From Jannaschia sp. CCS1 (lineage in GTDB: Bacteria; Pseudomonadota; Alphaproteobacteria; Rhodobacterales; Rhodobacteraceae): a stretch of 64,000 nt of DNA. The notes beneath the pieces were generated by a model that saw nothing but the letters and a program-made list of their open reading frames with translations, ran no database searches and was not told the DNA's origin. The DNA lies in the NCBI RefSeq assembly GCF_000013565.1, contig NC_007802.1, positions 1,922,001 through 1,986,000 of the forward strand. Direction: 5' to 3'. Positions within the stretch are counted from its first letter, which is position 1; the number at the start of each line of letters is the position of its first letter. A program made the position numbers and the translations under genes. Shown here piece after piece: positions 1-64,000 of the stretch.

Positions 1-73
1 CGATTGCCACGGCGGCTTCTCCTTCTCCGATAGTCTGGGCTACCCGGCTTTCGAGGTGCGCCTGGGCGAATAG
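1..73 (+). CDS. 3' end of an unidentified gene (partial)
   Basis: An open frame entering from the left edge (first full codon at base 2) gives 23 residues and stops at TAG 71-73. The visible tail ends in FEVRLGE. That is too short to assign a family. It is listed because the frame is open to the edge and the stop lies about 60 bases before the FNR-like site upstream of hemA. Confidence 0.4.
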   Translation, partial: DCHGGFSFSDSLGYPAFEVRLGE

Positions 74-136
74 CCTGCGGCGATCCGGCCCCCGATGCAC
101 CGCCATGGGGGGCCGTTTGCCGTAACGTCCGCGCCT

Positions 137-150
137 TTGATCCAGATCAA
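137..150. promoter_or_regulatory. FNR/FnrL-type box upstream of hemA
   Basis: The bases read TTGAT-CCAG-ATCAA, a perfect match to the FNR consensus TTGAT-N4-ATCAA. It lies about 132 bases before the hemA GTG. In Rhodobacter sphaeroides, hemA is known to be controlled by FnrL in response to oxygen, so the same control is inferred here. Confidence 0.8.
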
Positions 151-281
151 AGCCCGCCTCGCGGCAAATTGTAGCTTGGCGTTGGCGCGGCTTGCGCCAT
201 ATGTCTGGTCTGCGGCGGGAATCCCCTGCCCATAGCCATCGAACTGAGGGGGTCGAACAGCCCCCGACCGGGAGACCGCCA

Positions 282-1505
282 GTGAACTACGATACCGCGC
301 TCGACGCAGCCATCGGCAAGCTGCACGAGGAAGGCCGCTACCGCACATTCATTGATATCGAACGGCGACGCGGCCAGTTTCCCCATGCGGTCTGGACACG
401 GCCCGATGGGACCGAGCAGGACATCACGGTCTGGTGCGGCAACGATTACCTCGGCATGGGGCAACATCCGGTTGTTCTGGACGCGATGAAAGAGGCGCTG
501 GATGCCACGGGTGCGGGCTCTGGCGGGACGCGGAATATCAGCGGCACGACGGTGTATCACAAGGCGCTTGAGGCGGAGTTGTGCGATCTGCACGGCAAAG
601 AGGGGGCGCTGCTGTTCACCTCGGCCTACATCGCCAATGACGCGACACTCTCGACGCTGCCCAAGCTGTTTCCGGGCCTGATCATCTATTCTGACGCGCT
701 CAACCACGCCTCCATGATCGAAGGCGTGCGCCGCAATGGCGGGGCCAAGCGCATCTTCCGCCACAACGATGTGGCCCACCTGCGGGAGCTGCTGCAGGCC
801 GACGACCCTACCGCGCCGAAGCTGATCGCGTTCGAATCGATCTATTCGATGGACGGCGATTTCGGCCCGATTGAAGCGCTGTGCGATCTGGCGGACGAAT
901 TTGGCGCGCTGACCTATCTGGATGAGGTCCACGCCGTCGGCATGTACGGGCCCCGGGGCGGCGGTGTGGCGGAACGCGACGGTCTGATGGACCGCGTCGA
1001 CATCATCAACGGCACGCTGGGCAAGGCGTATGGCGTCCATGGCGGCTACATCGCGGCCTCGGCCCGGATGTGTGACGCGGTGCGCAGCTATGCGCCCGGC
1101 TTCATCTTCACCACGTCCCTGCCGCCCGCCGTGGCGGCGGGGGCCGCGGCCTCCGTCCGGCATCTGAAGACGGATCAGGCCCTGCGGGACCTGCACCAGG
1201 ACCGCGCTGCCGTGCTGAAACTGCGCCTGAAGGGCATGGGTCTGCCGATCATTGATCACGGCAGCCATATCGTGCCGGTGATGGTGGGCAACCCCGTCCA
1301 CACCAAGGCGATTTCCGATGCGCTTCTGGCGGATTTCGGCATCTACGTGCAGCCGATCAACTACCCCACCGTCCCTCGTGGCACGGAGCGGTTGCGGTTT
1401 ACCCCGTCGCCGGTCCACGACACGGGCATGATCGACGGCTTGGTCCATGCCATGGACGGGTTGTGGTCCCATTGCGCGCTGAACCGACAGGAATTGGCGG
1501 GCTGA
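282..1505 (+). CDS. hemA: 5-aminolevulinate synthase
   Basis: A pyridoxal-phosphate enzyme that condenses glycine and succinyl-CoA to 5-aminolevulinate, the C4 entry to tetrapyrrole (haem, bacteriochlorophyll, cobalamin) synthesis in the cytoplasm. The GTG start at 282, preceded by GGGAGA, gives 407 residues, the length of the Rhodobacter enzymes. Upstream codons in frame do not resemble the family. The aminotransferase fold is complete, with the glycine-rich GAGSGGTRN segment, [10 protein letters not shown], and the PLP lysine in GTLGKAYG at residue 248, the same number as in R. sphaeroides HemA. An FNR box upstream suggests oxygen-dependent expression. R. sphaeroides also has a second isozyme (HemT), and the sequence alone cannot tell which copy this is. 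Confidence 0.97.
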
Positions 1506-1776
1506 CCGCGCCCGTTCCGATCTATCCACACGCTGCGCAGAATTTCAGCAAACAGCGTGTAGTCCCTTAAAAATTAACGAAAACGATGGGCGCAATCTTG
1601 CCGAAACGTTGCACAGACAACGGTTGCGGGGTGCATTTCTACATCGCCCCATGATACGAACGGTGAAAGTTAGCGGAGGCCCTTTGGGAATCATCTGCGT
1701 TGGGGTAACATCTAGGGACACTTGGGCGGACAACCACTAGCAATAGTGGGCCCACCATAGAATCGGGGCAGGCCGC
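1506..1776. other. Intergenic region between hemA and the HTH membrane protein
   Basis: About 270 bases without a convincing gene. An 8-base inverted repeat (ACACGCTG at 1528-1535 with CAGCGTGT at 1553-1560, a 17-base loop) follows hemA but has no T-run, so it is at best a weak 3' structure. A short A/T-rich stretch at 1567-1585 is the likeliest promoter area for the next gene. I could not define -35 and -10 boxes with confidence. Confidence 0.35.
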
Positions 1777-3252
1777 ATGGGCCAGGACAACGGGCAGTAT
1801 TGGGACCACGAAGCCGGGGACCAGACGCAAGCGTCTGAACCTGCGCTTCAAGACGTGTCTATCCCTGAGACGCCCCCTGCATTCGATGGCTACGACCTGC
1901 TGGATGTGCCTTTGGGCGATCTGATGCGCGGGGAACGGGCGACCCTCGGCAAGTCTCTTCTGGATGTGGAGCGGGAGCTTCGCATTCGCGCCACCTACAT
2001 CGCCGCGATTGAAAACGCCGATGTCGGGGCCTTCCAATCCCAGGGCTTCATTGCCGGTTACGTCCGCTCCTACGCGCGCTACCTTGGCATTGACCCCGAA
2101 TGGACCTTCCGCCGCTTCTGCGATGAGACGGGGTTTCGGGGCATCCATGGCAGCGCGACCCATCAGGCCTCCGACGTCAAGCGCTCGGTCTCCCGTGCGC
2201 CGCGCCGGGTTGATCCCAATGAGGTCATGGTCTCGACCCGTATTTCCTATGCGCCAACGCGCCACAGCCTGATGTCGCGGGTCGAACCGGGTGCGCTCGG
2301 GTCGATCGCCGTCGTCCTCGTGCTCGCGATGGGCATCGGCTACGGGGCCTGGGCGATCCTGCATGACATCCAGCGCCTCCAGATTGCCCCGATTGATGAG
2401 GCCCCCGCCGTGCCGCTGGCGCAGCTTGATCCGCTGGTGGGCGTCACCTCCGGCTCTAACGGGTCCACCGGCACCAACGGATTTGACGGCGACCATACAT
2501 TCGACATCGCCATGCCCGGCCCGGAAACGGGCAATGCGCTCTACCGGCCCCAGGCCCTTGAAGCGCCGGTTCTGACGCCGCGCGATGGTGCGCTCGGTAC
2601 ACTCAACCCCGATGAGGTCGGCACCCTGTCGGGCGTCACGCAAACCGCGACCGCTGCCCCCGCCGCGACCGCGCCTGCCACGCCCCCCGTTGCGGATGGC
2701 TCCGTTCAGGTCACCGCCGGTCGCGCCGATGAGGTGATGATTTTCGCCACCCGTCCCACCTGGGTCCGCGTCACGTCCGCCGATGGCTCCACCATCTACG
2801 AGGCGACGCTGAATGCGGGCGACAGCTACGTGGTGCCTGATACCGATGGCGCGCCGCGCCTGCGATCAGGCAATGCGGGCTCTCTCTACTTCGCCGTGAA
2901 CGGCGTGGCCCTTGGCCCCGCAGGCCCCGGTGCCACCATCGTGCGCGATGTGGAGCTGACCGCCGATGCCGTCACCGCCACCTATCAGATGGCCGATACC
3001 GAGGCGGATCCCGACCTCACTCAGGTCGCCTCCCTGATGTTTGACGGGGCTGATGTGCCCGATGTGGCCCCCGTCGTGCCGGACCAGCCCGCGGCCACCG
3101 CCTACAACCCCACGGATCCCGCGCCGGCACCCCTGACGCTATTCCCGGACATCCCCTCTGACGTCGCCGCTGCGATCATCGCCAGCAATGCGCTGCCCGT
3201 CTCCGTTCAGTCGCCCACAACCGACGATCCGCGCCCGATCCCACGCCCCTGA
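1777..3252 (+). CDS. RodZ-like helix-turn-helix membrane protein (DUF4115)
   Basis: A 491-residue protein with the layout of the RodZ/YfgA family: a cytoplasmic Cro/C1-like HTH at about residues 45-110 (GDLMRGERATLGKSLLDVE, then ATYIAAIE and GFIAGYVRSYARYLGID), one membrane span at about 175-194, and a long periplasmic Ala/Pro/Thr-rich linker. A DUF4115-type beta domain follows at about 300-410. RodZ proteins tie the MreB cytoskeleton to cell-wall elongation. The ispG gene follows, an order often seen in Proteobacteria. The C-terminal 80 residues are proline-rich and probably disordered. The ATG at 1777 has GGGGCAGG upstream. The role in cell shape is inferred from the family. Confidence 0.8.
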   Translation: MGQDNGQYWDHEAGDQTQASEPALQDVSIPETPPAFDGYDLLDVPLGDLMRGERATLGKSLLDVERELRIRATYIAAIENADVGAFQSQGFIAGYVRSYARYLGIDPEWTFRRFCDETGFRGIHGSATHQASDVKRSVSRAPRRVDPNEVMVSTRISYAPTRHSLMSRVEPGALGSIAVVLVLAMGIGYGAWAILHDIQRLQIAPIDEAPAVPLAQLDPLVGVTSGSNGSTGTNGFDGDHTFDIAMPGPETGNALYRPQALEAPVLTPRDGALGTLNPDEVGTLSGVTQTATAAPAATAPATPPVADGSVQVTAGRADEVMIFATRPTWVRVTSADGSTIYEATLNAGDSYVVPDTDGAPRLRSGNAGSLYFAVNGVALGPAGPGATIVRDVELTADAVTATYQMADTEADPDLTQVASLMFDGADVPDVAPVVPDQPAATAYNPTDPAPAPLTLFPDIPSDVAAAIIASNALPVSVQSPTTDDPRPIPRP

Positions 3253-3522
3253 CGCCGTCCGTGCCCCGCGCTACTCGCGCCCCTGACGCAGCCCGTGATT
3301 GCACCGCCCGTCCGCCGCGCCTCTCCAATACGCCCCGCCTGCGCGTCCTGGCACGCCGCTCCTCCCTTCATCTGGGCAAGTACAACTCAAGTCCGCCATT
3401 GCCCCACGCGCGGCGGCGACGGGATGCCGGTCTTTTTGCCCCATCTCCCACCGCCCACATTGTCCAGCCCGCCTGACACGTCTATCGTGCTGGTCAGCTG
3501 ACCAAACGCGAGTGCGCGACCC
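3253..3522. other. Intergenic region with a dispersed repeat copy
   Basis: A 270-base spacer between the RodZ-like gene and ispG. It is rich in CCGCCC-type sequence and contains one copy of the dispersed ATGAAG repeat (3366-3390, minus orientation). Short open frames here have no recognisable product and no good ribosome site, so I annotate none. Confidence 0.4.
3366..3390 (-). repeat. Dispersed intergenic repeat, copy A
   Basis: The plus strand reads CTTCATCTGGGCAAG then TACAACTCAA. It matches the copy at 37950-37974 (opposite orientation) at 23 of 25 positions and is nearly identical to the copy at 25776-25801. All three lie between genes. The family resembles a short repeat I associate with Rhodobacterales genomes. 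Its function is unknown. Confidence 0.7.
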
Positions 3523-4656
3523 ATGTCCCACAATCCGATCCGCCCCTGGCGCAACATCGACCGGCGCAAGAGCCGCCAGATCATGGTCGGCAACGTGCCG
3601 GTTGGCGGCGACGCACCGATTACCGTGCAGACCATGACCAACACGCTGACCACCGATGCCAGCGCCACGATCAAACAGGTCATCGCGGCGGCGGAGGCGG
3701 GGGCGGATATCGTCCGTGTCTCTGTGCCGGATGCGGATTCGGCCCGCGCGATGCATGAGATTTGCCGCGAAAGCCCGGTGCCCATCGTGGCCGACATCCA
3801 CTTCCATTATAAGCGTGGGATCGAGGCGGCCGAGGCGGGCGCGGCCTGCCTGCGGATCAATCCCGGCAACATTGGCGACGCGGCCCGTGTGAAAGAGGTC
3901 GTGAAGGCGGCGCGGGACCACAATTGCTCCATCCGCATCGGCGTGAATGCGGGGTCGCTGGAAAAGCACCTGTTGGAGAAATACGGGGAGCCATGCCCCG
4001 ATGCCATGGTCGAGAGTGGCATGGACCATATCAAGCTGTTGGAAGACAACGACTTTCACGAGTTCAAGATCTCCATGAAAGCCTCCGACATCTTCATGAC
4101 TGCCGCCGCCTATCAGCAACTCGCCGACCAGACCGATGCGCCGTTCCACATGGGGATCACGGAAGCAGGCGGGTTCGTGGGCGGCACGGTGAAATCCGCC
4201 ATCGGCCTCGGCAACCTGCTTTGGGCGGGGATTGGCGATACGATGCGCGTGTCGCTCTCCGCCGATCCGGTGGAGGAGGTGAAGATCGGGTTCGAGATCC
4301 TGAAATCCCTTGGCCTGCGGCACCGGGGCGTGAACATCATCTCCTGCCCGTCCTGTGCGCGGCAGGGCTTCGACGTGATCAAGACGGTGGAGGTGTTGGA
4401 ACAGCGGCTGGAGCATATCAAGACGCCCATGAGCCTCTCGATCATCGGCTGCGTGGTGAACGGACCGGGAGAGGCGCTGATGACCGATGTGGGCTTCACC
4501 GGCGGCGGGGCGGGCAGCGGCATGGTCTATCTGGCGGGCAAGCAGAGCCACAAGATGAGCAATGAGCAGATGGTCGATCACATCGTCGAACAGGTCGAAA
4601 AACGCGCCGAGGCCATTGAGGCCCAGGCCAAAGCGGCAGACCAGGCCGCAGAATAG
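3523..4656 (+). CDS. ispG: 4-hydroxy-3-methylbut-2-enyl diphosphate synthase
   Basis: GcpE/IspG, the [4Fe-4S] enzyme that reductively converts methylerythritol cyclodiphosphate to HMBPP in the non-mevalonate isoprenoid pathway. The 377 residues match the bacterial two-domain form: an N-terminal TIM barrel ([30 protein letters not shown]) and a C-terminal cluster domain. The cluster ligands are Cys275 and Cys278 (CPSC) and Cys310 (GCVVNGPGE), with the conserved glutamate just after. The C-terminus has an extra acidic/Ala-rich tail. A rhodanese gene starts 10 bases after the stop, so the two are probably co-transcribed. Confidence 0.97.
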
Positions 4657-4666
4657 GGAGCACGCG

Positions 4667-5044
4667 ATGAAAACTGCCAAGGATTATATGGACGCTGCCA
4701 ATGCCTCCGTGCCGAAGCTGTCCGCCGAGGAGGCGATCGCCAAACATGGCGCGGGGCAGGGCACGTTCATCGACGTGCGCGACAGTGGTGATATCGCCGC
4801 CTCCGGCACGATTGCGGGTGCGCACCGTGTGCCACGCGGCATGATCGAATTCCGCGCCGATCCGGCCGTGGAGGCGCTCTATGATCCGGTGTTCCAAAAG
4901 GACGCGGAGATCTACCTGATCTGCGGCGCGGGCGGGCAGGCGGCTTTGGCGGGCAAGACGTTGCAGGATATGGGCTTTTCCAACGTCACGAATATCGGTG
5001 GTTTCCCCGCCTGGAAGGACGCGGGCGGCCCGGTGGAGGCGTGA
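4667..5044 (+). CDS. Rhodanese-like domain protein
   Basis: A single-domain rhodanese of 125 residues, proposed to carry sulfane sulfur on a cysteine thiolate. The ATG at 4667 is preceded by AGGGAGCACGCG and starts the recognisable domain; an in-frame extension upstream would overlap ispG. The signature pieces are FIDVRDSGD near the N-terminus, GAHRVPRGM, and the active-site loop CGAGGQAA with Cys86, ending in GGFPAWKDAG. The loop Cys is present, so the protein could be active. Its position right after ispG suggests co-expression, but the sulfur acceptor cannot be told from sequence. Confidence 0.88.
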   Translation: MKTAKDYMDAANASVPKLSAEEAIAKHGAGQGTFIDVRDSGDIAASGTIAGAHRVPRGMIEFRADPAVEALYDPVFQKDAEIYLICGAGGQAALAGKTLQDMGFSNVTNIGGFPAWKDAGGPVEA

Positions 5045-5281
5045 GGCGCAGGGTGTGATCCCAGGCGCTCCCGTGCCCGCGAGATGCACAGCATCCCGCG
5101 GGCTGTGGGCGTGGCGCGCCGGGCGGGCAAGCCCGCGTCGGCGCGCGGTTGCGCGGTGTGGCACAGGCAGTCCTTGGGGCAGAGGTTGGATGTGCGTTTC
5201 TTGGGCAAGATGAAAGACGGGCGTTGAGGCGTCCGCGCGGGCTTTGTACGGTGAGGGCACGCGACCTGGGAGGGACCGACC
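5045..5281. other. Intergenic region with hairpin and degenerate repeat
   Basis: A GC-rich 237-base spacer. It holds a tight inverted repeat, GCGGGC-AA-GCCCGC (5123-5136), and a degenerate copy of the dispersed repeat (about 5186-5216, ending GGCAAGATGAAAG). No gene is supported. The hairpin lacks a T-run. Confidence 0.4.
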
Positions 5282-6736
5282 ATGGCACTGCTTGCAGATC
5301 TGCCGCGCAATGAGGATGGAATTGCCGCAACTTTGGGCATTTTGACCCAGATGTTCGGCCCGCGGGTGGAACAGGGTCAGGCGCTGCGGGATCAGCACGG
5401 GCACACAACGACCTGGCTGCGCAATCAGCCGCCCGATGCGGTGATCTTTCCCGAGACGACGCAGGAGGTGCAGGAGATCGTGCGGGTCTGCGCCACCCAT
5501 CGCGTGCCGATTATCCCCTTCGGCACCGGCACGTCCCTTGAGGGGCATGTGAATGCGCCTGCCGGTGGAATATCCATCGATTTCAGTCAGATGGACGCCA
5601 TTCTTGATGTGCATGCGGAAGATATGGACGTGGTGATCCAGCCCGGCGTCACCCGCAAGGCGCTCAACACCCACCTCCGCGACACGGGCCTGTTTTTCCC
5701 GATTGATCCCGGGGCCGATGCGTCGCTTGGCGGGATGGCGGCCACGCGGGCCAGCGGCACCTGCGCGGTGCGTTACGGGACCATGAAGGACAATGTTCTG
5801 GCGCTGAAGGCGGTGATGCCGTCGGGCGAGGTGATCCAGACGGCGGCGCGGGCGCGCAAGACATCGGCCGGGTATGATCTGACCCGGCTGATGGTGGGCT
5901 CGGAAGGGACGCTTGGCCTGATCACCGAGTTGACCTTGAAGCTGCACGGCATTCCGGAGGCGACGTCTGCGGCGACCTGTTCCTTCCCCAGCGTGGAGGC
6001 CGCATGCACCGCCGTCATCGCCTGTTTCCAATATGGCCTGCCGCTGGCGCGGATTGAGCTGCTCAACGCCCTGCAAGTGCGCGCCTGCAATGCCTATTCC
6101 AACCTCTCCCTGCCCGAAACACCCCTTCTGTTGCTGGAATTCCACGGGTCCGAGACCGGCGTGACCGAACAGGCCGAGGCCTTCGGAGACATCGCCGGCG
6201 ATTGCGGCGGGACCGGCTTCACCTTCACCACGCGGGAGGAGGAGCGGACCAAGCTGTGGCAGGCCCGCCACGATGCCTATTGGGCCGCGCTGCAACTGCG
6301 TCCCGGGGCGCGCGGCATCTCCACTGACGTCTGCGTTCCGATCAGCCGCCTGGCCGATTGCGTCACCCGGACGGAGGCGAAACTGGCCGAATTGGACTTC
6401 ACCGCCCCCATCGTGGGCCATGCGGGCGACGGCAATTTTCACACGCTGCTGCTGGTGGATATGGAGAACCCCGAAGAGATCGCCAGGGCGGAGGGCTATG
6501 TGGGCTGGCTGGCGGATCTGGCGATTTCGATGGACGGGACCTGCACTGGCGAACATGGTATCGGTCAGGGCAAGGCCAAGTATCTGGAGCGGGAGATTGG
6601 CCCCGGCGCGATGGATGTGATGGCCGCAATCAAGCGCGGCATTGACCCGCACAACATCTTCAATCCAGGAAAGATGAACCTGCCGCCCCTTGGGGACACG
6701 GACCTGTCGTCCCCCCAGGGCAAGGCCGCGCGCTGA
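5282..6736 (+). CDS. FAD-binding oxidoreductase, D-lactate dehydrogenase (cytochrome)/GlcD type
   Basis: A 484-residue flavoprotein of the VAO/GlcD group, which oxidises 2-hydroxy acids such as D-lactate or glycolate and passes electrons to cytochrome c or quinone. The PCMH FAD-binding domain fills the N-terminal half (PIIPFGTGTSLEGH, IDPGADASLGGMAATRASGT, GSEGTLGLITELTL). The FAD-oxidase C-domain follows (GHAGDGNFH, GEHGIGQGKAKYL, and the terminal DPHNIFNPGK). The ATG at 5282 has GGGAGGGACC upstream. Substrate cannot be fixed from sequence; D-lactate is the best guess from overall similarity to the cytochrome-type enzymes. The VIT-like gene starts 3 bases after the stop. Confidence 0.85.
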   Translation: MALLADLPRNEDGIAATLGILTQMFGPRVEQGQALRDQHGHTTTWLRNQPPDAVIFPETTQEVQEIVRVCATHRVPIIPFGTGTSLEGHVNAPAGGISIDFSQMDAILDVHAEDMDVVIQPGVTRKALNTHLRDTGLFFPIDPGADASLGGMAATRASGTCAVRYGTMKDNVLALKAVMPSGEVIQTAARARKTSAGYDLTRLMVGSEGTLGLITELTLKLHGIPEATSAATCSFPSVEAACTAVIACFQYGLPLARIELLNALQVRACNAYSNLSLPETPLLLLEFHGSETGVTEQAEAFGDIAGDCGGTGFTFTTREEERTKLWQARHDAYWAALQLRPGARGISTDVCVPISRLADCVTRTEAKLAELDFTAPIVGHAGDGNFHTLLLVDMENPEEIARAEGYVGWLADLAISMDGTCTGEHGIGQGKAKYLEREIGPGAMDVMAAIKRGIDPHNIFNPGKMNLPPLGDTDLSSPQGKAAR

Positions 6737-6739
6737 CCC

Positions 6740-7459
6740 ATGGTGCGCCCCACGGCCTCCAACGTCCCCTCCGCCCATGCCGAGCCGCATCTGTCCGGCC
6801 GGGCGGGCTGGCTGCGGGCGGCGGTCATGGGGGCCAATGACGGGATCTTGTCGACTGCGTCACTGATTGCCGGGGTCGCGGCGGGGTCTGGCGACAAGGC
6901 CACGATCCTGCTGGCGGGCCTTGCGGGGCTGGTGGCGGGCGCGCTGAGCATGGCGGCGGGAGAATATGTCTCCGTCTCCAGTCAGGCCGATGCGGAACGC
7001 GCCGATGTGGAGCGGGAACGCTCAGAGCTGGCCCGGAACCCGGAGGCTGAGCTGGCGGAACTGACCGCGATCTATGTGGAGCGGGGCCTGACCCCGGATC
7101 TGGCGGACCGTGTGGCGCGGGACCTGACGGAGGTCGACGCGCTGACTGCGCATTTGCGCGATGAGATCGGCTTGACCGACCTGGCCCCGCCTCGACCGGT
7201 GCAGGCGGCGCTGGTCTCGGCGCTGACCTTTGCGGCGGGGGCCTCGGTGCCCCTGGCGATGGCGTGGCTTGCGCCGGTGGACGACATTTTGATCTGGGTC
7301 GGGGGCGCAACATTGGCGGCCCTTGGATCGCTGGGGGCGTTGGGGGCCACGGTGGGTGGCGCGCCCCGGGTGCGGGCCGCGGCGCGCGTGATGGTCTGGG
7401 GCGCGCTGGCCATGGCGATCACCACCGCGATCGGCGCGCTCGTGGGACAGGCCATCTGA
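6740..7459 (+). CDS. VIT1/CCC1-family membrane transporter
   Basis: A 239-residue member of the vacuolar iron transporter family (Fe2+/Mn2+ transport in characterised eukaryotic members). Two hydrophobic segments flank the signature region near the N-terminus (MGANDGILSTASLI, then LVAGALSMAAGEYVSVSSQ). A charged cytoplasmic segment at about 90-150 is probably the metal-binding region, and three more spans follow. The family has five spans and this fits. It is translated 3 bases after the dehydrogenase gene and may share its mRNA. Metal specificity and direction of transport are inference. I saw no Fur- or Irr-like site nearby. Confidence 0.85.
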   Translation: MVRPTASNVPSAHAEPHLSGRAGWLRAAVMGANDGILSTASLIAGVAAGSGDKATILLAGLAGLVAGALSMAAGEYVSVSSQADAERADVERERSELARNPEAELAELTAIYVERGLTPDLADRVARDLTEVDALTAHLRDEIGLTDLAPPRPVQAALVSALTFAAGASVPLAMAWLAPVDDILIWVGGATLAALGSLGALGATVGGAPRVRAAARVMVWGALAMAITTAIGALVGQAI

Positions 7460-7584
7460 TCCTGCGGCAGGCCGTGCGCCGGGTGTTTCGGGTCACGTCT
7501 TCGCTGTGGATAGGGGCACGCCCGCGCGCATCCCCGATACCGCGCGCGGGATGGTCCAGCCCGGTCTGACCGGAGCCGTTACGG

Positions 7585-8670
7585 TTACGCCAGATCCACA
7601 GCCCGACCCGTCCGCGCGCTGTCTTGTGCGGCCATGCCCATGCGCACCGCCGCCGCCCCATCGCGGAGTGTGACGGCGGGGCGGGCGCCGTTACGGACCA
7701 CGTCCAGAAACTGCACATGCTGGTAATAGGTCGATCCGTGGTGATCGCCTGCGGTCAACAGATCCTTGTCCACCGGCGTATCATGCACCACCTGTCCGGT
7801 CGTCGGCGCGCGGGGGCTGACGACGACTTTGGGCATCGGCGCGGGGCCAAGGGCGGTGTTCCAGAACCGGGTGGGGCCGGGCACGCGGGCCTCAATCTTG
7901 CCCTTGGGCCCCACGGCGCTGATCTCTTCCTGATACTCGCTGCCTTCGGCGAACATGCACAGCTCCAGCATCGCCCGCGCGCCGCCTTTGAAGTCGACGA
8001 TGACGTAGCCATTGTCCCAGATGTCCGGCGTCTCTCCGCCATAGCGCTCGTCCAGATGGTTCACCGATTGCCCGGCGCTCGCCATGACCCGTACCGGTTC
8101 GTCTTTTAAGATCAAGCGCATGAGGTCAAAGAAATGACAACATTTCTCCACCAGCGTGCCGCCGGAATTGCGGTTGAAGCGGTTCCAGTCGCCGACCTTC
8201 TCCAGGAACGGAAAGCGGTGCTCGCGGATCGTCAGCATCTTGATGCCCCCCGTGGCCGCCTCCACCATCTCGCGGAAGGTCGCGATGGGCGGCATGTAGC
8301 GGTATTCCATCGCGACCCAGATCGGGGCTGTGTAGGCGTCCAGCGCGGCCACCGCATCGGCATCGTCCGGCGCGGTGAACAGCGGCTTTTCGCACAGGAT
8401 CGGCAGGGACACTTTGGCCGCGATCTGCTGCAATTGCGCGACATGGCAGTGGTTGGGCGAGGCGATCACCAGCGCGTCGATCTCTGCGCCCGTCAACAGC
8501 GCGCTCAGGCTGTCATAGCGCGTGGCGCCGTCGGTCAACGCAAGGCTCAACGCGGCCATGGCGTCATCGGGCTCATAAATCGCTGTCACGGCCGTGTCCG
8601 GCAAAAGGGCGATGTTGCGGATGTGCTCCTGGCCCATCATTCCCGCCCCGATCAGGCCGTATCTTGTCAT
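7585..8670 (-). CDS. Gfo/Idh/MocA-family protein; candidate NAD-dependent sulfoquinovosidase
   Basis: A 361-residue Rossmann-fold protein. The N-terminal nucleotide site is GxGxxG at residues 8-13 (GAGMMG), and the hallmark EKP triad is at 94-96 (CEKPL). The C-terminal alpha/beta substrate domain contains REHRFPFLEK and GGTLVEKCCHFFD. Family members oxidise sugars with NAD(P), and some (GH109, GH188) use bound NAD to cleave glycosides. It follows the GntR gene by 23 bases and is divergent from an LLM monooxygenase and an aldo/keto reductase. NAD-dependent sulfoquinovosidases (GH188) are reported in Roseobacter sulfoquinovose clusters lacking the classical enzyme, so that role is a reasoned candidate. 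An ordinary sugar or inositol dehydrogenase is the alternative. Confidence 0.75.
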   Translation of the reverse strand: MTRYGLIGAGMMGQEHIRNIALLPDTAVTAIYEPDDAMAALSLALTDGATRYDSLSALLTGAEIDALVIASPNHCHVAQLQQIAAKVSLPILCEKPLFTAPDDADAVAALDAYTAPIWVAMEYRYMPPIATFREMVEAATGGIKMLTIREHRFPFLEKVGDWNRFNRNSGGTLVEKCCHFFDLMRLILKDEPVRVMASAGQSVNHLDERYGGETPDIWDNGYVIVDFKGGARAMLELCMFAEGSEYQEEISAVGPKGKIEARVPGPTRFWNTALGPAPMPKVVVSPRAPTTGQVVHDTPVDKDLLTAGDHHGSTYYQHVQFLDVVRNGARPAVTLRDGAAAVRMGMAAQDSARTGRAVDLA

Positions 8671-8693
8671 GTTCTGCGTCCTTCGCCCGCGCT

Positions 8694-9428
8694 TCAGGGC
8701 ACTTTTGAGAAATATTGCGCGCGGTCCGGGTCGAACCAGGTCCGTGATGCCTCGCAGGGCAGGCCGTGCTGGTCATAGGCGCGCCGCTCGATGAACCCCA
8801 CCTGGGTGCCGGGCGCCAGGCCCAATTCGTCGGGCGTCCAATCGGGCAGGGGACCCGCGCTGATCACATCCTCGGCGTGCTGGATATGCAGGTGCAGCCG
8901 GTCGGCGTAGGTCCGGTAGAGCGATTCGGAGACCGTGCGCGCGTTCAGACCGTTGTCGTCATGCCAGCGCAGGTCCAGCCAGATCTCCTCCACCGCGACG
9001 GGGATATCCGCGAGAGCCCGCAGCCGCCGCATCCGGATGCCGACGTCGAACGTGCCGCCAATATTGGGCAGATCGTCGGGCTTTTTGGTCTTCCTGATGT
9101 CCAGAAGTTTCGCCGTGGGCAACCCGCCGCCAATCCCCTTCAGCTCCAGCCGGAACAGCGCGTAGGTCCCGATATTGGACCCGCCCCCCAGCACGTAATT
9201 GCCCGATCCCTGACGCCGCTCGATCAGCCCGCGCTCAACCAGAAGGTGCAGCGCCTTGCGCAGCGTGGCCACGGCCACGCCGCGCTCGGTGGCCATGGCG
9301 CGTTCGGGGGGCAGCTTCTCACCGGGGGACAAACGGCCCCCGCCAATGTCGATCGTGAGCGCCTCCGCGATGCGCAGATAGGTCGGCAGAGCGCCCGAGT
9401 TTGGGTCTGTGTCTGACGTCTCGGGCAT
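8694..9428 (-). CDS. GntR-family transcriptional regulator (HutC/UTRA type)
   Basis: A 244-residue repressor-type regulator. The winged-helix GntR domain is at the N-terminus (SPGEKLPPERAMATERGVA, TLRKALHLLVERGLIERRQGSGNYV) and a UTRA ligand domain at about 85-244. I chose the ATG at 9428 because GGGAGG lies 5 bases upstream; a GTG one codon earlier is possible. It heads a minus-strand pair with the Gfo/Idh/MocA gene and faces the LLM monooxygenase gene. A tandem repeat of ATTGATATACC lies in the shared promoter region and is its likely operator. In Agrobacterium the sulfo-SMO cluster has a GntR-type regulator (SmoD) next to the monooxygenase gene, the same arrangement. Confidence 0.9.
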   Translation of the reverse strand: MPETSDTDPNSGALPTYLRIAEALTIDIGGGRLSPGEKLPPERAMATERGVAVATLRKALHLLVERGLIERRQGSGNYVLGGGSNIGTYALFRLELKGIGGGLPTAKLLDIRKTKKPDDLPNIGGTFDVGIRMRRLRALADIPVAVEEIWLDLRWHDDNGLNARTVSESLYRTYADRLHLHIQHAEDVISAGPLPDWTPDELGLAPGTQVGFIERRAYDQHGLPCEASRTWFDPDRAQYFSKVP

Positions 9429-9453
9429 CACGACCTCCCGCGCGTTTGCCGAA

Positions 9454-9475
9454 ATTGATATACCATTGATATACC
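9454..9475. promoter_or_regulatory. Tandem 11-bp operator candidate for the GntR regulator
   Basis: Two exact, abutting copies of ATTGATATACC (9454-9464 and 9465-9475) sit between the divergent GntR and LLM monooxygenase genes. The GATATAC part is A/T-rich and partly symmetric, as many GntR operators are. Control of both transcripts by the adjacent GntR protein is inferred. Confidence 0.6.
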
Positions 9476-9544
9476 CTGCCCGGATTGCTACGCCTTGGCC
9501 CAGAGGTGGTCAAGGGCGGCTGCACGGCCAGAGGGAGAGAGCGC

Positions 9545-10699
9545 ATGACAGTGGTTCCGGTCACATCGGCAGATCTGGACGCCGCAGAGGTCAGCTGGTT
9601 CGCGGCGCTCTGCTCGGACGATTATGAATTTCTCGGCGTGCCCGACGGGCGGTTGCGGTCGTCGTGGGACCATTGCAGCGGGCTGGTCCGCGAGGCCGAG
9701 GCGCAGGGTTTCCGCAATATCCTGTGCCCGTCGTCCTATCAGGTCGGTCAGGACACCCTGTCATTTGTCGCGGGTTGCGCGCCAATCACCAGCAAAATCA
9801 ACCTGTTGGCCGCCGTGCGCTGCGGCGAGATGCAACCCATCATGCTGGCCCGCACCATCGCGACGCTCGACCACATGCTGGAAGGTCGTTTAACGGTAAA
9901 CATTATTTCCAGCGACTTCCCTGGGGAGAAGGCGGACAGCGGATACCGCTACCAACGCTCCCGCGAAGTGGTGGAGATCCTGAAGCAGGCCTGGACCGAC
10001 GATGAGATCAACTATCACGGTGAAGTCTATGATTTTAAAGGATTAACCACCGATCCCGTGCGACCCTACCAGACCGGCGGGCCGCTTTTGTATTTCGGCG
10101 GCTATTCCCCCGCTGCGCTGGAGCTGTGCGGGCAGCATTGCGACGTCTACCTGATGTGGCCCGAGCCGAAGGAGGCGCTGGCGCAGCGCATGAAGGACGT
10201 GAACCAAGTCGCTGAAAAATATGGAAGAACGCTGGATTATGGTCTGCGCGTCCACATGATTGTCCGCGACACGGAAGCCGAGGCTCGCGACTACGCGGAG
10301 CATCTGACCTCCAAGCTGGACGATGAATACGGCAAGTTGATCCGCGAGCGCGCCTTGGATAGCACGTCCCTTGGTGTCGCACATCAGGCTAAGGCCCGGG
10401 AATTGGCTGATAAGTTCGGCTATGTGGAGCCGCATCTGTGGACCGGCATTGGCCGGGCGCGGTCCGGGTGCGGGGCGGCTTTGGTGGGGTCCGCCGATCA
10501 GGTCCTGACCCAGATTGAGGAGTATAAGAAGATGGGCATCCGCGCCTTCATCTTCTCGGGCTATCCGCATATGGATGAATGCAAACATTTCGGACGGCTG
10601 GTCATGCCAGAGCTGAAAACCTGTTCAATGCCAGAGGTTTACGGGCGCGTGCCCGCCTCGGCCCCAGCAACGCCCCTGGGCGTGGGAGAGAGACGATGA
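9545..10699 (+). CDS. LLM-class FMN-dependent monooxygenase, SsuD-like; candidate sulfoquinovose monooxygenase
   Basis: A 384-residue bacterial luciferase-like TIM barrel related to alkanesulfonate monooxygenase SsuD. Such enzymes use reduced FMN and oxygen to split C-S bonds, releasing sulfite and an aldehyde. Family features include the NIISSDFPGE segment, the WTDDEINYHGEVYDF block typical of SsuD-like proteins, and GSADQVLTQIEEY near the end. The ATG at 9545 has AGGGAGAGAGCGC upstream. The aldo/keto reductase gene overlaps its stop by 4 bases (ATGA), implying translational coupling. The pairing fits SmoC with SmoB of the sulfo-SMO pathway. No flavin reductase is encoded nearby; FMNH2 would have to come from elsewhere. 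Confidence 0.82.
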   Translation: MTVVPVTSADLDAAEVSWFAALCSDDYEFLGVPDGRLRSSWDHCSGLVREAEAQGFRNILCPSSYQVGQDTLSFVAGCAPITSKINLLAAVRCGEMQPIMLARTIATLDHMLEGRLTVNIISSDFPGEKADSGYRYQRSREVVEILKQAWTDDEINYHGEVYDFKGLTTDPVRPYQTGGPLLYFGGYSPAALELCGQHCDVYLMWPEPKEALAQRMKDVNQVAEKYGRTLDYGLRVHMIVRDTEAEARDYAEHLTSKLDDEYGKLIRERALDSTSLGVAHQAKARELADKFGYVEPHLWTGIGRARSGCGAALVGSADQVLTQIEEYKKMGIRAFIFSGYPHMDECKHFGRLVMPELKTCSMPEVYGRVPASAPATPLGVGERR

Positions 10700-11604
10700 C
10701 CAAGACCGCCATAGCAAACCGCATCAATGTGGGCGGGGTCGATATGTCCCGCATCGTGTATGGCATGTGGCGTCTGGGCGATGACAACGATACGTCGCCC
10801 GCCCATGTGCAGGCGAAGGTGGAGGCCTGTCTGGCGCAGGGCATCACCACGATGGATCAGGCCGATATCTATGGCGGTTACGCGGCGGAGGAATTGCTTG
10901 GTGCGGCCCTAAAAGCGGCCCCCGCGCTGCGCGACCAGATCGAGATTGTCACCAAGTGCGATATCGTGGCCCCTATCGGCGTGCATTCTGACAAGCGGGT
11001 GAAATACTATGACACCAGCGCTGACTATATCACCCAAGCCGTCGATAAGTCTCTGAAATTCATAAATATTGACGTGATCGACCTGCTGTTGATCCATCGT
11101 CCAGATCCGCTGATGGACCACATGGAAACGGGTGCGTGCCTCGACAAACTCGTCGCCTCCGGCAAGGTCCGCGCCGTGGGCACGTCCAACTTCCGCCCCT
11201 GGGATTGGGATCTTTTGCAATCCGCGATGGAGACGCCGCTGGCCACCAATCAGATCGAGGCCTCCGTCCTGTGCCACGCGCCGTTTACCAATGGCGATGT
11301 GGCGTTTCATCAACGCCACGGCCAGCCGATCATGGCTTGGTCGCCGCTGGCGGGGGGCGCACTGTTCGGGGAGGAGGGCGCGGATGTGCACGCTGTGCTG
11401 GACCGGATCGGGGCCGATCATGGCGTGGGTGCCGATGCCGTCGCCGTGGCGTGGCTGTTGCGGCACCCGTCCAACATCCTGCCGGTGATGGGAACCAATA
11501 ATATCAACCGTATCAATAGCTTATCGGACGCCTTTAAAGTCACGCTTGATCGTCAGGACTGGTACGAGATCTATACCGCCGCGCTGGGACACGACGTGGC
11601 GTAA
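10696..11604 (+). CDS. Aldo/keto reductase; candidate 6-oxo-glucose reductase (SmoB-like)
   Basis: A 302-residue (alpha/beta)8 aldo/keto reductase. The catalytic tetrad is present: Asp54 and Tyr59 (MDQADIYGG), Lys87 (VTKCDI) and His134 (LLIHRPD). The NADPH-site region GTSNFRPWDWDLL and the C-terminal VMGTNNINRI are intact. It starts inside the stop of the LLM monooxygenase gene (ATGA at 10696-10699). In the sulfo-SMO pathway the monooxygenase turns sulfoquinovose into 6-oxo-glucose plus sulfite, and an aldo/keto reductase (SmoB) makes glucose. The pairing here suits that step. Other aldehydes from C-S cleavage remain possible. Glucose would feed the glk gene immediately downstream on the other strand. 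Confidence 0.85.
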   Translation: MTKTAIANRINVGGVDMSRIVYGMWRLGDDNDTSPAHVQAKVEACLAQGITTMDQADIYGGYAAEELLGAALKAAPALRDQIEIVTKCDIVAPIGVHSDKRVKYYDTSADYITQAVDKSLKFINIDVIDLLLIHRPDPLMDHMETGACLDKLVASGKVRAVGTSNFRPWDWDLLQSAMETPLATNQIEASVLCHAPFTNGDVAFHQRHGQPIMAWSPLAGGALFGEEGADVHAVLDRIGADHGVGADAVAVAWLLRHPSNILPVMGTNNINRINSLSDAFKVTLDRQDWYEIYTAALGHDVA

Positions 11605-11644
11605 CGCTGCGAGGAGGGGTGCGTCAGCGACCCGAGGAGGGGCG

Positions 11645-12592
11645 TCAGCCCCGCGACAGATGGCTCGCGCAGCCCGTCAGCGCGGCATAATCGTCGCTGA
11701 CGACCGACACGCCAAACTGCTCCATGAAGGTCGAAAACCGGCCCTTGGACCGGAACGCCTCCACAAATCCGAACTGGTCCAGATAGGGCGCAAAGGCCCG
11801 CGTCACGCCGCCCACAAGGAACACGCCGCCGAAGGGCAGATGCGACAGCACCAGATTGCCCGCAACGTCCCCCAACACCTTCACAAACAGCGCGCCGGTA
11901 TCGCAGGCCTGTGCCTCACCATCGCCGATACGAGATAAAATATCAGCGGGATCAATGACTTCCCCGTGGAGGGCCGCGTGCAACTGGCTGACACCGCGCC
12001 CCGACAGCACCTCTTCCACCGACGGATATCCGCGGGAATCCGACAGCTTGCTCAGCATCGGGTGCAGCTCGGCAATAGATGTGGGCAGGCTCACATGCCC
12101 GGCTTCCGACGGCGGCACGAAGCGGCCGGCGGCGGTGTCAAACACCGGGCAGGCGTTGAACCCGGTGCCCAGGCCGATGACCAGTTTCGCCGCCGTTGCC
12201 GCCACCTCCGGCTGCGGCAAAACCTCCGCCAGATCGGTGGCCGCGATGTGGCCAATCGCGTGGCCCTGGGCCTGCAAATCGTTCAACACGGCGACGCGCT
12301 CGGCACTCAACGCCTCTGCCAGAACTGCCTTGTCGATGCGCCAGTCCAGATTGGTCAGGGTGCCGACCCCGTCATGGACAGGCCCCGCCATTGCGACGCA
12401 AACCCCTGTAATAAAGGTATGATTCTGGCTACTGTCGCCCAGATACCGGGCGATGACAGAGCCTATTCCATCAAACTCGGCATTGCGGTAGCGCCGCACG
12501 CTATCGACCTGGACCTCGGCCCCATGGGCCAGGGCCACACGGGTGTTGGTGCCACCGATATCGGCCACCAGCGAAAGAGCTGCGGGAACCAT
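11645..12592 (-). CDS. glk: Glucokinase
   Basis: An ATP-dependent glucokinase of 315 residues (ASKHA fold; the bacterial family is about 320), forming glucose 6-phosphate in the cytoplasm. The phosphate-1 loop is ADIGGTNTR at residues 10-18. LNDLQAQGHAI, GLGTGFNA and PSEAGHVSLP mark the sugar site, and GGVFLVGGV the adenosine motif. It is the third gene of a minus-strand group with the LacI regulator and the GH1 glucosidase (53 bases after the latter). It would phosphorylate glucose from the neighbouring alpha- and beta-glucosidases and feed the zwf-edd route encoded elsewhere in the window. Confidence 0.92.
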   Translation of the reverse strand: MVPAALSLVADIGGTNTRVALAHGAEVQVDSVRRYRNAEFDGIGSVIARYLGDSSQNHTFITGVCVAMAGPVHDGVGTLTNLDWRIDKAVLAEALSAERVAVLNDLQAQGHAIGHIAATDLAEVLPQPEVAATAAKLVIGLGTGFNACPVFDTAAGRFVPPSEAGHVSLPTSIAELHPMLSKLSDSRGYPSVEEVLSGRGVSQLHAALHGEVIDPADILSRIGDGEAQACDTGALFVKVLGDVAGNLVLSHLPFGGVFLVGGVTRAFAPYLDQFGFVEAFRSKGRFSTFMEQFGVSVVSDDYAALTGCASHLSRG

Positions 12593-12645
12593 GAAAGATC
12601 TTCCTTAACGTGGCCGAGCGCCACCACTGTGCCAACGAGGTGCGG

Positions 12646-13947
12646 TCAGCGCCACCAATTTGCTAATGCGTGATAGGACGCTTTGGGCGTCCGTGCCAAG
12701 GTCTCAAAATCCACATGGACGAGGCCGAAGCGTTTCTCGTATCCCAAAGCCCACTCATAATTGTCCATCAGGGACCACACGTAATAGCCCGCAACGGGGG
12801 CGCCGTCGGCAATCGCGGCCTGAACGCTGTGCAGGTGGTCGGTCAGATAGGCGATCCGGTCGGGGTCGGGCGTGGTGGCGGACGCCATGCCGTTTTCGGT
12901 GACATAGATCGGCAGATCACCAGTGTATTCGCGGGCGGTGCGGGTCAGAAAATCCTGCAACCCCTGCGGGTAGACCTCCCACCCCATGTCGGTCAGGGGG
13001 CCTTGGGTGGGCGCATAGGCATAGGCGGGCCAGGGGTCATCGGTCGCGCTGATGCGTTTGTTGGTGTAGTAATTCACCCCCACCCAATCGAGCGGTGAGC
13101 GGATGGTGGCGAAATCGTCCTGCCAGCCATCGGGCAGGTGGGGCTCCAACCCCTCCATCACCTCTGCCGGGTAGTCGCCCTTGAACAGCCCGCCCAGAAA
13201 GAAGCGGTTGTAGATCGCGTCATAGCGCGCGGCGGCGGCGATGTCGGCATCGCTGTCGGTGTTGGGCATGGCCCATTCAAAATTGCACACGGCCCCGAGG
13301 TTTTTCACGCCCAGACCTTTCATGACCTGGATCGACCGCCCGTGGCTGACCAGCACGTGGTGCATGGCCCGCGCGGTGGCGCGGATATCACGCAGTCCCG
13401 GCGCGTGGTGGCCCTCAAAATGCGACAGCCAACTGACGCACCACGGCTCATTGATCGGAGCGGCGGACCAGGTGCGGTCGCCGATGCGGGACATGATGGT
13501 CTCGGTGTAGTCGGCAAACCAATCGGGCATGTCGGCGTTGCGCCAGCCGCCCCTATCGGCCAGCGCCTGCGGCAATTCCCAGTGATAGAGCGTGACGGCG
13601 GGCGCGATGCCCCGCTCCAGCAGCCCATCGACGAGGCGATCGTAGAAATCGAGGCCGTCCTTGTTGGCCGCTCCACGCCCCTCCGGCATCACCCGCGCCC
13701 AGGAGGTGGAGAACCGGTAGACGTCCGCGCCCAGATCGCGGATCAGGTCCAGATCCTCGTCCAGCCGGTTCAGGTGGTCGCAGGCCCGCGCGCCGTCCTC
13801 AAACCGCACGACATTGCCGGGCGTGGCGGCAAAACTGTCCCAATGGGTCAGGCCCGCGCCGCCCTGGGCGTGCCCCTCGATCTGGTAGGCGGAGGTCGCG
13901 ACCCCGAAGCGAAAGCCCTCCGGGAAATCGGAGCGTTTGAAATCCAT
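12646..13947 (-). CDS. Beta-glucosidase, glycoside hydrolase family 1
   Basis: A 433-residue GH1 (beta/alpha)8 enzyme that hydrolyses beta-glucosides with retention. The acid/base Glu167 is in the INEPW motif and the nucleophile Glu351 in YVTENGM. The N-terminal FRFGVATSAYQIEG is a family signature. The ATG at 13947 has GAAGGA upstream; an in-frame extension adds nothing recognisable. There is no signal peptide, so it acts in the cytoplasm on imported sugars. It lies 41 bases after the LacI gene and 53 before glk on the same strand. Cellobiose-type substrates are likely; precise specificity is unknown. Confidence 0.93.
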   Translation of the reverse strand: MDFKRSDFPEGFRFGVATSAYQIEGHAQGGAGLTHWDSFAATPGNVVRFEDGARACDHLNRLDEDLDLIRDLGADVYRFSTSWARVMPEGRGAANKDGLDFYDRLVDGLLERGIAPAVTLYHWELPQALADRGGWRNADMPDWFADYTETIMSRIGDRTWSAAPINEPWCVSWLSHFEGHHAPGLRDIRATARAMHHVLVSHGRSIQVMKGLGVKNLGAVCNFEWAMPNTDSDADIAAAARYDAIYNRFFLGGLFKGDYPAEVMEGLEPHLPDGWQDDFATIRSPLDWVGVNYYTNKRISATDDPWPAYAYAPTQGPLTDMGWEVYPQGLQDFLTRTAREYTGDLPIYVTENGMASATTPDPDRIAYLTDHLHSVQAAIADGAPVAGYYVWSLMDNYEWALGYEKRFGLVHVDFETLARTPKASYHALANWWR

Positions 13948-13988
13948 GATTGTGTCCTTCGCTGGGGGCTGCTGCACCGTTGGGCGCG

Positions 13989-15023
13989 CTAGGTTGGAGC
14001 GGGTCCCGTGGACCGTCCGAGGGTAAGATCAGTCTCCCAGATCTCCTGAATATGGGGCTGGTCGGGATCGTCGATGAGGCTGAGCAGGATCTCCGCGCAC
14101 CGCCGCCCCGCCGCACGGATGGAGGAGCGGGTGGCAGTAAAGGCCGGCCCTTCCGGGGCGTTCATGCCATCGTTGTCGATATAACTCAGCACGTCGTCAT
14201 GGCAGATGATCGAGATGTCGTGGCCGGTGCGCAGCCCGCGCTCTCCGGCGGCGCGACGCACGCCGATGGCCGGAATGATCGACGAGACGACAAAGGCCGT
14301 GGGCGCGTCATCGCGGTCCAGCAGCGCGCGCGCCGTGCGATAGCCGTATTGCTCCGTCATGACGTCCGAATGCAGGAAGTCGGGACGGGGGGTCAGGCCC
14401 CGGGCGGTCAGGGCCTCTTCAAACCCGCGCCGACGGCGCAGGGCGAAATCCAGCGTCTCCTGTCCATTCAAAAGCGCGATCCGTCGGTGCCCCAGATCCA
14501 GCAGAAGATCGGTGGCGCGGCGGAAGGCGCGGACGTTGGCGACGTCGAGCCAGCTGTAGCCCTGCGGATCCGCGGTGCGGCCATGGATCAGGAAGGGCAG
14601 CCCGAGATCTTTCAGCAGCGGCACGCGCGCATCATCCAATGTGGGCGCCTGCACCATGACCGCATCGACCGACGCATTGGCCGCCATCTGCCTGTAGGCG
14701 GCTTCGGTGCAATCTGCGGGGACCATCGACAGGTGCAGGTCGAACCCGTCCTTGCCATAGACTTCCCCCGCACCGGCGATGAAATCGGCAAAGATCGGGT
14801 TCACCAACTCCTCCCGCCCGTTAAGCGGCATCACATGACCGATGGCCATGGCGCGGCCCGTTGCCAGCCTGCGGGCCCGCGAGTTGGGCAGGTAGTTCGC
14901 CGCCTCTGCCGCCTTCTGCACCCGCAGGCGCGTCGCTTCGCGCACCTCGGGGTAGCCATTCAAAGCGCGGCTGACGGTGGTCTGGCTCAGCCCGAGAGAT
15001 TCGGACAACTCCCTGAGGTTCAT
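13989..15023 (-). CDS. aglR: LacI-family regulator of the agl locus (AglR-like)
   Basis: A 344-residue LacI/GalR repressor. The N-terminal HTH reads MNLRELSESLGLSQTTVSRALNG, and the hinge helix region AANYLPNSRARRLATG precedes a periplasmic-binding-like ligand domain. The ATG at 15023 starts exactly at the HTH; a TTG six codons upstream is possible. It is divergent from aglEFGAK and first in a minus-strand set with the GH1 glucosidase and glk. Two LacI-type palindromes with an AAAGCGCT core lie in the divergent region, one right at this gene's start, which suggests autoregulation. In Sinorhizobium meliloti, AglR represses the aglEFGAK operon for alpha-glucosides. Confidence 0.85.
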   Translation of the reverse strand: MNLRELSESLGLSQTTVSRALNGYPEVREATRLRVQKAAEAANYLPNSRARRLATGRAMAIGHVMPLNGREELVNPIFADFIAGAGEVYGKDGFDLHLSMVPADCTEAAYRQMAANASVDAVMVQAPTLDDARVPLLKDLGLPFLIHGRTADPQGYSWLDVANVRAFRRATDLLLDLGHRRIALLNGQETLDFALRRRRGFEEALTARGLTPRPDFLHSDVMTEQYGYRTARALLDRDDAPTAFVVSSIIPAIGVRRAAGERGLRTGHDISIICHDDVLSYIDNDGMNAPEGPAFTATRSSIRAAGRRCAEILLSLIDDPDQPHIQEIWETDLTLGRSTGPAPT

Positions 15024-15038
15024 GGTTGCGGCGTCTTT

Positions 15039-15050
15039 CAAAGCGCTTGG
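15039..15050. promoter_or_regulatory. LacI-type operator near aglR start
   Basis: The bases CAAAGCGCTTGG differ at one position from the perfect palindrome at 15212-15223. It lies 16 bases before the aglR ATG, where bound repressor would block aglR transcription or early elongation. Autoregulation is inferred. Confidence 0.65.
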
Positions 15051-15172
15051 AATTTCGGCGAAAGGTATGCAAGGGGCGGGGCCAATGTCAAAGAAACAAT
15101 TTCACGCGCAGCCTTCTGGAATTGAATATTTGCCCTGAAAACGGGCGAATTTTGCGAAATGCCAGAGACTCG

Positions 15173-15223
15173 TTGACTTAACTCTTTGCATGCGCAAATG
15201 TGCCGCCACCCCAAAGCGCTTTG
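15173..15223 (+). promoter_or_regulatory. Putative aglE promoter with LacI-type operator
   Basis: A TTGACT hexamer at 15173-15178 is followed after 17 bases by AAATGT (15196-15201), a plausible sigma70-type pair. A perfect 12-base palindrome, CAAAGCGCTTTG (15212-15223), sits about ten bases further on, over the expected start site. A regulator bound there would repress aglEFGAK. The palindrome is directly visible; the -10 assignment is weak. Confidence 0.65.
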
Positions 15224-15311
15224 AAAAATGCGCGCTGGGACCTGATATGCGACTGCCGCGGCTGGATGCGACCCTGCACGGGCGCGCGGCGAACTGACTG
15301 GGAGGTCACCA

Positions 15312-16661
15312 ATGAAGAAGATCTATCTGGCGAGCGCCGCCGCGCTCGCTCTCTCTGCCAGTGGCGCGCTTGCTGATGGCCATATCAACCACATTTTCCC
15401 CGTGGGTGAGGGCGAGTTCAACTGGGACAGCTACACCGCCTATGCCGATGCCTTTGACCTGTCCGGTCAGGAATTGACGATGACGGGCCCGTGGACCGGC
15501 GATGACGCGGAGCTTGTAAACGCCGTTCTCGACTATTTCGAAAGTGCGACCGGCGCGACGGTGCAATATTCCGGCTCCGACAGCTTTGAAACGGACATCG
15601 TCGTTGCGACGCAGGCGGGCTCTGCCCCCAACATCGCGGTGTTCCCGCAGCCCGGCCTGATGACAGACCTCGCATCGCGCGGGTTCCTGACACCTCTAGC
15701 GCCCGAGACCGCCGATTGGGTCCGTGAAAACTATGCCGCAGGTGAATCCTGGGTGTCGCTTGGCACCGCAGCCAACGCCGCCGGTGAAGAGGCGCTGTAC
15801 GGTTTCTTCTACAAGGTCGATCTGAAATCCCTGGTCTGGTATTCGCCCGAGGCGTTTGACGAGGCGGGCTATGACATCCCCGAGACGATGGAAGACCTGC
15901 TGGCGCTCAACGATCAGATCGTCGAAGACGGCGCGACGCCATGGTGTATCGGTCTGGGATCAGGTGGTGCCACGGGCTGGCCCGCGACCGACTGGGTCGA
16001 AGACATCATGCTGCGCACCCAATCGCCCGACGTCTATGACGCCTGGGTCGCCAACGAGATCCCCTTTGACGCGCCCGAAGTGGTCAACGCCATCGAGACG
16101 TTCGGCGTCTTCGCCCGCAACGGCGATTACGTGAATGGCGGTGTGGAGGCGGTGTCGTCCACCGACTTCCGCGAAAGCCCCCTGGGCCTCTTCACCTTCC
16201 CGGCGGAATGCTACCTGCACCGTCAGGCGTCGTTCATCCCGACATTCTTCCCCGAAGATGCGGATGTGGACTTCTTCTACTTCCCCGCGTTTGAAGGCGA
16301 AGATCTGGGTTCGCCCGTCTTGGGCGCCGGCACTCTGTTCGGCATCACCCAGGACAGCGAAGCGGCACAGGCATTCATGGCGTTCCTGCAAACGGAAATC
16401 AGCCACGAGGTCTGGATGGCGCAGTCAGGCTTCCTGACACCGCATACCGGCGTGAATTCGGAGCTGTTCGCATCCGACACGCTGCGCCAGATGAACGACA
16501 TCCTGCTGGGGGCCACGACGTTCCGCTTTGATGCCTCTGACCTGATGCCGTCTGAAATCGGACAGGGTATCTTCTGGTCCGGCATGGTCGATTATGTGGG
16601 TGGCGAAGATGCCGCCTCCGTCGCGGCCCGGATCCAGGACCGTTGGGCTGAAATCCAGTAA
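15312..16661 (+). CDS. aglE: Alpha-glucoside ABC transporter, substrate-binding protein
   Basis: A 449-residue family-1 extracellular solute-binding protein. A clear Sec signal peptide (MKKIYLASAAALALSASG with an Ala-x-Ala site near residue 21) exports it to the periplasm. Conserved pieces of the AglE group include LTMTGPWTGDD, SDSFETDIV, PGLMTDLASRGFL and WCIGLGSGGATGWPATDW. GGAGGTCACC precedes the ATG. It is the first gene of the aglEFGAK order known from Sinorhizobium, where it binds sucrose, maltose and trehalose. A strong hairpin follows the stop, which probably raises the level of this mRNA over the permease genes. Confidence 0.93.
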   Translation: MKKIYLASAAALALSASGALADGHINHIFPVGEGEFNWDSYTAYADAFDLSGQELTMTGPWTGDDAELVNAVLDYFESATGATVQYSGSDSFETDIVVATQAGSAPNIAVFPQPGLMTDLASRGFLTPLAPETADWVRENYAAGESWVSLGTAANAAGEEALYGFFYKVDLKSLVWYSPEAFDEAGYDIPETMEDLLALNDQIVEDGATPWCIGLGSGGATGWPATDWVEDIMLRTQSPDVYDAWVANEIPFDAPEVVNAIETFGVFARNGDYVNGGVEAVSSTDFRESPLGLFTFPAECYLHRQASFIPTFFPEDADVDFFYFPAFEGEDLGSPVLGAGTLFGITQDSEAAQAFMAFLQTEISHEVWMAQSGFLTPHTGVNSELFASDTLRQMNDILLGATTFRFDASDLMPSEIGQGIFWSGMVDYVGGEDAASVAARIQDRWAEIQ

Positions 16662-16682
16662 GTCGCTGACTTGAAAAACACT

Positions 16683-16711
16683 GTCTCTGGCCCGGGATGT
16701 GGGCCAGGGAC
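16683..16711 (+). other. Intercistronic hairpin after aglE
   Basis: GTCTCTGGCCC and GGGCCAGGGAC can pair over 11 bases (one G-U) with a 7-base loop. There is no T-run, so full termination is unlikely. Hairpins just after binding-protein genes commonly protect the upstream mRNA segment, which would favour AglE over the permeases. That role is inferred. Confidence 0.6.
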
Positions 16712-16784
16712 AAAACCCGGTCCCGCAGAGGACCCGCCCGGCGCAGCGCATGTGCCACCAGCATAACGGGGGGAGGGCGCGCGC

Positions 16785-17762
16785 ATGTCGCCAATTCTAC
16801 AAGGCATCATCACCATTATCGTCGGTGTCGGCGGGTGTGTCGGCTACTTCTACTTCGCCAACCTCTTCCTGGATAAGGTTCTGTTCCCGGCCAAGGGGCC
16901 GAATGCAGGGCGCAACATCAATCGCGCCAACCAGATTCGCCCCTGGGTGTTTCTGTTTCCGGCGATCTTCGCGCTTGGCCTCTACCTGATGTATCCGGTC
17001 GTGGGCTCGTTCATCCGGTCCCTCTATGACCGGTCGGGCGACGAGTTTGTGGGGGCGGGCAATTATATACGCCTGTTCAACAACCCCGATTTCCGCACCG
17101 CGTTTCTGAACAACATTCTCTGGGCGCTTGTGGTGCCCGCCTTGTCCACCTTCATGGGCCTTCTGATCGCGCAGCTCACGGACCGCCTGAAATGGGGCAA
17201 CATCGCCAAGTCGATCATCTTCATGCCGATGGCGATCTCCTTCGTGGGTGCCTCGCTGATCTGGAAGTTCGTCTACGCGCAGGACCCCGATCTGGGGATC
17301 ATCAACGCGATCCGAACCTCCTTTGGCGGCGATCCGGTGGACCCGCTTCAGATCCCGTTCTGGAACAACTTCCTGCTGATGTTCATTCTGGTGTGGATCC
17401 AGACGGGCTTTGCCATGGTGATCCTGTCCGCCGCCCTGCGCGGTGTGCCCGAAGAAACCATCGAGGCCGCGATCATCGACGGGGCCAACCCGTTTCAGGT
17501 GTTCTTCAAGATCAAGGTGCCGCAGATCATCGGCACCATCGTCGTGGTCTGGACCACGATTACCATCCTTGTCCTGAAGGTCTTCGACATCGTCTACACG
17601 ATGACCGGCGGCAATTACGGGACCGAGATTCTGCCGTCCTTCATGATGGATTTCATGTTCCGCGACGATGGGCAGGCAACGGCTGTGGCCTTCGTGATCA
17701 TGCTGGTGGTTCTGCCGGTGATGATCTGGAACATTTTGCAAGCCCGTAAGGAGATGCGTTAA
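16785..17762 (+). CDS. aglF: Alpha-glucoside ABC transporter permease
   Basis: A MalF-type inner-membrane permease of 325 residues with about seven predicted spans, the first two at roughly 5-27 and 47-70. The cytoplasmic EAA loop is in ...VPEETIEAAIIDGANPFQVF... (about residues 222-241), where the AglK ATPase docks. It lacks the large periplasmic loop of enteric MalF. The ATG at 16785 is preceded by GGGGGGAGGG. The aglG ATG starts 1 base after its stop, so the permeases are probably translationally coupled and form a heterodimer. Confidence 0.92.
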   Translation: MSPILQGIITIIVGVGGCVGYFYFANLFLDKVLFPAKGPNAGRNINRANQIRPWVFLFPAIFALGLYLMYPVVGSFIRSLYDRSGDEFVGAGNYIRLFNNPDFRTAFLNNILWALVVPALSTFMGLLIAQLTDRLKWGNIAKSIIFMPMAISFVGASLIWKFVYAQDPDLGIINAIRTSFGGDPVDPLQIPFWNNFLLMFILVWIQTGFAMVILSAALRGVPEETIEAAIIDGANPFQVFFKIKVPQIIGTIVVVWTTITILVLKVFDIVYTMTGGNYGTEILPSFMMDFMFRDDGQATAVAFVIMLVVLPVMIWNILQARKEMR

Positions 17763-17763
17763 G

Positions 17764-18984
17764 ATGGATAACATTGCAGGACAGAAATCCGGCCTCTCCA
17801 TCGTCACCAATGTCGCCGTGTTCCTTATCGTGCTGGCATGGCTGATCCCGACCGTGGGCCTGTTCGTCAGCTCGTTCCGGGACCGCGACCAGATCAGCGT
17901 TTCGGGCTGGTGGGAAGCGCCGTTCTCAGTAGAGCTGACCTATCGCACCCGGGCCGATGATACGCCGACCCGCGATGGCGATCTGTACGTGGCGGAAGGC
18001 AACATCTTCGAGACCGGAGAGGTGCAGGATCAGTTCACCTCCGGCGCGAATTCCATCGCGGCCTTCGGTCTGCGCGGCCGGGAGCCCGGGGCCTTTACAG
18101 CGGGCGAGACGGTGGACAACCGCGACGGGGGCACCGTGGTGGTGAATGCCGACGGCTCCTACGTCTACACATCGCCGGAACCCTTGGATGACAGGGGACC
18201 GAGGCTGTATTTCCTGGCGGAATCGCCGCCTGATTTCACCATGTCCAACTATGCCGAGGTCTTGACCGGTCTGGACGAGGATGAACGGGCCCAGGAAATT
18301 GCCACGGGGGCCACCTTCGGCGAGCTGTTGTTCGAGGAGGCGGGGATCTTCCGCAACTTCATCAACACGTTGACCGTGACGATCCCGGCCACGATCATCC
18401 CCATCCTGATCGCGGCCTTTGCGGCATATGCCTTGGCCTGGATGGATTTTCCGGGGCGCGGGCTGATCATTGCCTGCGTCGTGGGCCTGCTCGTGGTGCC
18501 GCTACAACTTGCGCTGGTGCCGCTTCTCAACCTGCACAACCAGGTGGGGATCGGGCAGTCGTTTCTGGGGATATGGCTGGCCCATACCGGCTTTGGATTA
18601 CCACTGGCCGTGTATTTGTTGCGAAATTACATGGTCGGCCTGCCGCGTGATATCATCGAGTCGGCCAAGGTCGACGGTGCGACGGATTTCCAGATCTTCA
18701 CCAAGATCATCCTGCCGCTGTCCTTCCCGGCGCTGGCGTCGTTTGCGATCTTCCAGTTCCTGTGGACGTGGAATGACCTGCTGGTGGCCAAGGTGTTCTT
18801 GCCATCGACCGGCGATGCGCAGGTGATGACCGTGAAGATCGCGGACGATCTTCTGGGCTCTCGCGGGGGCGATTGGGGGATTTTGGCTACGGCGGCGTTC
18901 GTGTCCATCGCGATCCCGCTGGTCGTGTTCTTCTCCATGCAGCGCTATCTGGTGCGCGGCCTTCTGGCGGGATCGGTGAAGTGA
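17764..18984 (+). CDS. aglG: Alpha-glucoside ABC transporter permease
   Basis: A MalG-type permease of 406 residues, longer than the usual 280. The extra length is a hydrophilic, presumably periplasmic insertion at about residues 45-160 between span 1 and the rest (it begins SVSGWWEAPF and is rich in acidic residues and glycine). The core has the EAA loop around IIESAKVDGATDFQIFTKIILP and ends in RYLVRGLLAGSVK, typical for MalG. AglG proteins of the alphaproteobacterial agl system share a long insertion, so this supports the assignment. It might contact the binding protein. Confidence 0.9.
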   Translation: MDNIAGQKSGLSIVTNVAVFLIVLAWLIPTVGLFVSSFRDRDQISVSGWWEAPFSVELTYRTRADDTPTRDGDLYVAEGNIFETGEVQDQFTSGANSIAAFGLRGREPGAFTAGETVDNRDGGTVVVNADGSYVYTSPEPLDDRGPRLYFLAESPPDFTMSNYAEVLTGLDEDERAQEIATGATFGELLFEEAGIFRNFINTLTVTIPATIIPILIAAFAAYALAWMDFPGRGLIIACVVGLLVVPLQLALVPLLNLHNQVGIGQSFLGIWLAHTGFGLPLAVYLLRNYMVGLPRDIIESAKVDGATDFQIFTKIILPLSFPALASFAIFQFLWTWNDLLVAKVFLPSTGDAQVMTVKIADDLLGSRGGDWGILATAAFVSIAIPLVVFFSMQRYLVRGLLAGSVK

Positions 18985-19090
18985 GGGGGCGTGGGATTGC
19001 GCCGCTTCGCTGTGGCGCGCGACACCTCCTCGCGGCTTCGCCCGCTCCTCGCAGCCGTTATGTGACAGCGTTCCCGATGAGACGACCTTC
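18985..19090. other. Spacer between aglG and aglA
   Basis: 106 bases with GC-rich imperfect inverted repeats around GCGGCTTCGC (19032-19050) but no T-run. It may be a processing or stability signal inside the operon. No gene is supported. Confidence 0.3.
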
Positions 19091-20752
19091 ATGACCAAGA
19101 TGCAGAACATGACACCGGATCAGATCCTGGCCCACGACGCCGATTGGTGGCGCGGCGCGGTGATCTATCAGATCTATCCGCGCAGCTATCAGGACAGCAA
19201 CGGCGACGGGATCGGCGACCTGAACGGGATCACCCAGCGCCTGTCGCATATCCAGTCGCTTGGCGTGGATGCGATCTGGATCTCACCGTTCTTCACCTCT
19301 CCGATGAAGGATTTCGGCTACGACGTCAGTGATTATTGCGATGTCGACCCGATGTTCGGATCGCTCAGCGATTTCGACGTGCTGATCGAGACGGCCCATG
19401 CCCTTGGGCTGAAGGTGATGATCGATCTGGTGCTGTCCCACACCTCGGACGTGCATCCGTGGTTCATCGAAAGCCGGGCGGACCGCGACAATGAGCGGGC
19501 CGATTGGTTTGTCTGGGCCGAGCCGAAGGAAGACGGCACGCCGCCCAACAATTGGTTGTCGATTTTCGGCGGCTCTGCCTGGCAATGGGACGCGCGGCGC
19601 GAGCAATATTACCTGCACAATTTCCTGACCTCCCAGCCGGACCTGAACTTCCATTGTCCGGCGGTGCAGGATGCGCTTCTGGATGTGGTGCGCTTCTGGC
19701 TGGATCGCGGGGTGGATGGCTTCCGCCTCGATACGATCAACTTCTACTTCCACGATGATGAGATGCGCTCGAACCCGGCGCTGCCCAAGGACAAGCGCGA
19801 CGACACCATCGCGCCCTCGGTGAACCCGTATAACCACCAGCTGCACGTCTATTCCAAGAACCAGCCGGAGAACCTGGACTTCCTCAAACGCTTCCGCGCC
19901 GTGCTGGATGAATATCCCGCCGCCACGGCTGTGGGGGAGGTCGGTGACGCCCAGTTCGGGCTGGAGATCATGGGCCAGTACACGGCGGGCGATGACATGG
20001 TCCACATGTGCTACAGCTTCGAGTTTCTGGCCAAGGATCGCCCCACCGCGGCGCGGTTTGCCGATGTCATGACCCGGATTGACGAGGCCGCCCCCGATGG
20101 ATGGGCCTGCCTCGCGTTTTCCAACCACGACGTGATGCGCCACGCGACCCGGTGGGAGTTGCCGCCGGCGGCGATGCGGGCGCTGACGACATTGATGATG
20201 TGTTTGCGCGGCTCCCTCTGCCTCTATCAGGGCGAGGAATTGGGCCTGCACGAGGCCGACGTGCCGTTCGAGGCGCTGCAAGATCCCTATGGCATCGAGT
20301 TCTGGCCTGAATTCAAGGGCCGCGACGGGTGCCGCACGCCGATGGTGTGGGAACCCTCAAACCAGAACGGTGGCTTTTCCAGCGCGCAGCCCTGGCTACC
20401 GGTCAGCCACGAACATCTGACCCAATCGGTGGCCGCGCAGGAAGCGGATCCCGGATCGCTGCTGCACCATTACCGCCGGGCCATCGGCTTCCGCCATGCG
20501 CATAATGCCCTGCTGAAGGGGGCCCATGCGGATGTGCAGGCCACCGGCGATGTGTTGCACTTCACCCGGACCGACGGCGACGAGACGTTGTTTATCGCAA
20601 TCAACCTCTCCGGTGAGCCTGCGGCCATCGACGCGCCAGCAGGCAATTGGGTGCAAATCGGACAAGAACTCGGATCGACCGGCCCTGCGCCGGACGGAAA
20701 ATATCACCTCGGCCCATGGCAGCCTGCGCTTGCGCTGCGCGTGGCGGGCTAA
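19091..20752 (+). CDS. aglA: Alpha-glucosidase, glycoside hydrolase family 13
   Basis: A 553-residue cytoplasmic GH13 enzyme of the oligo-1,6-glucosidase/alpha-glucosidase type, hydrolysing imported sucrose, maltose or trehalulose-like alpha-glucosides. The barrel signatures are [20 protein letters not shown], then the nucleophile Asp214 (GFRLDT), the acid/base Glu283 (AVGEVGD) and the transition-state Asp347 (FSNHDVMR). There is no signal peptide. Its place between aglG and aglK is the conserved alphaproteobacterial agl order. Sucrose versus maltose preference cannot be decided by eye. Confidence 0.93.
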
Positions 20753-20769
20753 CACGAAGGGGACAAACC

Positions 20770-21903
20770 ATGGCGAACCTGAAACTCACCGATGTCGAAA
20801 AGACGTATGGCGGAACCGTGCAGGTGCTGCGCGACATCAACCTGGACATTGAACAGGGCGAATTGATCGTCTTTGTGGGCCCGTCGGGCTGCGGCAAATC
20901 CACATTATTGCGGATGATTGCGGGTCTGGAAAAAATCACCGGCGGCGAGTTGGTGATCGACAACGATGTCGTCAATGACGTTCCCCCGTCGGAGCGGGGC
21001 ATCGCGATGGTGTTCCAGTCCTACGCCCTTTATCCGCACATGACAGTGCGCGATAATATGGCGTTTGCCCTTAAGATTGCAGGCGATGATGCGGCCACGA
21101 TCGACAAGAAAGTCAACGCCGCCGCCGCCAAATTGCAGCTGGAAAATTTCCTCGACCGCCTGCCCAAGGCCCTGTCCGGCGGACAACGGCAGCGGGTTGC
21201 CATCGGACGCTCCATCGTGCGCGATCCGAAGGTCTATCTGTTTGACGAGCCGCTGTCGAACCTCGACGCGTCCCTTCGCGTTGCCACACGGATTCAGATC
21301 GCGCAGCTCAAGGAAGAGATGCCCGAATCGACGATGATCTACGTGACCCACGACCAGGTGGAGGCGATGACGCTGGCCTCGCGCATCGTGGTGCTGGCAG
21401 GCGGCGGCGTGGCGCAGGTGGGCAGCCCCCTGACGCTCTATGAAAAGCCAAATTCCACCTTTGTCGCCAAATTCATCGGCTCGCCCGCCATGAACCTTCT
21501 GGGCGGCAAGATCGTCGGAACAGGCGCGGTCACGACGTTGCAGATGGATGAGGGGGGCGGCACGATCACGTCCAACTACCCCTCGACCGATGCGGATATG
21601 GGCGCGGTGGTCGAAGTCGGCATCCGGCCCGAGGACATGGTGGAAACCGACGCTTCCGATTTCGCGTTTCAGGGCAAGGTGGAGATCACAGAGGCGCTTG
21701 GCGAAGTCACGCTGCTGTATTTCGAGAAGTCCGCGCCCGAGAATGAGCCGGTCATCGGCAAGCTCGCAGGCATCCACAAGAACCTGCGGGGCACGAATGT
21801 GAAGCTGACCTCGGTGCCCGAGAAGGTCCATGTCTTCAAGGACGGCGTCAGCCTGCTCTACCGCGATGACAACGTGTTCCTGCCGGGCGTCCAGCCGCAC
21901 TAG
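20770..21903 (+). CDS. aglK: Alpha-glucoside ABC transporter ATPase (MalK/UgpC type)
   Basis: A 377-residue ATPase subunit that powers AglEFG import. Walker A is GPSGCGKST (about residue 37), the signature [14 protein letters not shown], Walker [13 protein letters not shown], and the switch histidine lies in [12 protein letters not shown]-terminal TOBE-like regulatory domain (about 240-370) carries [10 protein letters not shown]. The ATG at 20770 gives the family-standard N-terminus. It starts 17 bases after aglA. ATPases of this type can serve several sugar importers. Confidence 0.94.
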
Positions 21904-21927
21904 GCGACCCACGGGCGCGCGGCGGAC

Positions 21928-22884
21928 ATGGTCAAGACTGCGCGCCGTCGTGGTGATGATGCGGTCCGAGGCCCGGGGGGTGTGCTGGTGCTCGGGGCGG
22001 CCAGCTGGAACCGGATGATCCATGTGGAAACGCTTCCACAGGGGGCTTCCGCCACGATTTTCGACGCGCGCGAGACGCAGGGCGCCGGCTCCACCGGTGT
22101 GGGAAAGGCGATGGGGCTGGCGGCCCTTGGATACCAGCCAACCCTCCACTGCGCGCTTGGGCGAGACGATCACGGCGCGCAGGTGATCGCGGCCTGCGCG
22201 GGGCGCGGCATCTCCCTGATCGTCGATGAGCATGACGCGGCAACTCCGCATCACCTGAACATCATGGATCAGCTGGGTGGGCGGTATTCGCTGTTCCTGT
22301 CGAACGGCGCGCCTGATCCGCCGATCAATGAGCCCCGGATCGCAGAGCAGATCGCGGCGGCCGATACCATTTTTCTCAGCCTCTGCGCGTCATCGAAGAA
22401 GATCCTGCATCTGCTGGAAGGTGCACGCGCCGAGATTCTGCTGGACTTGCACGATTATGACGGGGCCAACCCGTGGTATGAGGACTTCATCGCCTGCGCC
22501 GATGTCATTCAATTGTCCGATGTGGCTGTGGCGGACCCCGGCGCGGTGGCGAGACGTTTGTTGTCGGGACGAGCACATCAGGTTGTTGTCACCAAAGCGG
22601 GGAAGGGGGCGGAGATCGTGACGGCGGATACCAGCATCGACGTCCCGCCCTGTCCCGCAGATATGGTCGACAGCAACGGGGCGGGCGACGCATTCTCGGT
22701 CGCGTTGTGGCACGCGCAAAGGACCGGGCAATCGGGTCTGGATGCGGGCGGGTTCGCGGCAGCGGCAGCGGCCTGTGCAATCGAAAGCGCTGATCTTTTC
22801 CCGGTCAATGTGTCGGCCGCCGACATTGCGGGCCGTGTGCGGGCCCATCCGCAGGACCATTCGACCGGGACCGCCTCACGGTAA
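21928..22884 (+). CDS. PfkB/ribokinase-family carbohydrate kinase
   Basis: A 318-residue ribokinase-fold kinase. The C-terminal PfkB signature DSNGAGDAFSVA holds the catalytic aspartate and anion hole, and VVVTKAGKGAEIV precedes it. The N-terminal GAASWNRMIHVETLP and the glycine-rich region GAGSTGVGKAMGLAALG correspond to the sugar-binding lid. It starts 24 bases after aglK and is probably the last gene of the agl operon. It might phosphorylate fructose released from sucrose, which would fit the operon, but that is inference. Confidence 0.82.
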   Translation: MVKTARRRGDDAVRGPGGVLVLGAASWNRMIHVETLPQGASATIFDARETQGAGSTGVGKAMGLAALGYQPTLHCALGRDDHGAQVIAACAGRGISLIVDEHDAATPHHLNIMDQLGGRYSLFLSNGAPDPPINEPRIAEQIAAADTIFLSLCASSKKILHLLEGARAEILLDLHDYDGANPWYEDFIACADVIQLSDVAVADPGAVARRLLSGRAHQVVVTKAGKGAEIVTADTSIDVPPCPADMVDSNGAGDAFSVALWHAQRTGQSGLDAGGFAAAAAACAIESADLFPVNVSAADIAGRVRAHPQDHSTGTASR

Positions 22885-22950
22885 GCAGATCGGCCCTTTG
22901 CGGAGGGGGAGGGGCCGGCATCCGCGCCGATCCCCCCTGACCCCGGCCAA

Positions 22951-23766
22951 TCAGACCAGCGGCACCCAGTGCTCCACGACGCCAAGCCCCGTCACGGCGT
23001 TGAACCGGTGGTCGTACAGCTCAAACTCCGGCGTTGTGGCGGGCTCCAGACCCGAGCCGGGCAGGGCCTTGTTCCAGATCGTGTAGATCATCTTGGGCAG
23101 ATCGCCGATATGGCCATCATGGGTGAAGACCGCATAGCGCGCGGCGGGGAGATCCACCGTCACCATTCCGTCGGGCACGTCGGGCCATTCCAATCCCGCG
23201 ATGTAGCGAAAGTCGCCATCCTCCCCGATATCATAGCTGACCCCATAGGTTACGCCATCGGCTCCAAGCTCCTGATATTGTGCCGCAAATCTTTGCCACA
23301 GGCCGGGAATGGCGCTGATGTCAAAGCCTGTGACATCCGCCCCAAACCCCACCACGCGAAACGCCTCGCGGGTCCTGATCTCGGGTTTCGCCACGTCTAT
23401 GATCCTTGAATTGTCCATCTTTAAAGGCTCCATCAAACTGAGGTTGGAAAGATCGCAGGCCTCTTTCACCTGTGAGGGCAGGACCCCCAGATAGGCGCGA
23501 AAGGCCCGCGTGAACGCTTCATGGGATCCGTATCCGGCCTCCAGCGCCATGGTGAGGATGTCGGCCTCACCGTCCGCCAGAACATGGGCCGCCCGGCTCA
23601 ACCGCCTTGCCCGCACATAGGCCATCACCGACAGCCCGGTGCTGAACTGAAACGCCCGGCACATGTGATGCACGTTGACGGCGCAGCGGTCGGCCAAGGT
23701 CTCCAGCGTCAAAGGCGCATCCAGCTGTGTCTCGATATGCCAGATCATCTTGTCGAGCAGGGGCAT
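22951..23766 (-). CDS. AraC-family regulator with GyrI-like ligand domain
   Basis: A 271-residue protein with two HTH motifs of the AraC/XylS domain at the N-terminus (TLETLADRCAVNVHHMCRAFQ; DILTMALEAGYGSHEAFTRAFRAYLG). A GyrI-like/SOUL effector-binding domain follows at about 125-270. This layout (SoxS/Rob type) often senses small hydrophobic or drug-like molecules. It is convergent with the PfkB gene and divergent from edd. The divergent region holds the edd operator, but that palindrome is of LacI type, so this protein is not the obvious partner. Target and ligand are unknown. Confidence 0.88.
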   Translation of the reverse strand: MPLLDKMIWHIETQLDAPLTLETLADRCAVNVHHMCRAFQFSTGLSVMAYVRARRLSRAAHVLADGEADILTMALEAGYGSHEAFTRAFRAYLGVLPSQVKEACDLSNLSLMEPLKMDNSRIIDVAKPEIRTREAFRVVGFGADVTGFDISAIPGLWQRFAAQYQELGADGVTYGVSYDIGEDGDFRYIAGLEWPDVPDGMVTVDLPAARYAVFTHDGHIGDLPKMIYTIWNKALPGSGLEPATTPEFELYDHRFNAVTGLGVVEHWVPLV

Positions 23767-23822
23767 TCAGGATCTCCAATCATCCGCGTGGCGCTACCCT
23801 GGCACTCCTAACACCCCCGCGC

Positions 23823-23862
23823 TTGATCGCATGTGACCTCTGGACATGTTAGCGCTAACATG
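23823..23862 (+). promoter_or_regulatory. edd promoter with perfect 18-bp palindrome
   Basis: The palindrome CATGTTAGCGCTAACATG (23845-23862) is perfect over 18 bases. TTGATC at 23823-23828 and ATGTTA at 23846-23851 could be the -35 and -10 with a 17-base spacer, so the palindrome would cover the -10 and start site. The inner GTTAGCGCTAAC recurs before zwf (40369-40380). An AGCGCT core is typical of LacI-family operators. Confidence 0.8.
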
Positions 23863-23898
23863 ATACCAGCGTACCAACAGGTTTCACGGAGCAGCCCC

Positions 23899-25704
23899 AT
23901 GCCACTCGACCCGCGCATCGCCGATATCACGGACCGTATCATCGAGCGGTCCCGCCCCACGCGGGAGCCGTATCTTGAGCGGATGCGCAAGCTGGCCGAA
24001 GATGGCCCCCGTCGCGCGCATCTGACCTGTGGCAATCAGGCTCACGCCTATGCGGCCATGGGGGGTGACAAGGACGCGCTGGTGGCCGCGCATGCGCCCA
24101 ATATCGGGATCGTGACGGCCTATAACGATATGCTGTCGGCCCACCAACCCTTTGAAACCTATCCGCAAAAAATCAAGGATGCCGCGCGGGGGATTGGGGC
24201 CACGGCCCAGGTCGCGGGCGGTGTGCCTGCGATGTGTGATGGCGTCACGCAGGGGCAGGTGGGCATGGAACTGTCGCTCTTCTCCCGCGACGTTATCGCC
24301 ATGGCGGCAGGGGTGGCGCTGTCGCACAACACGTTTGACGCGGCCCTCTATCTGGGGGTGTGCGACAAGATCGTGCCGGGCCTTGTCATCGCGGCGGCGA
24401 CATTCGGCTATATCCCCGCGCTGTTCGTGCCCGCAGGTCCCATGGTCTCCGGCCTGCCCAACGACGAGAAGGCGCGCGTGCGTCAGCAATTCGCCGCCGG
24501 TGAGGTGGGCCGTGACAAGTTAATGGAGGCGGAAATGGCCTCCTATCACGGGCCGGGCACCTGCACCTTCTACGGCACCGCCAATTCCAACCAGATGTTG
24601 ATGGAATTCATGGGGTTGCACCTGCCCGGGGCCTCCTTCGTCAACCCCGGCACGCCGCTGCGTGATGCCCTCACCATAGCGGCAACGGAACGCGCCGCCT
24701 CCATCACCGCGCTTGGCAACGCCTATACGCCCGTCTGCGATATCCTCGATGAGAAGGCCTTTGTAAACGGCCTCGTGGGCCTCATGGCCACGGGCGGCTC
24801 CACCAACCTGGTCATCCACCTCATCGCCATGGCGCGCGCGGCCGGCATCATCCTGCAATGCAATGATTTCAACGACATCTCGGAAGCCACGCCGCTGATG
24901 GCGCGCGTCTACCCCAATGGCTTGGCAGATGTGAACCACTTCCACGCCGCCGGGGGCCTTGGCTATATGATCGGCCAATTGCTGGATGCGGGCCTGATGC
25001 ATGACGACGTCAAAACCGCCGCTGGCGACGGCCTGTCGCTCTACACGCAGGAACCCGCGCTGAATGACGGCGCGTTCCACTATCGGGACGGCCCGAAAGA
25101 GACGCTGAATGACAAGATCCTCCGCCCCCCGTCCGATCCTTTCGCCGCCACGGGTGGTCTGGCGGAGCTGAAAGGCAACCTTGGCATCGGCGTCATGAAG
25201 GTCTCTGCCGTTGATCCCGAGCGGCATTGTATCGAGGCGCCCGCCGCCATTTTCCACTCCCAGGACGCGGTCAAGGAAGCGTTCAAGAACAATGAGTTGG
25301 AGCGCGACGTTGTTGTGGTCGTCCGCTTCCAGGGCCCCAAGGCCAATGGCATGCCGGAACTCCATTCCCTCACGCCGCTGCTGTCGATCTTGCAGGGCCG
25401 TGGCCACCGCGTGGCGCTGGTGACCGATGGCCGCATGTCCGGCGCGTCCGGCAAGGTCCCCTCTGCCATCCATGTCGCGCCAGAGGCCTTGGACGGCGGC
25501 CTTATCGGCAAACTTCAGGACGGGGATCTCATCCGGGTCGATGCCAAAAACGGAACGCTCGACGTGCTGACCAACGGCGTTGCGGCTCGGGCACCGGTCA
25601 CCGCAGATCTCTCGGGCAACAGCCACGGTGTGGGTCGCGAGCTGTTTGAAATCTTCCGCCAATCCGCGGGCCCCGCTACCACCGGCGCGGGTGTTGTGGT
25701 CTAA
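23899..25704 (+). CDS. edd: Phosphogluconate dehydratase (Entner-Doudoroff)
   Basis: A 601-residue IlvD/Edd-family [4Fe-4S] dehydratase that converts 6-phosphogluconate to 2-keto-3-deoxy-6-phosphogluconate. The ATG at 23899 (with CGGAGC upstream) gives the standard N-terminus; the in-frame extension overlaps the operator and is unlikely. Family blocks include [54 protein letters not shown] and [15 protein letters not shown]. The cluster cysteines lie in MCDG, VCDK and the TCTF region. eda follows after a 183-base gap that contains a dispersed repeat. Confidence 0.97.
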
Positions 25705-25775
25705 GGCTATCGCATCCGCCCCGGGTCCGCCGCTGGCCCATCCCGGTCCCATCCCGGGGACGCGCTCCGCTCCCT

Positions 25776-25801
25776 CTTTCATCTGGGTAAATACAACTCA
25801 A
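25776..25801 (-). repeat. Dispersed intergenic repeat, copy B
   Basis: The plus strand reads CTTTCATCTGGGTAAA then TACAACTCAA, matching copies A (3366-3390) and C (37950-37974). It lies in the 183-base spacer between edd and eda, so it would sit inside the presumed edd-eda transcript. Confidence 0.7.
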
Positions 25802-25887
25802 TCCGACCCTTCCAAACCGTCACTTCCGCCAGACGGCGCGCTCCAGACCTCACCGCCCGCGCCTCTGCCCGCTGATCAGGACCTCCC

Positions 25888-26529
25888 ATGACCCCCCAAG
25901 CCCAATCCCTTGCCGCCCATCGCATCGCCGCCCTTGCGCCGATCATCCCCGTCCTCGTGGTCAATGATCCCGCCCATGCGCAGCCATTGGCCTCGGCTCT
26001 GGTCAAAGGCGGGTTGCCCGCGTTGGAAGTCACCCTTCGCACCCCCTGCGCGCTGGAGGTCATCGCAGAGATGGCGAAGGTCGAAGGCGGCGTCGTGGGT
26101 GCGGGCACGCTCCTCACCCCCCGGGATGTGGAAAACGCCAAGGAGGCCGGCGCCGTATTCGGCGTCTCGCCGGGGGCCACGGCGCATCTGATTGATGCCT
26201 GTGCGGCCAATGAATTGCCCTTGCTGCCGGGGGCGGCCACGGCGTCAGAGGTCATGTTTCTGTTCGAGCAAGGCTTTGATCTCCTGAAGTTCTTTCCGGC
26301 CGAGGCCAATGGCGGCGTGCCTGCCCTCAAGGCGATCGGCGCACCGATCCCGCAGGTCTCGTTCTGCCCCACGGGCGGTGTCAGCATCTCCAACGCGCCT
26401 GACTATCTTGGCCTGCCCAACGTGGTCTGCGCCGGCGGCTCTTGGGTTGCGCCGAACGCGGCTGTTGAGGCGGGCGATTGGGACCGGATTGAGCAATTGG
26501 CCAGTGAGGCGGCGGCGCTCTCGCGTTGA
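25888..26529 (+). CDS. eda: 2-dehydro-3-deoxy-phosphogluconate aldolase
   Basis: A class I KDPG/KHG aldolase of 213 residues that cleaves KDPG to pyruvate and glyceraldehyde 3-phosphate, closing the Entner-Doudoroff path. The Schiff-base lysine is Lys134 in LLKFFPAE, and the catalytic Glu47 is in LEVTLRT. FCPTGGVS is the phosphate site. A trimeric cytoplasmic enzyme is expected. It lies 183 bases after edd on the same strand; either it shares the edd promoter or has its own in the spacer. Confidence 0.96.
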   Translation: MTPQAQSLAAHRIAALAPIIPVLVVNDPAHAQPLASALVKGGLPALEVTLRTPCALEVIAEMAKVEGGVVGAGTLLTPRDVENAKEAGAVFGVSPGATAHLIDACAANELPLLPGAATASEVMFLFEQGFDLLKFFPAEANGGVPALKAIGAPIPQVSFCPTGGVSISNAPDYLGLPNVVCAGGSWVAPNAAVEAGDWDRIEQLASEAAALSR

Positions 26530-26739
26530 TTGGCCGGGTCGCGGCGCGGACGTGGCGGCTTCTGGCCGATCTTTGGCAGAGCGATCAGCACATTTTGGCC
26601 AAGCGGGCCGCGCTCACAAACAGGTGAAGTGAAATCCGCAGAGTTCTCTCTAAGTGTGTTCTGGAACCAGCGAATACTCAATGCGTTGGCCCCCCGAACA
26701 TTGCGTTCGGATGATGACACGGAACAGAGGAATCTCGAA

Positions 26740-27363
26740 ATGAGACATGCAGTATTTACAGGCGCGCTTGCCGTTCTCCTGACCCCAATGGCCGCGTTTG
26801 CCGGTGGCTATGTTGCCCCGGAACCCGTCGCGGCAGCGCCGGTTGTCGCCGCACCTGCGCCGGTGACCTACGATTGGTCGGGCTTCTACGGTGGTGTGCA
26901 GTTGGAATATGGTGACGTGACCGCCGACACGGCGGCTGGCGTTGAGGCGGCGACCGGCGACGGCGCCCTTTACGGTCTGTTTGGCGGTTACCGCTATGAC
27001 CTGGGCAATGTCGTGGTTGGTGCAGAGCTGGACTTGAACCTGGCCGATATCGACCTGGATGACCCGACCGGAGCCACCATCGGATCGCTCGATTCCGTTC
27101 ACCGTCTGGGTGCGGAAGTCGGGTATGACGCTGGTCCCGCACTGCTTTACGGTACGGTCGGTGTGGCCCAGGCCACCGCCACGCTTGGCGCGGCCGATCT
27201 TCAGGACAACGGCTATTTCTACGGCGCAGGTATCGACTACCTCGTGACCGATCAGATCACCGTCGGTGCGGAAGTTCTGCAGCACGAGTTTGACGACTTC
27301 GACGGCACGGGCCTGGACATCTCGGCCACGACCTTCGGCATCAACGCGGCGTTCCGCTTCTAA
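26740..27363 (+). CDS. Outer-membrane beta-barrel protein (Omp25/OmpA-like)
   Basis: A 207-residue small barrel protein. The signal peptide MRHAVFTGALAVLLTPMAA with a cut near Ala-Phe-Ala (residue 21) is followed by a Pro/Ala/Val-rich linker (22-43) and then YDWSGFYGGVQLEYG, the opening common to alphaproteobacterial Omp25-type barrels. Alternating strands end in INAAFRF, with the terminal Phe needed for BAM assembly. ACAGAGG precedes the ATG. A strong terminator follows. No homologue with a known function can be named by eye. Confidence 0.85.
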   Translation: MRHAVFTGALAVLLTPMAAFAGGYVAPEPVAAAPVVAAPAPVTYDWSGFYGGVQLEYGDVTADTAAGVEAATGDGALYGLFGGYRYDLGNVVVGAELDLNLADIDLDDPTGATIGSLDSVHRLGAEVGYDAGPALLYGTVGVAQATATLGAADLQDNGYFYGAGIDYLVTDQITVGAEVLQHEFDDFDGTGLDISATTFGINAAFRF

Positions 27364-27385
27364 TCGCGCCTGTGCTCACTTGATC

Positions 27386-27420
27386 GGCCCGCTCCCTGCA
27401 CCTGGGGGCGGGCCTTTTTT
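27386..27420 (+). terminator. Rho-independent terminator after the OMP gene
   Basis: GGCCCGCTCCC pairs with GGGGGCGGGCC (one G-U), with a short loop, followed by TTTTTT. It ends 57 bases before the convergent aminotransferase stop at 27481. Confidence 0.92.
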
Positions 27421-27480
27421 ATGCAAAGGTCCAGGGCGTTGGCCATGGCGACCTGTTGAAACGGCCAAACGTTAACGCCG

Positions 27481-28677
27481 TTAACCTGTCGCCTCCGCCG
27501 CGGCGCCGATGCGTCGGGCGGCAAAGGCGAACAGGCGATCCAGCGCCACTTCGAACACGTCATCGGGCAGGGTCAGCGCCACGCGGATATGGCCCGCGGC
27601 GGCCGTCCCAAAACTTTCTCCCGGCATGACGGCCACCAGTTCCTCGTCCAGCAGCGCCTCGCCGAAGGCCTCCCCACTCAGGCCCGTAGCGCGGATATCC
27701 AGCATTACGTACATCGCGCCTGCCGGTGGAATTGCGCCGATCGCCTGTTGGCCCTCCAGACGGCTCAGCACCATATCGCGGCGACGGCGGAAGGGGGCGG
27801 CGACAGCGGCCTCGGCCTCCGCCCCGAGCGACAGGGCATAGAGGCCCGCATCCTGGATGTAGCCCGGAACGCCGTAGGTCGTGTTGGTGGCCAGGTTGAT
27901 CAGATGCGCAATCGCCTGCGCAGGCCCCGCCACCCAACCCAGCCGCGACCCCGTCATCGCGTGACTTTTCGACAGCGACCCCACACTCAGCGTCCGCGCG
28001 AACATGCCGGGCAGGCTGGCGAAGGGCCGGTGCCGCCCGTCCCAGACCTGACTGTCATAGACCTCGTCAGAGATGACCCAAAGATCACGCGCCTCCGCGA
28101 CCCGCGCGATCCCATCCAGCGTGGCATCGGAATAGACCGCCCCCGTGGGATTGTTGGGCGTGTTGATCAGCAGGCTTCTCGCCCCCTCACTGGCCGCCAT
28201 CAGATCCGCCTCGCGCGGCTGAAACCCGTCCTCGGGGTGGGCCACGACGGGCTTTGGCACGGCACTGACACCCCGGATCGTGCCGGGATAGGTGGCATAA
28301 TGGGGGTCGATCATAAGGGCGGTGTCACCGGGATCGCAGGCCAGGCTATGGGCCGCAAACAGCGCCGACTGGCCGCCGGGGGTGATCAGGATGTTCTCGG
28401 GGCCGTAAGCCAGATCACTGAAGGTGGACAATCGCTTGGCCACCGCCGCCCGCAGCGCATCGGTGCCGGGCACGGCGGCATAGCCCGTATGCCCGCCCCG
28501 CGCCGACGTCATCATCGCGTCCAGAATGTCGGGTGCGGTCCGCGTGTCATGCTCCCCGATGGTCAGCTCCAGCACCGGCTGGCCTGCATCCTTCATCTGG
28601 CGCGCGCGGATGAACAGGCCCCAGCCGTCATCCCCTCCGCCGTTCAATCCGGCAATTCTTTTGGAAAAGGCTGGCAT
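27481..28677 (-). CDS. Class I/II PLP-dependent aminotransferase
   Basis: A 398-residue fold-type I aminotransferase. LLINTPNNPTGAVY, WVISDEVYDSQ and the PLP lysine motif SVGSLSKSHAMTGSRLGW are intact, as is the C-terminal arginine region (GHIRVALTLPDD). It resembles aspartate/aromatic-type or succinyldiaminopimelate aminotransferases; the amino acid donor is not clear from sequence. The ATG at 28677 gives MPAFSKRIAGL. A YjbR-like gene lies 79 bases upstream on the same strand. Confidence 0.9.
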   Translation of the reverse strand: MPAFSKRIAGLNGGGDDGWGLFIRARQMKDAGQPVLELTIGEHDTRTAPDILDAMMTSARGGHTGYAAVPGTDALRAAVAKRLSTFSDLAYGPENILITPGGQSALFAAHSLACDPGDTALMIDPHYATYPGTIRGVSAVPKPVVAHPEDGFQPREADLMAASEGARSLLINTPNNPTGAVYSDATLDGIARVAEARDLWVISDEVYDSQVWDGRHRPFASLPGMFARTLSVGSLSKSHAMTGSRLGWVAGPAQAIAHLINLATNTTYGVPGYIQDAGLYALSLGAEAEAAVAAPFRRRRDMVLSRLEGQQAIGAIPPAGAMYVMLDIRATGLSGEAFGEALLDEELVAVMPGESFGTAAAGHIRVALTLPDDVFEVALDRLFAFAARRIGAAAEATG

Positions 28678-28756
28678 GGGGCAGGCTCCGAAACAGACAT
28701 ATCTGGCGCGACGTTGCGGGGGTCGGACACCGGACGCAACCCCATTTGCTCGGCGA

Positions 28757-29083
28757 TCAGCTCACGCCCGTATTGCCATCGTTCAAAACCAGCCGGTAGC
28801 TCTTGAAGATCCAGTCCCGCAATTCCGTCGGCGCTGTCTCCCACGGAAACAGGACCCACCCCGTGCCTTTGAGATAGGGAGAGGTCACGGCCCGCTTCTG
28901 CCCGACCAGTTGATGCGCGGTGATCTTGTCGGCAATGCGCAGCGACAGCCCTTCACCGTCCTGCGCGTAGGCGGCGAACATGTGGCCATGGACCGTCCAG
29001 ATCACCACATCGTCCCCGAACGGCGTGGTGCGCGCTGTGCCCAACAGGCCCCGGCAATAAATGTCTACGAAGCCCCTCTGCAT
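28757..29083 (-). CDS. MmcQ/YjbR-family protein
   Basis: A 108-residue protein with the MmcQ/YjbR fold signature: WTVHGHMFAAYAQDG, LSLRIADK, and the closing block PYLKGTGWVLFPWE with DWIFKSYRLVLN. Structures of this family have a double-wing DNA-binding-like fold, but no function is established. It may be read with the aminotransferase gene downstream. Confidence 0.75.
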   Translation of the reverse strand: MQRGFVDIYCRGLLGTARTTPFGDDVVIWTVHGHMFAAYAQDGEGLSLRIADKITAHQLVGQKRAVTSPYLKGTGWVLFPWETAPTELRDWIFKSYRLVLNDGNTGVS

Positions 29084-29310
29084 GGGCGCACGGTAGCCGC
29101 CATCCGCAAAAATTGCAGGTGCAATCGCCTGCGGCTTGTTAGCGCATGCAAATGTATGCTACGCCACCCCCATGACGCACACGACACCCTGCCTGACGAT
29201 CTGTATTACCCGCTAAGTCTTGCGGGCCGGGCACGTGTGGTTTTCTTGAACTCCTCCATCTGTTAGCTCGGTCGCGCGCCCTCCTACACGCCTGCTTGAG
29301 AGCCAGAAAA

Positions 29311-30672
29311 ATGGTCGAAATCCACCTGAAGAATTCCAAGTCCCGCAAGGTCGAGCTGTTGCAGCCGATCGAGCCCGGTCGCGTGTCGCTCTATCTCTGC
29401 GGGCCGACGGTCTATGACCGCGCGCATCTGGGCAATGCCCGCTCGGCGGTCGTGTTCGATCAGCTGTTTCGGCTGCTGCGCCATGTCTACGGGGCGGAAA
29501 ACGTGACCTTCGTGCGCAACTTCACGGATGTCGATGACAAGATCAACGCACGCGCTTTGGCCGAGGGGCGGGAGATCGCCGATCTGACCGCCGAGACGTC
29601 GCAATGGTATCTCGATGACACCCGCGCGCTCGGCGTGCTGGACCCCAACCACATGCCCCGCGCAACCGAATATATCGCCGAGATGGTGGCCTTTATCGAG
29701 GATCTGATCGCCAAGGGCTTCGCCTATGCTCGCGACGGCCACGCGCTGTTTCGGGTGCGCAGTTTTGACGATTATGGCAAGCTGTCGGGCCGGTCGGTCG
29801 ATGACATGATCGCAGGCGCACGGGTGGAGGTCGCGCCTTACAAAGAGGACCCGATGGATTTCGTCCTCTGGAAGCCGTCGTCGGACGATATCCCGGGTTG
29901 GGACAGCCCGTGGGGCAGGGGCCGCCCCGGCTGGCACATCGAATGCTCCGCCATGGCCCACGCGCTGTTGGGCGAGCAGTTTGATATCCACGGCGGCGGC
30001 GCGGACCTGATGTTCCCGCATCACGAAAACGAGGTCGCCCAATCCTGCGCCGCAGGCCACGGCTTCGCGAATATCTGGATGCACAACGAGATGTTGCAGG
30101 TCGAGGGCAAGAAGATGTCCAAGTCGTTGGGCAACTTCTTCACCGTGCGCGATTTGCTCGATCAGGGCGTGCCGGGCGAAGTGATCCGGTTTGTGATGCT
30201 ATCCACCCACTATGGCAAGCCGATGGACTGGACCGAGAAGAAGCGGGCGGAGGCGGAGGCGACGCTGCGCAAGTGGTATGCCGCTTTGCGTCAGAGCGTC
30301 GCTGAACAAGAGGCGACACCGCACCTTGTAGACTCTTTGGCCGACGACCTTAATACGGCCTTGGCCATCACAACCCTGCATGGAATGTATGAAACCGGTA
30401 ATTTTGGACCGCTTGCGGGTGGTTTGCGTTTGCTTGGCCTTTGGAGCGGAACCGTGCCGGATTGGTCGGAGATAGCCGAGGTTGACCTGACCTATTTCGC
30501 TGGCCGGTTTTCTTCGGCGCGCGCCGAAGCGATGGTGACCAAAGATTTCACCGACGTCGACGCCCTCAAATCCGCCCTTACCGCCGCAGGCGTAGAAGTC
30601 CGCATGTCCAAGGACGGCGTTGAGCTTGTTCCGGGCCCAACCTTCGACCCCGCCAAGCTGGAGGATCTGTGA
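29311..30672 (+). CDS. cysS: Cysteinyl-tRNA synthetase
   Basis: A class I synthetase of 453 residues (E. coli 461). It has the zinc cysteine at position 30 ([13 protein letters not shown]), the HIGH-equivalent HLGN at 39-42, [19 protein letters not shown] and the KMSKS loop at 268-272. The ATG at 29311 gives a normal N-terminus; a TTG five codons earlier is less likely. The DALR and C-terminal anticodon domain is short but present. It charges tRNA-Cys in the cytoplasm. Confidence 0.97.
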
Positions 30673-30907
30673 TGCGCGCCATATCACAGGCCAGCCCCCG
30701 GTCGCGGGTGGCGGTACAGCCCCCGCCGTTTTGCCGGAGACAAACCTACGGTTTGACGGGGGCGGTCCGGGGCTGGACGGGCCGCAAGCGGCCCGACCGA
30801 CGTGGCGCAAACTTTCCGAATAAACCGTTAAGGCTTGAGGAAGAAAATAGTAAAAACAAAAACTTAACAGGGTGCTCAAGCTTGAGCACTGCCACCGGAG
30901 GCTCCCG
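30673..30907. promoter_or_regulatory. cimA leader with stacked inverted repeats
   Basis: A structured 235-base spacer. Three inverted repeats follow one another: CAAACC-TAC-GGTTTG (30741-30755), CGGGCCGC-AA-GCGGCCCG (30778-30795) and the perfect 18-base palindrome GTGCTCAAGCTTGAGCAC (30872-30889), which ends 18 bases before the cimA ATG. An A-rich stretch (30840-30863) lies between the second and third. The arrangement suggests regulation of cimA. I found no leader peptide rich in isoleucine, so classic attenuation is not supported. Confidence 0.5.
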
Positions 30908-32530
30908 ATGACCAAATCCCGCCTCTATCTTTACGACACCACCCTGCGCGACGGGCAGCAGACCCAGGGCGTCCAGTTTTCCACGCCCGAGAAGGTCCGC
31001 ATCGCCGAGGCGCTCGACGCCCTCGGCCTCGACTATATCGAAGGCGGCTGGCCCGGCGCGAACCCCACCGACAGCGCGTTTTTCGACGATGCCCCCAGGA
31101 CCCGCGCCCGGATGACGGCCTTCGGGATGACCAAGCGGGCCGGGCGCTCGGCTGAGAATGACGACGTTCTGGCCGCCGTCCTGAATGCAGGCACAGGGAC
31201 CGTCTGCCTTGTCGGCAAGTCCCATGATTTTCACGTGACCGAAGCGCTTGGCATCACCTTGGCGGAGAATGTCGAGAATATCCGCGCCTCCATCGCCCAC
31301 CTCGTCGCCCAGGGCCGCGAGGCGATCTTTGACGCGGAGCATTTCTTTGACGGCCACAAGGCCAACCCGGACTATGCGCTGGAATGCATCCATGCCGCCT
31401 ACAGCGCAGGCGCGCGGTGGGTGGTGCTGTGTGACACCAACGGCGGGACGTTGCCTGACGAGATTGCCGGGATCACCCACGCCGTCATCGCCTCAGGTCT
31501 CCCCGGGGAATGTCTGGGCATCCATACGCATAACGATACCGAAACCGCCGTGGCGGGCAGCCTCGCGGCGGTGCAGGCGGGCGCGCGTCAGATCCAGGGC
31601 ACGTTGAATGGTTTGGGGGAGCGCTGCGGCAACGCCAATCTGACCACGCTGATCCCGACCCTTTTGCTGAAAGAGCCGTACCGGTCGTCCTATGACACCG
31701 GGATCGCGGTGGAGACGTTGGATGGCCTGACGCGACTGAGCCGGATGCTGGACGATATCCTCAACCGGGTGCCGCACCGACAAGCGCCCTATGTGGGGGC
31801 CTCGGCCTTCGCCCATAAAGCGGGCCTCCACGCCAGCGCCATCGTCAAGAACCCCACGACCTACGAGCATATCGCGCCCGAAATCGTCGGCAATGACCGC
31901 ATCATCCCGATGTCCAATCAGGCGGGCCAGTCGAACCTGCGCAAGCGTCTGGCGGAGGCGGGGTTGGAGGTCGAAAGGGACAACCCGGCGCTGCCTGCGA
32001 TCCTCGATGCGATCAAGGACCGGGAGGCGGACGGGTACAGCTTTGACACGGCCCAGGCCTCCTTCGAGTTGCTGGCGCGGCGCGCGTTGGGGATGTTGCC
32101 CGCGTTCTTTGAGGTCAAGCGCTACCGCGTCACGGTGGAGCGGCGGAAGAACAAGTACAATCAGATGGTGAGCCTTTCGGAGGCGATGGTCGTCCTGAAA
32201 GTGGGCGGCGAAAAGAAGCTGTCGGTCAGCGAAAGCATGGACGAGACGGGCAGCGACCGGGGGCCGGTGAACGCATTGTCGAAGGCTCTGGCGAAGGATC
32301 TGGGGCCGTATCAGGAATTCATCAAGGATATCCGCCTTGTGGACTTCAAGGTCCGCATCACCCAAGGCGGCACAGAGGCCGTCACCCGCGTGATCATCGA
32401 CAGCGAGGACAGTCAGGGGCGGCGCTGGTCGACCGTGGGCGTATCCCCCAACATCGTGGATGCGAGTTTCGAGGCGCTGCTGGACGCGGTGAACTGGAAA
32501 CTGATCCACGAAGGCGCAGCGGTCCTATGA
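30908..32530 (+). CDS. cimA: (R)-citramalate synthase
   Basis: A 540-residue DRE-TIM metallolyase. CimA condenses pyruvate with acetyl-CoA to citramalate, a threonine-independent entry to isoleucine. LYDTTLRDGQQTQGVQFS starts the barrel, with Arg14-Asp15 as catalytic/metal residues, and GIHTHNDTETA gives the metal histidines. The C-terminal LeuA-type regulatory dimer domain runs from about residue 400 to 535. The ATG at 30908 starts the barrel directly. Sister enzymes are 2-isopropylmalate and homocitrate synthases; the QQTQG form and length point to CimA. The next gene overlaps its stop by ATGA. Confidence 0.9.
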   Translation: MTKSRLYLYDTTLRDGQQTQGVQFSTPEKVRIAEALDALGLDYIEGGWPGANPTDSAFFDDAPRTRARMTAFGMTKRAGRSAENDDVLAAVLNAGTGTVCLVGKSHDFHVTEALGITLAENVENIRASIAHLVAQGREAIFDAEHFFDGHKANPDYALECIHAAYSAGARWVVLCDTNGGTLPDEIAGITHAVIASGLPGECLGIHTHNDTETAVAGSLAAVQAGARQIQGTLNGLGERCGNANLTTLIPTLLLKEPYRSSYDTGIAVETLDGLTRLSRMLDDILNRVPHRQAPYVGASAFAHKAGLHASAIVKNPTTYEHIAPEIVGNDRIIPMSNQAGQSNLRKRLAEAGLEVERDNPALPAILDAIKDREADGYSFDTAQASFELLARRALGMLPAFFEVKRYRVTVERRKNKYNQMVSLSEAMVVLKVGGEKKLSVSESMDETGSDRGPVNALSKALAKDLGPYQEFIKDIRLVDFKVRITQGGTEAVTRVIIDSEDSQGRRWSTVGVSPNIVDASFEALLDAVNWKLIHEGAAVL

Positions 32531-33012
32531 CCGGGATCGCGACGACATTGGCATTCTTGACCCTACCTCTCAGCCCTGCGCAATTGCAGGCTGCGGAGCC
32601 GCTGATCCTGTGCAACCTCACGGTCTTTCCCGACGGCAGCCCACTCACCGAAGTTGTCTTGGCCGATGACCGGGTCTTTGTCGGCATCGGATATGACACC
32701 GGCGGGGGTGAGTTCGTGTCCCTGCGCGAACCGGGGCGGTTTGCGCAAACCTGGGCCCGCCTTGCGCCCGTGCTGGGGGACATGACGTCTGATTTTGACA
32801 ATCCGCCGGACGGTCAGCGATACGATCTGGTTCATGTGACCTTCGCTGACCAGAGAGTCGCGCGGTGGATAGCAACGGCGGACGGCACGGCGGTCCAGGA
32901 CGCGATGGCCCAGTTCGGGATGAATGCGGAGCGGGTGTTCTTCGACCATACGCTCGATATCGTCGCATCGGATCACTGGATTTTCACCCACCCCTGCGGA
33001 GGCCCACCATGA
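32527..33012 (+). CDS. Exported protein of unknown function
   Basis: A 161-residue protein with an N-terminal hydrophobic segment (residues 3-20) and a probable Sec cut near LQAA (about 22). One cysteine (Cys29) lies soon after. The rest is a soluble domain with no motif I recognise; it ends near a short His-Pro-Cys. The start overlaps the cimA stop (ATGA), and the methyltransferase gene overlaps its own stop in the same way, so translation is coupled across all three. Confidence 0.6.
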   Translation: MTGIATTLAFLTLPLSPAQLQAAEPLILCNLTVFPDGSPLTEVVLADDRVFVGIGYDTGGGEFVSLREPGRFAQTWARLAPVLGDMTSDFDNPPDGQRYDLVHVTFADQRVARWIATADGTAVQDAMAQFGMNAERVFFDHTLDIVASDHWIFTHPCGGPP

Positions 33013-33734
33013 GCGCCTGGGACAAAGAAAGTTTCTTCAAGATCCACGCCGATTTGCCCCGTGAGGGGCCCGGCGAAACGGCAGATGTGGCCTGGGCGGC
33101 GGAGGTCGCGGGGCTGCGTCCGGGCGCGCGGATCGTTGATGCGGGCTCCGGTCCCGGCGGCGATATCGGCGCGCTGTTGCGGGCGGCGGAGGGGGCCCAT
33201 GTGACGGCCATTGATGCCCATGCCCCGTTCATCGACGCGGCGAAGACGCGCTGGGGCGCGGATAAGCGGGTTGATCTGGTCGCGGGCGATTATATCGGGA
33301 TCACCGGCCCCTTCGATTTCATCTGGTCTGCGGGGGCGGTCTATTTTCACGGCATCGCGGACTTGCTGCCGCAGTGGCGGCCTGCCTTGGCCGATGGCGG
33401 TGCCATTGCCTTCTCGGAGCCGTGCGTGTTCACCGACGGCCCGCCATCGGATGTGGTGAAAGCGATCTGGGACGATTACCCGCGGCTGACCGATGCGGAT
33501 GGCATTGCCGCCCAGGTGCGGCTGGCGGGGTTTGAGGTGGTGGCGACCCGGACGCTCTCAGACGTGGCATGGGAGAGCTATTACCGCCCGATGGAGGCGC
33601 GGATTGCGGAGCTGCGCGGATCGGCGGATGAGCGGATGCACAAGGCGCTGGATGAGGCGGAGGCCGAGATTGCGGCCTGGCGTGCGCATAGGACCGAGAC
33701 GGGGTATCTGCTGTCGGTGGTGAGGCCAGCTTGA
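33009..33734 (+). CDS. Class I SAM-dependent methyltransferase
   Basis: A 241-residue Rossmann methyltransferase. Motif I is IVDAGSGPGGDIG, the acidic motif II region is VTAIDAHAPFIDAAK, and motif post-I leads to FDFIWSAGAVYFHG. The C-terminal half is helical and charged. The start at 33009 overlaps the previous stop (ATGA). The substrate is unknown; small-molecule methylation is more likely than nucleic acid because no target-recognition domain is visible. Confidence 0.82.
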   Translation: MSAWDKESFFKIHADLPREGPGETADVAWAAEVAGLRPGARIVDAGSGPGGDIGALLRAAEGAHVTAIDAHAPFIDAAKTRWGADKRVDLVAGDYIGITGPFDFIWSAGAVYFHGIADLLPQWRPALADGGAIAFSEPCVFTDGPPSDVVKAIWDDYPRLTDADGIAAQVRLAGFEVVATRTLSDVAWESYYRPMEARIAELRGSADERMHKALDEAEAEIAAWRAHRTETGYLLSVVRPA

Positions 33735-34477
33735 GCATTCAGGCCTGTGCAGATCTGGTCGCACGCGGGGATCCGCGCCGGTTTCGGGCGGCGATGGCAG
33801 CCCCCCTGGCGGCGCGGGAGGTCCTGTTGCCGCTCTATGCGTTCAACATCGAAGTGAGCCGCGCCCCTTGGGTGACCGAGGAGCCGATGATCGCAGAGAT
33901 GCGCCTGCAATGGTGGCGCGATGCGCTGGAAGAAATCGCGGAGGGTCGGGCGCGCCGCCATGAGGTGGTTGATGCGCTGGGGTTTCTGGATGCCGAGGGC
34001 GTCGAGGCGCTGGACCAGCTGATCGCAGCACGGCGGTGGGACGTCTATAAGGATGCGTTTGAGGATGAGGCGGCCTTTGCGCAATATATCCAGCGGACCT
34101 CAGGCCATCTGATCGACGCAGGGATCCGTGCGTTGGGCGGGACGCCGACGGCGGCCACAGACGCCCTCGGCACCGCCGCCGGGCTGGCGCGGTATCTGGT
34201 GGCGGTGCCCGCGCTTGAAGCGCGCGGGCGGGTGCCGCTCCTTGATGGCCGCGCTGCGGCCCTCTCCTCGCTGGCACAAGGCGCGCTGCGCGCGTGGCCC
34301 AAGCGGGTGGATGTGGTGATGCCCGCACGGGCGGCGCTGTTTGAGGTGGCAGGGGCCAAGGCCATCTTGAAACGCGTGGTCGCAGATCCGGGGGCCGTGG
34401 CGGAGGGGCGGCTGGACGTGCCGCAGGGGCGCGAAACGCTCAGCCTGATGGCGGCCTCGTTCCTGGGGCGGATCTGA
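33731..34477 (+). CDS. Squalene/phytoene-synthase-like protein (NDUFAF6-like)
   Basis: A 248-residue all-helical protein of the trans-prenyl-synthase fold. The block RLQWWRDALEEI matches the NDUFAF6/sicily group, linked in mitochondria to complex I assembly. The two Asp-rich DxxxD metal motifs of true squalene and phytoene synthases are missing, so prenyl-synthase activity is doubtful. It starts at TTG 33731, overlapping the methyltransferase stop by four bases (TTGA); a downstream start is possible. It closes the cimA string of coupled genes. The complex I role is inference from the fold and motif. Confidence 0.7.
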   Translation: MSIQACADLVARGDPRRFRAAMAAPLAAREVLLPLYAFNIEVSRAPWVTEEPMIAEMRLQWWRDALEEIAEGRARRHEVVDALGFLDAEGVEALDQLIAARRWDVYKDAFEDEAAFAQYIQRTSGHLIDAGIRALGGTPTAATDALGTAAGLARYLVAVPALEARGRVPLLDGRAAALSSLAQGALRAWPKRVDVVMPARAALFEVAGAKAILKRVVADPGAVAEGRLDVPQGRETLSLMAASFLGRI

Positions 34478-34534
34478 GGCCTGACGCGACGCCCGCCCTT
34501 TATGCCGCTCAGGCGGCGCGGGCCACGATCCCGC

Positions 34535-35764
34535 TCAGGCGGCGCGCGCCTGGGGCCGCATCGCCAGCCAGATCAGGGCCGCCCCGGCCAAGACCAGGAA
34601 CGGGGCCATGGCGAGGTTCACGGAGGTCCAGCCCTGCACGACGTCCTCGCCGCCCGAATGCATCAAGACGCCCGAGCTGAGCGACGCGATGGTCACCGAC
34701 CCGAACACCACGAAGTCGTTCATGCCTTGGGCCGTTCCCCGCTCTTCTGGAGCGTGGGAGGCCGTCAGCATCGCCGTTGCGCCGATGAACCCGAAGTTCC
34801 AGCCAAGGCCCAGTAGGATCAGCGCGCCGAAGAATTGGAACAGCTCCACCCCTGTCATTGCCACGATCCCGGCTGCGGCCAGAAGCACCAATCCCGTGGC
34901 GACAATCTTGGACGCACCGAAGCGCGCAATCAGGTGCCCGGTAAAGAAGGACGGGGCAAACATGGCGATCACATGGGCCGAGACGACATCGGCGGCGTTG
35001 CCCGTCGTGAAGCCACACCCCACCACGGCCAAGGGCGTCGACGTCATCATCAGGTTCATCAGCGAATAGCTCACCGCGCCGCAGATCATCGCCACGACGA
35101 TCTTGGGGTCGCGCAGCATCTCGGCCCGGCTGCGGCCCCGGGGGCTGTCGGCGCGGGTGGGCTCCGGCTTGGGCAGGTGCAGGAAGGCGAACAGGACCGA
35201 GCCGACGACATTGATCGCGATGATAAAGGCGTAGGTGCCCAGAAACGGGATCACCGTCGCCTCGCTGGAGGCTTTCACCAATTGCGGGCCGATCAGGGCG
35301 GATAAAAGCCCACCCGCCATGACGTAGGAGATGGCCTTGGGCTTGAACTCGGGCGAGGCGGTATCCGTCGCGGCGAAGCGGTAAAAGCCCTGCGCAGACA
35401 TGTAGATGCCGCTGAAATAGGAGCCGATAAGGAAGATCGGGAAGCTGTCGACCCACAGGCCATAGGCCGAAATGGCCGCGCCCAAAGCGCCGCCCAAAGC
35501 GCCCACGTAGAAGCCCGCCTGGCGTCCGTATTTCTGCATCAGCGGAGAGATCCACGGCGCGGTGGTCATCGACCCGAAGACAATCATCGAGATCGGGATC
35601 GTGGCGAGCGCAGGCGTCGGGGCGATCATCAGGCCCGCAAGTCCGCCGATCACAAACAGCATCGGCATCTGCGCCCCCAGAAGCGCTTGCGCCAAGACAA
35701 GAACGATGACGTTGCGTTTTGCGGCGGCGTCGGAATCGACGGCAATGGGGGTGCTGTCAGTCAT
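34535..35764 (-). CDS. MFS transporter
   Basis: A 409-residue, about 12-span major facilitator. The N-terminal half carries ISPLMQKYGRQAGFY (motif A-like loop 2-3), a charged central loop lies at about 195-215 (PEPTRADSPRGRSR), and the C-terminal half ends with spans around MAPFLVLAGAALIWLAM. It is convergent with the squalene-synthase-like gene and divergent from alkA. Substrate is unknown; no sugar-porter signature is visible. Confidence 0.88.
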   Translation of the reverse strand: MTDSTPIAVDSDAAAKRNVIVLVLAQALLGAQMPMLFVIGGLAGLMIAPTPALATIPISMIVFGSMTTAPWISPLMQKYGRQAGFYVGALGGALGAAISAYGLWVDSFPIFLIGSYFSGIYMSAQGFYRFAATDTASPEFKPKAISYVMAGGLLSALIGPQLVKASSEATVIPFLGTYAFIIAINVVGSVLFAFLHLPKPEPTRADSPRGRSRAEMLRDPKIVVAMICGAVSYSLMNLMMTSTPLAVVGCGFTTGNAADVVSAHVIAMFAPSFFTGHLIARFGASKIVATGLVLLAAAGIVAMTGVELFQFFGALILLGLGWNFGFIGATAMLTASHAPEERGTAQGMNDFVVFGSVTIASLSSGVLMHSGGEDVVQGWTSVNLAMAPFLVLAGAALIWLAMRPQARAA

Positions 35765-35871
35765 GGTCCGAGCGGTATAGGGTTTGGGGCGGAGGGTCCA
35801 GATGGGTGGGTGTCACGTTTTGTGGCGGCGCACGGCGGATGTGGCCCTGGACCGAGACCTGGAACCGCAAG

Positions 35872-36483
35872 ATGCGCATAGAGACCGATGAAGATGTGGC
35901 GGAGGGCTTTGATCGCCTCCGAAAGATCGAGCCGAAGTTTGCAGTGATTTCAGGGCCTTTGCCGCTGCGGCGCAGGCCGGACGGGTTCGGCGCGCTCTTG
36001 CATGCGATTGTGGGCCAGCAGGTGTCTACGGCGTCAGCGGCGGCGATCTGGGGGCGGGTTCAGTCCGCCGGCCTGCATCAGGAGACGGCGGTGGCCGCAG
36101 CGACTGAGGAGGCGTTGCGCGGCTGCGGCTTGTCGCGACCCAAGGTGCGTTATGCCAAAGCGCTGTCGGAGGCGCGGATCGACTACGCAGCCCTGCGGGA
36201 CGCGCCCTTGGACGACGTGCTGGCCACGTTGATCGCGGTGCCGGGCATCGGGCGCTGGACGGCGGAAATCTACGCCAAGTTTGCGCTGGGTCACGCGGAT
36301 GTCTTTGCCGCCGGGGATCTGGCCTTGCAGGAGGGGGCCAGGCTGCTGTTCGATCTGCCCGAGCGACCTGCCGAGAAAGAGATGCGCGCCATGGCCGAGG
36401 CCTGGACGCCGGTCAGGGCCATTGCCGCCCGCGCGCTCTGGGCCTACTACCGGGAAAAGACCAAACGGGAGGGCGCGATATGA
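35872..36483 (+). CDS. alkA: DNA-3-methyladenine glycosylase II
   Basis: A 204-residue HhH-GPD base-excision glycosylase removing alkylated purines from DNA. The HhH is LIAVPGIGRWTA (120-131), and the catalytic aspartate is Asp149 in FAAGDLALQ. It lacks the N-terminal beta domain of E. coli AlkA, as is common in short bacterial AlkA. The ATG at 35872 was chosen because upstream codons have no family similarity. The hydrolase gene starts at ATGA on its stop, so the two are coupled. Confidence 0.88.
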   Translation: MRIETDEDVAEGFDRLRKIEPKFAVISGPLPLRRRPDGFGALLHAIVGQQVSTASAAAIWGRVQSAGLHQETAVAAATEEALRGCGLSRPKVRYAKALSEARIDYAALRDAPLDDVLATLIAVPGIGRWTAEIYAKFALGHADVFAAGDLALQEGARLLFDLPERPAEKEMRAMAEAWTPVRAIAARALWAYYREKTKREGAI

Positions 36484-37145
36484 AAAATGTGCTGGATTAC
36501 GGAACGAAACCCTCGGCGTCAGGCGATGTGACGTCGCTGGTGGTGTTCCTGCACGGCTATGGCGCCGATGGGCGGGACCTTCTGGGGCTGGCCGACCCGC
36601 TGGCCGAGCATATGCCCAACACCGTTTTCGTGGCCCCAGATGCGCCGGAACGCTCGGCCATGAACCCCGCGGGGTTTCAGTGGTTTCCGATCCCGTGGAT
36701 TGACGGATCAAGCGAGGCCGCCGCAGCCGAAGGCATGGCGCGCGCCGTCATCGACCTGAACGCATTCCTCGATCACGTGATGGAGGAGCATGGGGTGAGT
36801 GCGGCAGAGACCGCCTTGGTGGGCTTTTCCCAAGGTACGATGATCTCGCTCCATGTCGCGCCGCGTCGCGAGGAGGCGTTTGCAGGTGTCGTGGGCTTTT
36901 CGGGCCGATTGATTGAGCCGGAGGCGTTGATCGACGACGTGGTCGTGCGTCCACCGGTCCTGTTGATCCACGGCGACGCAGATGACGTCGTCCCGCCCCA
37001 ATCCCTGCCGGAAGCGGCGGAGGGGTTGGAGGCCGCGGGCTGGGAAGAGGTCTACGCCCATGTCATGAAGGGCACGGCCCACGGGATCGCGCCCGACGGG
37101 CTCAGCGTCGCGCTGGCGTTTCTGCGGGATAAATTGCCAAGCTGA
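36480..37145 (+). CDS. Alpha/beta hydrolase, phospholipase/carboxylesterase family
   Basis: A 221-residue esterase of the YpfH/acyl-protein-thioesterase group. The nucleophile Ser117 lies in GFSQG, and Asp168 (HGDADDVV) and His201 (GTAHGI) complete the triad. The oxyanion loop is FLHGYGADG. It shares an ATGA overlap with alkA. Natural substrates are likely short-chain esters or thioesters, but this is not settled for the family. Confidence 0.88.
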   Translation: MKNVLDYGTKPSASGDVTSLVVFLHGYGADGRDLLGLADPLAEHMPNTVFVAPDAPERSAMNPAGFQWFPIPWIDGSSEAAAAEGMARAVIDLNAFLDHVMEEHGVSAAETALVGFSQGTMISLHVAPRREEAFAGVVGFSGRLIEPEALIDDVVVRPPVLLIHGDADDVVPPQSLPEAAEGLEAAGWEEVYAHVMKGTAHGIAPDGLSVALAFLRDKLPS

Positions 37146-37329
37146 GACGCGATTTCGCTGTCACCTGCCTGTTGCATTTGCGCCCTAGACATTGGGGGCG
37201 ACCACATCATGTCGTTTTGCTTGCCCCCAGGTCGCGCCTAGATATAGTGGGGCAACAATGACGACGGCGGCTTGGGCGGGGGCTCTCGCCCTGGGGCCTG
37301 ATGCGGCGAACCGGGTGGGATAGACTGTG
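37146..37329. other. Spacer before the HNH gene
   Basis: 184 bases between the hydrolase stop and the HNH start. I see no clear terminator or gene. ATAGTGGGGCAAC (37242-37254) before a GC-rich tract is the only A/T-leaning segment and may hold a promoter. Confidence 0.25.
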
Positions 37330-37926
37330 ATGCAAGCCAGTGACGAAATTGACTTCAAGACATCGTTTGTCCGTGCGCCGGGGGCGTTGAAGCACAACCC
37401 GGCCCTGGTGCTGAATGCGGATTACCGTCCCTTGAGCTATCTGCCCCTGTCGCTCTGGCCCTGGCAGGAGGCGGTGAAGGCAGTGTATCTGGACCGCGTT
37501 CAGATCGTGGCGGAATACGACGATTTCGTGCATTCGCCGTCGACGTCCATTCGCATCCCCTCGGTCGTGGTGCTGCGCGATTATGTGAAGCCCCAGAAGC
37601 GGGTGGCGTTCACGCGGTTCAACCTGTTCCTGCGCGATCACTTCAGCTGTCAATATTGCGGCGCGACAGGGGATCTGACCTTCGATCATGTGGTGCCGCG
37701 CGCCAGCGGTGGTGTGACATCCTGGGAGAATGTGGTGGCGGCGTGTTCCAAGTGCAATTTGCGCAAAGGATCCCGGTCCTTGCGGCATTCGGGCCTGTCG
37801 CTCCGCCGCGCGCCGCGCCAGCCGGAGGCGGCGGAGTTGCACAATCAGGGACGGAAGTTCCCGCCGAACTACCTGCACGAAAGCTGGATGGATTTCCTTT
37901 ATTGGGATTCAGAACTGGAGGCCTAG
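37330..37926 (+). CDS. HNH endonuclease family protein
   Basis: A 198-residue protein with a complete HNH fold: zinc pair CQYCG, the ββα core LTFDHVVPRASGG with SWENVVAACSKCN, and the second zinc pair CSKC. The N-terminal third (VLNADYRPLSYLPLSLWPW) is characteristic of a widely conserved stand-alone HNH family in Alphaproteobacteria and Cyanobacteria, not a toxin or phage enzyme. ATG at 37330 is preferred over GTG at 37327. Its role is unknown; housekeeping DNA metabolism is a guess. Confidence 0.85.
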   Translation: MQASDEIDFKTSFVRAPGALKHNPALVLNADYRPLSYLPLSLWPWQEAVKAVYLDRVQIVAEYDDFVHSPSTSIRIPSVVVLRDYVKPQKRVAFTRFNLFLRDHFSCQYCGATGDLTFDHVVPRASGGVTSWENVVAACSKCNLRKGSRSLRHSGLSLRRAPRQPEAAELHNQGRKFPPNYLHESWMDFLYWDSELEA

Positions 37927-37949
37927 GCGCGCGGCGTCGGCCACGGGAT

Positions 37950-37974
37950 TTGAGTTGTATTTGCCAAGATGAAG
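37950..37974 (+). repeat. Dispersed intergenic repeat, copy C
   Basis: The plus strand reads TTGAGTTGTATTTGCC then AAGATGAAG. It is the reverse complement of copies A and B with one or two changes and lies between the HNH gene and the agmatinase-like gene. Confidence 0.7.
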
Positions 37975-38046
37975 GAGAGCGTGTCGCGGGGTGACAGGCG
38001 TGGCGGGCGGGTCTAGCGTAGCGGGAGATTTTGTGAAGGAAGCCCC

Positions 38047-39012
38047 ATGTCCGATCCGTTCTTTCAGCCGCCTTCGGGCACCGATTTGCCGCGCTATGCG
38101 GGCGTGCCATCGTTCATGCGGTTGCCGTATCTGGCCGCCGATGACCCCAAGCGGGCCGAAGTCGATATCGGCATCTTCGGGTTGCCGTGGGACGGGGCCA
38201 CGTCGAACCGGCCCGGCGCGCGCCATGGGCCCAGGGCGCTGCGCGATGCCTCCACCATGATCCGGGAGATGAACCGCTCCACCGGGCAATTGCCGTTTCA
38301 GGCCGCGAATATCGCCGATCTGGGCGATGTGGCGATGAGCCCCGTGGATCAGGATGAGGCCTTGCGGGATGCGCAGGCCTTCGTGGCCGCCCTGTTGGGT
38401 CAGGACATCCGCCCCTTCATGGTGGGCGGCGATCACCTGTGTACGCTGACCGTGTTGCGGGAATTGCGCGCCACGCGGGGAGAGGCCTTTGGGTTGGTGC
38501 TGCTGGACAGCCACACTGATCTCTATCCACCCTACTTTGGCGGCAAGACCCTGACCCACGGCAACCCGTTCCGGCAGGCGATTGAGGAGGGATGCCTGGA
38601 CCCCACACGCTGTGTGATGGCGGGGATGCGGGGCACGTCCTACAACACCTCGGACTTCGACTATGGTCACGAGAAGGGCGTGCGGATCATGCCGATTGAG
38701 GAATGTATGGAGCGGGGGTGGAGCTCGGTCATGCAGGTCTGTCGCGAGGTCGTGGGCGACGCGCCGACCTATGTGTCGTTTGACATCGACTTCATCGACC
38801 CGGCTTTCGCGCCGGGAACGGGCACGCCCGAGGTGGGGGGCCCGACATCGTTCGAGGCGATTTCCTGCGTGCGGGCGTTGCGGGGGCTGGACGTGATCGG
38901 TGCGGATCTGGTGGAGGTCTCGCCGCCGTTCGACAATAACGGGATCACGTCCTGGCTTGGCGCGTCGGTCATGTTCGAGCTGATCTGCGCGATGCAGCCG
39001 GAGGGTGCGTGA
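38047..39012 (+). CDS. speB: Agmatinase-like ureohydrolase
   Basis: A 321-residue arginase/agmatinase-fold enzyme with all dimanganese ligands: His130 (GGDH), Asp154, His156 and Asp158 (DSHTD), and Asp246 and Asp248 (SFDIDFIDP). It hydrolyses a guanidino group to urea. The length and the DIGIFGLPWDGATSNRPGARHGP start fit the agmatinase/guanidinobutyrase group; guanidinobutyrate or another guanidino acid remains possible. The 3' neighbour overlaps its stop (GTGA at 39009-39012), so it is coupled to the reductive-dehalogenase-like gene, an unexpected partnership. Confidence 0.85.
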   Translation: MSDPFFQPPSGTDLPRYAGVPSFMRLPYLAADDPKRAEVDIGIFGLPWDGATSNRPGARHGPRALRDASTMIREMNRSTGQLPFQAANIADLGDVAMSPVDQDEALRDAQAFVAALLGQDIRPFMVGGDHLCTLTVLRELRATRGEAFGLVLLDSHTDLYPPYFGGKTLTHGNPFRQAIEEGCLDPTRCVMAGMRGTSYNTSDFDYGHEKGVRIMPIEECMERGWSSVMQVCREVVGDAPTYVSFDIDFIDPAFAPGTGTPEVGGPTSFEAISCVRALRGLDVIGADLVEVSPPFDNNGITSWLGASVMFELICAMQPEGA

Positions 39013-40208
39013 GTTATCCAGCGAACAGAACGCCGGATCATCTGTTGGAAAGTGACCGCGCGGCGGGTTTTGAGATCAGCGCCGATTTTGAGCGGTTCGA
39101 TCAGCGCAATGACATCTTCACGCGCGCCTTTTGGGATGAAAGGGTCAAATCCAAGGACACGGACGCGTTCTTTGCCAGCTACCGGATGGAGGCGGCGCCC
39201 CGGCGCGGAGATGGCTTCACCCAGAAGGATTTCGCCCTGCGCAATGCGGCGTGGCTGATCTCGGACATTGTATCCGAGCGCAGCGCTGAGGAGGGGCTGC
39301 GAGAGGGGTTCCAGGGCGCGATCCGCGATGACACGCCCGTCGCCCCGGACAAGGCTGATCTTGGCGCGCCGGAGGCGGAGGCGGCCGAGATGAAGGCGGT
39401 CGCAAAGCTGTTCGGCGCGGATCTGGTGGGGATCACCCACTTCGATGCCCGCTGGCATTACAGCGCCCGGCCGGATGTTCGGACGATGGAGGCCGTGCCG
39501 AACGATCTGCCGGAGGGGTTGGGTCAGGTGATCGTCATGGGGCACGCCATGGATGCTGATCTGGTGGAGACCTATCCCAGCGCGCTGGCGGGGGCGGCGA
39601 CAGGCCGGGAATATTCCCACGAGGCCGCGATTGTGATGCAGGTGGCGGCCTACGTCCGCAACCTTGGCTATAGGGCGGTGGCCAGCATGAACGACACGGC
39701 CCTCGTCATACCCTATGCGATCAAGGCGGGTTTGGGCGAGTACGGGCGCAACCAGATGGTGCTGACGCCAGAGTTCGGGCCAAGGGTCCGGTTTTCCAAG
39801 ATCTTCACGGATATGCCGCTTGCGGTGGACGCGCCACGGGCGTTCGGGCTGAAGGCCTATTGCGAAGGCTGTGATGTCTGCGCGGTGGCTTGCCCCGTGA
39901 AGGCGTTGCCGTTCGGCGCGCCGGAATTTGGAGGCAAGGCCCCGTCCGCCTTGAGGGGCGTGAAAAAATGGACCTCGGATGCGGAGGCGTGTTTCGGCTA
40001 TTGGGCCAAGCTGCGGTCCGATTGCGCGATCTGCATGCGGGTGTGCCCCTTCACCGCGCCGCGGGCGGGATGGGTGGACCGTCTCTGGTATAAGCTGGCG
40101 GTTGGGGTCTTTGGCGACACCGGGCGTGGGATTGCGCGCAAATGGGCGGCGCGGCGAGCAAAAGCAAGGGTCAAGCCAAAGGATTGGTGGGCGGCACTGC
40201 GGTCCTGA
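39009..40208 (+). CDS. Reductive-dehalogenase-like Fe-S/cobalamin protein
   Basis: A 399-residue protein of the RdhA/QueG superfamily. The core GLGEYGRNQMVLTPEFGP followed by TDMPLAVDAP is typical of reductive dehalogenases. The two ferredoxin-type clusters are Cys285, 288, 291, 295 (CX2CX2CX3CP) and Cys328, 339, 342, 346. There is no Tat signal or membrane anchor partner, so it is a cytoplasmic, non-respiratory form; it also lacks a fused flavin/ferredoxin reductase domain found in catabolic versions such as NpRdhA. Cofactor is presumably a cobamide. It starts at GTG, overlapping the agmatinase stop. Substrate is unknown. Confidence 0.8.
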   Translation: MSYPANRTPDHLLESDRAAGFEISADFERFDQRNDIFTRAFWDERVKSKDTDAFFASYRMEAAPRRGDGFTQKDFALRNAAWLISDIVSERSAEEGLREGFQGAIRDDTPVAPDKADLGAPEAEAAEMKAVAKLFGADLVGITHFDARWHYSARPDVRTMEAVPNDLPEGLGQVIVMGHAMDADLVETYPSALAGAATGREYSHEAAIVMQVAAYVRNLGYRAVASMNDTALVIPYAIKAGLGEYGRNQMVLTPEFGPRVRFSKIFTDMPLAVDAPRAFGLKAYCEGCDVCAVACPVKALPFGAPEFGGKAPSALRGVKKWTSDAEACFGYWAKLRSDCAICMRVCPFTAPRAGWVDRLWYKLAVGVFGDTGRGIARKWAARRAKARVKPKDWWAALRS

Positions 40209-40368
40209 CGGGTTGTCAGCGTATATTGGTCCGGGCGGGTCATCGCGCTGCACGGGAGGCCGCGCCAAACCGCACAATATCGCCGGAGCCGAGGGGCCAG
40301 GTGAAGTCGCTTGAGATGGATGCGGGTTTTGTTAGACATTCCCTCGTGGTGTCGGATAGAAGGGCGCT

Positions 40369-40380
40369 GTTAGCGCTAAC
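40369..40380. promoter_or_regulatory. LacI-type palindrome upstream of zwf
   Basis: GTTAGCGCTAAC, a perfect 12-base palindrome identical to the core of the 18-base palindrome before edd (23845-23862). It ends 21 bases before the zwf ATG. A shared repressor for zwf-pgl-pgi and edd-eda is inferred. Confidence 0.8.
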
Positions 40381-40401
40381 GTGATTTGAGGAGAACCCGC
40401 C

Positions 40402-41847
40402 ATGGTCTCGCGCGTCATTCCGGTCGAACCGTTTGATCTTGTCATATTTGGGGGCACGGGCGATCTGGCCCGGCGTAAAATCCTACCGGCGCTGTTCCGG
40501 CGGTTCAGCGATGGGCAGATGCCCGAGGGCGCGCGCATCATCGGCGCGGCACGGACCAAGCAAAGCGGCGCGGCCTGGGCCAAATGGGTCCATGAGGCGT
40601 TGAAAGAATTCCTTACAAAAGAGGAACTGGACAAGGCGCTGGTGAAGGCGTTTCTGGAGCGGCTCGATTATCTGGCGATTGACGCGACGGGGGACGGTGG
40701 ATGGTCGGACCTGAAGGGCAAGATGCGCGACGGCGTCACCCAGGCGTTTTACTTCTCGGTCGGTCCCAGCCTGTTCGGGGCGTTGGCAGAACGTCTCCAT
40801 GCCCACGACATCGCCCACGCCGATGCGCGCATCGTGGTCGAAAAACCGTTTGGGCGCGACCTCGCCTCGGCCCGGGAGTTGAACGGCACCCTGGCCGCGC
40901 ATTTCAACGAGACGCAGATCTACCGGATTGATCACTATCTGGGCAAGGAAACGGTCCAGAACCTCATGGCGATCCGCTTCGGCAATGTCCTGTTCGAGCC
41001 GCTTTGGAACGCGCAATACATTGATCACGTGCAGATCACCGTGGCCGAAACCGTCGGCGTGGATGGGCGCGGAGCGTATTACGATAAATCGGGCGCGATG
41101 CGCGATATGGTGCAGAACCACCTGATGCAGCTGCTCTGCCTGACGGCGATGGAGCCGCCCAACAAGTTTGAGCCTGACGCGGTGCGCGATGAGAAGCTGA
41201 AGGTGATCCGCGCGCTCGACCCTGTGGCACCAGCCGATATCGTGCGTGGGCAGTATCAGGGCAAGCAGGGCTCCTATCTGGAAGATGTGGAGGATCCCGG
41301 CTCCAACACCGAAAGCTACATCGCGATGAAGCTGCACGTGGCCAACTGGCGCTGGAACGGCACGCCATTCTATCTGCGGACGGGCAAATGCCTGAAATCG
41401 CGCAAGTCCGAGATTGTGGTGCATTTCAAGGAAACGCCGCATTCGATCTTTGAGGCCGATGCGGGCAGCCACGCCAATGTTCTGTCGATCCGCCTGCAAC
41501 CCGATGAGGGGATCAAGCTGCGCGTCACGATCAAGGAGCCGGGACCCGGCGGCATGCGTTTGGTGGATGTGCCGCTCGACATGACGTTCGCGGAGGCACT
41601 GGGGCCAGATGTGGGCCGGGTGCCGGACGCCTATGAGCGGCTGATCATGGATGTGATCCGGGGCAATCAGACCCTGTTCATGCGCGGCGATGAGGTGGAG
41701 GCGGCCTGGGCCTGGACCGATCCGATCATCGGCGGCTGGAAGGCGCGGAGCGAAAAGCCGGTCGCCTATGACACCGGCTCGACCGGCCCGGAAGAGGCGC
41801 TGATGCTGCTGCACCGGGACGGCCGCAGATGGAGGGATTTGTCATGA
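40402..41847 (+). CDS. zwf: Glucose-6-phosphate 1-dehydrogenase
   Basis: A 481-residue NADP-dependent enzyme making 6-phosphogluconolactone, the first step of both the Entner-Doudoroff and oxidative pentose-phosphate routes. The NADP loop is IFGGTGDLARRK, the active-site signature RIDHYLGKETVQN, and EKPFGRDLASA is also intact. GAGGAGAAC precedes the ATG. pgl overlaps its stop (ATGA at 41844-41847) and pgi follows, forming one operon headed by the shared palindrome. Confidence 0.97.
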   Translation: MVSRVIPVEPFDLVIFGGTGDLARRKILPALFRRFSDGQMPEGARIIGAARTKQSGAAWAKWVHEALKEFLTKEELDKALVKAFLERLDYLAIDATGDGGWSDLKGKMRDGVTQAFYFSVGPSLFGALAERLHAHDIAHADARIVVEKPFGRDLASARELNGTLAAHFNETQIYRIDHYLGKETVQNLMAIRFGNVLFEPLWNAQYIDHVQITVAETVGVDGRGAYYDKSGAMRDMVQNHLMQLLCLTAMEPPNKFEPDAVRDEKLKVIRALDPVAPADIVRGQYQGKQGSYLEDVEDPGSNTESYIAMKLHVANWRWNGTPFYLRTGKCLKSRKSEIVVHFKETPHSIFEADAGSHANVLSIRLQPDEGIKLRVTIKEPGPGGMRLVDVPLDMTFAEALGPDVGRVPDAYERLIMDVIRGNQTLFMRGDEVEAAWAWTDPIIGGWKARSEKPVAYDTGSTGPEEALMLLHRDGRRWRDLS

Positions 41848-42518
41848 GGAATTTCGTCGAATACCCCGACCAAGAAATGATGATGCTGGATCTTGCGGAC
41901 CGGCTGACCGGAGAGTTGGCCGATTGCCTGCGCCGCCACGACAGCGCCACGCTATGCGTGCCCGGCGGCACCACGCCGGGTCCGATCTTCGATGTGTTGA
42001 GCGAGCAGGCGCTGGACTGGGACCGTGTCTTTGTCGTGCTGAACGATGAGCGATGGGTGGACGAGGATAGTCCGCGATCCAATACAGCCATGCTGCGACA
42101 AAAGTTATTTGTGTCAAAGGCTTCCGGTGCGACGCTCATCCCATTGTTCAAAAGCGGTCTAACCGCCGAAGAGGCGATGGACGAGCTGATTGAGGGCTTT
42201 GAAGGCCATCTGCCGATCTCGGTCCTTGTGTTGGGAATGGGCGCGGATATGCACACGGCGAGCCTGTTTCGCGGTGCCGATAATCTGACGGCGGCGCTGG
42301 CCTCTGATGCGCCTGTGCTGATGCCGATGCGGGCGGACGGCGCGGGGGAGCCTCGGATCACGTTGACAGCGCCTGTTCTGAACGGTGCGCTCAGCAAACA
42401 TGTGGTCATCACCGGGGCGGAGAAGCGTGCAGCACTCGAACGCGCCCTGCATTTGCCCCCGGAAGACGCGCCGATCAGCGCGGTTCTGGCGGGCGCAACA
42501 GTCCATTGGGCGGAGTAG
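41844..42518 (+). CDS. pgl: 6-phosphogluconolactonase
   Basis: A 224-residue DevB/SOL-type lactonase of the NagB fold. Motifs are LCVPGGTTPGPIFD, VVLNDERWVDEDSPRSN and VLGMGADMHTASLF, where the histidine is the general base candidate. The ATG at 41844 overlaps the zwf stop by four bases. It speeds hydrolysis of the lactone made by Zwf. pgi starts 5 bases after its stop. Confidence 0.94.
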   Translation: MRNFVEYPDQEMMMLDLADRLTGELADCLRRHDSATLCVPGGTTPGPIFDVLSEQALDWDRVFVVLNDERWVDEDSPRSNTAMLRQKLFVSKASGATLIPLFKSGLTAEEAMDELIEGFEGHLPISVLVLGMGADMHTASLFRGADNLTAALASDAPVLMPMRADGAGEPRITLTAPVLNGALSKHVVITGAEKRAALERALHLPPEDAPISAVLAGATVHWAE

Positions 42519-42523
42519 GCGAT

Positions 42524-44137
42524 ATGGGTGAGATCTGGTCAGAGCTGAAGGCGCATCATTCCGCCAAATCGCGGCGCAAGATGTTGGATTTGTTCGAGAA
42601 AGGTAACAGAGTTCAGGCGTTTTCAGCGACGGTAGACGGCCTCTACTTTGACTTTTCCAAGACCAATCTGGACGATGGCGCGCTGTCTTTGCTGTTGGAA
42701 CTGGCGCGCGTGAAGGGTGTCGAATCCCGCCGTGCGGCGATGTTTGCTGGCGACAAGATCAATGAGACCGAAGGGCGCGCGGTCCTTCACACGGCGCTGC
42801 GCGCGCCTGCGGGGCCGATCAAGGTCGATGGCCAAGACATCATGCCCGGCGTGTTGGAGACCCGCGCCCGGTGCTTTACCTTCGCCCAACAGGTGCGCGA
42901 CGGCAGCTTCACGGCGCAGGGGGGCCGCATCACGGATGTGGTCAATATCGGCATCGGCGGCTCGGACCTTGGGCCTGCCATGGCAACCCTGGCCCTTGCG
43001 CCCTATCACGATGGCCCGCGTCTGCACTATGTCTCGAACGTCGATGGCGCGGACATGAACGGCGCCCTGCAAGGGATTGATCCCAAAACGACTTTGGTGA
43101 TTGTGGCCTCGAAAACCTTCACCACGATCGAGACGATGACCAACGCCCAGACGGCGCGGGACTGGATGGCGCAGGACGTCGCTGATCCGTCGGCGCAGTT
43201 CGTCGCGCTCAGTTCCTCCACCGAGAAGGCCGGCGCGTTTGGCATCCCGCCCGAGCGGACGTTCGGGTTCGAGGATTGGGTCGGCGGGCGCTACTCCCTG
43301 TGGGGACCGATTGGGCTGGGTCTGATGATTGCCATCGGCCCGGAGGCGTTTCAGCAATTCCTTGATGGGGCCGCCACGATGGACCGGCACTTTCAGGAGG
43401 CCGATCTGGCCGACAACCTGCCCGTTCTTCTGGCGCTGGTGGGGATGTGGCACAATCAGGTGGAAGGCCACGCGACCCGCGCCGTTTTGCCCTACGACAA
43501 CCGTCTGTCGCGCTTGCCCGCCTACCTTCAGCAGCTTGAGATGGAGAGCAACGGCAAGTCCGTCGCGATGGATGGCAGCGCGTTGCAGCAGAATTCCGGC
43601 CCGGTGGTCTGGGGAGAGCCGGGCACCAACGGCCAGCACGCGTTCTATCAGTTGATCCATCAGGGCACCCGTGTGGTGCCGTGTGAATTCCTCGTGGCCG
43701 CCAAGGGGCACGAGCCGGATCTGACCCACCATCACCGGCTATTGGTCGCCAATTGCCTGGCGCAGTCCGAGGCGCTGATGCGCGGCAGATCCATGGAAGA
43801 GGCACGCGCGCTCATGGCCGCCAAGGGCCTTGAAGGTGCAGAGCTGGAGCGTCAGGCCGCCCACCGTGTGTTCCCGGGCAACAGGCCCTCCACAACGCTG
43901 CTCTATGATCAACTCACGCCATTCACCCTCGGCCAGATCATCGCGCTTTATGAGCATCGGGTGTTTGTGGAAGGGGTCATTCTGGGGATCAATTCCTTCG
44001 ACCAATGGGGCGTGGAGTTGGGCAAAGAGCTGGCCACTGCGCTGGAGCCGGTTCTGACCGGTAAGGATGACGGCGCTGGCAAGGACGGCTCGACCCTCGC
44101 GCTGGTGGATGCGGTGAAGGCGGTTGGGGGCATCTAG
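42524..44137 (+). CDS. pgi: Glucose-6-phosphate isomerase
   Basis: A 537-residue phosphoglucose isomerase with both signatures: the VVNIGIGGSDLGP sugar loop with ASKTFTTIET, and the C-terminal NSFDQWGVELGK where the lysine helps ring opening. The catalytic Glu is in the QLEMESNGKS block. The ATG at 42524 was chosen; an in-frame extension of six codons lies over pgl. Sharing an operon with zwf and pgl lets fructose-derived hexose enter the Entner-Doudoroff route. The 3' end overlaps the convergent thioesterase gene by 4 bases. Confidence 0.97.
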   Translation: MGEIWSELKAHHSAKSRRKMLDLFEKGNRVQAFSATVDGLYFDFSKTNLDDGALSLLLELARVKGVESRRAAMFAGDKINETEGRAVLHTALRAPAGPIKVDGQDIMPGVLETRARCFTFAQQVRDGSFTAQGGRITDVVNIGIGGSDLGPAMATLALAPYHDGPRLHYVSNVDGADMNGALQGIDPKTTLVIVASKTFTTIETMTNAQTARDWMAQDVADPSAQFVALSSSTEKAGAFGIPPERTFGFEDWVGGRYSLWGPIGLGLMIAIGPEAFQQFLDGAATMDRHFQEADLADNLPVLLALVGMWHNQVEGHATRAVLPYDNRLSRLPAYLQQLEMESNGKSVAMDGSALQQNSGPVVWGEPGTNGQHAFYQLIHQGTRVVPCEFLVAAKGHEPDLTHHHRLLVANCLAQSEALMRGRSMEEARALMAAKGLEGAELERQAAHRVFPGNRPSTTLLYDQLTPFTLGQIIALYEHRVFVEGVILGINSFDQWGVELGKELATALEPVLTGKDDGAGKDGSTLALVDAVKAVGGI

Positions 44138-44622
44138 CCCGCCGCCAACACACCGTCTTCGGTCACGAAGGACGCGCGGCCTGCCTCCGGGATCGGGTAG
44201 CGGCCCGACCCGTCGCGGTTGAGCAACACCACGACCGCACTGCCCTCGGACGTGCATTCCACCGCGTCCCCCAAGCGCCAGCAGGCGAATTCCATGGTGA
44301 AGGACGTGGTGCGGAAGTTGCTGACGCGGCCCGTGATCACGTAATCCTCACCCATGCCCATTTCGGCCAAATACGTGCAGTGCACCTGTTTCAGGACCAG
44401 CCGGGGCGAGGTCGGGCCATAATCGGTCACATGGCGCGCCTTCAGGAATGGCAGGCGAAAGCTCTCATACCAGCGCAGGTAGGCGGTGTGGTTGACGTGG
44501 CCAATGGCGTCCAACTCGCCAAACCGCACGCGATCTGCCAGGCCGAAGGTCCAGGGCGCGGGAATGGACAGCGCCCGCAAGGTCTCGGCGGGCAGGGGCG
44601 TGTGATAGGGGGGCAGGGTCAT
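44134..44622 (-). CDS. Acyl-CoA thioesterase, 4-hydroxybenzoyl-CoA thioesterase type
   Basis: A 162-residue single hotdog-fold enzyme. The helix segment RFGELDAIGHVNHTAYLRWYE is the 4HBT signature with the catalytic acid, and ISP-like strands follow (YVITGRVSNFRTTSFTMEF). It probably hydrolyses acyl-CoA in the cytoplasm; chain preference is unknown. It is divergent from gph, with an unusual mirror-image start region, and convergent with pgi. Confidence 0.85.
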   Translation of the reverse strand: MTLPPYHTPLPAETLRALSIPAPWTFGLADRVRFGELDAIGHVNHTAYLRWYESFRLPFLKARHVTDYGPTSPRLVLKQVHCTYLAEMGMGEDYVITGRVSNFRTTSFTMEFACWRLGDAVECTSEGSAVVVLLNRDGSGRYPIPEAGRASFVTEDGVLAAG

Positions 44623-44701
44623 GGGCGTCTCCGTGGCTTGGCCTTGTATCCCCCCAGGCCCCCCGATACCTCAAGGACAATTTCGCACGGAGGAGACGCC
44701 C

Positions 44702-45343
44702 ATGGCGCGCATCGTATTCGACCTCGATGGCACATTGATCGACAGCGCACAGGATATCACGTCTGCGGCCAATGCCACCCTTGCGGAGGTGGACGCAGAC
44801 CCCTTGAGCCTTGCGGAGGCGCGCAGCTTTGTCGGGTCCGGTGCCGTGGTCTTCGTGGAGCGGATGGCCCGCGCGCGCGATCTGGCTGATCCCGAACCGC
44901 TCCTTCCCCGGTTTGTCCACCACTATGAGCACGCCGTCCATGACACAGTGATCTACCCCGGCGTTGAGGCAGCATTGGCTGCATTAAAGGCCCACGGCCA
45001 CCGTCTGGGTCTGTGCACCAACAAGCCCGGCAGCCCGACCCGTGCAGTTCTGGCGCATCTGGGGTGGGAGCGGCTGTTCGAGGTGGTCTTCACCGGCGAC
45101 AGTCTGCCCCAACGCAAGCCCGATCCGGCACCGCTTTTGGCCGCGTTTGATGCCTTGGGCGATGGCCCGGCGATCTATGTGGGCGACAGTGAGGTTGATG
45201 CCGAAACTGCGGAGCGCGCTGATGTGCCGTTCGTGCTCTACACGCCCGGCTATCGAACGGCGCCTCTGGACGACCTCGTTCACGCGGCGGCCTTCGATGA
45301 TTGGGCAAGGGTGCCGTGGATCGTCGCGGATCTGACCGGCTAA
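44702..45343 (+). CDS. gph: Phosphoglycolate phosphatase (HAD family)
   Basis: A 213-residue HAD subfamily IA phosphatase. Motif I is FDLDGT with nucleophile Asp7 and acid/base Asp9; motif II is LCTNKP; the motif III lysine precedes PDP (QRKPDP); motif IV is YVGDSEVDAETA. The length and RKPDP match Gph, which clears 2-phosphoglycolate from DNA repair or oxygenation. GGAGGAGACGCCC precedes the ATG. Other phosphate esters cannot be excluded. Confidence 0.87.
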   Translation: MARIVFDLDGTLIDSAQDITSAANATLAEVDADPLSLAEARSFVGSGAVVFVERMARARDLADPEPLLPRFVHHYEHAVHDTVIYPGVEAALAALKAHGHRLGLCTNKPGSPTRAVLAHLGWERLFEVVFTGDSLPQRKPDPAPLLAAFDALGDGPAIYVGDSEVDAETAERADVPFVLYTPGYRTAPLDDLVHAAAFDDWARVPWIVADLTG

Positions 45344-45397
45344 GGGTTTGGAGTTTGCCCGCAGCCGTGCCACGTTGAGCCGAGGGGAGATCGCGCA

Positions 45398-45580
45398 ATG
45401 GATATCATGTTCTGGGCATTCGGAGCCATTGCTGCACTTGCGGTCACGATTATCGCCATTGCGGCTTGGGTGGTGTTCGTGCGCGACAAAGACGTGGCCA
45501 ACACGCGCACCCGCCACAAATCGCGCGCAGGCAGGGTCCGCAGACCCAGTTCAGGACGAGGTGGTCCCACGCGGCGATAG
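45398..45580 (+). CDS. Small single-span membrane protein
   Basis: A 60-residue protein with one clear span (residues 4-29, WAFGAIAALAVTIIAIAAWVVF) and a very basic C-terminal tail (RHKSRAGRVRRPSSGRGG). The positive tail predicts a cytoplasmic C-terminus. AGGGGAG lies 10 bases before the ATG, a good ribosome site. No family is recognised. It is 54 bases after gph and ends just before the tRNA-Gly gene on the other strand. Confidence 0.55.
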   Translation: MDIMFWAFGAIAALAVTIIAIAAWVVFVRDKDVANTRTRHKSRAGRVRRPSSGRGGPTRR

Positions 45581-45603
45581 CATCGGCTTGTCAGAAAAGG
45601 ATT

Positions 45604-45677
45604 TGGAGCGGGTAACGAGAATCGAACTCGTAACTAAAGCTTGGGAAGCTGCCGTGATACCTTTTCACCATACCCGC
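45604..45677 (-). tRNA. tRNA-Gly(CCC)
   Basis: Read on the minus strand from 45677: acceptor GCGGGTA pairs with TACCCGC, followed by discriminator T and an encoded CCA (45604-45606). The D stem is GTGA/TCAC with a short 7-base loop, the anticodon loop is TTCCCAA (anticodon CCC, Gly), and the T stem ACGAG/CTCGT with TTCGATT is perfect. The anticodon stem has one C-U mismatch (28-42) and a G-U at its end. Confidence 0.92.
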
Positions 45678-45718
45678 CCTTGATGGGTGAGATAAGCGAG
45701 CGCCGTGGGCGCGTCAAC

Positions 45719-47758
45719 CTATCCGCGCCGCCGTCTGCGCCGTCCGCCGCTGCCGGGCGCAGATCCGCTGGCCCCAAAAGCCACATCGGGCAGGGGGGCG
45801 ATCTTGGCCAGTTCCGGGAATGGGTCGGTGGCGTGGGGAATGGCGTTGGCGTTGACGAAATGCTCCTGAAATTTGGGCTCCACCGCCGTCTCGACCTTGT
45901 GAATGTCGCCCACGACCTCCTCGATCCGGGTGCGGGCGGCGCGATTGCACAACGCGATGCGCGCGCCGTGGCCCGCCGCATTGCCCGCCGATTGCACCCT
46001 ATCCAGTGGCACATCGGGGATCATGCCGAGAACCATCGCGTGTTTGGGGCTGATATGCGCGCCAAAGGCGCCTGCCAGAACCACGCGGTCCACTTTGTCG
46101 ACACCACGTTGGTCCATCAGAAGGCGCGCGCCCGCGTAAAGCGCGGACTTGGCCAGTTGAATGGCGCGGATATCGCCCTGGGTGACGGTCACGCGCGGGC
46201 CGCCCTGGGCTGTCGCGTCATGGATCAGATAGGCGTGGGTGCGGCCCGTGGGTTCACACCGCGCGGTGCCCGTGGCCTCCGCGCTGCCGATCAGGCCGGA
46301 GGCGTCCAGCAGCCCGGCCATGCGCATCTCCGCCACGGCCTCAATAATGCCCGAGCCGCAAATGCCGGTGATCTGCGTGTCCTCGGGGAAGGCGGGATCG
46401 TCGGACCAGGCCTCCACGCCGATGACGCGGAACCGGGGCTCCTTTGTGGTGGGATCAATCTCTATGCGTTCAATCGCCCCCGGCGCGGCGCGCTGGCCTG
46501 CGCTGATCTGAGCGCCTTCAAACGCGGGCCCGGTGGGGGAGGAGCAGGCCAGCACGCCGTTGGTGTCACCCAGAAGGATCTCCGCATTGGTGCCGACATC
46601 AACGATGAGCGCCAAGTCATTGGAGGTGTTGGGTTCTTCGGCCAAAGCCACCGCCGCCGCATCGGCGCCCACATGGCCCGCGATACAGGGCAGCAGGTAA
46701 AGTTGCGCGGTCGGCGCGATGCCGGTCAGGCCGATATCGCGGGCGTCCATCGTCAGGCTGCCGGAGGTCGCGAGCGCGAAAGGGGCTTGCCCGAGTTCAA
46801 CCGGGTCGATGCCCAGAAGCAGGTGGTGCATGACCGGGTTGCAGACGATGACCGTCTCGAAGATCAGGGCGGGGTCGATGCCTGCGTCTTTGGCGATGTC
46901 CAGCGCGAGCGTGTTCAAAGCGTCCTGCACGGCGGCGGTCATTTCCGCATCGCCACCGGGGTTCATCATCACGTAGCTGACCCGGCTCATCAGATCTTCG
47001 CCAAAGCGGATCTGCGGGTTCATCAGGCCCGACGACGCCAGCACGCGGCCATCGGACAGGTCACACAGATGCGCCGCGATGGTGGTGGAGCCGAGGTCCA
47101 CAGCCAGCCCGTAAAGTCCGCCCTCATGAAACCCGGGCCAGACGCCGAGGATCTCCGACGTGTCTTGGCCCGCAGCGCTGTGCACAGCGACAGAGACCTG
47201 CCACTGCCCCTTGCGCAGGGCCGGTTGCAGCGTCTTCAGCACCGGCAGCCGCGCGGTCACGGGGCCGATGCCCCATTGCGCCTGTAACGCGTCCGCCACC
47301 CGCTCCAGATCGCCGGAGGGGGAATGCATGTCCGGCTCCACCACATCGATCATCACCAGCTTGGTGGCCGGGTCCATGACGATGGGTTTGGTGGAGGCTG
47401 CCTTGCGCACGACCTGTTTGTGGACTTGGGACTCGGGCGGCACGTCCACGACGATGTCGTCTTCCACCTTGGCCTGACAGCCCAACCGGCGACCTTCCTT
47501 CAGGCCCCGCACGCGGTCATAGCGCGCCTCGACTTCATTCCAGTCGCTGAGCGCGCCGTCGTGCACCGTCACGCCGTGCTTGGGGAAATCGCCATAGGAG
47601 GGCGTGATCTGGCATTTGGAGCAGATCCCCCGCCCGCCACACACGCTATCGAGGTCCACGCCCAATTGCCGCGCAGCCGTCAGGATCGGCGTGCCCACAG
47701 GAAAGTGGCCGCGCTTGCCGGAGGGGGTGAAGATCACGAGGGGTTGGATTTCGGTCAT
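45719..47758 (-). CDS. RACo-like reductive activator of corrinoid proteins (DUF4445)
   Basis: A 679-residue ASKHA ATPase with an N-terminal plant-type [2Fe-2S] domain: Cys40, Cys46, Cys49 (CGGRGICSKC) and Cys94. The middle and C-terminal halves form the DUF4445 actin-like fold (AVDLGSTTIAAHL, LIVDVGTNAEILLG, ICGSGIIEAVAEM, VLAGAFGAHIS). Such proteins use ATP to return Co(II) cobalamin to Co(I). Here the likely client is a cobalamin methyltransfer system: a methyltetrahydrofolate methyltransferase gene lies in the same block. RamA/RACo-like activators have been linked to a split methionine synthase in Roseobacters. It ends in an Arg-rich tail. Confidence 0.88.
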   Translation of the reverse strand: MTEIQPLVIFTPSGKRGHFPVGTPILTAARQLGVDLDSVCGGRGICSKCQITPSYGDFPKHGVTVHDGALSDWNEVEARYDRVRGLKEGRRLGCQAKVEDDIVVDVPPESQVHKQVVRKAASTKPIVMDPATKLVMIDVVEPDMHSPSGDLERVADALQAQWGIGPVTARLPVLKTLQPALRKGQWQVSVAVHSAAGQDTSEILGVWPGFHEGGLYGLAVDLGSTTIAAHLCDLSDGRVLASSGLMNPQIRFGEDLMSRVSYVMMNPGGDAEMTAAVQDALNTLALDIAKDAGIDPALIFETVIVCNPVMHHLLLGIDPVELGQAPFALATSGSLTMDARDIGLTGIAPTAQLYLLPCIAGHVGADAAAVALAEEPNTSNDLALIVDVGTNAEILLGDTNGVLACSSPTGPAFEGAQISAGQRAAPGAIERIEIDPTTKEPRFRVIGVEAWSDDPAFPEDTQITGICGSGIIEAVAEMRMAGLLDASGLIGSAEATGTARCEPTGRTHAYLIHDATAQGGPRVTVTQGDIRAIQLAKSALYAGARLLMDQRGVDKVDRVVLAGAFGAHISPKHAMVLGMIPDVPLDRVQSAGNAAGHGARIALCNRAARTRIEEVVGDIHKVETAVEPKFQEHFVNANAIPHATDPFPELAKIAPLPDVAFGASGSAPGSGGRRRRRRG

Positions 47759-47782
47759 GGGGGTCTGGTTCCGGCGATGGCG

Positions 47783-48475
47783 TCAATAAGTGGGCGGAAG
47801 GCTGAGCATACCGGTGCCGAACCACCAGATCATCAGCGGGACAGGCAGGACCGCAACCGCAACGGTGATCAGCGTCTGGACGGGATGATAGATGCGGCTG
47901 AGCCCCGCCATGATCATCAGCCCACCGCCGCCGCCGAGCACGACGTTGCCCGGAAGGTTCAGCAGCAAGGCCAGCGACAGATAGCGGTAGCGCACGAAGG
48001 GGACGGCCAGCCAGCGCGGCATGCGCGCCTCAAGCTCCGCCTCCCGGGATCGCACGGACATCTGCGTGATGCGGTGCACGTAACGACCGGCGCGGCGCAG
48101 GCGCAGGTCCATCAGAAGGCGCGGCAGGGCCCCCTCAGGCAGATACCGGCCCAACAGGAAGGCGAAGATCAGGCCAAGAACGGTCGCGCCATAGACCGCA
48201 GGCGCGATGGAGGCCCCGCGCAGGAGCAGAAGGGCCAGGCCGATTTCGATCCCCGGCACGAAAGGTGTGGCAATCAGCAAGGCATAGACGATCAGCGCCG
48301 ACATCAGCACGACCGTCTGCATCGGCGAGGTCTGGCTTTCCGGCAAGCTCTCGGCCATGTCCATCGACAGCCCGAGAAGGTAGTTCGCCAGCACCGCCAA
48401 TACCGCGATCAAGACCAGGCGGCGCAGCATCCGCAGGGCGGGCCAGATCCAGTTGGACGATGCGGGCTCTGTCAT
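47783..48475 (-). CDS. VTT/DedA-like membrane protein
   Basis: A 230-residue protein with about five spans. FVPGIEIGLALLLL and NLPGNVVLGGGGGLMIMAGLSR resemble the two glycine/proline-rich re-entrant motifs of the VTT (SNARE-associated/DedA) superfamily, though the match is partial. The ATG at 48475 starts the first likely cytoplasmic segment; the longer in-frame version would overlap the methyltransferase gene. It sits between the RACo-like and the methyltransferase genes on the same strand. A link to cobalamin chemistry is not evident. Confidence 0.6.
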   Translation of the reverse strand: MTEPASSNWIWPALRMLRRLVLIAVLAVLANYLLGLSMDMAESLPESQTSPMQTVVLMSALIVYALLIATPFVPGIEIGLALLLLRGASIAPAVYGATVLGLIFAFLLGRYLPEGALPRLLMDLRLRRAGRYVHRITQMSVRSREAELEARMPRWLAVPFVRYRYLSLALLLNLPGNVVLGGGGGLMIMAGLSRIYHPVQTLITVAVAVLPVPLMIWWFGTGMLSLPPTY

Positions 48476-48533
48476 GGCGAAAGGCACCCCGACCCGGATC
48501 GGAGTGCCTTTGGAGGGAGGGGAAGGGGCGCGA

Positions 48534-49604
48534 TCACCCGCGCCCACGCCTGCGCCCACCTTCGCGGCCCCGGCGCGGGGCGGCATCGGGATCCTTGTTG
48601 AAATTGATCCAGGCCCCACCGCCGTCGTCGTGGTTGAGCAGGAAGTTGGCAGCGCGAATGGCCTCCATTTCCTTGCCTGCACGGGGTTTGGTCGATCCCA
48701 TGCCGAAGAGCTTCACAAAAGCCTCATCATCCATGCCCTCGGGCAGGATCACCCCGGCGGCTTCCACCAGCGCCTTCTTCTCGGCGATCTTCTTGGGGCC
48801 AACGGGAAGGGCCACGGGGTTCATGATCGCCGACGTCATGCCCGCATTGAACGCCATGGGCAGGAAGGCATTGTTGATGCCGTGCCGATTGGGCAGCCCG
48901 AAGGAAATATTCGACGCGCCACAGGTGGTGTTCACGCCCAATTCATCGCGCAGGCGGCGCACGAGGGTGAAGACCTGGTGGCCTGCGGTGGCCATGGCGC
49001 CGATGGGCATGACCAGCGGATCGACAACGATGTCATGGGCGGGGATGCCGAAATCCGCCGCCCGCTCCACGATCTTCTTGGCGACCGCAAAGCGCACATC
49101 GGGGTCTTCACTGATCCCGGTGTCGTCGTTGGAAATCGCCACCACGGGCACGTTGTATTTGGCGACCAGTGGCAGGACCAGTTCCAGCCGCTCTTCTTCC
49201 CCGGTGACGGAGTTCAGGAGCGGTCGCCCCTCGGCCGCCGCCAGCCCCTGCTCCAGCGCCCCGGGGACGGAGCTGTCGATGCACAGCGGGCAATCGGTTA
49301 CCGCCTGCACAACCTCGATCAACTGCTTCATCAACGGCGGTTCGACAAAGTTGTTGTCCGCATAGCGCGGATCCTCGGCCATCTTGCCCGAAAACACCGC
49401 GCCCGAGTTGATGTCCAGCACCGTCGCCCCCGCCGCGACCTGCGCAATCGCGTCCGCCTCCACGCGGCTGAAATCGCCGTCCTCCAACTCCTGGTTCAGG
49501 ATCTTGCGCCCGGTGGGGTTGATCCGCTCCCCGATGACGCAAAACGGCTCGTCAAAGCCGATCACGGTGGTCTTGGTCTTCGACTCGATAACAGTGCGCG
49601 TCAC
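48534..49604 (-). CDS. Methyltetrahydrofolate:cobalamin methyltransferase (pterin-binding)
   Basis: A 356-residue TIM-barrel protein of the pterin-binding family (MetH central domain/AcsE/MtrH group). VIGERINPTGRK binds folate; AGATVLDINSGAVFSGK, CIDSSVPGALEQGLAAA and NTTCGASNISFGLPNRHGIN are classic. It moves the methyl of 5-methyl-THF to Co(I) cobalamin on a partner. The start is GTG with AGGAGAG upstream. In Roseobacters, methionine synthase is split so this domain is a separate protein; the corrinoid and homocysteine subunits are not seen in this window. A basic Arg-rich tail ends the protein. Confidence 0.88.
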   Translation of the reverse strand: MTRTVIESKTKTTVIGFDEPFCVIGERINPTGRKILNQELEDGDFSRVEADAIAQVAAGATVLDINSGAVFSGKMAEDPRYADNNFVEPPLMKQLIEVVQAVTDCPLCIDSSVPGALEQGLAAAEGRPLLNSVTGEEERLELVLPLVAKYNVPVVAISNDDTGISEDPDVRFAVAKKIVERAADFGIPAHDIVVDPLVMPIGAMATAGHQVFTLVRRLRDELGVNTTCGASNISFGLPNRHGINNAFLPMAFNAGMTSAIMNPVALPVGPKKIAEKKALVEAAGVILPEGMDDEAFVKLFGMGSTKPRAGKEMEAIRAANFLLNHDDGGGAWINFNKDPDAAPRRGREGGRRRGRG

Positions 49605-49717
49605 GGGCGGGCTCTCCTTGATGGGCCGTTTCGCCCGAGCCTAGGGGGGGCAGGTGGCGAGGGACGGCACAGAGGCGACATAGACACGGGCAGAGGCGAC
49701 GTCACGGGTGAAATGGC

Positions 49718-51862
49718 TCATGAAGATGATGAGGGGGGTGGGGCGTCGAGCGCTTTGAGGATGTCATCGCGGAGGGCGGTGGCCTTGGCGTGGTTGTAGG
49801 ACATGTGGACAGGGTCGAAGATGCGCAGGGCGTTGTCGACGTGGGTGAGGGCGGCCTGTAGATGCGGGCGCAGGTCGGTGGTAGTGTCATGTTCGGCGCG
49901 GGCGAGTTCGGCGTGGGCGAGGTTTTCTTTGGTCATGGCCCATTGCACCGGGTGGTCTGCCTCCGTGCGGACCCGAAGTGCGGCATTGTAGTTATCCACG
50001 GCCTCTGCCAGCAGGGCTATGCCCTCGGGGCCTTTGGTGCGGTTGCCTTGGATTTGCAGCGTATTGGCGAGGTTTTGCAGGGTCATGGCCCAGTCTACGG
50101 GGTGGTCATCCTCAGTACGGACTCGCAGCGCGGCGCGGTAGCTGTCGACAGCCTCTGCCAGCAGGGCATTGCCCTCGGGGCCTTGGGTGCGCGTGCCTTG
50201 GATTTGCAGCGTATTGGCGAGGTTTTGCAGGGTCATGGCCCAGTCCACAGGGTGGTCGGCCTCGGTGCAGACGCGGAGGGCGGCACGGTAGCTGTCAATG
50301 GCCTCTGCCAGCAGGGGGTTACCCTCGGGCCCTTGGATGCGGATGCCTTGCAATGCCCGTGTATTGGCGAGGTTTTGCATGGTCCCGGCCCAATCCAAGG
50401 GGTGGTTATCCTCGGTGCGGACGCGGAGGGCGGCGCGATAGCTGTCCACGGCATCCTCAAGCAGGGCGTTGCCCTCGGGGTCTTCGGTGCGGTCACCTTG
50501 CGTTTGCAGCGCATTGGCGAGGTTTTGCATGGTCATTGCCCAATCCAAGGGATGGTCGTCCTCTGTGCGGACCCGCAGCGCGGAGCGATAGCAGTCCACG
50601 GCCTCTGCCAGCAGGGCATTGCCCTCTGCGCCGTGGGTGCGGCTGCCTTGGTTTCGCAGCGCTTCACCGAGGTCGTTTTGTGCCATTGCGCGCAGGTAGG
50701 GTGTTGGGGCGATCTCAATGCAGGTGCGGGCGAGGCCTGCGGCGGCGGTCAGCGCGAAGGGCGTGCCGAGGCGGAGGCCCTCTTGGTAGCGTTCGCGTCG
50801 GAGGGCGCGGAGGCGCTTGAACGTGTCTTCCGCGCTGGGGCTGTCGAGTTGGATTTGCTCCAGTGTTGCCTCGGCGTATCCTGTCTCATCCTGCGCGTAG
50901 GTTGCGTGTTCGATCACGAGGTCCAGCACGCGGCTGTCTTCCGCGATCTGCCTCTCCCGCGCCTCTTTGCGGCGGGCGCGTTCGGCTTGTGCCTTGTCGT
51001 AGGCTTCTTCGATCTGGCCGTCTTGTTTCAGGCGCTCCACATCTGCCACGATGGTGTCCACCGCTTCGCTGAGGTTGGAGGGCAGGGCGTTTCGCGCGCT
51101 GGCTTTGGCAGCGGTCTCCAGCGCGGAAGCGAGGGTCTTCAGGGCGGCGTCAAGGTCATCGGGGAAGTCCTCGGCGTATTTATAGGCCAGCGCCGCGGCG
51201 AATTTTTCGGCACTGTGGAGTTTTCCGCGCAATTCGGCGGTCTCTGCGAGAAGCCGATCAGCAACCTCGTCGATACGGTCCATTGTGTGGAGCGCGGCCC
51301 CTGCGATCACCTCTTGCCCCTCGCTCAACTCCGCCAGCGCCTTTTGGAACGCGGCGTCATTCTCTGCCGAAAGTGCCGCAAGGCGTTCGAGTTCTTTCAG
51401 GGATTCCTGCGTGAACAGCTTGTGGATGTCGTCTTCCAGCCGCAGGACCTCGTAGGTTTCTGCAATGACGATGCGGAGCGCCTTTTCCACGCCGTCGTCC
51501 TTGGGGACGTAGGTGTTGCCGAACAGGTGGTCATAAAGCGTGTTGGGGAAGTCGTTGCGTTTAAGGGCGTCCTTGAGGTCTTTGGGGTCGATCGCAACGG
51601 GTTTGGGCAGGTCTTTGATCAGTCGCAGCGCGGCGTTGATCCCGCGTTCCGGCATCCCGTGTTGCGGTGTAAGGGCTTTGGCCGCGCGCTCGGCGGCAGA
51701 AACGCAGCGGTCTTTGCGGTATTTCTTGAAGGCGCTGAAGGCGATGAAGCCCACGACCGCTAGGCTGGCGGCCCCGGTCAAATTTGCCGTGACGCCAAGC
51801 CCCGCAAGCGCCCAAACGCAAAGGCCTGCGCCGTGTTCGGCCAGATTTTGTCTATTGTTCAC
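49718..51862 (-). CDS. TPR-repeat protein with N-terminal membrane hairpin
   Basis: A 714-residue protein. One or two spans occupy residues 14-45 (LCVWALAGLGVTANL to VVGFIAFSAF), then a long charged, probably coiled-coil part (about 150-330) and tandem tetratricopeptide-like repeats. Five near-identical 50-residue units, typified by EAVDSYRAALRVRTEDDHP then WAMTLQNLANTLQ, span about residues 390-650 and recur every 150 bases in the DNA. There is no enzymatic domain. The GTG start has GGGGAGA upstream. It interrupts the C1 block between metF and the methyltransferase gene. It may be a scaffold; other TPR architectures join effector domains, but none is here. Confidence 0.8.
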   Translation of the reverse strand: MNNRQNLAEHGAGLCVWALAGLGVTANLTGAASLAVVGFIAFSAFKKYRKDRCVSAAERAAKALTPQHGMPERGINAALRLIKDLPKPVAIDPKDLKDALKRNDFPNTLYDHLFGNTYVPKDDGVEKALRIVIAETYEVLRLEDDIHKLFTQESLKELERLAALSAENDAAFQKALAELSEGQEVIAGAALHTMDRIDEVADRLLAETAELRGKLHSAEKFAAALAYKYAEDFPDDLDAALKTLASALETAAKASARNALPSNLSEAVDTIVADVERLKQDGQIEEAYDKAQAERARRKEARERQIAEDSRVLDLVIEHATYAQDETGYAEATLEQIQLDSPSAEDTFKRLRALRRERYQEGLRLGTPFALTAAAGLARTCIEIAPTPYLRAMAQNDLGEALRNQGSRTHGAEGNALLAEAVDCYRSALRVRTEDDHPLDWAMTMQNLANALQTQGDRTEDPEGNALLEDAVDSYRAALRVRTEDNHPLDWAGTMQNLANTRALQGIRIQGPEGNPLLAEAIDSYRAALRVCTEADHPVDWAMTLQNLANTLQIQGTRTQGPEGNALLAEAVDSYRAALRVRTEDDHPVDWAMTLQNLANTLQIQGNRTKGPEGIALLAEAVDNYNAALRVRTEADHPVQWAMTKENLAHAELARAEHDTTTDLRPHLQAALTHVDNALRIFDPVHMSYNHAKATALRDDILKALDAPPPSSSS
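49945..50695 (-). repeat. Tandem 150-bp coding repeats (five units)
   Basis: Anchor sequences of the type CAGCAGGGC-NTTGCCCTC recur at about 50009, 50159, 50309, 50459 and 50609, exactly 150 bases apart. They encode the 50-residue TPR-like units. High DNA identity implies recent duplication or gene conversion, so copy number may vary between strains. Confidence 0.9.
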
Positions 51863-52063
51863 TGCGCGCGTCTCCCCAAAAAAATGTAGGAACGCGAGAT
51901 GGTTAGGTCAAGCAACGGCTGCGTTGAGCGGGAGGCCCCAGATCTACCTGCCGGGACTGTTCCTCCACGCCCTTCTGGCATGGGTCAGCAGGTCCTAACC
52001 TTTGCCCGTAACCGCCATAAAAAAACGGAAGCGCAGATGCGTTTTCGTTCTAACTCAGATACT

Positions 52064-52090
52064 TAACCCCTTGCTCAAGCTTGAGCAGGG
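52064..52090. promoter_or_regulatory. TGCTCAAGCTTGAGCA palindrome downstream of metF
   Basis: A perfect 16-base palindrome, TGCTCAAGCTTGAGCA, lies about 12 bases beyond the metF stop. ACTTAAC precedes it by four bases, as also happens before cimA (30872-30889). Runs of C and G on either side could extend the stem, so it may be a 3' hairpin for metF; the copy before cimA argues for a regulatory site. Confidence 0.6.
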
Positions 52091-52099
52091 GGTCGCAGC

Positions 52100-53038
52100 T
52101 CAGGCAAACGCCGCCTCGCGCCCATTCACCGGCTCGGTCGCAGCACCACCGTTTGTGACCGCCCATTTGGCGTTCGTTTTGATCCCGCCGAGGGGGAAGA
52201 AGTGGATGCTCTCAATCAGGCTTTCGGGGTGGGCAGCCTTATACGTCGCCAGGTCCGCCATGATCTCATTGGGCTCAAACGGCAGCAGCAGTTTGGTCAC
52301 GTCCTTGGCACGTTTTTGAAGCACTTGCAGGGAGTTGCCGACGCCGCAGGCGATGGCGAATTTGATCAGCGTTTGCAGCTTGCCCGGCCCCGCGATCCCA
52401 AGGTGGATGGGCAGGGTGATGCCCTCGGCCTGGAGCCGCTCGGCCCAGGCAATCACGGGACCGGCCTCAAAGGCGAATTGGGTGGCCATGGCCATGTCGG
52501 CATCGGTGCGGTCGCGGAACGCTTGCTTCCAGCGCAGCGCCTCCATCACGCCCGCATCGCCCGTGGTATCGATGTCGCGGTTGCCCTCGGGGTGGCCCGC
52601 GACGTGAAGGCGGGTGAAGCCTGCCTTGTCGAAGAGGCCGGTTTCCAGCAGTTGCATGGAGGCGTGGAAGTCCCCGCGCGGCTCGGCAATGCCACCGGCC
52701 AGGATGAGGCCTTGGCGCACGTCGGCCTCGCCCTGATAACGGGCGATCCAATCGGCCAGCGTTGCGGCGTCAGGGATGGAGCGGGCGGCGAAATGGGGCA
52801 TTGGCTCATAGCCCTCGGCCCGGATACGCGCGGCGGTCGCCACCATATCCTCAATGGGCGTGCCGTCGATATGGGCGATGTAGACCCGCGTGCCTGCGGG
52901 CAGGTAGTGGCGGAAGTCGTCCACCTTTTCGGCGGTGCGGGGCATGACCTCGATCGAATAACCCTGCAGGAGGGCTTCCATATCGGCGCTGGTGGCGGTG
53001 GGCGCGGGCGCCTGCTTGCGGAAGTTGAGAAGGGCCAT
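52100..53038 (-). CDS. metF: Methylenetetrahydrofolate reductase-like protein
   Basis: A 312-residue TIM-barrel flavoprotein of the MetF type that makes 5-methyl-THF from methylene-THF. It contains MPRTAEKVDDFRHYLPAGTRVY, GLILAGGIAEPRGD and HLGIAGPGKLQTL. I chose the ATG at 53038 because GGGAG lies six bases upstream; an ATG seven codons earlier is weaker. It directly follows the small Virulence_fact-like gene and lies on the same strand as the methyltransferase, supplying its substrate. It is more diverged than the classic enteric MetF, so the exact folate reaction is inferred from context. Confidence 0.8.
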   Translation of the reverse strand: MALLNFRKQAPAPTATSADMEALLQGYSIEVMPRTAEKVDDFRHYLPAGTRVYIAHIDGTPIEDMVATAARIRAEGYEPMPHFAARSIPDAATLADWIARYQGEADVRQGLILAGGIAEPRGDFHASMQLLETGLFDKAGFTRLHVAGHPEGNRDIDTTGDAGVMEALRWKQAFRDRTDADMAMATQFAFEAGPVIAWAERLQAEGITLPIHLGIAGPGKLQTLIKFAIACGVGNSLQVLQKRAKDVTKLLLPFEPNEIMADLATYKAAHPESLIESIHFFPLGGIKTNAKWAVTNGGAATEPVNGREAAFA

Positions 53039-53059
53039 GAGGGTCTCCCGGAATGTCAT

Positions 53060-53374
53060 TCAGGTGGCAGGCTTGGACGGGTCATGCCCCTCCGCGTCGA
53101 TCAGGGTCTTGAGGCGAGTAGTGTCATATGCGGCGTCAAGTTTGGCGGCCTCCGCTGCGGCGGCTTCTTTCAGGTCGCCGTCGGCCTCCCCTACGATCAC
53201 GCGATGGAAGCCAGCCAGGTAGGCGTCGTCATCTTTTGCGCCGACCTTCATGGCGGCGCGGTCAATCGCTTGCTCAAACCGCTCGGGCAGCGGAGCTTTC
53301 GCGCCTGACCGGCCCTTGCCGATAATCACCTGCGCGGGGATATCGCGCCAGAAAACGTGGGTGATGGCGGGCAT
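53060..53374 (-). CDS. Small Virulence_fact-family protein
   Basis: A 104-residue protein resembling the family called Virulence_fact (ITHVFWRDIPAQVIIGKG then AGFHRVIVGEADGDLKEAA). The name is historical and does not imply virulence. The ATG at 53374 is preferred because an upstream in-frame extension is unrelated. Its stop lies next to the first possible metF start, so it is probably co-transcribed with metF and heads this C1 block. Its role is unknown. Confidence 0.7.
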   Translation of the reverse strand: MPAITHVFWRDIPAQVIIGKGRSGAKAPLPERFEQAIDRAAMKVGAKDDDAYLAGFHRVIVGEADGDLKEAAAAEAAKLDAAYDTTRLKTLIDAEGHDPSKPAT

Positions 53375-53654
53375 GGGCTCTCTCCGATGTGGGCGTGCGA
53401 TTCCTGCCCGGGTTTCCGACACAATATGTGGCCTATGACGGCATACCGGGCCTGTTTTCGACATCACGCAGGGTCAAAACGACGTGTGTGGTTTTCTCTA
53501 CCGTCTTGATACGGGACCCAGCGGGCAAACCGCCAGTGTCCGGCAGGCCCAAAGCGCTCATCATCATCATGAGCCGCAGCCCGGTCTGGGGCATTGTGAG
53601 CGGCCCCCTTCCGCGTTAGGCTGAGCCGCAACTCTTATAGGAAAGGTCCGCGCC
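53375..53654. other. Divergent intergenic region
   Basis: 280 bases between the Virulence_fact-like gene and ppx, likely holding promoters for both. It contains the inverted repeat GCTCA-TCATCATCA-TGAGC (53556-53574). No gene is convincing, and no clear operator is recognisable. Confidence 0.35.
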
Positions 53655-54836
53655 ATGTCGCCCAAGCGCCCCGGCTCAGACGGCCCGTTCCCCAGACCCG
53701 TCGCACCTGTGGCCCCCAAGGGCGAGCCCGGTGGTGTCCCGCCTGTTGAACGCCGCCCGCCGCACAGAAAAGACCCGAGCGCTGGTCCGGATCCAGACGA
53801 TCTTTATGCCGCGCTCGATCTGGGTACGAATTCGTGCCGTATGCTGATTGCGCAGCCCAAGGGCAGCCAGCTTCATGTGGTGGATTCCTTCTCGAAGTCC
53901 GTGCAGCTGGGCCAGGGTTTGGAAGCCTCAGGCCGGATGAGCCGCGCGTCGATGGCGCGCGCTGTGGGGGCGCTGAAGATCTGTCAGAAAAAACTGAGCA
54001 AGCACCGTGTGGAGCGGGCGCGCCTTGTGGCCACGGAAGCCTGCCGCCGTGCGACCAATGCGGGGGAATTCATCTCTCTGGTCAAGCGGGAGACCGGGCT
54101 GGAGCTGGAGATCATCAAGCCGGAGGAAGAGGCGCAGCTGGCCGTTGTGTCCTGCGCGCCGCTGGTCTCCACCCGGACCGAGCAGCTATTGGTGGTGGAC
54201 ATCGGCGGCGGGTCCACGGAACTGGTGTGGATCGACCTGTCCCGCGTACCCAAGCTGGAACGCCCCAAGGCGATCATGCGCCTGCATCAGGGGTTTGACT
54301 ACGACGACAGCATTTTCCCGCGTGCGAAGGTGGTGGACTGGATCTCCATCCCGTTGGGCGTCGCGACCCTGAAGGATATGTATGACGATGTCGCCGATGA
54401 CGGCGCGCGGTTCGCGCTGATGTCGTGGTTTTTCGAGGAGCAATTGGCCGAGTTCTCCCCATACACCGATGCGGCGGAACAAACGCTGGAGGGGTTCCAG
54501 ATCATCGGCACCAGTGGAACAGTCACCACGGTGGCCGCGTCGCATCTGGGCCTGCGCCGCTATGATCGGAACAAGGTGGACGGCTTGCGGATGACCTCGA
54601 CCCAGATCGACACGGTGATCAACGGATACCTGGCCCTGGGCCCCGACGGGCGTCGCCGTGACCCAAGGATTGGGCGGGACCGGCAGACGCTGATCATGTC
54701 GGGTGCTGCGATTTTGCAGGCGCTGTTGCGCGCCTGGCCGACCGACAGGCTGAGCGTCGCGGATCGGGGGCTTCGGGAGGGGCTTTTGTATGCGCAGATG
54801 AGCCGTGACGGGGTTCTGGAGGATGGTCCGTACTGA
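53655..54836 (+). CDS. ppx: Ppx/GppA-family phosphatase
   Basis: A 393-residue ASKHA phosphohydrolase acting on polyphosphate or pppGpp. ALDLGTNSCRMLI (phosphate 1), VVDIGGGSTELVW (phosphate 2), the Glu in TEACRRATN and the adenosine-like GTSGTVTTVAA are intact. The first 50 residues are a Pro-rich, disordered extension (GPFPRPVAPVAPKGEPGG). It lacks the C-terminal HD domain of E. coli Ppx, as is common in Alphaproteobacteria. rlmE follows after 169 bases. Confidence 0.9.
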   Translation: MSPKRPGSDGPFPRPVAPVAPKGEPGGVPPVERRPPHRKDPSAGPDPDDLYAALDLGTNSCRMLIAQPKGSQLHVVDSFSKSVQLGQGLEASGRMSRASMARAVGALKICQKKLSKHRVERARLVATEACRRATNAGEFISLVKRETGLELEIIKPEEEAQLAVVSCAPLVSTRTEQLLVVDIGGGSTELVWIDLSRVPKLERPKAIMRLHQGFDYDDSIFPRAKVVDWISIPLGVATLKDMYDDVADDGARFALMSWFFEEQLAEFSPYTDAAEQTLEGFQIIGTSGTVTTVAASHLGLRRYDRNKVDGLRMTSTQIDTVINGYLALGPDGRRRDPRIGRDRQTLIMSGAAILQALLRAWPTDRLSVADRGLREGLLYAQMSRDGVLEDGPY

Positions 54837-54867
54837 GGATTTGCGCTGACTGCGTCATCGCCGGGGG

Positions 54868-54890
54868 CAAATTTTTGAAGGAAAAATTTG
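54868..54890. terminator. Inverted repeat after ppx
   Basis: CAAATTTTT and AAAAATTTG form a perfect 9-base stem around GAAGG, 31 bases after the ppx stop. The A/T-rich stem with a T-run is bidirectional in look but not a classic GC-stem terminator. It may end ppx transcription. Confidence 0.5.
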
Positions 54891-54950
54891 CGGGCGCGTG
54901 TTGCGGATCTTGGGCAAAGGCCTCATCTGCTGCGCGCGGGGGCAGGTGTT

Positions 54951-54977
54951 CGGATTGCTTTTTTGGCAAGGTGAAAG
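54951..54977 (+). repeat. Degenerate dispersed repeat, copy E
   Basis: CGGATTGCTTTTTTGGC then AAGGTGAAAG resembles the repeat at 37950-37974 with a G-rich change (AAGATGAAG to AAGGTGAAAG). It lies 29 bases before rlmE. The similarity is partial. Confidence 0.4.
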
Positions 54978-55005
54978 AGGCGCGTTGGCGTGCTTTGGGT
55001 GAGTG

Positions 55006-55719
55006 ATGGTCAAGAAGACAAGCGGGCGCGGGCAGCGCGATTTGAAGGTCAAGGTCAAGACCGCGCGCGGGCGCAAGCTGTCGTCGACGCGCTGGTTAGA
55101 GCGGCAGTTGAACGATCCCTATGTGGCCGCCGCAAGGCGGGACGGCTATCGCGGGCGGGCGGCCTATAAGATCATCGACCTGGATGACAAATACCGGTTT
55201 CTCGTTCCGGGTGCCCGGGTGGTGGATCTGGGCTGCGCGCCGGGCGGCTGGTGTCAGGTCGCCGTGAAGCGGGTGAATGCGCTGGGTGAGAAGAGTGGCA
55301 AGGCCGTCGGGCGGATCATCGGGCTGGATTTGCAGGAAATGGAGCCGATTGCGGGCTGTGAGCTGCATCAGCTCGACTTCATGGAAGACGATGCGGACCT
55401 TAAGGTGAAGGACTGGCTTGGCGGTCGCGCCGATGTGGTGATGAGCGATATGGCGGCCTCGGCCTCGGGTCACAAGCAGACCGATCATATGCGCATCATG
55501 GCGTTGTGTGAGGCCGCCGCAGAGCTTGCCTTCGATGTGTTGGAGCCGGGCGGGACCTTCGTGGCCAAGGTTTTGGCGGGCGGCGCCGAGGGCACGCTGC
55601 AGCGCCTTCTGAAGCAGCGCTTCAAGAAGGTGGCGAATGTGAAGCCCGGGGCATCGCGCGCCGACAGTTCCGAGAAATTCGTGGTTGCGACGGGCTTCCG
55701 CGGTCGGGACGAGGCCTGA
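55006..55719 (+). CDS. rlmE: 23S rRNA (uridine-2552) 2'-O-methyltransferase
   Basis: A 237-residue FtsJ/RrmJ methyltransferase for U2552 of the ribosomal A-loop. Motif I is [11 protein letters not shown], and the K-D-K-E catalytic tetrad lies in [27 protein letters not shown] and [10 protein letters not shown] basic N-terminal extension ([11 protein letters not shown]) precedes the domain. ATG at 55006 is preferred over GTG at 55003. It follows ppx and precedes guaB by 84 bases. Confidence 0.95.
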
Positions 55720-57252
<1,533 letters not shown>

Positions 57253-57288
57253 ATATCTTGTACGCCGACATTAAAGTGATACCTTAGG

Positions 57289-58452
57289 ATGCAACCTGCC
57301 GCGCGCTATGCCGCCGCAATCGAGGTATTGGACGCTTGGTGCGATGGCTTGGCCGTCGAACAGGCGCTGACGCGATGGGCACGCGGCGCGCGGTATGCCG
57401 GGTCAAAGGACCGGGCTGCGGTGCGCGATCACGTCTATGATGTTTTGCGCCAGAAGGGATCATGCGAGGCCCTCGGGAACGGGACGGGGCGTGGATTAAT
57501 TCTGGGCCTCCTGCGGATCCAAGGGCGTGATGCCGAGGCGGTTTTTTCTGGTGTCGGTCACGCGCCGGACCCGCTGAGTGAACGGGAAAAGTCCTCGCCG
57601 CAGACCTCGCTGGACCCCCCCATGAACATCCCCGATTGGACGCTGCCTCATCTGAGATCCCGCGTGCCAGATGCTCTGCCGGTGCTGTTGTCGAGCCTCA
57701 CGCACCGCGCGCCGCTCTGGCTTCGGGTGAACCTGTCACGGACCACACGCGCGGCGGTTGCGGACGCGCTGGCTGACGATGGCATTGAAACGCGCGCCCA
57801 TGAGGCCGTCCCAACCGCGCTTGAGGTGACGGACGGTCCGCGCAAATTGCGTCAGTCCGCCGCCTACCTCTCGGGCCTGGTGGAGCCTCAGGACCTGTCC
57901 GTGCAATGGGCTATGCAGCGCGTGGACTGGCCCGCCGACGGGCGCATTCTGGACTATTGCGCGGGTGGCGGCGGCAAGGCGTTGGCCATTGCGGACCGGA
58001 CTGGTGCGGACCTGTTTGCCCATGATGCGTTGCCGCAGAGGATGGCCGACCTTGGTCCGCGCGCGGGGCGGGCTGGGGCGAAGATCACCACGTTGGAAAG
58101 CGACGACTTTGGGCAAGAGGATCCGTTTGATCTGGTATTGACGGATGTGCCCTGTTCGGGCTCGGGCACGTGGCGGCGTGACCCGGAGGCCAAATGGCGG
58201 CTGACCTCGCAAGGCCTTGAAGATCTTGTCAAAACCCAAAGTGCGATCCTGGACGCGGCGGCTGATCTCGTGCTGCCGGGGGGACGGTTGGTTTACATGA
58301 CCTGCTCTCTGTTCGAGGTGGAAAATGAGGCGCAGATCACGGCCTTTCTGGCACGTCACCCCGATTGGCAAGCAGGTGCCGCGCATGCCGATACCCCGCT
58401 TACAGCCTCCGACGGCTTCTATTCGGCGGAGCTGCACCGCATCATCTCCTAG
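57289..58452 (+). CDS. RsmB-like RNA (cytosine-5) methyltransferase
   Basis: A 387-residue NOL1/NOP2/Sun methyltransferase. Both cysteines typical of RNA m5C enzymes are present: TDVPCSGSG and MTCSLFEVEN. The SAM loop is ILDYCAGGGGKALAIADRTG. The N-terminal NusB-like part is short, so it resembles RsmB (16S C967), but many Rhodobacterales carry several paralogues and the exact target is uncertain. cckA follows after about 100 bases. Confidence 0.87.
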   Translation: MQPAARYAAAIEVLDAWCDGLAVEQALTRWARGARYAGSKDRAAVRDHVYDVLRQKGSCEALGNGTGRGLILGLLRIQGRDAEAVFSGVGHAPDPLSEREKSSPQTSLDPPMNIPDWTLPHLRSRVPDALPVLLSSLTHRAPLWLRVNLSRTTRAAVADALADDGIETRAHEAVPTALEVTDGPRKLRQSAAYLSGLVEPQDLSVQWAMQRVDWPADGRILDYCAGGGGKALAIADRTGADLFAHDALPQRMADLGPRAGRAGAKITTLESDDFGQEDPFDLVLTDVPCSGSGTWRRDPEAKWRLTSQGLEDLVKTQSAILDAAADLVLPGGRLVYMTCSLFEVENEAQITAFLARHPDWQAGAAHADTPLTASDGFYSAELHRIIS

Positions 58453-58477
58453 CCAAGTGGTGAGAAATCATACAGTC

Positions 58478-58492
58478 TTAAGGTTAATTTAA
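58478..58492. promoter_or_regulatory. CtrA-type box upstream of cckA
   Basis: TTAA-GGTTAAT-TTAA is a perfect full CtrA site (TTAA-N7-TTAA), 61 bases before the cckA start. CckA is the kinase that feeds CtrA by way of ChpT, so this would be a feedback loop. The role is inferred. Confidence 0.7.
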
Positions 58493-58553
58493 CCATTTTG
58501 GCAGAACGCTCGGCAGGCAGGCAGATCCACGGCGCGAGCGATCTATCTGACCA

Positions 58554-60887
58554 GTGGAAGGCGAACAGAAATTGACTGATGAGGCCGTTGACCGTGTTGT
58601 GAGCAATGCTCAGGGGATAAAGCCCTTCGTGCAGCCTGTCGTCCTTCTGGTCCTGGGGGTCGTCACGGGCGTGGCCACATGGTTCGCGCCTGGGCCGGAG
58701 CTTCGCTTTGGCCTGATGGCTGCCACCGGTGGCTGCCTGGCCGCTGCGGGCCTTGTTGCCCTGCGCGATATCTGGCGCGTTTGGCGCCTGCAAAACACGT
58801 TTCAGGCGGCGTTTGCGCTGATTGAACATGACCCAGCCCCCAGCTTCTGCACAGATGAAGACGGCGCGATTGTCCTGCAGAACGCCGCGGCGGAGCGGCG
58901 GTTTGGCGAACGGCTTGGCCTGCCGATGACGCGGGCGATTGCGGGGGCCTTGCCCAATGCGGCGGCGGTTGTTTTCCGGCAGGAGACTGCCCTTGGGCGG
59001 CGACCATCGGCCCATGAAGTTGTCGTCACGCCCCGCGGCACGGTGCGCCTTGCGGCCCATCGGTTGAATGGCGGCGTCATTTGGCGGCTGGATGATATGG
59101 CCGATGCGAACTCTCGTCACGGCGAATGGATTGGCCTGCCGATGATGGTCGTCAGCCACAACGACACGGTCCTGTCGATGAATTCCGCCATGCGGGATGT
59201 GCTGGGGCGGCGCGCGACGACGCTGGAAGATGTCTTTCCGGATCAACCGCTTGTGGCGGGCAGACGGTCCAGCCTGTCGGGCGCGGATGGCAAGATTGAA
59301 GTGATCCCGATCGTCGTTCCCTCCAAGGATGGCCGGAGGGAGGTTTATGCCGTGCCGGGCCTGTCGGAGCCTCCCGCGGCCTCCGTCGCGGCGCGCGCGT
59401 TTGAATCGCTGCCTGTGGCACTCCTGCACATCAGCGCGGATGGGGAGGTTTTGGCCTCCAATCACCATGCCCAGAAGTTGCTGGGGATTGAGGCCTCGAC
59501 CACCGGTCCGATGGCGCAATTCGTCGAAAACCTGGGCCGTCCCGTGGGCGATTGGGTCGCCGATACCCTGGCTGAGAGGGTGCCCAACCGCTCGGAAGTG
59601 GCCCGCGCCAAGCAGCGCCGGGATGAGACGTTCCTGCAAATCTCGCTGAGCCGTATTGTCGACGGAACCGGGCCATCGCTTCTGGCGGTGCTCCATGATG
59701 CGACCGAGTTGAAGACGCTGGAGCAGCAATTCGTCCAGAGCCAGAAAATGCAGGCGATCGGAGAGCTTGCGGGCGGCGTGGCCCATGACTTCAACAACCT
59801 GCTCACGGCAATCACCGGGCATTGTGATTTGCTGCTTCTGCGTCACGACCAGGGCGATCAGGACTACGCGGATCTGGTGCAGATCAACCAGAACGCCAAC
59901 CGTGCAGCAAGCCTTGTGGGCCAGCTTCTGGCGTTTTCGCGCAAGCAGACGCTGGAGCCTGAGGTTCTCGATCTGCGCGACTCAATCGGAGAATTGACTC
60001 ATCTTCTCAACCGTCTGGTGGGGGAGCGGATTTCGCTATCGCTGTCGAACGATCCTGACCTGGCCCCGATCCGCGCCGACCGGCGGCAACTTGATCAGGT
60101 GATCATGAACCTTGTGGTGAATGCGCGGGACGCGATGGCCGATGGTGGCGAGGTCCGGGTCGAGACGCGCATGGTGCATCTGGCCGAGCCGATGTCGCGC
60201 GATCAGGCGATTGTGCCCGCTGGATCTTACGTGACGATCCGCGTGCGCGATCACGGCCACGGCATTCCGCCCGACAAGCTGCACCGCATTTTCGAGCCGT
60301 TCTTCACCACCAAACGCACCGGGGAGGGGACGGGTCTGGGCCTGTCGATGGCCTACGGCATCGTCAAGCAAACGGGGGGCTATATCTTCGTGGACAGCGT
60401 CGTCGGCTCTGGCACCACGTTCACAATCTACATTCCGGCCCATGATGTGGTGAACTCAGAGGCCGCTCCGGATTTGATCGAGGGCAAGGCGACCGAGATC
60501 AACGAGGCGCTGGCGGACACACGCCCCGGCGTGGTCCTGTTGGTGGAAGATGAAGCGCCCGTGCGGGCCTTTGCCTCCCGTGCCCTTCGCCTGCGGGGCT
60601 ACACGGTGCTGGAGGCCGGTTGCGGAGAGGAGGCGTTGGACACGCTCGCAGACCCGGAGTTGGAGATTGACCTTTTCGTCACCGACGTGATCATGCCCGG
60701 TCTGGATGGCCCGTCCTGGGTGCGGAAAGCCCTGGAAGAGCGACCGGACACCAAAGTCGTGTTCGTGTCGGGTTATGCGGAGGACGCGATGGAGGAGGGG
60801 TCGATTGGGGTTGAGGGGTCGGTTTTCCTGCCGAAGCCGTTCTCGCTCACCGACTTGACGGAGACGGTGCGCCAACAGCTCCAGTAG
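58554..60887 (+). CDS. cckA: Hybrid sensor histidine kinase CckA
   Basis: A 777-residue membrane kinase of the CckA-ChpT-CtrA phosphorelay. Two spans (about 26-46 and 52-72) precede a sensory PAS-like region, then HisKA with phospho-acceptor His411 ([12 protein letters not shown]), the HATPase domain ([37 protein letters not shown]) and a C-terminal receiver with Asp711 (FVTDVIMPG). GTG 58554 is used, but a TTG six codons on has GGAAGG upstream and is equally plausible. In Rhodobacterales this relay governs motility, gene transfer agents and quorum-linked traits. Confidence 0.95.
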
Positions 60888-60893
60888 AGCCGC

Positions 60894-61508
60894 TTACCCC
60901 CCCAGACGAGCCCAGAGCGCGAATTCCTCCGGTGCCTCGGCGTGCAGACGGGCCTCCATCTCGGCACTCAGCACCGCGTCTCGGGCGGGCGACACGTTGC
61001 TGCGCCCCACATCCAGCGTCGCCTGCACTCGGTCTTCCAGAAACGCGACCGCCTCGTGCAATTGGTCGTGGCGAAAGAGGTGGTCGACACCGAGAGAGCC
61101 ATCTCCCTCCGACACAAACCGCGATTGCCGCCCGACCTTGGCGTAATCGGGCGGGTCATCTTGCAGCCAGGCATCCACGAAGGTGTCAAATGTGACCTCC
61201 GCAGTGGAATTGGCGTGGCCCACGATCTGGTCCCGGGCGCGGTAGCGATACCAGCTCGACAGCCAGTCAACGGGCTCTCGCACCACGGCCATCAGTTCCA
61301 ACTTGCGCTGACCGCGTTGCTCAAAAAACGGCTGCAATTGGGTGCGGTAGCGTCGCACAGTGCAGTGTTTCTGCTGCGGCGGGTTCAAAATCGCCGAATC
61401 CGCATGAGGCAGAAGCGCGTCTTCCAGCGCGGTCGTTCCGGTCTTCGGGACGGCCAACAACACCAAACGTGCCTTCCAAAACACCAACACGCCACTACCC
61501 CCACCCAA
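60894..61508 (-). CDS. Sulfotransferase-like P-loop protein
   Basis: A 204-residue protein with the PAPS-binding features of sulfotransferases: VPKTGTTALEDALL (5'-phosphosulfate loop) and AVVREPVDWLSSWYRYR (3'-phosphate site). A TTG at 61508 begins the frame; a GTG six codons later may be the true start, since neither has a strong ribosome site. Such genes often modify sugars or lipids, but no acceptor is known. It is convergent with cckA and divergent from recA. Confidence 0.72.
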   Translation of the reverse strand: MGGGSGVLVFWKARLVLLAVPKTGTTALEDALLPHADSAILNPPQQKHCTVRRYRTQLQPFFEQRGQRKLELMAVVREPVDWLSSWYRYRARDQIVGHANSTAEVTFDTFVDAWLQDDPPDYAKVGRQSRFVSEGDGSLGVDHLFRHDQLHEAVAFLEDRVQATLDVGRSNVSPARDAVLSAEMEARLHAEAPEEFALWARLGG

Positions 61509-61580
61509 TTTCTCATTTTTGTGTAACTAATTTTTAACGTCTCGTCGTGAAAGATCACAGCACCGAAGAATTAACTTGTA

Positions 61581-61626
61581 TTGTTCTTGTTTTGTTTGCT
61601 AGCGATAATGAGAACAAGACAAGAAC
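61581..61626 (+). promoter_or_regulatory. recA promoter with SOS (LexA) box
   Basis: TTGTTC (61581-61586) and GATAAT (61604-61609), 17 bases apart, form a good sigma70 promoter. GAAC-AAGACAA-GAAC (61612-61626) matches the alphaproteobacterial LexA box (GTTC-N7-GTTC, here on the opposite strand) and lies over the start site. A weaker GTTC-N7-GTTT overlaps the -35. Confidence 0.85.
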
Positions 61627-61709
61627 ATTGTAGCTGCCGGATACGAGGGACTTCTCAACCGGCCCCCATTGCCGCCGGACCCCGCGGCATGACATAAGGA
61701 TCAAAATCC

Positions 61710-62783
61710 ATGGCAACGGCGAACCTCCTCGACATGACTGACCGCAAATCGGCTGACAAGCAAAAGGCCCTCGACAGCGCATTGGCGCAGATCGAACGCC
61801 AATTCGGCAAGGGCTCCATCATGAAGCTGGGGGGCGATAATGTCCTCAAGGACATTGAAGCCACATCTACGGGCTCTCTCGGGCTGGATATCGCGCTCGG
61901 GATCGGTGGTCTGCCCAAGGGGCGGGTGATCGAGATTTATGGCCCGGAATCCTCAGGCAAGACGACGCTGACGCTGCACGCGATTGCGGAAGAGCAGAAG
62001 AAGGGCGGCGTCTGTGCGTTTGTGGACGCCGAACACGCGCTGGACCCGCAATATGCCCGCAAACTTGGTGTGAACCTGGACGAGTTGCTGATTTCGCAGC
62101 CCGACACCGGCGAACAGGCCCTGGAGATTGTTGATACGCTGGTGCGCTCTGGCGCGGTGAGCATGGTGGTTGTCGACAGCGTTGCGGCGCTGACACCGAA
62201 ATCGGAGCTGGAAGGCGACATGGGCGACAGCTCCGTCGGTGTTCACGCCCGTCTGATGTCCCAGGCCATGCGCAAGCTGACCGGCTCCATCAACCGCTCC
62301 GGCTGTATGGTGGTTTTCATCAACCAGATCCGCATGAAGATCGGCGTCATGTTCGGCTCACCCGAGACGACGACTGGCGGCAACGCGCTGAAGTTCTATT
62401 CCTCCGTCCGTCTGGACATCCGCCGCATTGGCGCGATCAAAGACCGTGATGAGGTTGTGGGCAACACCACCCGCGTGAAGGTCGTGAAAAACAAGGTCGC
62501 ACCGCCGTTCAAACAGGTCGAATTTGACATCATGTATGGCGAAGGTATCTCCAAGAACGGCGAGTTGATCGACATGGGCGTGAAGGCCGGGATCGTTGAG
62601 AAATCCGGCAGCTGGTTCTCCTACGGCGATGAACGTGTGGGGCAGGGGCGCGAAAACGCCAAGCAGTTCATGCGTGACAACCCTGCCATCGCCTATGAGA
62701 TCGAGGATAAGATCCGCGCGGCCCACGGCCTCGACTTTGATATGGAGAAAGACGACCCGGACATGATCCAGGACGACGATTGA
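61710..62783 (+). CDS. recA: Recombinase RecA
   Basis: A 357-residue RecA. The Walker A loop GPESSGKTT is at 78-86, the Walker [10 protein letters not shown] near 145, and the L2 region and the terminal acidic tail ([11 protein letters not shown]) are normal. It drives strand exchange and LexA self-cleavage. AAGGATCAAAATCC precedes the ATG. An SOS box sits in its promoter, and a terminator follows. Confidence 0.98.
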
Positions 62784-62884
62784 TCCAATCACGGATGCCA
62801 GACGCAGATGCCCGTGGTCCTGGGTGACTGCCGAAGTCTGCACCCCAGACCGGTCCGATCCCGGGCAGAAGAATAGTCCGGAAG

Positions 62885-62911
62885 AGGGTGGCCCGATTGG
62901 CCGCCCTTTTT
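62885..62911 (+). terminator. Rho-independent terminator after recA
   Basis: AGGGTGGCC pairs with GGCCGCCCT (one G-U) around a 5-base loop, followed by TTTTT. It ends about 128 bases after the recA stop and 88 before alaS. Confidence 0.85.
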
Positions 62912-62999
62912 CATAGGCAATTCCAAGACGGGCCGTGGACAGGCGGGCGGGGCAGGGTTACATCATGCGCCGCATATCCAGCCACGGGACCGCCGCGCC

Positions 63000-64000
63000 A
63001 TGACCAGCCTCAACGACATCCGCTCCACCTTCCTTGATTACTTCGGGCGGCAGGGGCACGCGGTCGTGCCGTCCAGCCCGCTGGTGCCGCGCAACGATCC
63101 CACATTGATGTTCGTCAATTCCGGTATGGTGCAGTTCAAGAACCTGTTCACGGGGGTCGAGAAACGCGACTATGTGCGCGCCACGTCGTCCCAGAAATGT
63201 GTGCGCGCGGGCGGCAAGCACAACGATCTGGACAATGTCGGCTACACCGCGCGTCACCACACGTTCTTCGAGATGCTCGGAAATTTCAGCTTTGGCGATT
63301 ACTTCAAGGAAGACGCCATTCGCTACGCGTGGGAGCTGATTACCAAGGACTTCGGCCTCGACAAGGCGCGGCTTTACGTGACGGTTTATCACACGGACGA
63401 CGAGGCGTTCGAGATCTGGAAGAAGGTCGGCGTGCCGGAGGATCGGATCATCCGCATCGCGACATCGGACAATTTCTGGCAGATGGGTCCGACGGGTCCT
63501 TGCGGGCCGTGTACCGAGATTTTCTATGACCACGGAGAGCATATCTGGGGTGGCCCTCCGGGCAGCGCGGAGGAAGACGGCGACCGGTTCATCGAGATCT
63601 GGAACATCGTGTTCATGCAGAATGAGCAGTTCGCGGACGGCACCATGGTGCCGCTGGACATGCAGAGCATCGACACCGGCATGGGGTTGGAGCGGATCGG
63701 CGCGCTGCTGCAAGGCTCCCACGACAATTACGACACCGACACGATGCGCGCGCTGATGGAGGCGTCGGCGCACGCGTCCTCCACCGATCTGGACGGCGAT
63801 CAGAACGTGCACCACCGGGTGATCGCGGATCACCTCCGCTCGACGTCGTTCCTGATAGCCGATGGGGTGATGCCGTCCAACGACGGGCGCGGCTATGTGC
63901 TGCGCCGGATCATGCGTCGCGCCATGCGGCACGCGCATCTGTTGGGTGCCAAGGACCCGCTGATGTACCGCCTTGTGCCCGCGCTGGTGAGCCAGATGGG
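63000..64000 (+). CDS. alaS: Alanyl-tRNA synthetase (partial, 5' part)
   Basis: The first 333 residues of a class II synthetase of about 880, cut by the right edge. The N-terminus [15 protein letters not shown] is standard, the class II motif 1 to 3 region is present ([48 protein letters not shown]), and NRxMRR-like helices lead to the edge. ATG starts at base 63000. It charges tRNA-Ala; the editing and C-Ala domains lie outside the window. Confidence 0.97.

Follow-up and report, generated by a model that had tools for sequence, protein, structure and literature searches.

A candidate Roseobacter-type sulfoquinovose degradation module with a putative unlinked importer in Jannaschia sp. CCS1

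Four genes and a tandem repeat around a divergent promoter

The window, a stretch of 64,000 nucleotides of Jannaschia sp. CCS1, carries four genes around one divergent promoter, as an earlier note made from the sequence had described. The reverse strand encodes a protein of the Gfo/Idh/MocA fold, predicted to be a GH188-type NAD+-dependent sulfoquinovosidase like SqgA (7585..8670), and a GntR-family regulator of the HutC/UTRA type (8694..9431). The forward strand encodes an LLM monooxygenase, predicted to be an FMNH2-dependent sulfoquinovose (SQ) monooxygenase of the SmoC type (9545..10699), and an aldo/keto reductase predicted to be a 6-oxo-glucose reductase of the SmoB type (10696..11604). 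The reductase ATG overlaps the stop codon of the monooxygenase as ATGA, the coupling that had been noticed before. The listed open reading frame of the monooxygenase opens at TTG 9485; since residue 21 of this frame aligns with residue 1 of the structure 7oh2, ATG 9545 is the likely start.

The comparison covered 80 related loci, the top-ranking of 586 confirmed stretches, a choice that favours near relatives. Clusters of open reading frames corresponding to SmoB, SmoC, GH188 and GntR were found in 80, 79, 78 and 78 loci, respectively. The loci that break the four-gene pattern are two short contigs (L013 and L039) and one with a merged reading frame (L014). In L090, one of the 78 with GH188, an ABC operon stands in between and puts this gene at a distance of about 8 kb. 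The four-gene arrangement is far from chance.

The regulator, which had also been named in the earlier note, is composed of a GntR helix-turn-helix domain (PF00392) and a UTRA domain (PF07702), lies beside GH188 in related loci and is SmoD-like by position. The divergent promoter contains a tandem direct repeat, ATTGATATACCATTGAT (9454..9470, forward strand), which is a candidate operator by its conservation: the repeat ATTGATnnAnnATTGAT is exact in 81 of 84 related loci and present with at most one mismatch in all 84. Direct-repeat operators are known in the HutC subfamily, with FarR and NagQ as examples (PMC4494728). The GntR/UTRA protein would control transcription in both directions through the repeat in the shared promoter. 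A search for sigma-70-type promoters at 9380-9600 gave no match.

The encoded proteins group with enzymes of sulfolytic sulfoquinovose degradation

In comparisons with solved structures, the Gfo/Idh/MocA protein scored 509.1 bits against 8zn9 and 370.5 and 367.2 bits against the SqgA structures 8qc2 and 8qc3, whereas the best inositol-type dehydrogenase structure reached 70.5 bits only; SqgA thus ranks above other Gfo/Idh/MocA proteins. All nine of the SqgA ligand-site residues that were checked are present (K95, Y123, E150, R152, L156, K158, E175, H179 and H310) and identical in 83/83 sequences. They were taken from the published list of residues for substrate binding and catalysis, among them the Arg, Leu and Lys that bind the sulfonate (PMC10755693). 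The earlier suggestion that this protein could belong to GH188 is therefore well founded.

The monooxygenase scored 709.9 bits against 7oh2 and 697.2 bits against 7olf, which we take to be SmoC structures, but only 184.8-198.5 bits against structures of the SsuD/MsuD type, and so it groups with the SmoC kind as had been proposed. Two of the outcomes by which the earlier note would have been refuted, a monooxygenase that clusters with alkanesulfonate or unrelated LLM enzymes and a Gfo/Idh/MocA protein outside GH188, are thus not seen. Five SsuD-type active-site residues, whose numbering is our assumption, are identical in 85/85 sequences. For the reductase, the nearest structures were 7bby and 7bbz, presumably those of SmoB, with 415 bits against 204 for the next structure, in agreement with the SmoB assignment of the earlier note; its D54, Y59, K87 and H134 are identical in 85/85 sequences.

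The joint presence of SmoB and SmoC defines the sulfo-SMO (sulfo-ASMO) pathway in a recent survey (PMC13372026), and the two types are encoded together in the window. The four genes very probably let this marine Roseobacter relative degrade SQ, a sulfur-containing sugar of plants and algae, to glucose and sulfite. Calling the pathway by SmoB and SmoC, as in that survey, leaves the entry of the sugar open.

Flavin reductase and TRAP importer are missing from the locus

A linked SmoA flavin reductase, which is usual but not demanded by the definition from SmoB and SmoC, was absent from the locus in the window, as was the TRAP importer that stands behind SmoA in Roseobacter-type clusters. This bears out the earlier statement that a flavin reductase and a clear SQ importer are missing here. 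Among the 80 related loci, 53 have both the flavin reductase and the TRAP importer, 13 the reductase only and 14 neither, so that the importer is absent from 27/80 and the reductase from 14/80; L082, which ends 360 bases past SmoB, is uninformative at the locus. The loci without SmoA and TRAP correspond to 7 changes on a quick tree without bootstrap, a count that is slightly high because the window had its own label in the tree, and well-supported branches force 3.

No close relative of SmoA was found genome-wide: the best match to the L018 protein was 34% identical, and the best identity of any protein in the window's genome to the nearest of 66 SmoA-type proteins was 41%. The best genome-wide relative of the TRAP binding protein DctP was 29% identical, and none was found at the locus. 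Control genomes served as the reference for both absences. A weak SmoA relative (22-28% identity), not necessarily the same gene in each, occurs in 17/20 genomes. No flavin reductase could be tied to the module, and its FMNH2 would be supplied by an unrelated flavin reductase. An FMN reductase gene (L169:9080-9619) was considered as a member of the regulon and rejected, the repeat being located 1 kb before it and inside a TPP-enzyme gene on the opposite strand.

An unlinked ABC operon carries the same repeat

In the window's genome (G000), an ABC operon preceded by the candidate operator repeat was found 2.1 Mb from the smo genes, at about 4.040-4.045 Mb of G000:C2, with the gene for its binding protein at 4043653-4044933. 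The repeat before the ABC genes is exact in G000, G001 and G006 and has one mismatch in G124, and it is absent before the operon in G002. In G049 and G129, related ABC genes form part of the smo operon itself, and such genes also occur in the L090 cluster; the genome search found no ABC system of this type in G003-G005, G007-G009 and G011. The copies of the repeat and the ABC relatives suggest a possible site for the importer, in line with the "reduced or dispersed version" that the earlier note had envisaged, of which the reduction is seen in the 80-locus comparison.

The shared repeat supports, but does not prove, a dispersed module with the unlinked ABC system as its importer, because the 1,295,002 bases sampled of the window's genome contain seven more copies of the motif that are unexplained; several of these fall within genes or where two genes converge. 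In G000, G001, G002 and G006, the ABC operon also contains genes for a Gfo/Idh protein, a CoA-transferase, an enoyl-CoA hydratase and an aldehyde dehydrogenase, and since these are not needed by the SQ pathway the operon may serve another glycoside. We consider it an even chance that in the Roseicyclus lineage the smo genes were split into a regulon, with the flavin reductase and TRAP importer lost and a distant ABC importer of unassigned type, found within the smo operon in other genomes, placed under the same operator. The extra genes of the ABC operon would then be new members of the SQ regulon, perhaps for a glycoside with a non-glycerol aglycone.

A uronide-type ABC near smo genes (L029, L052 and Nioella loci) was rejected as the importer. 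The first count gave ABC genes in 18/19 TRAP-less and 0/3 TRAP-bearing genomes, which seemed complementary to TRAP, but it pooled two subfamilies, of which the larger forms its own branch in the tree and adjoins genes for UxuA, UxaC-like, UxuB-like and three Gfo/Idh proteins (the UxaC and UxuB names were assigned from sequence by eye). The binding protein of the L052 type matched SmoF only with an E value of 0.91.

Proposed pathway and alternative explanations

The best explanation of these data, to which we assign a probability of about 0.9, is a sulfolytic SQ module of the Roseobacter type in which the linked TRAP importer and flavin reductase are absent and whose importer would be the unlinked ABC system with the same putative operator. 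SQ glycosides, such as sulfoquinovosyl glycerol, would be imported and the GH188 enzyme would free SQ while its bound NAD+ transiently oxidises C3. The SmoC-type monooxygenase would then use FMNH2 to cut the C-S bond, releasing sulfite and 6-oxo-glucose, which the SmoB-type reductase would convert to glucose, to be phosphorylated and fed into glucose catabolism, for which the region also has genes. A glucokinase gene (PF02685; 11645..12592, reverse strand), a likely glucose sink, lies 40 bases beyond the module. The earlier note was right in that glucokinase directly follows, but the gene is on the opposite strand and part of a neighbouring glucoside cluster (a glk-GH1-LacI group adjoining an agl-type ABC operon) rather than of the same operon; its product may use SQ-derived glucose. 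Further candidates for this part of the pathway are an ILVD/EDD-family dehydratase and a KDPG aldolase, edd-eda by adjacency (PF00920 and PF01081; 23833..26529, forward strand), and glucose-6-phosphate dehydrogenase, a 6-phosphogluconolactonase-type protein and phosphoglucose isomerase (40402..44137, forward strand).

The module could be real and yet be served by the agl-type ABC system of the window (15312-21903+), at a distance of 3.7 kb from the SmoB gene. Binding proteins of the agl type (cluster 18) are found within 10 kb of SmoC in 15/80 loci, and in L078 the agl-type operon comes directly after the flavin reductase, the usual TRAP position. However, a close relative of AglE is present in 20/20 genomes searched, TRAP-bearing ones included, and AglE is thus not specific to reduced loci and was set aside as a smo-specific importer. 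The agl operon in the window also has no operator-like repeat before it, the only site found being that at 9454, and its companions are genes for a GH13 enzyme and a LacI regulator, so we regard this importer as unlikely.

Two further readings appear very improbable. One is that the true substrate is not SQ but a sulfonate or sulfo-sugar related to it, with a dehydrogenase in place of the glycosidase, to which the top NCBIfam models might point (alkanesulfonate monooxygenase, 244.6 of 518.2 bits; inositol 2-dehydrogenase, 120.9 of 355 bits). Both scores are far below the cut-offs, and a plain alkanesulfonate monooxygenase or inositol-type dehydrogenase was rejected on these scores and the structure matches; each of the three proteins matches its SQ-type reference far above the general family, and the residues with which GH188 binds the sulfonate are conserved. 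The other is that the reduced locus is the decaying remnant of a non-working pathway, as the absence of SmoA and TRAP and their unproven replacement might imply. Nevertheless, the window and most related reduced loci have all four genes intact, SmoC of the window is 87-93% identical to that of nine Roseicyclus-type loci, and neither the active sites nor the promoter repeat have been lost. With a short DNA motif and a named ABC system at hand, the hunt for the missing importer can be put to direct test.

Comparison with known systems

In the SmoA-I cluster of Agrobacterium tumefaciens, the glycosidase is of family GH31, the flavin reductase is linked and import relies on an ABC system with SmoF. 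The SmoC, SmoB and GntR types are common to its sulfo-SMO system and the window (PMC12890257). A sulfo-ASMO system without a linked flavin reductase, like that of Novosphingobium aromaticivorans, shares the monooxygenase and the reductase with the window (PMC9594981). However, in such a cluster of N. pentaromativorans the place of GH188 and GntR is taken by LacI, glycerol genes and a gene annotated as alpha-glucosidase, and SmoC of the Novosphingobium type is only 51% identical to that of the window.

A close likeness exists to the Roseobacter sulfo-SMO clusters with GH188, for example on the megaplasmid of Ruegeria sp. TM1040 (L132), in which GH188-GntR diverges from SmoC-SmoB as in the window (PMC10755693). 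SmoC of L132 is 83% identical and the promoter repeat is the same, but in clusters of this type SmoB is followed by the flavin reductase and TRAP genes, both absent from the window. Among the papers listed in literature searches, none dealt by its title or abstract opening with the TRAP importer, loci of the reduced kind or the operator, all of which may still be published. The smo operons of G049 and G129 are like the window in the divergent arrangement and the repeat and unlike it in holding SmoA and ABC genes within the operon; in G129 the operon further encodes an exporter of the YeiH type, glycerol-3-phosphate dehydrogenase and glycerol kinase. Because GH188 next to sulfo-SMO in Roseobacters has already been published (PMC10755693), the core is a known system with enzymes of known kind, and what differs in the window is the missing flavin reductase and importer.

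The four genes probably encode a sulfo-SMO type core

The four genes proposed for sulfoquinovose breakdown lie as the earlier note had arranged them: a Gfo/Idh/MocA gene (7585-8670, minus strand) and a GntR gene (8694-9431, minus strand), divergent from a monooxygenase gene (9545-10699, plus strand) and a reductase gene (10696-11604, plus strand) whose start overlaps the monooxygenase stop as ATGA. The encoded domains are Gfo/Idh/MocA, GntR with UTRA, luciferase-like monooxygenase and aldo/keto reductase. For the monooxygenase gene, ATG 9545 is a more probable start than the TTG of a longer ORF.

Against solved structures, the monooxygenase scored 709.9 bits with 7oh2 and 697.2 with 7olf, and 184.8-198.5 with SsuD/MsuD-type entries; the reductase reached 415 bits with 7bby/7bbz, the next entry being at 204. 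The printed titles of these entries are generic, and we take 7oh2/7olf to be SmoC and 7bby/7bbz to be SmoB. Five SsuD-type active-site residues, by an assumed numbering, are identical in all 85 SmoC sequences, as is the aldo/keto reductase tetrad (85/85). A second SmoC was not found in the window's genome, where the next match was 31% over part of its length. The Gfo/Idh/MocA protein matched 8zn9 (509.1 bits), 8qc2 (370.5) and 8qc3 (367.2), with its best other relative at 70.5. Both 8qc2 and 8qc3 are structures of the GH188 sulfoquinovosidase SqgA, according to the family's founding paper (PMC10755693). Across 83 of 83 proteins (the window's and those of 82 related loci), nine SqgA ligand-site residues are identical, three of them the Arg, Leu and Lys that bind the sulfonate; Glu163 of that paper was paired with the nearest Glu.

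Glucose released by the module would be used by a glucokinase encoded 40 bases away on the opposite strand and by the products of catabolic genes no more than 33 kb distant, namely KDPG aldolase, a dehydratase, glucose-6-phosphate dehydrogenase, a lactonase-type protein and an isomerase.

The locus lacks flavin reductase and TRAP genes

The best 80 of 586 confirmed SmoC stretches were compared. ORF clusters of these loci, named from Pfam and annotated examples, gave a standard locus in which GH188-GntR is divergent from SmoC-SmoB-flavin reductase-TRAP QMP. The flavin reductase (SmoA) and at least one TRAP gene were present in 53 loci, the reductase only in 13, TRAP only in none, and neither in 14, the kind to which the window belongs. 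In 15 genomes of this kind (G000-G014, G000 being the window's), the best match to SmoA of locus L018 did not exceed 37% identity, and the top-scoring DctP reached 32% or less; for comparison, genomes carrying the genes gave 51-100% for SmoA (five genomes) and 86-100% for DctP (three). In the SmoC tree the window and nine Roseicyclus-type rows form one group (support 88); loci lacking SmoA as well as TRAP arose at least three times.

Several neighbouring clusters were observed. The agl/GH1/LacI cluster (window 12646-21903) recurs beside smo, with agl-type binding proteins on either side in 15 of the 80 loci, and at L078:12054-19267 an agl-type ABC operon and a GH13-type gene directly follow the flavin reductase in TRAP's usual place. 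A uronide-type cluster (UxuA, its own ABC and, unusually, three consecutive Gfo/Idh genes) occurs in loci L029, L036, L052, L157, L158, L160, L161, L163 and L164, within 10 kb of smo in several genomes. Roseicyclus-type loci (e.g. L012:6074-8043) carry a BadF/NagK-type kinase (10/80) and a NagA-type deacetylase (8/80), together an amino-sugar pair, on the same strand after GH188; both are absent behind GH188 in the window. A gene for a RACo-type reductive activator of corrinoid proteins (window 45719-47758) suggests corrinoid methyltransferase metabolism nearby.

A tandem repeat and a candidate unlinked importer

The divergent promoter contains the tandem direct repeat ATTGATnnAnnATTGAT (window 9454-9470, plus strand), which lies within 130 bases upstream of SmoC and recurs there exactly in 81 of 84 loci and with at most one mismatch in all 84. 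In the 1,608,895 bases of these loci (the 80 and four plasmid loci), one exact copy and two with one mismatch fell outside SmoC promoters, the exact one between an ABC operon and GH188 in locus L090; 40 permuted half-sites gave a mean of 0.075 exact hits (maximum 3). Direct-repeat-binding HutC-type GntR proteins are described in PMC4494728, and the GntR protein may bind the repeat here.

When 110 genomes of the window's family were searched with the binding protein of the L090 smo cluster, four of them, the window's own included, gave a match at E 1e-150 or better; SmoC occurs in 45 of the 110 and in all four. In genomes G049 and G129 the gene for this binding protein follows SmoC at a distance of about 1.5 kb, the gene order being SmoC-SmoB-SmoA-binding protein-two permeases-ATPase, and G129 additionally has a YeiH-type exporter, glycerol-3-phosphate dehydrogenase and glycerol kinase. 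The ABC is unlinked to smo in G124, G000 (contig C2, ~4.040-4.045 Mb), G001, G002 and G006. Roseicyclus ABCs share one clade, weakly supported in its internal order, with the smo-linked ones and that of G124, and the uronide type stands apart. The exact repeat lies 196-199 bases upstream of the ABC start codon in G000, G001 and G006, in regions otherwise 53-64% identical by gapped alignment, and G124 has it with one mismatch.

Several observations speak against the unlinked ABC serving the smo module. No site was found at the G002 ABC at up to two mismatches. The operon continues into Gfo/Idh, FadX-like CoA-transferase, enoyl-CoA hydratase and aldehyde dehydrogenase genes (L153:1088-6025, G000:C2 ~4.035-4.040 Mb), which are kept in G001, G002 and G006 and are unaccounted for by such a role. 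In 1,295,002 scanned bases of G000 the repeat is present seven times exactly and twice with one mismatch, the copies of the window and the ABC included. The other seven, all on C2 and two with one mismatch, are at L169:8051, L174:2754, L184:6388, L186:6518, L188:1648, L207:2171 and L221:7857; by ORF reading, three are at convergent gene ends, two are intragenic and two lie before or between genes without obvious link. Because base composition predicts only 0.003 exact copies, these are real copies of something. They cannot, however, all be promoters; perhaps they are a lineage-specific element or decoy sites. The ABC copy was the only one found in 416,001 bases of G001, and none was found in 400,000 bases of G015. 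Given the extra G000 copies, the siteless G002 and the additional operon genes, we put the odds that the unlinked ABC serves the module at about even.

Relation to known sulfo-SMO systems

In published work, GH188 is near-universal in Roseobacter sulfo-SMO clusters (Kaur et al. 2023, PMC10755693), SmoB with SmoC is taken as the pathway's mark (PMC13372026), clusters without flavin reductase are on record (PMC9594981), and sulfonate-site residues are present in 96-98% of GH188 (PMC11465081). At its core, the locus thus adds one more member to an already known system.
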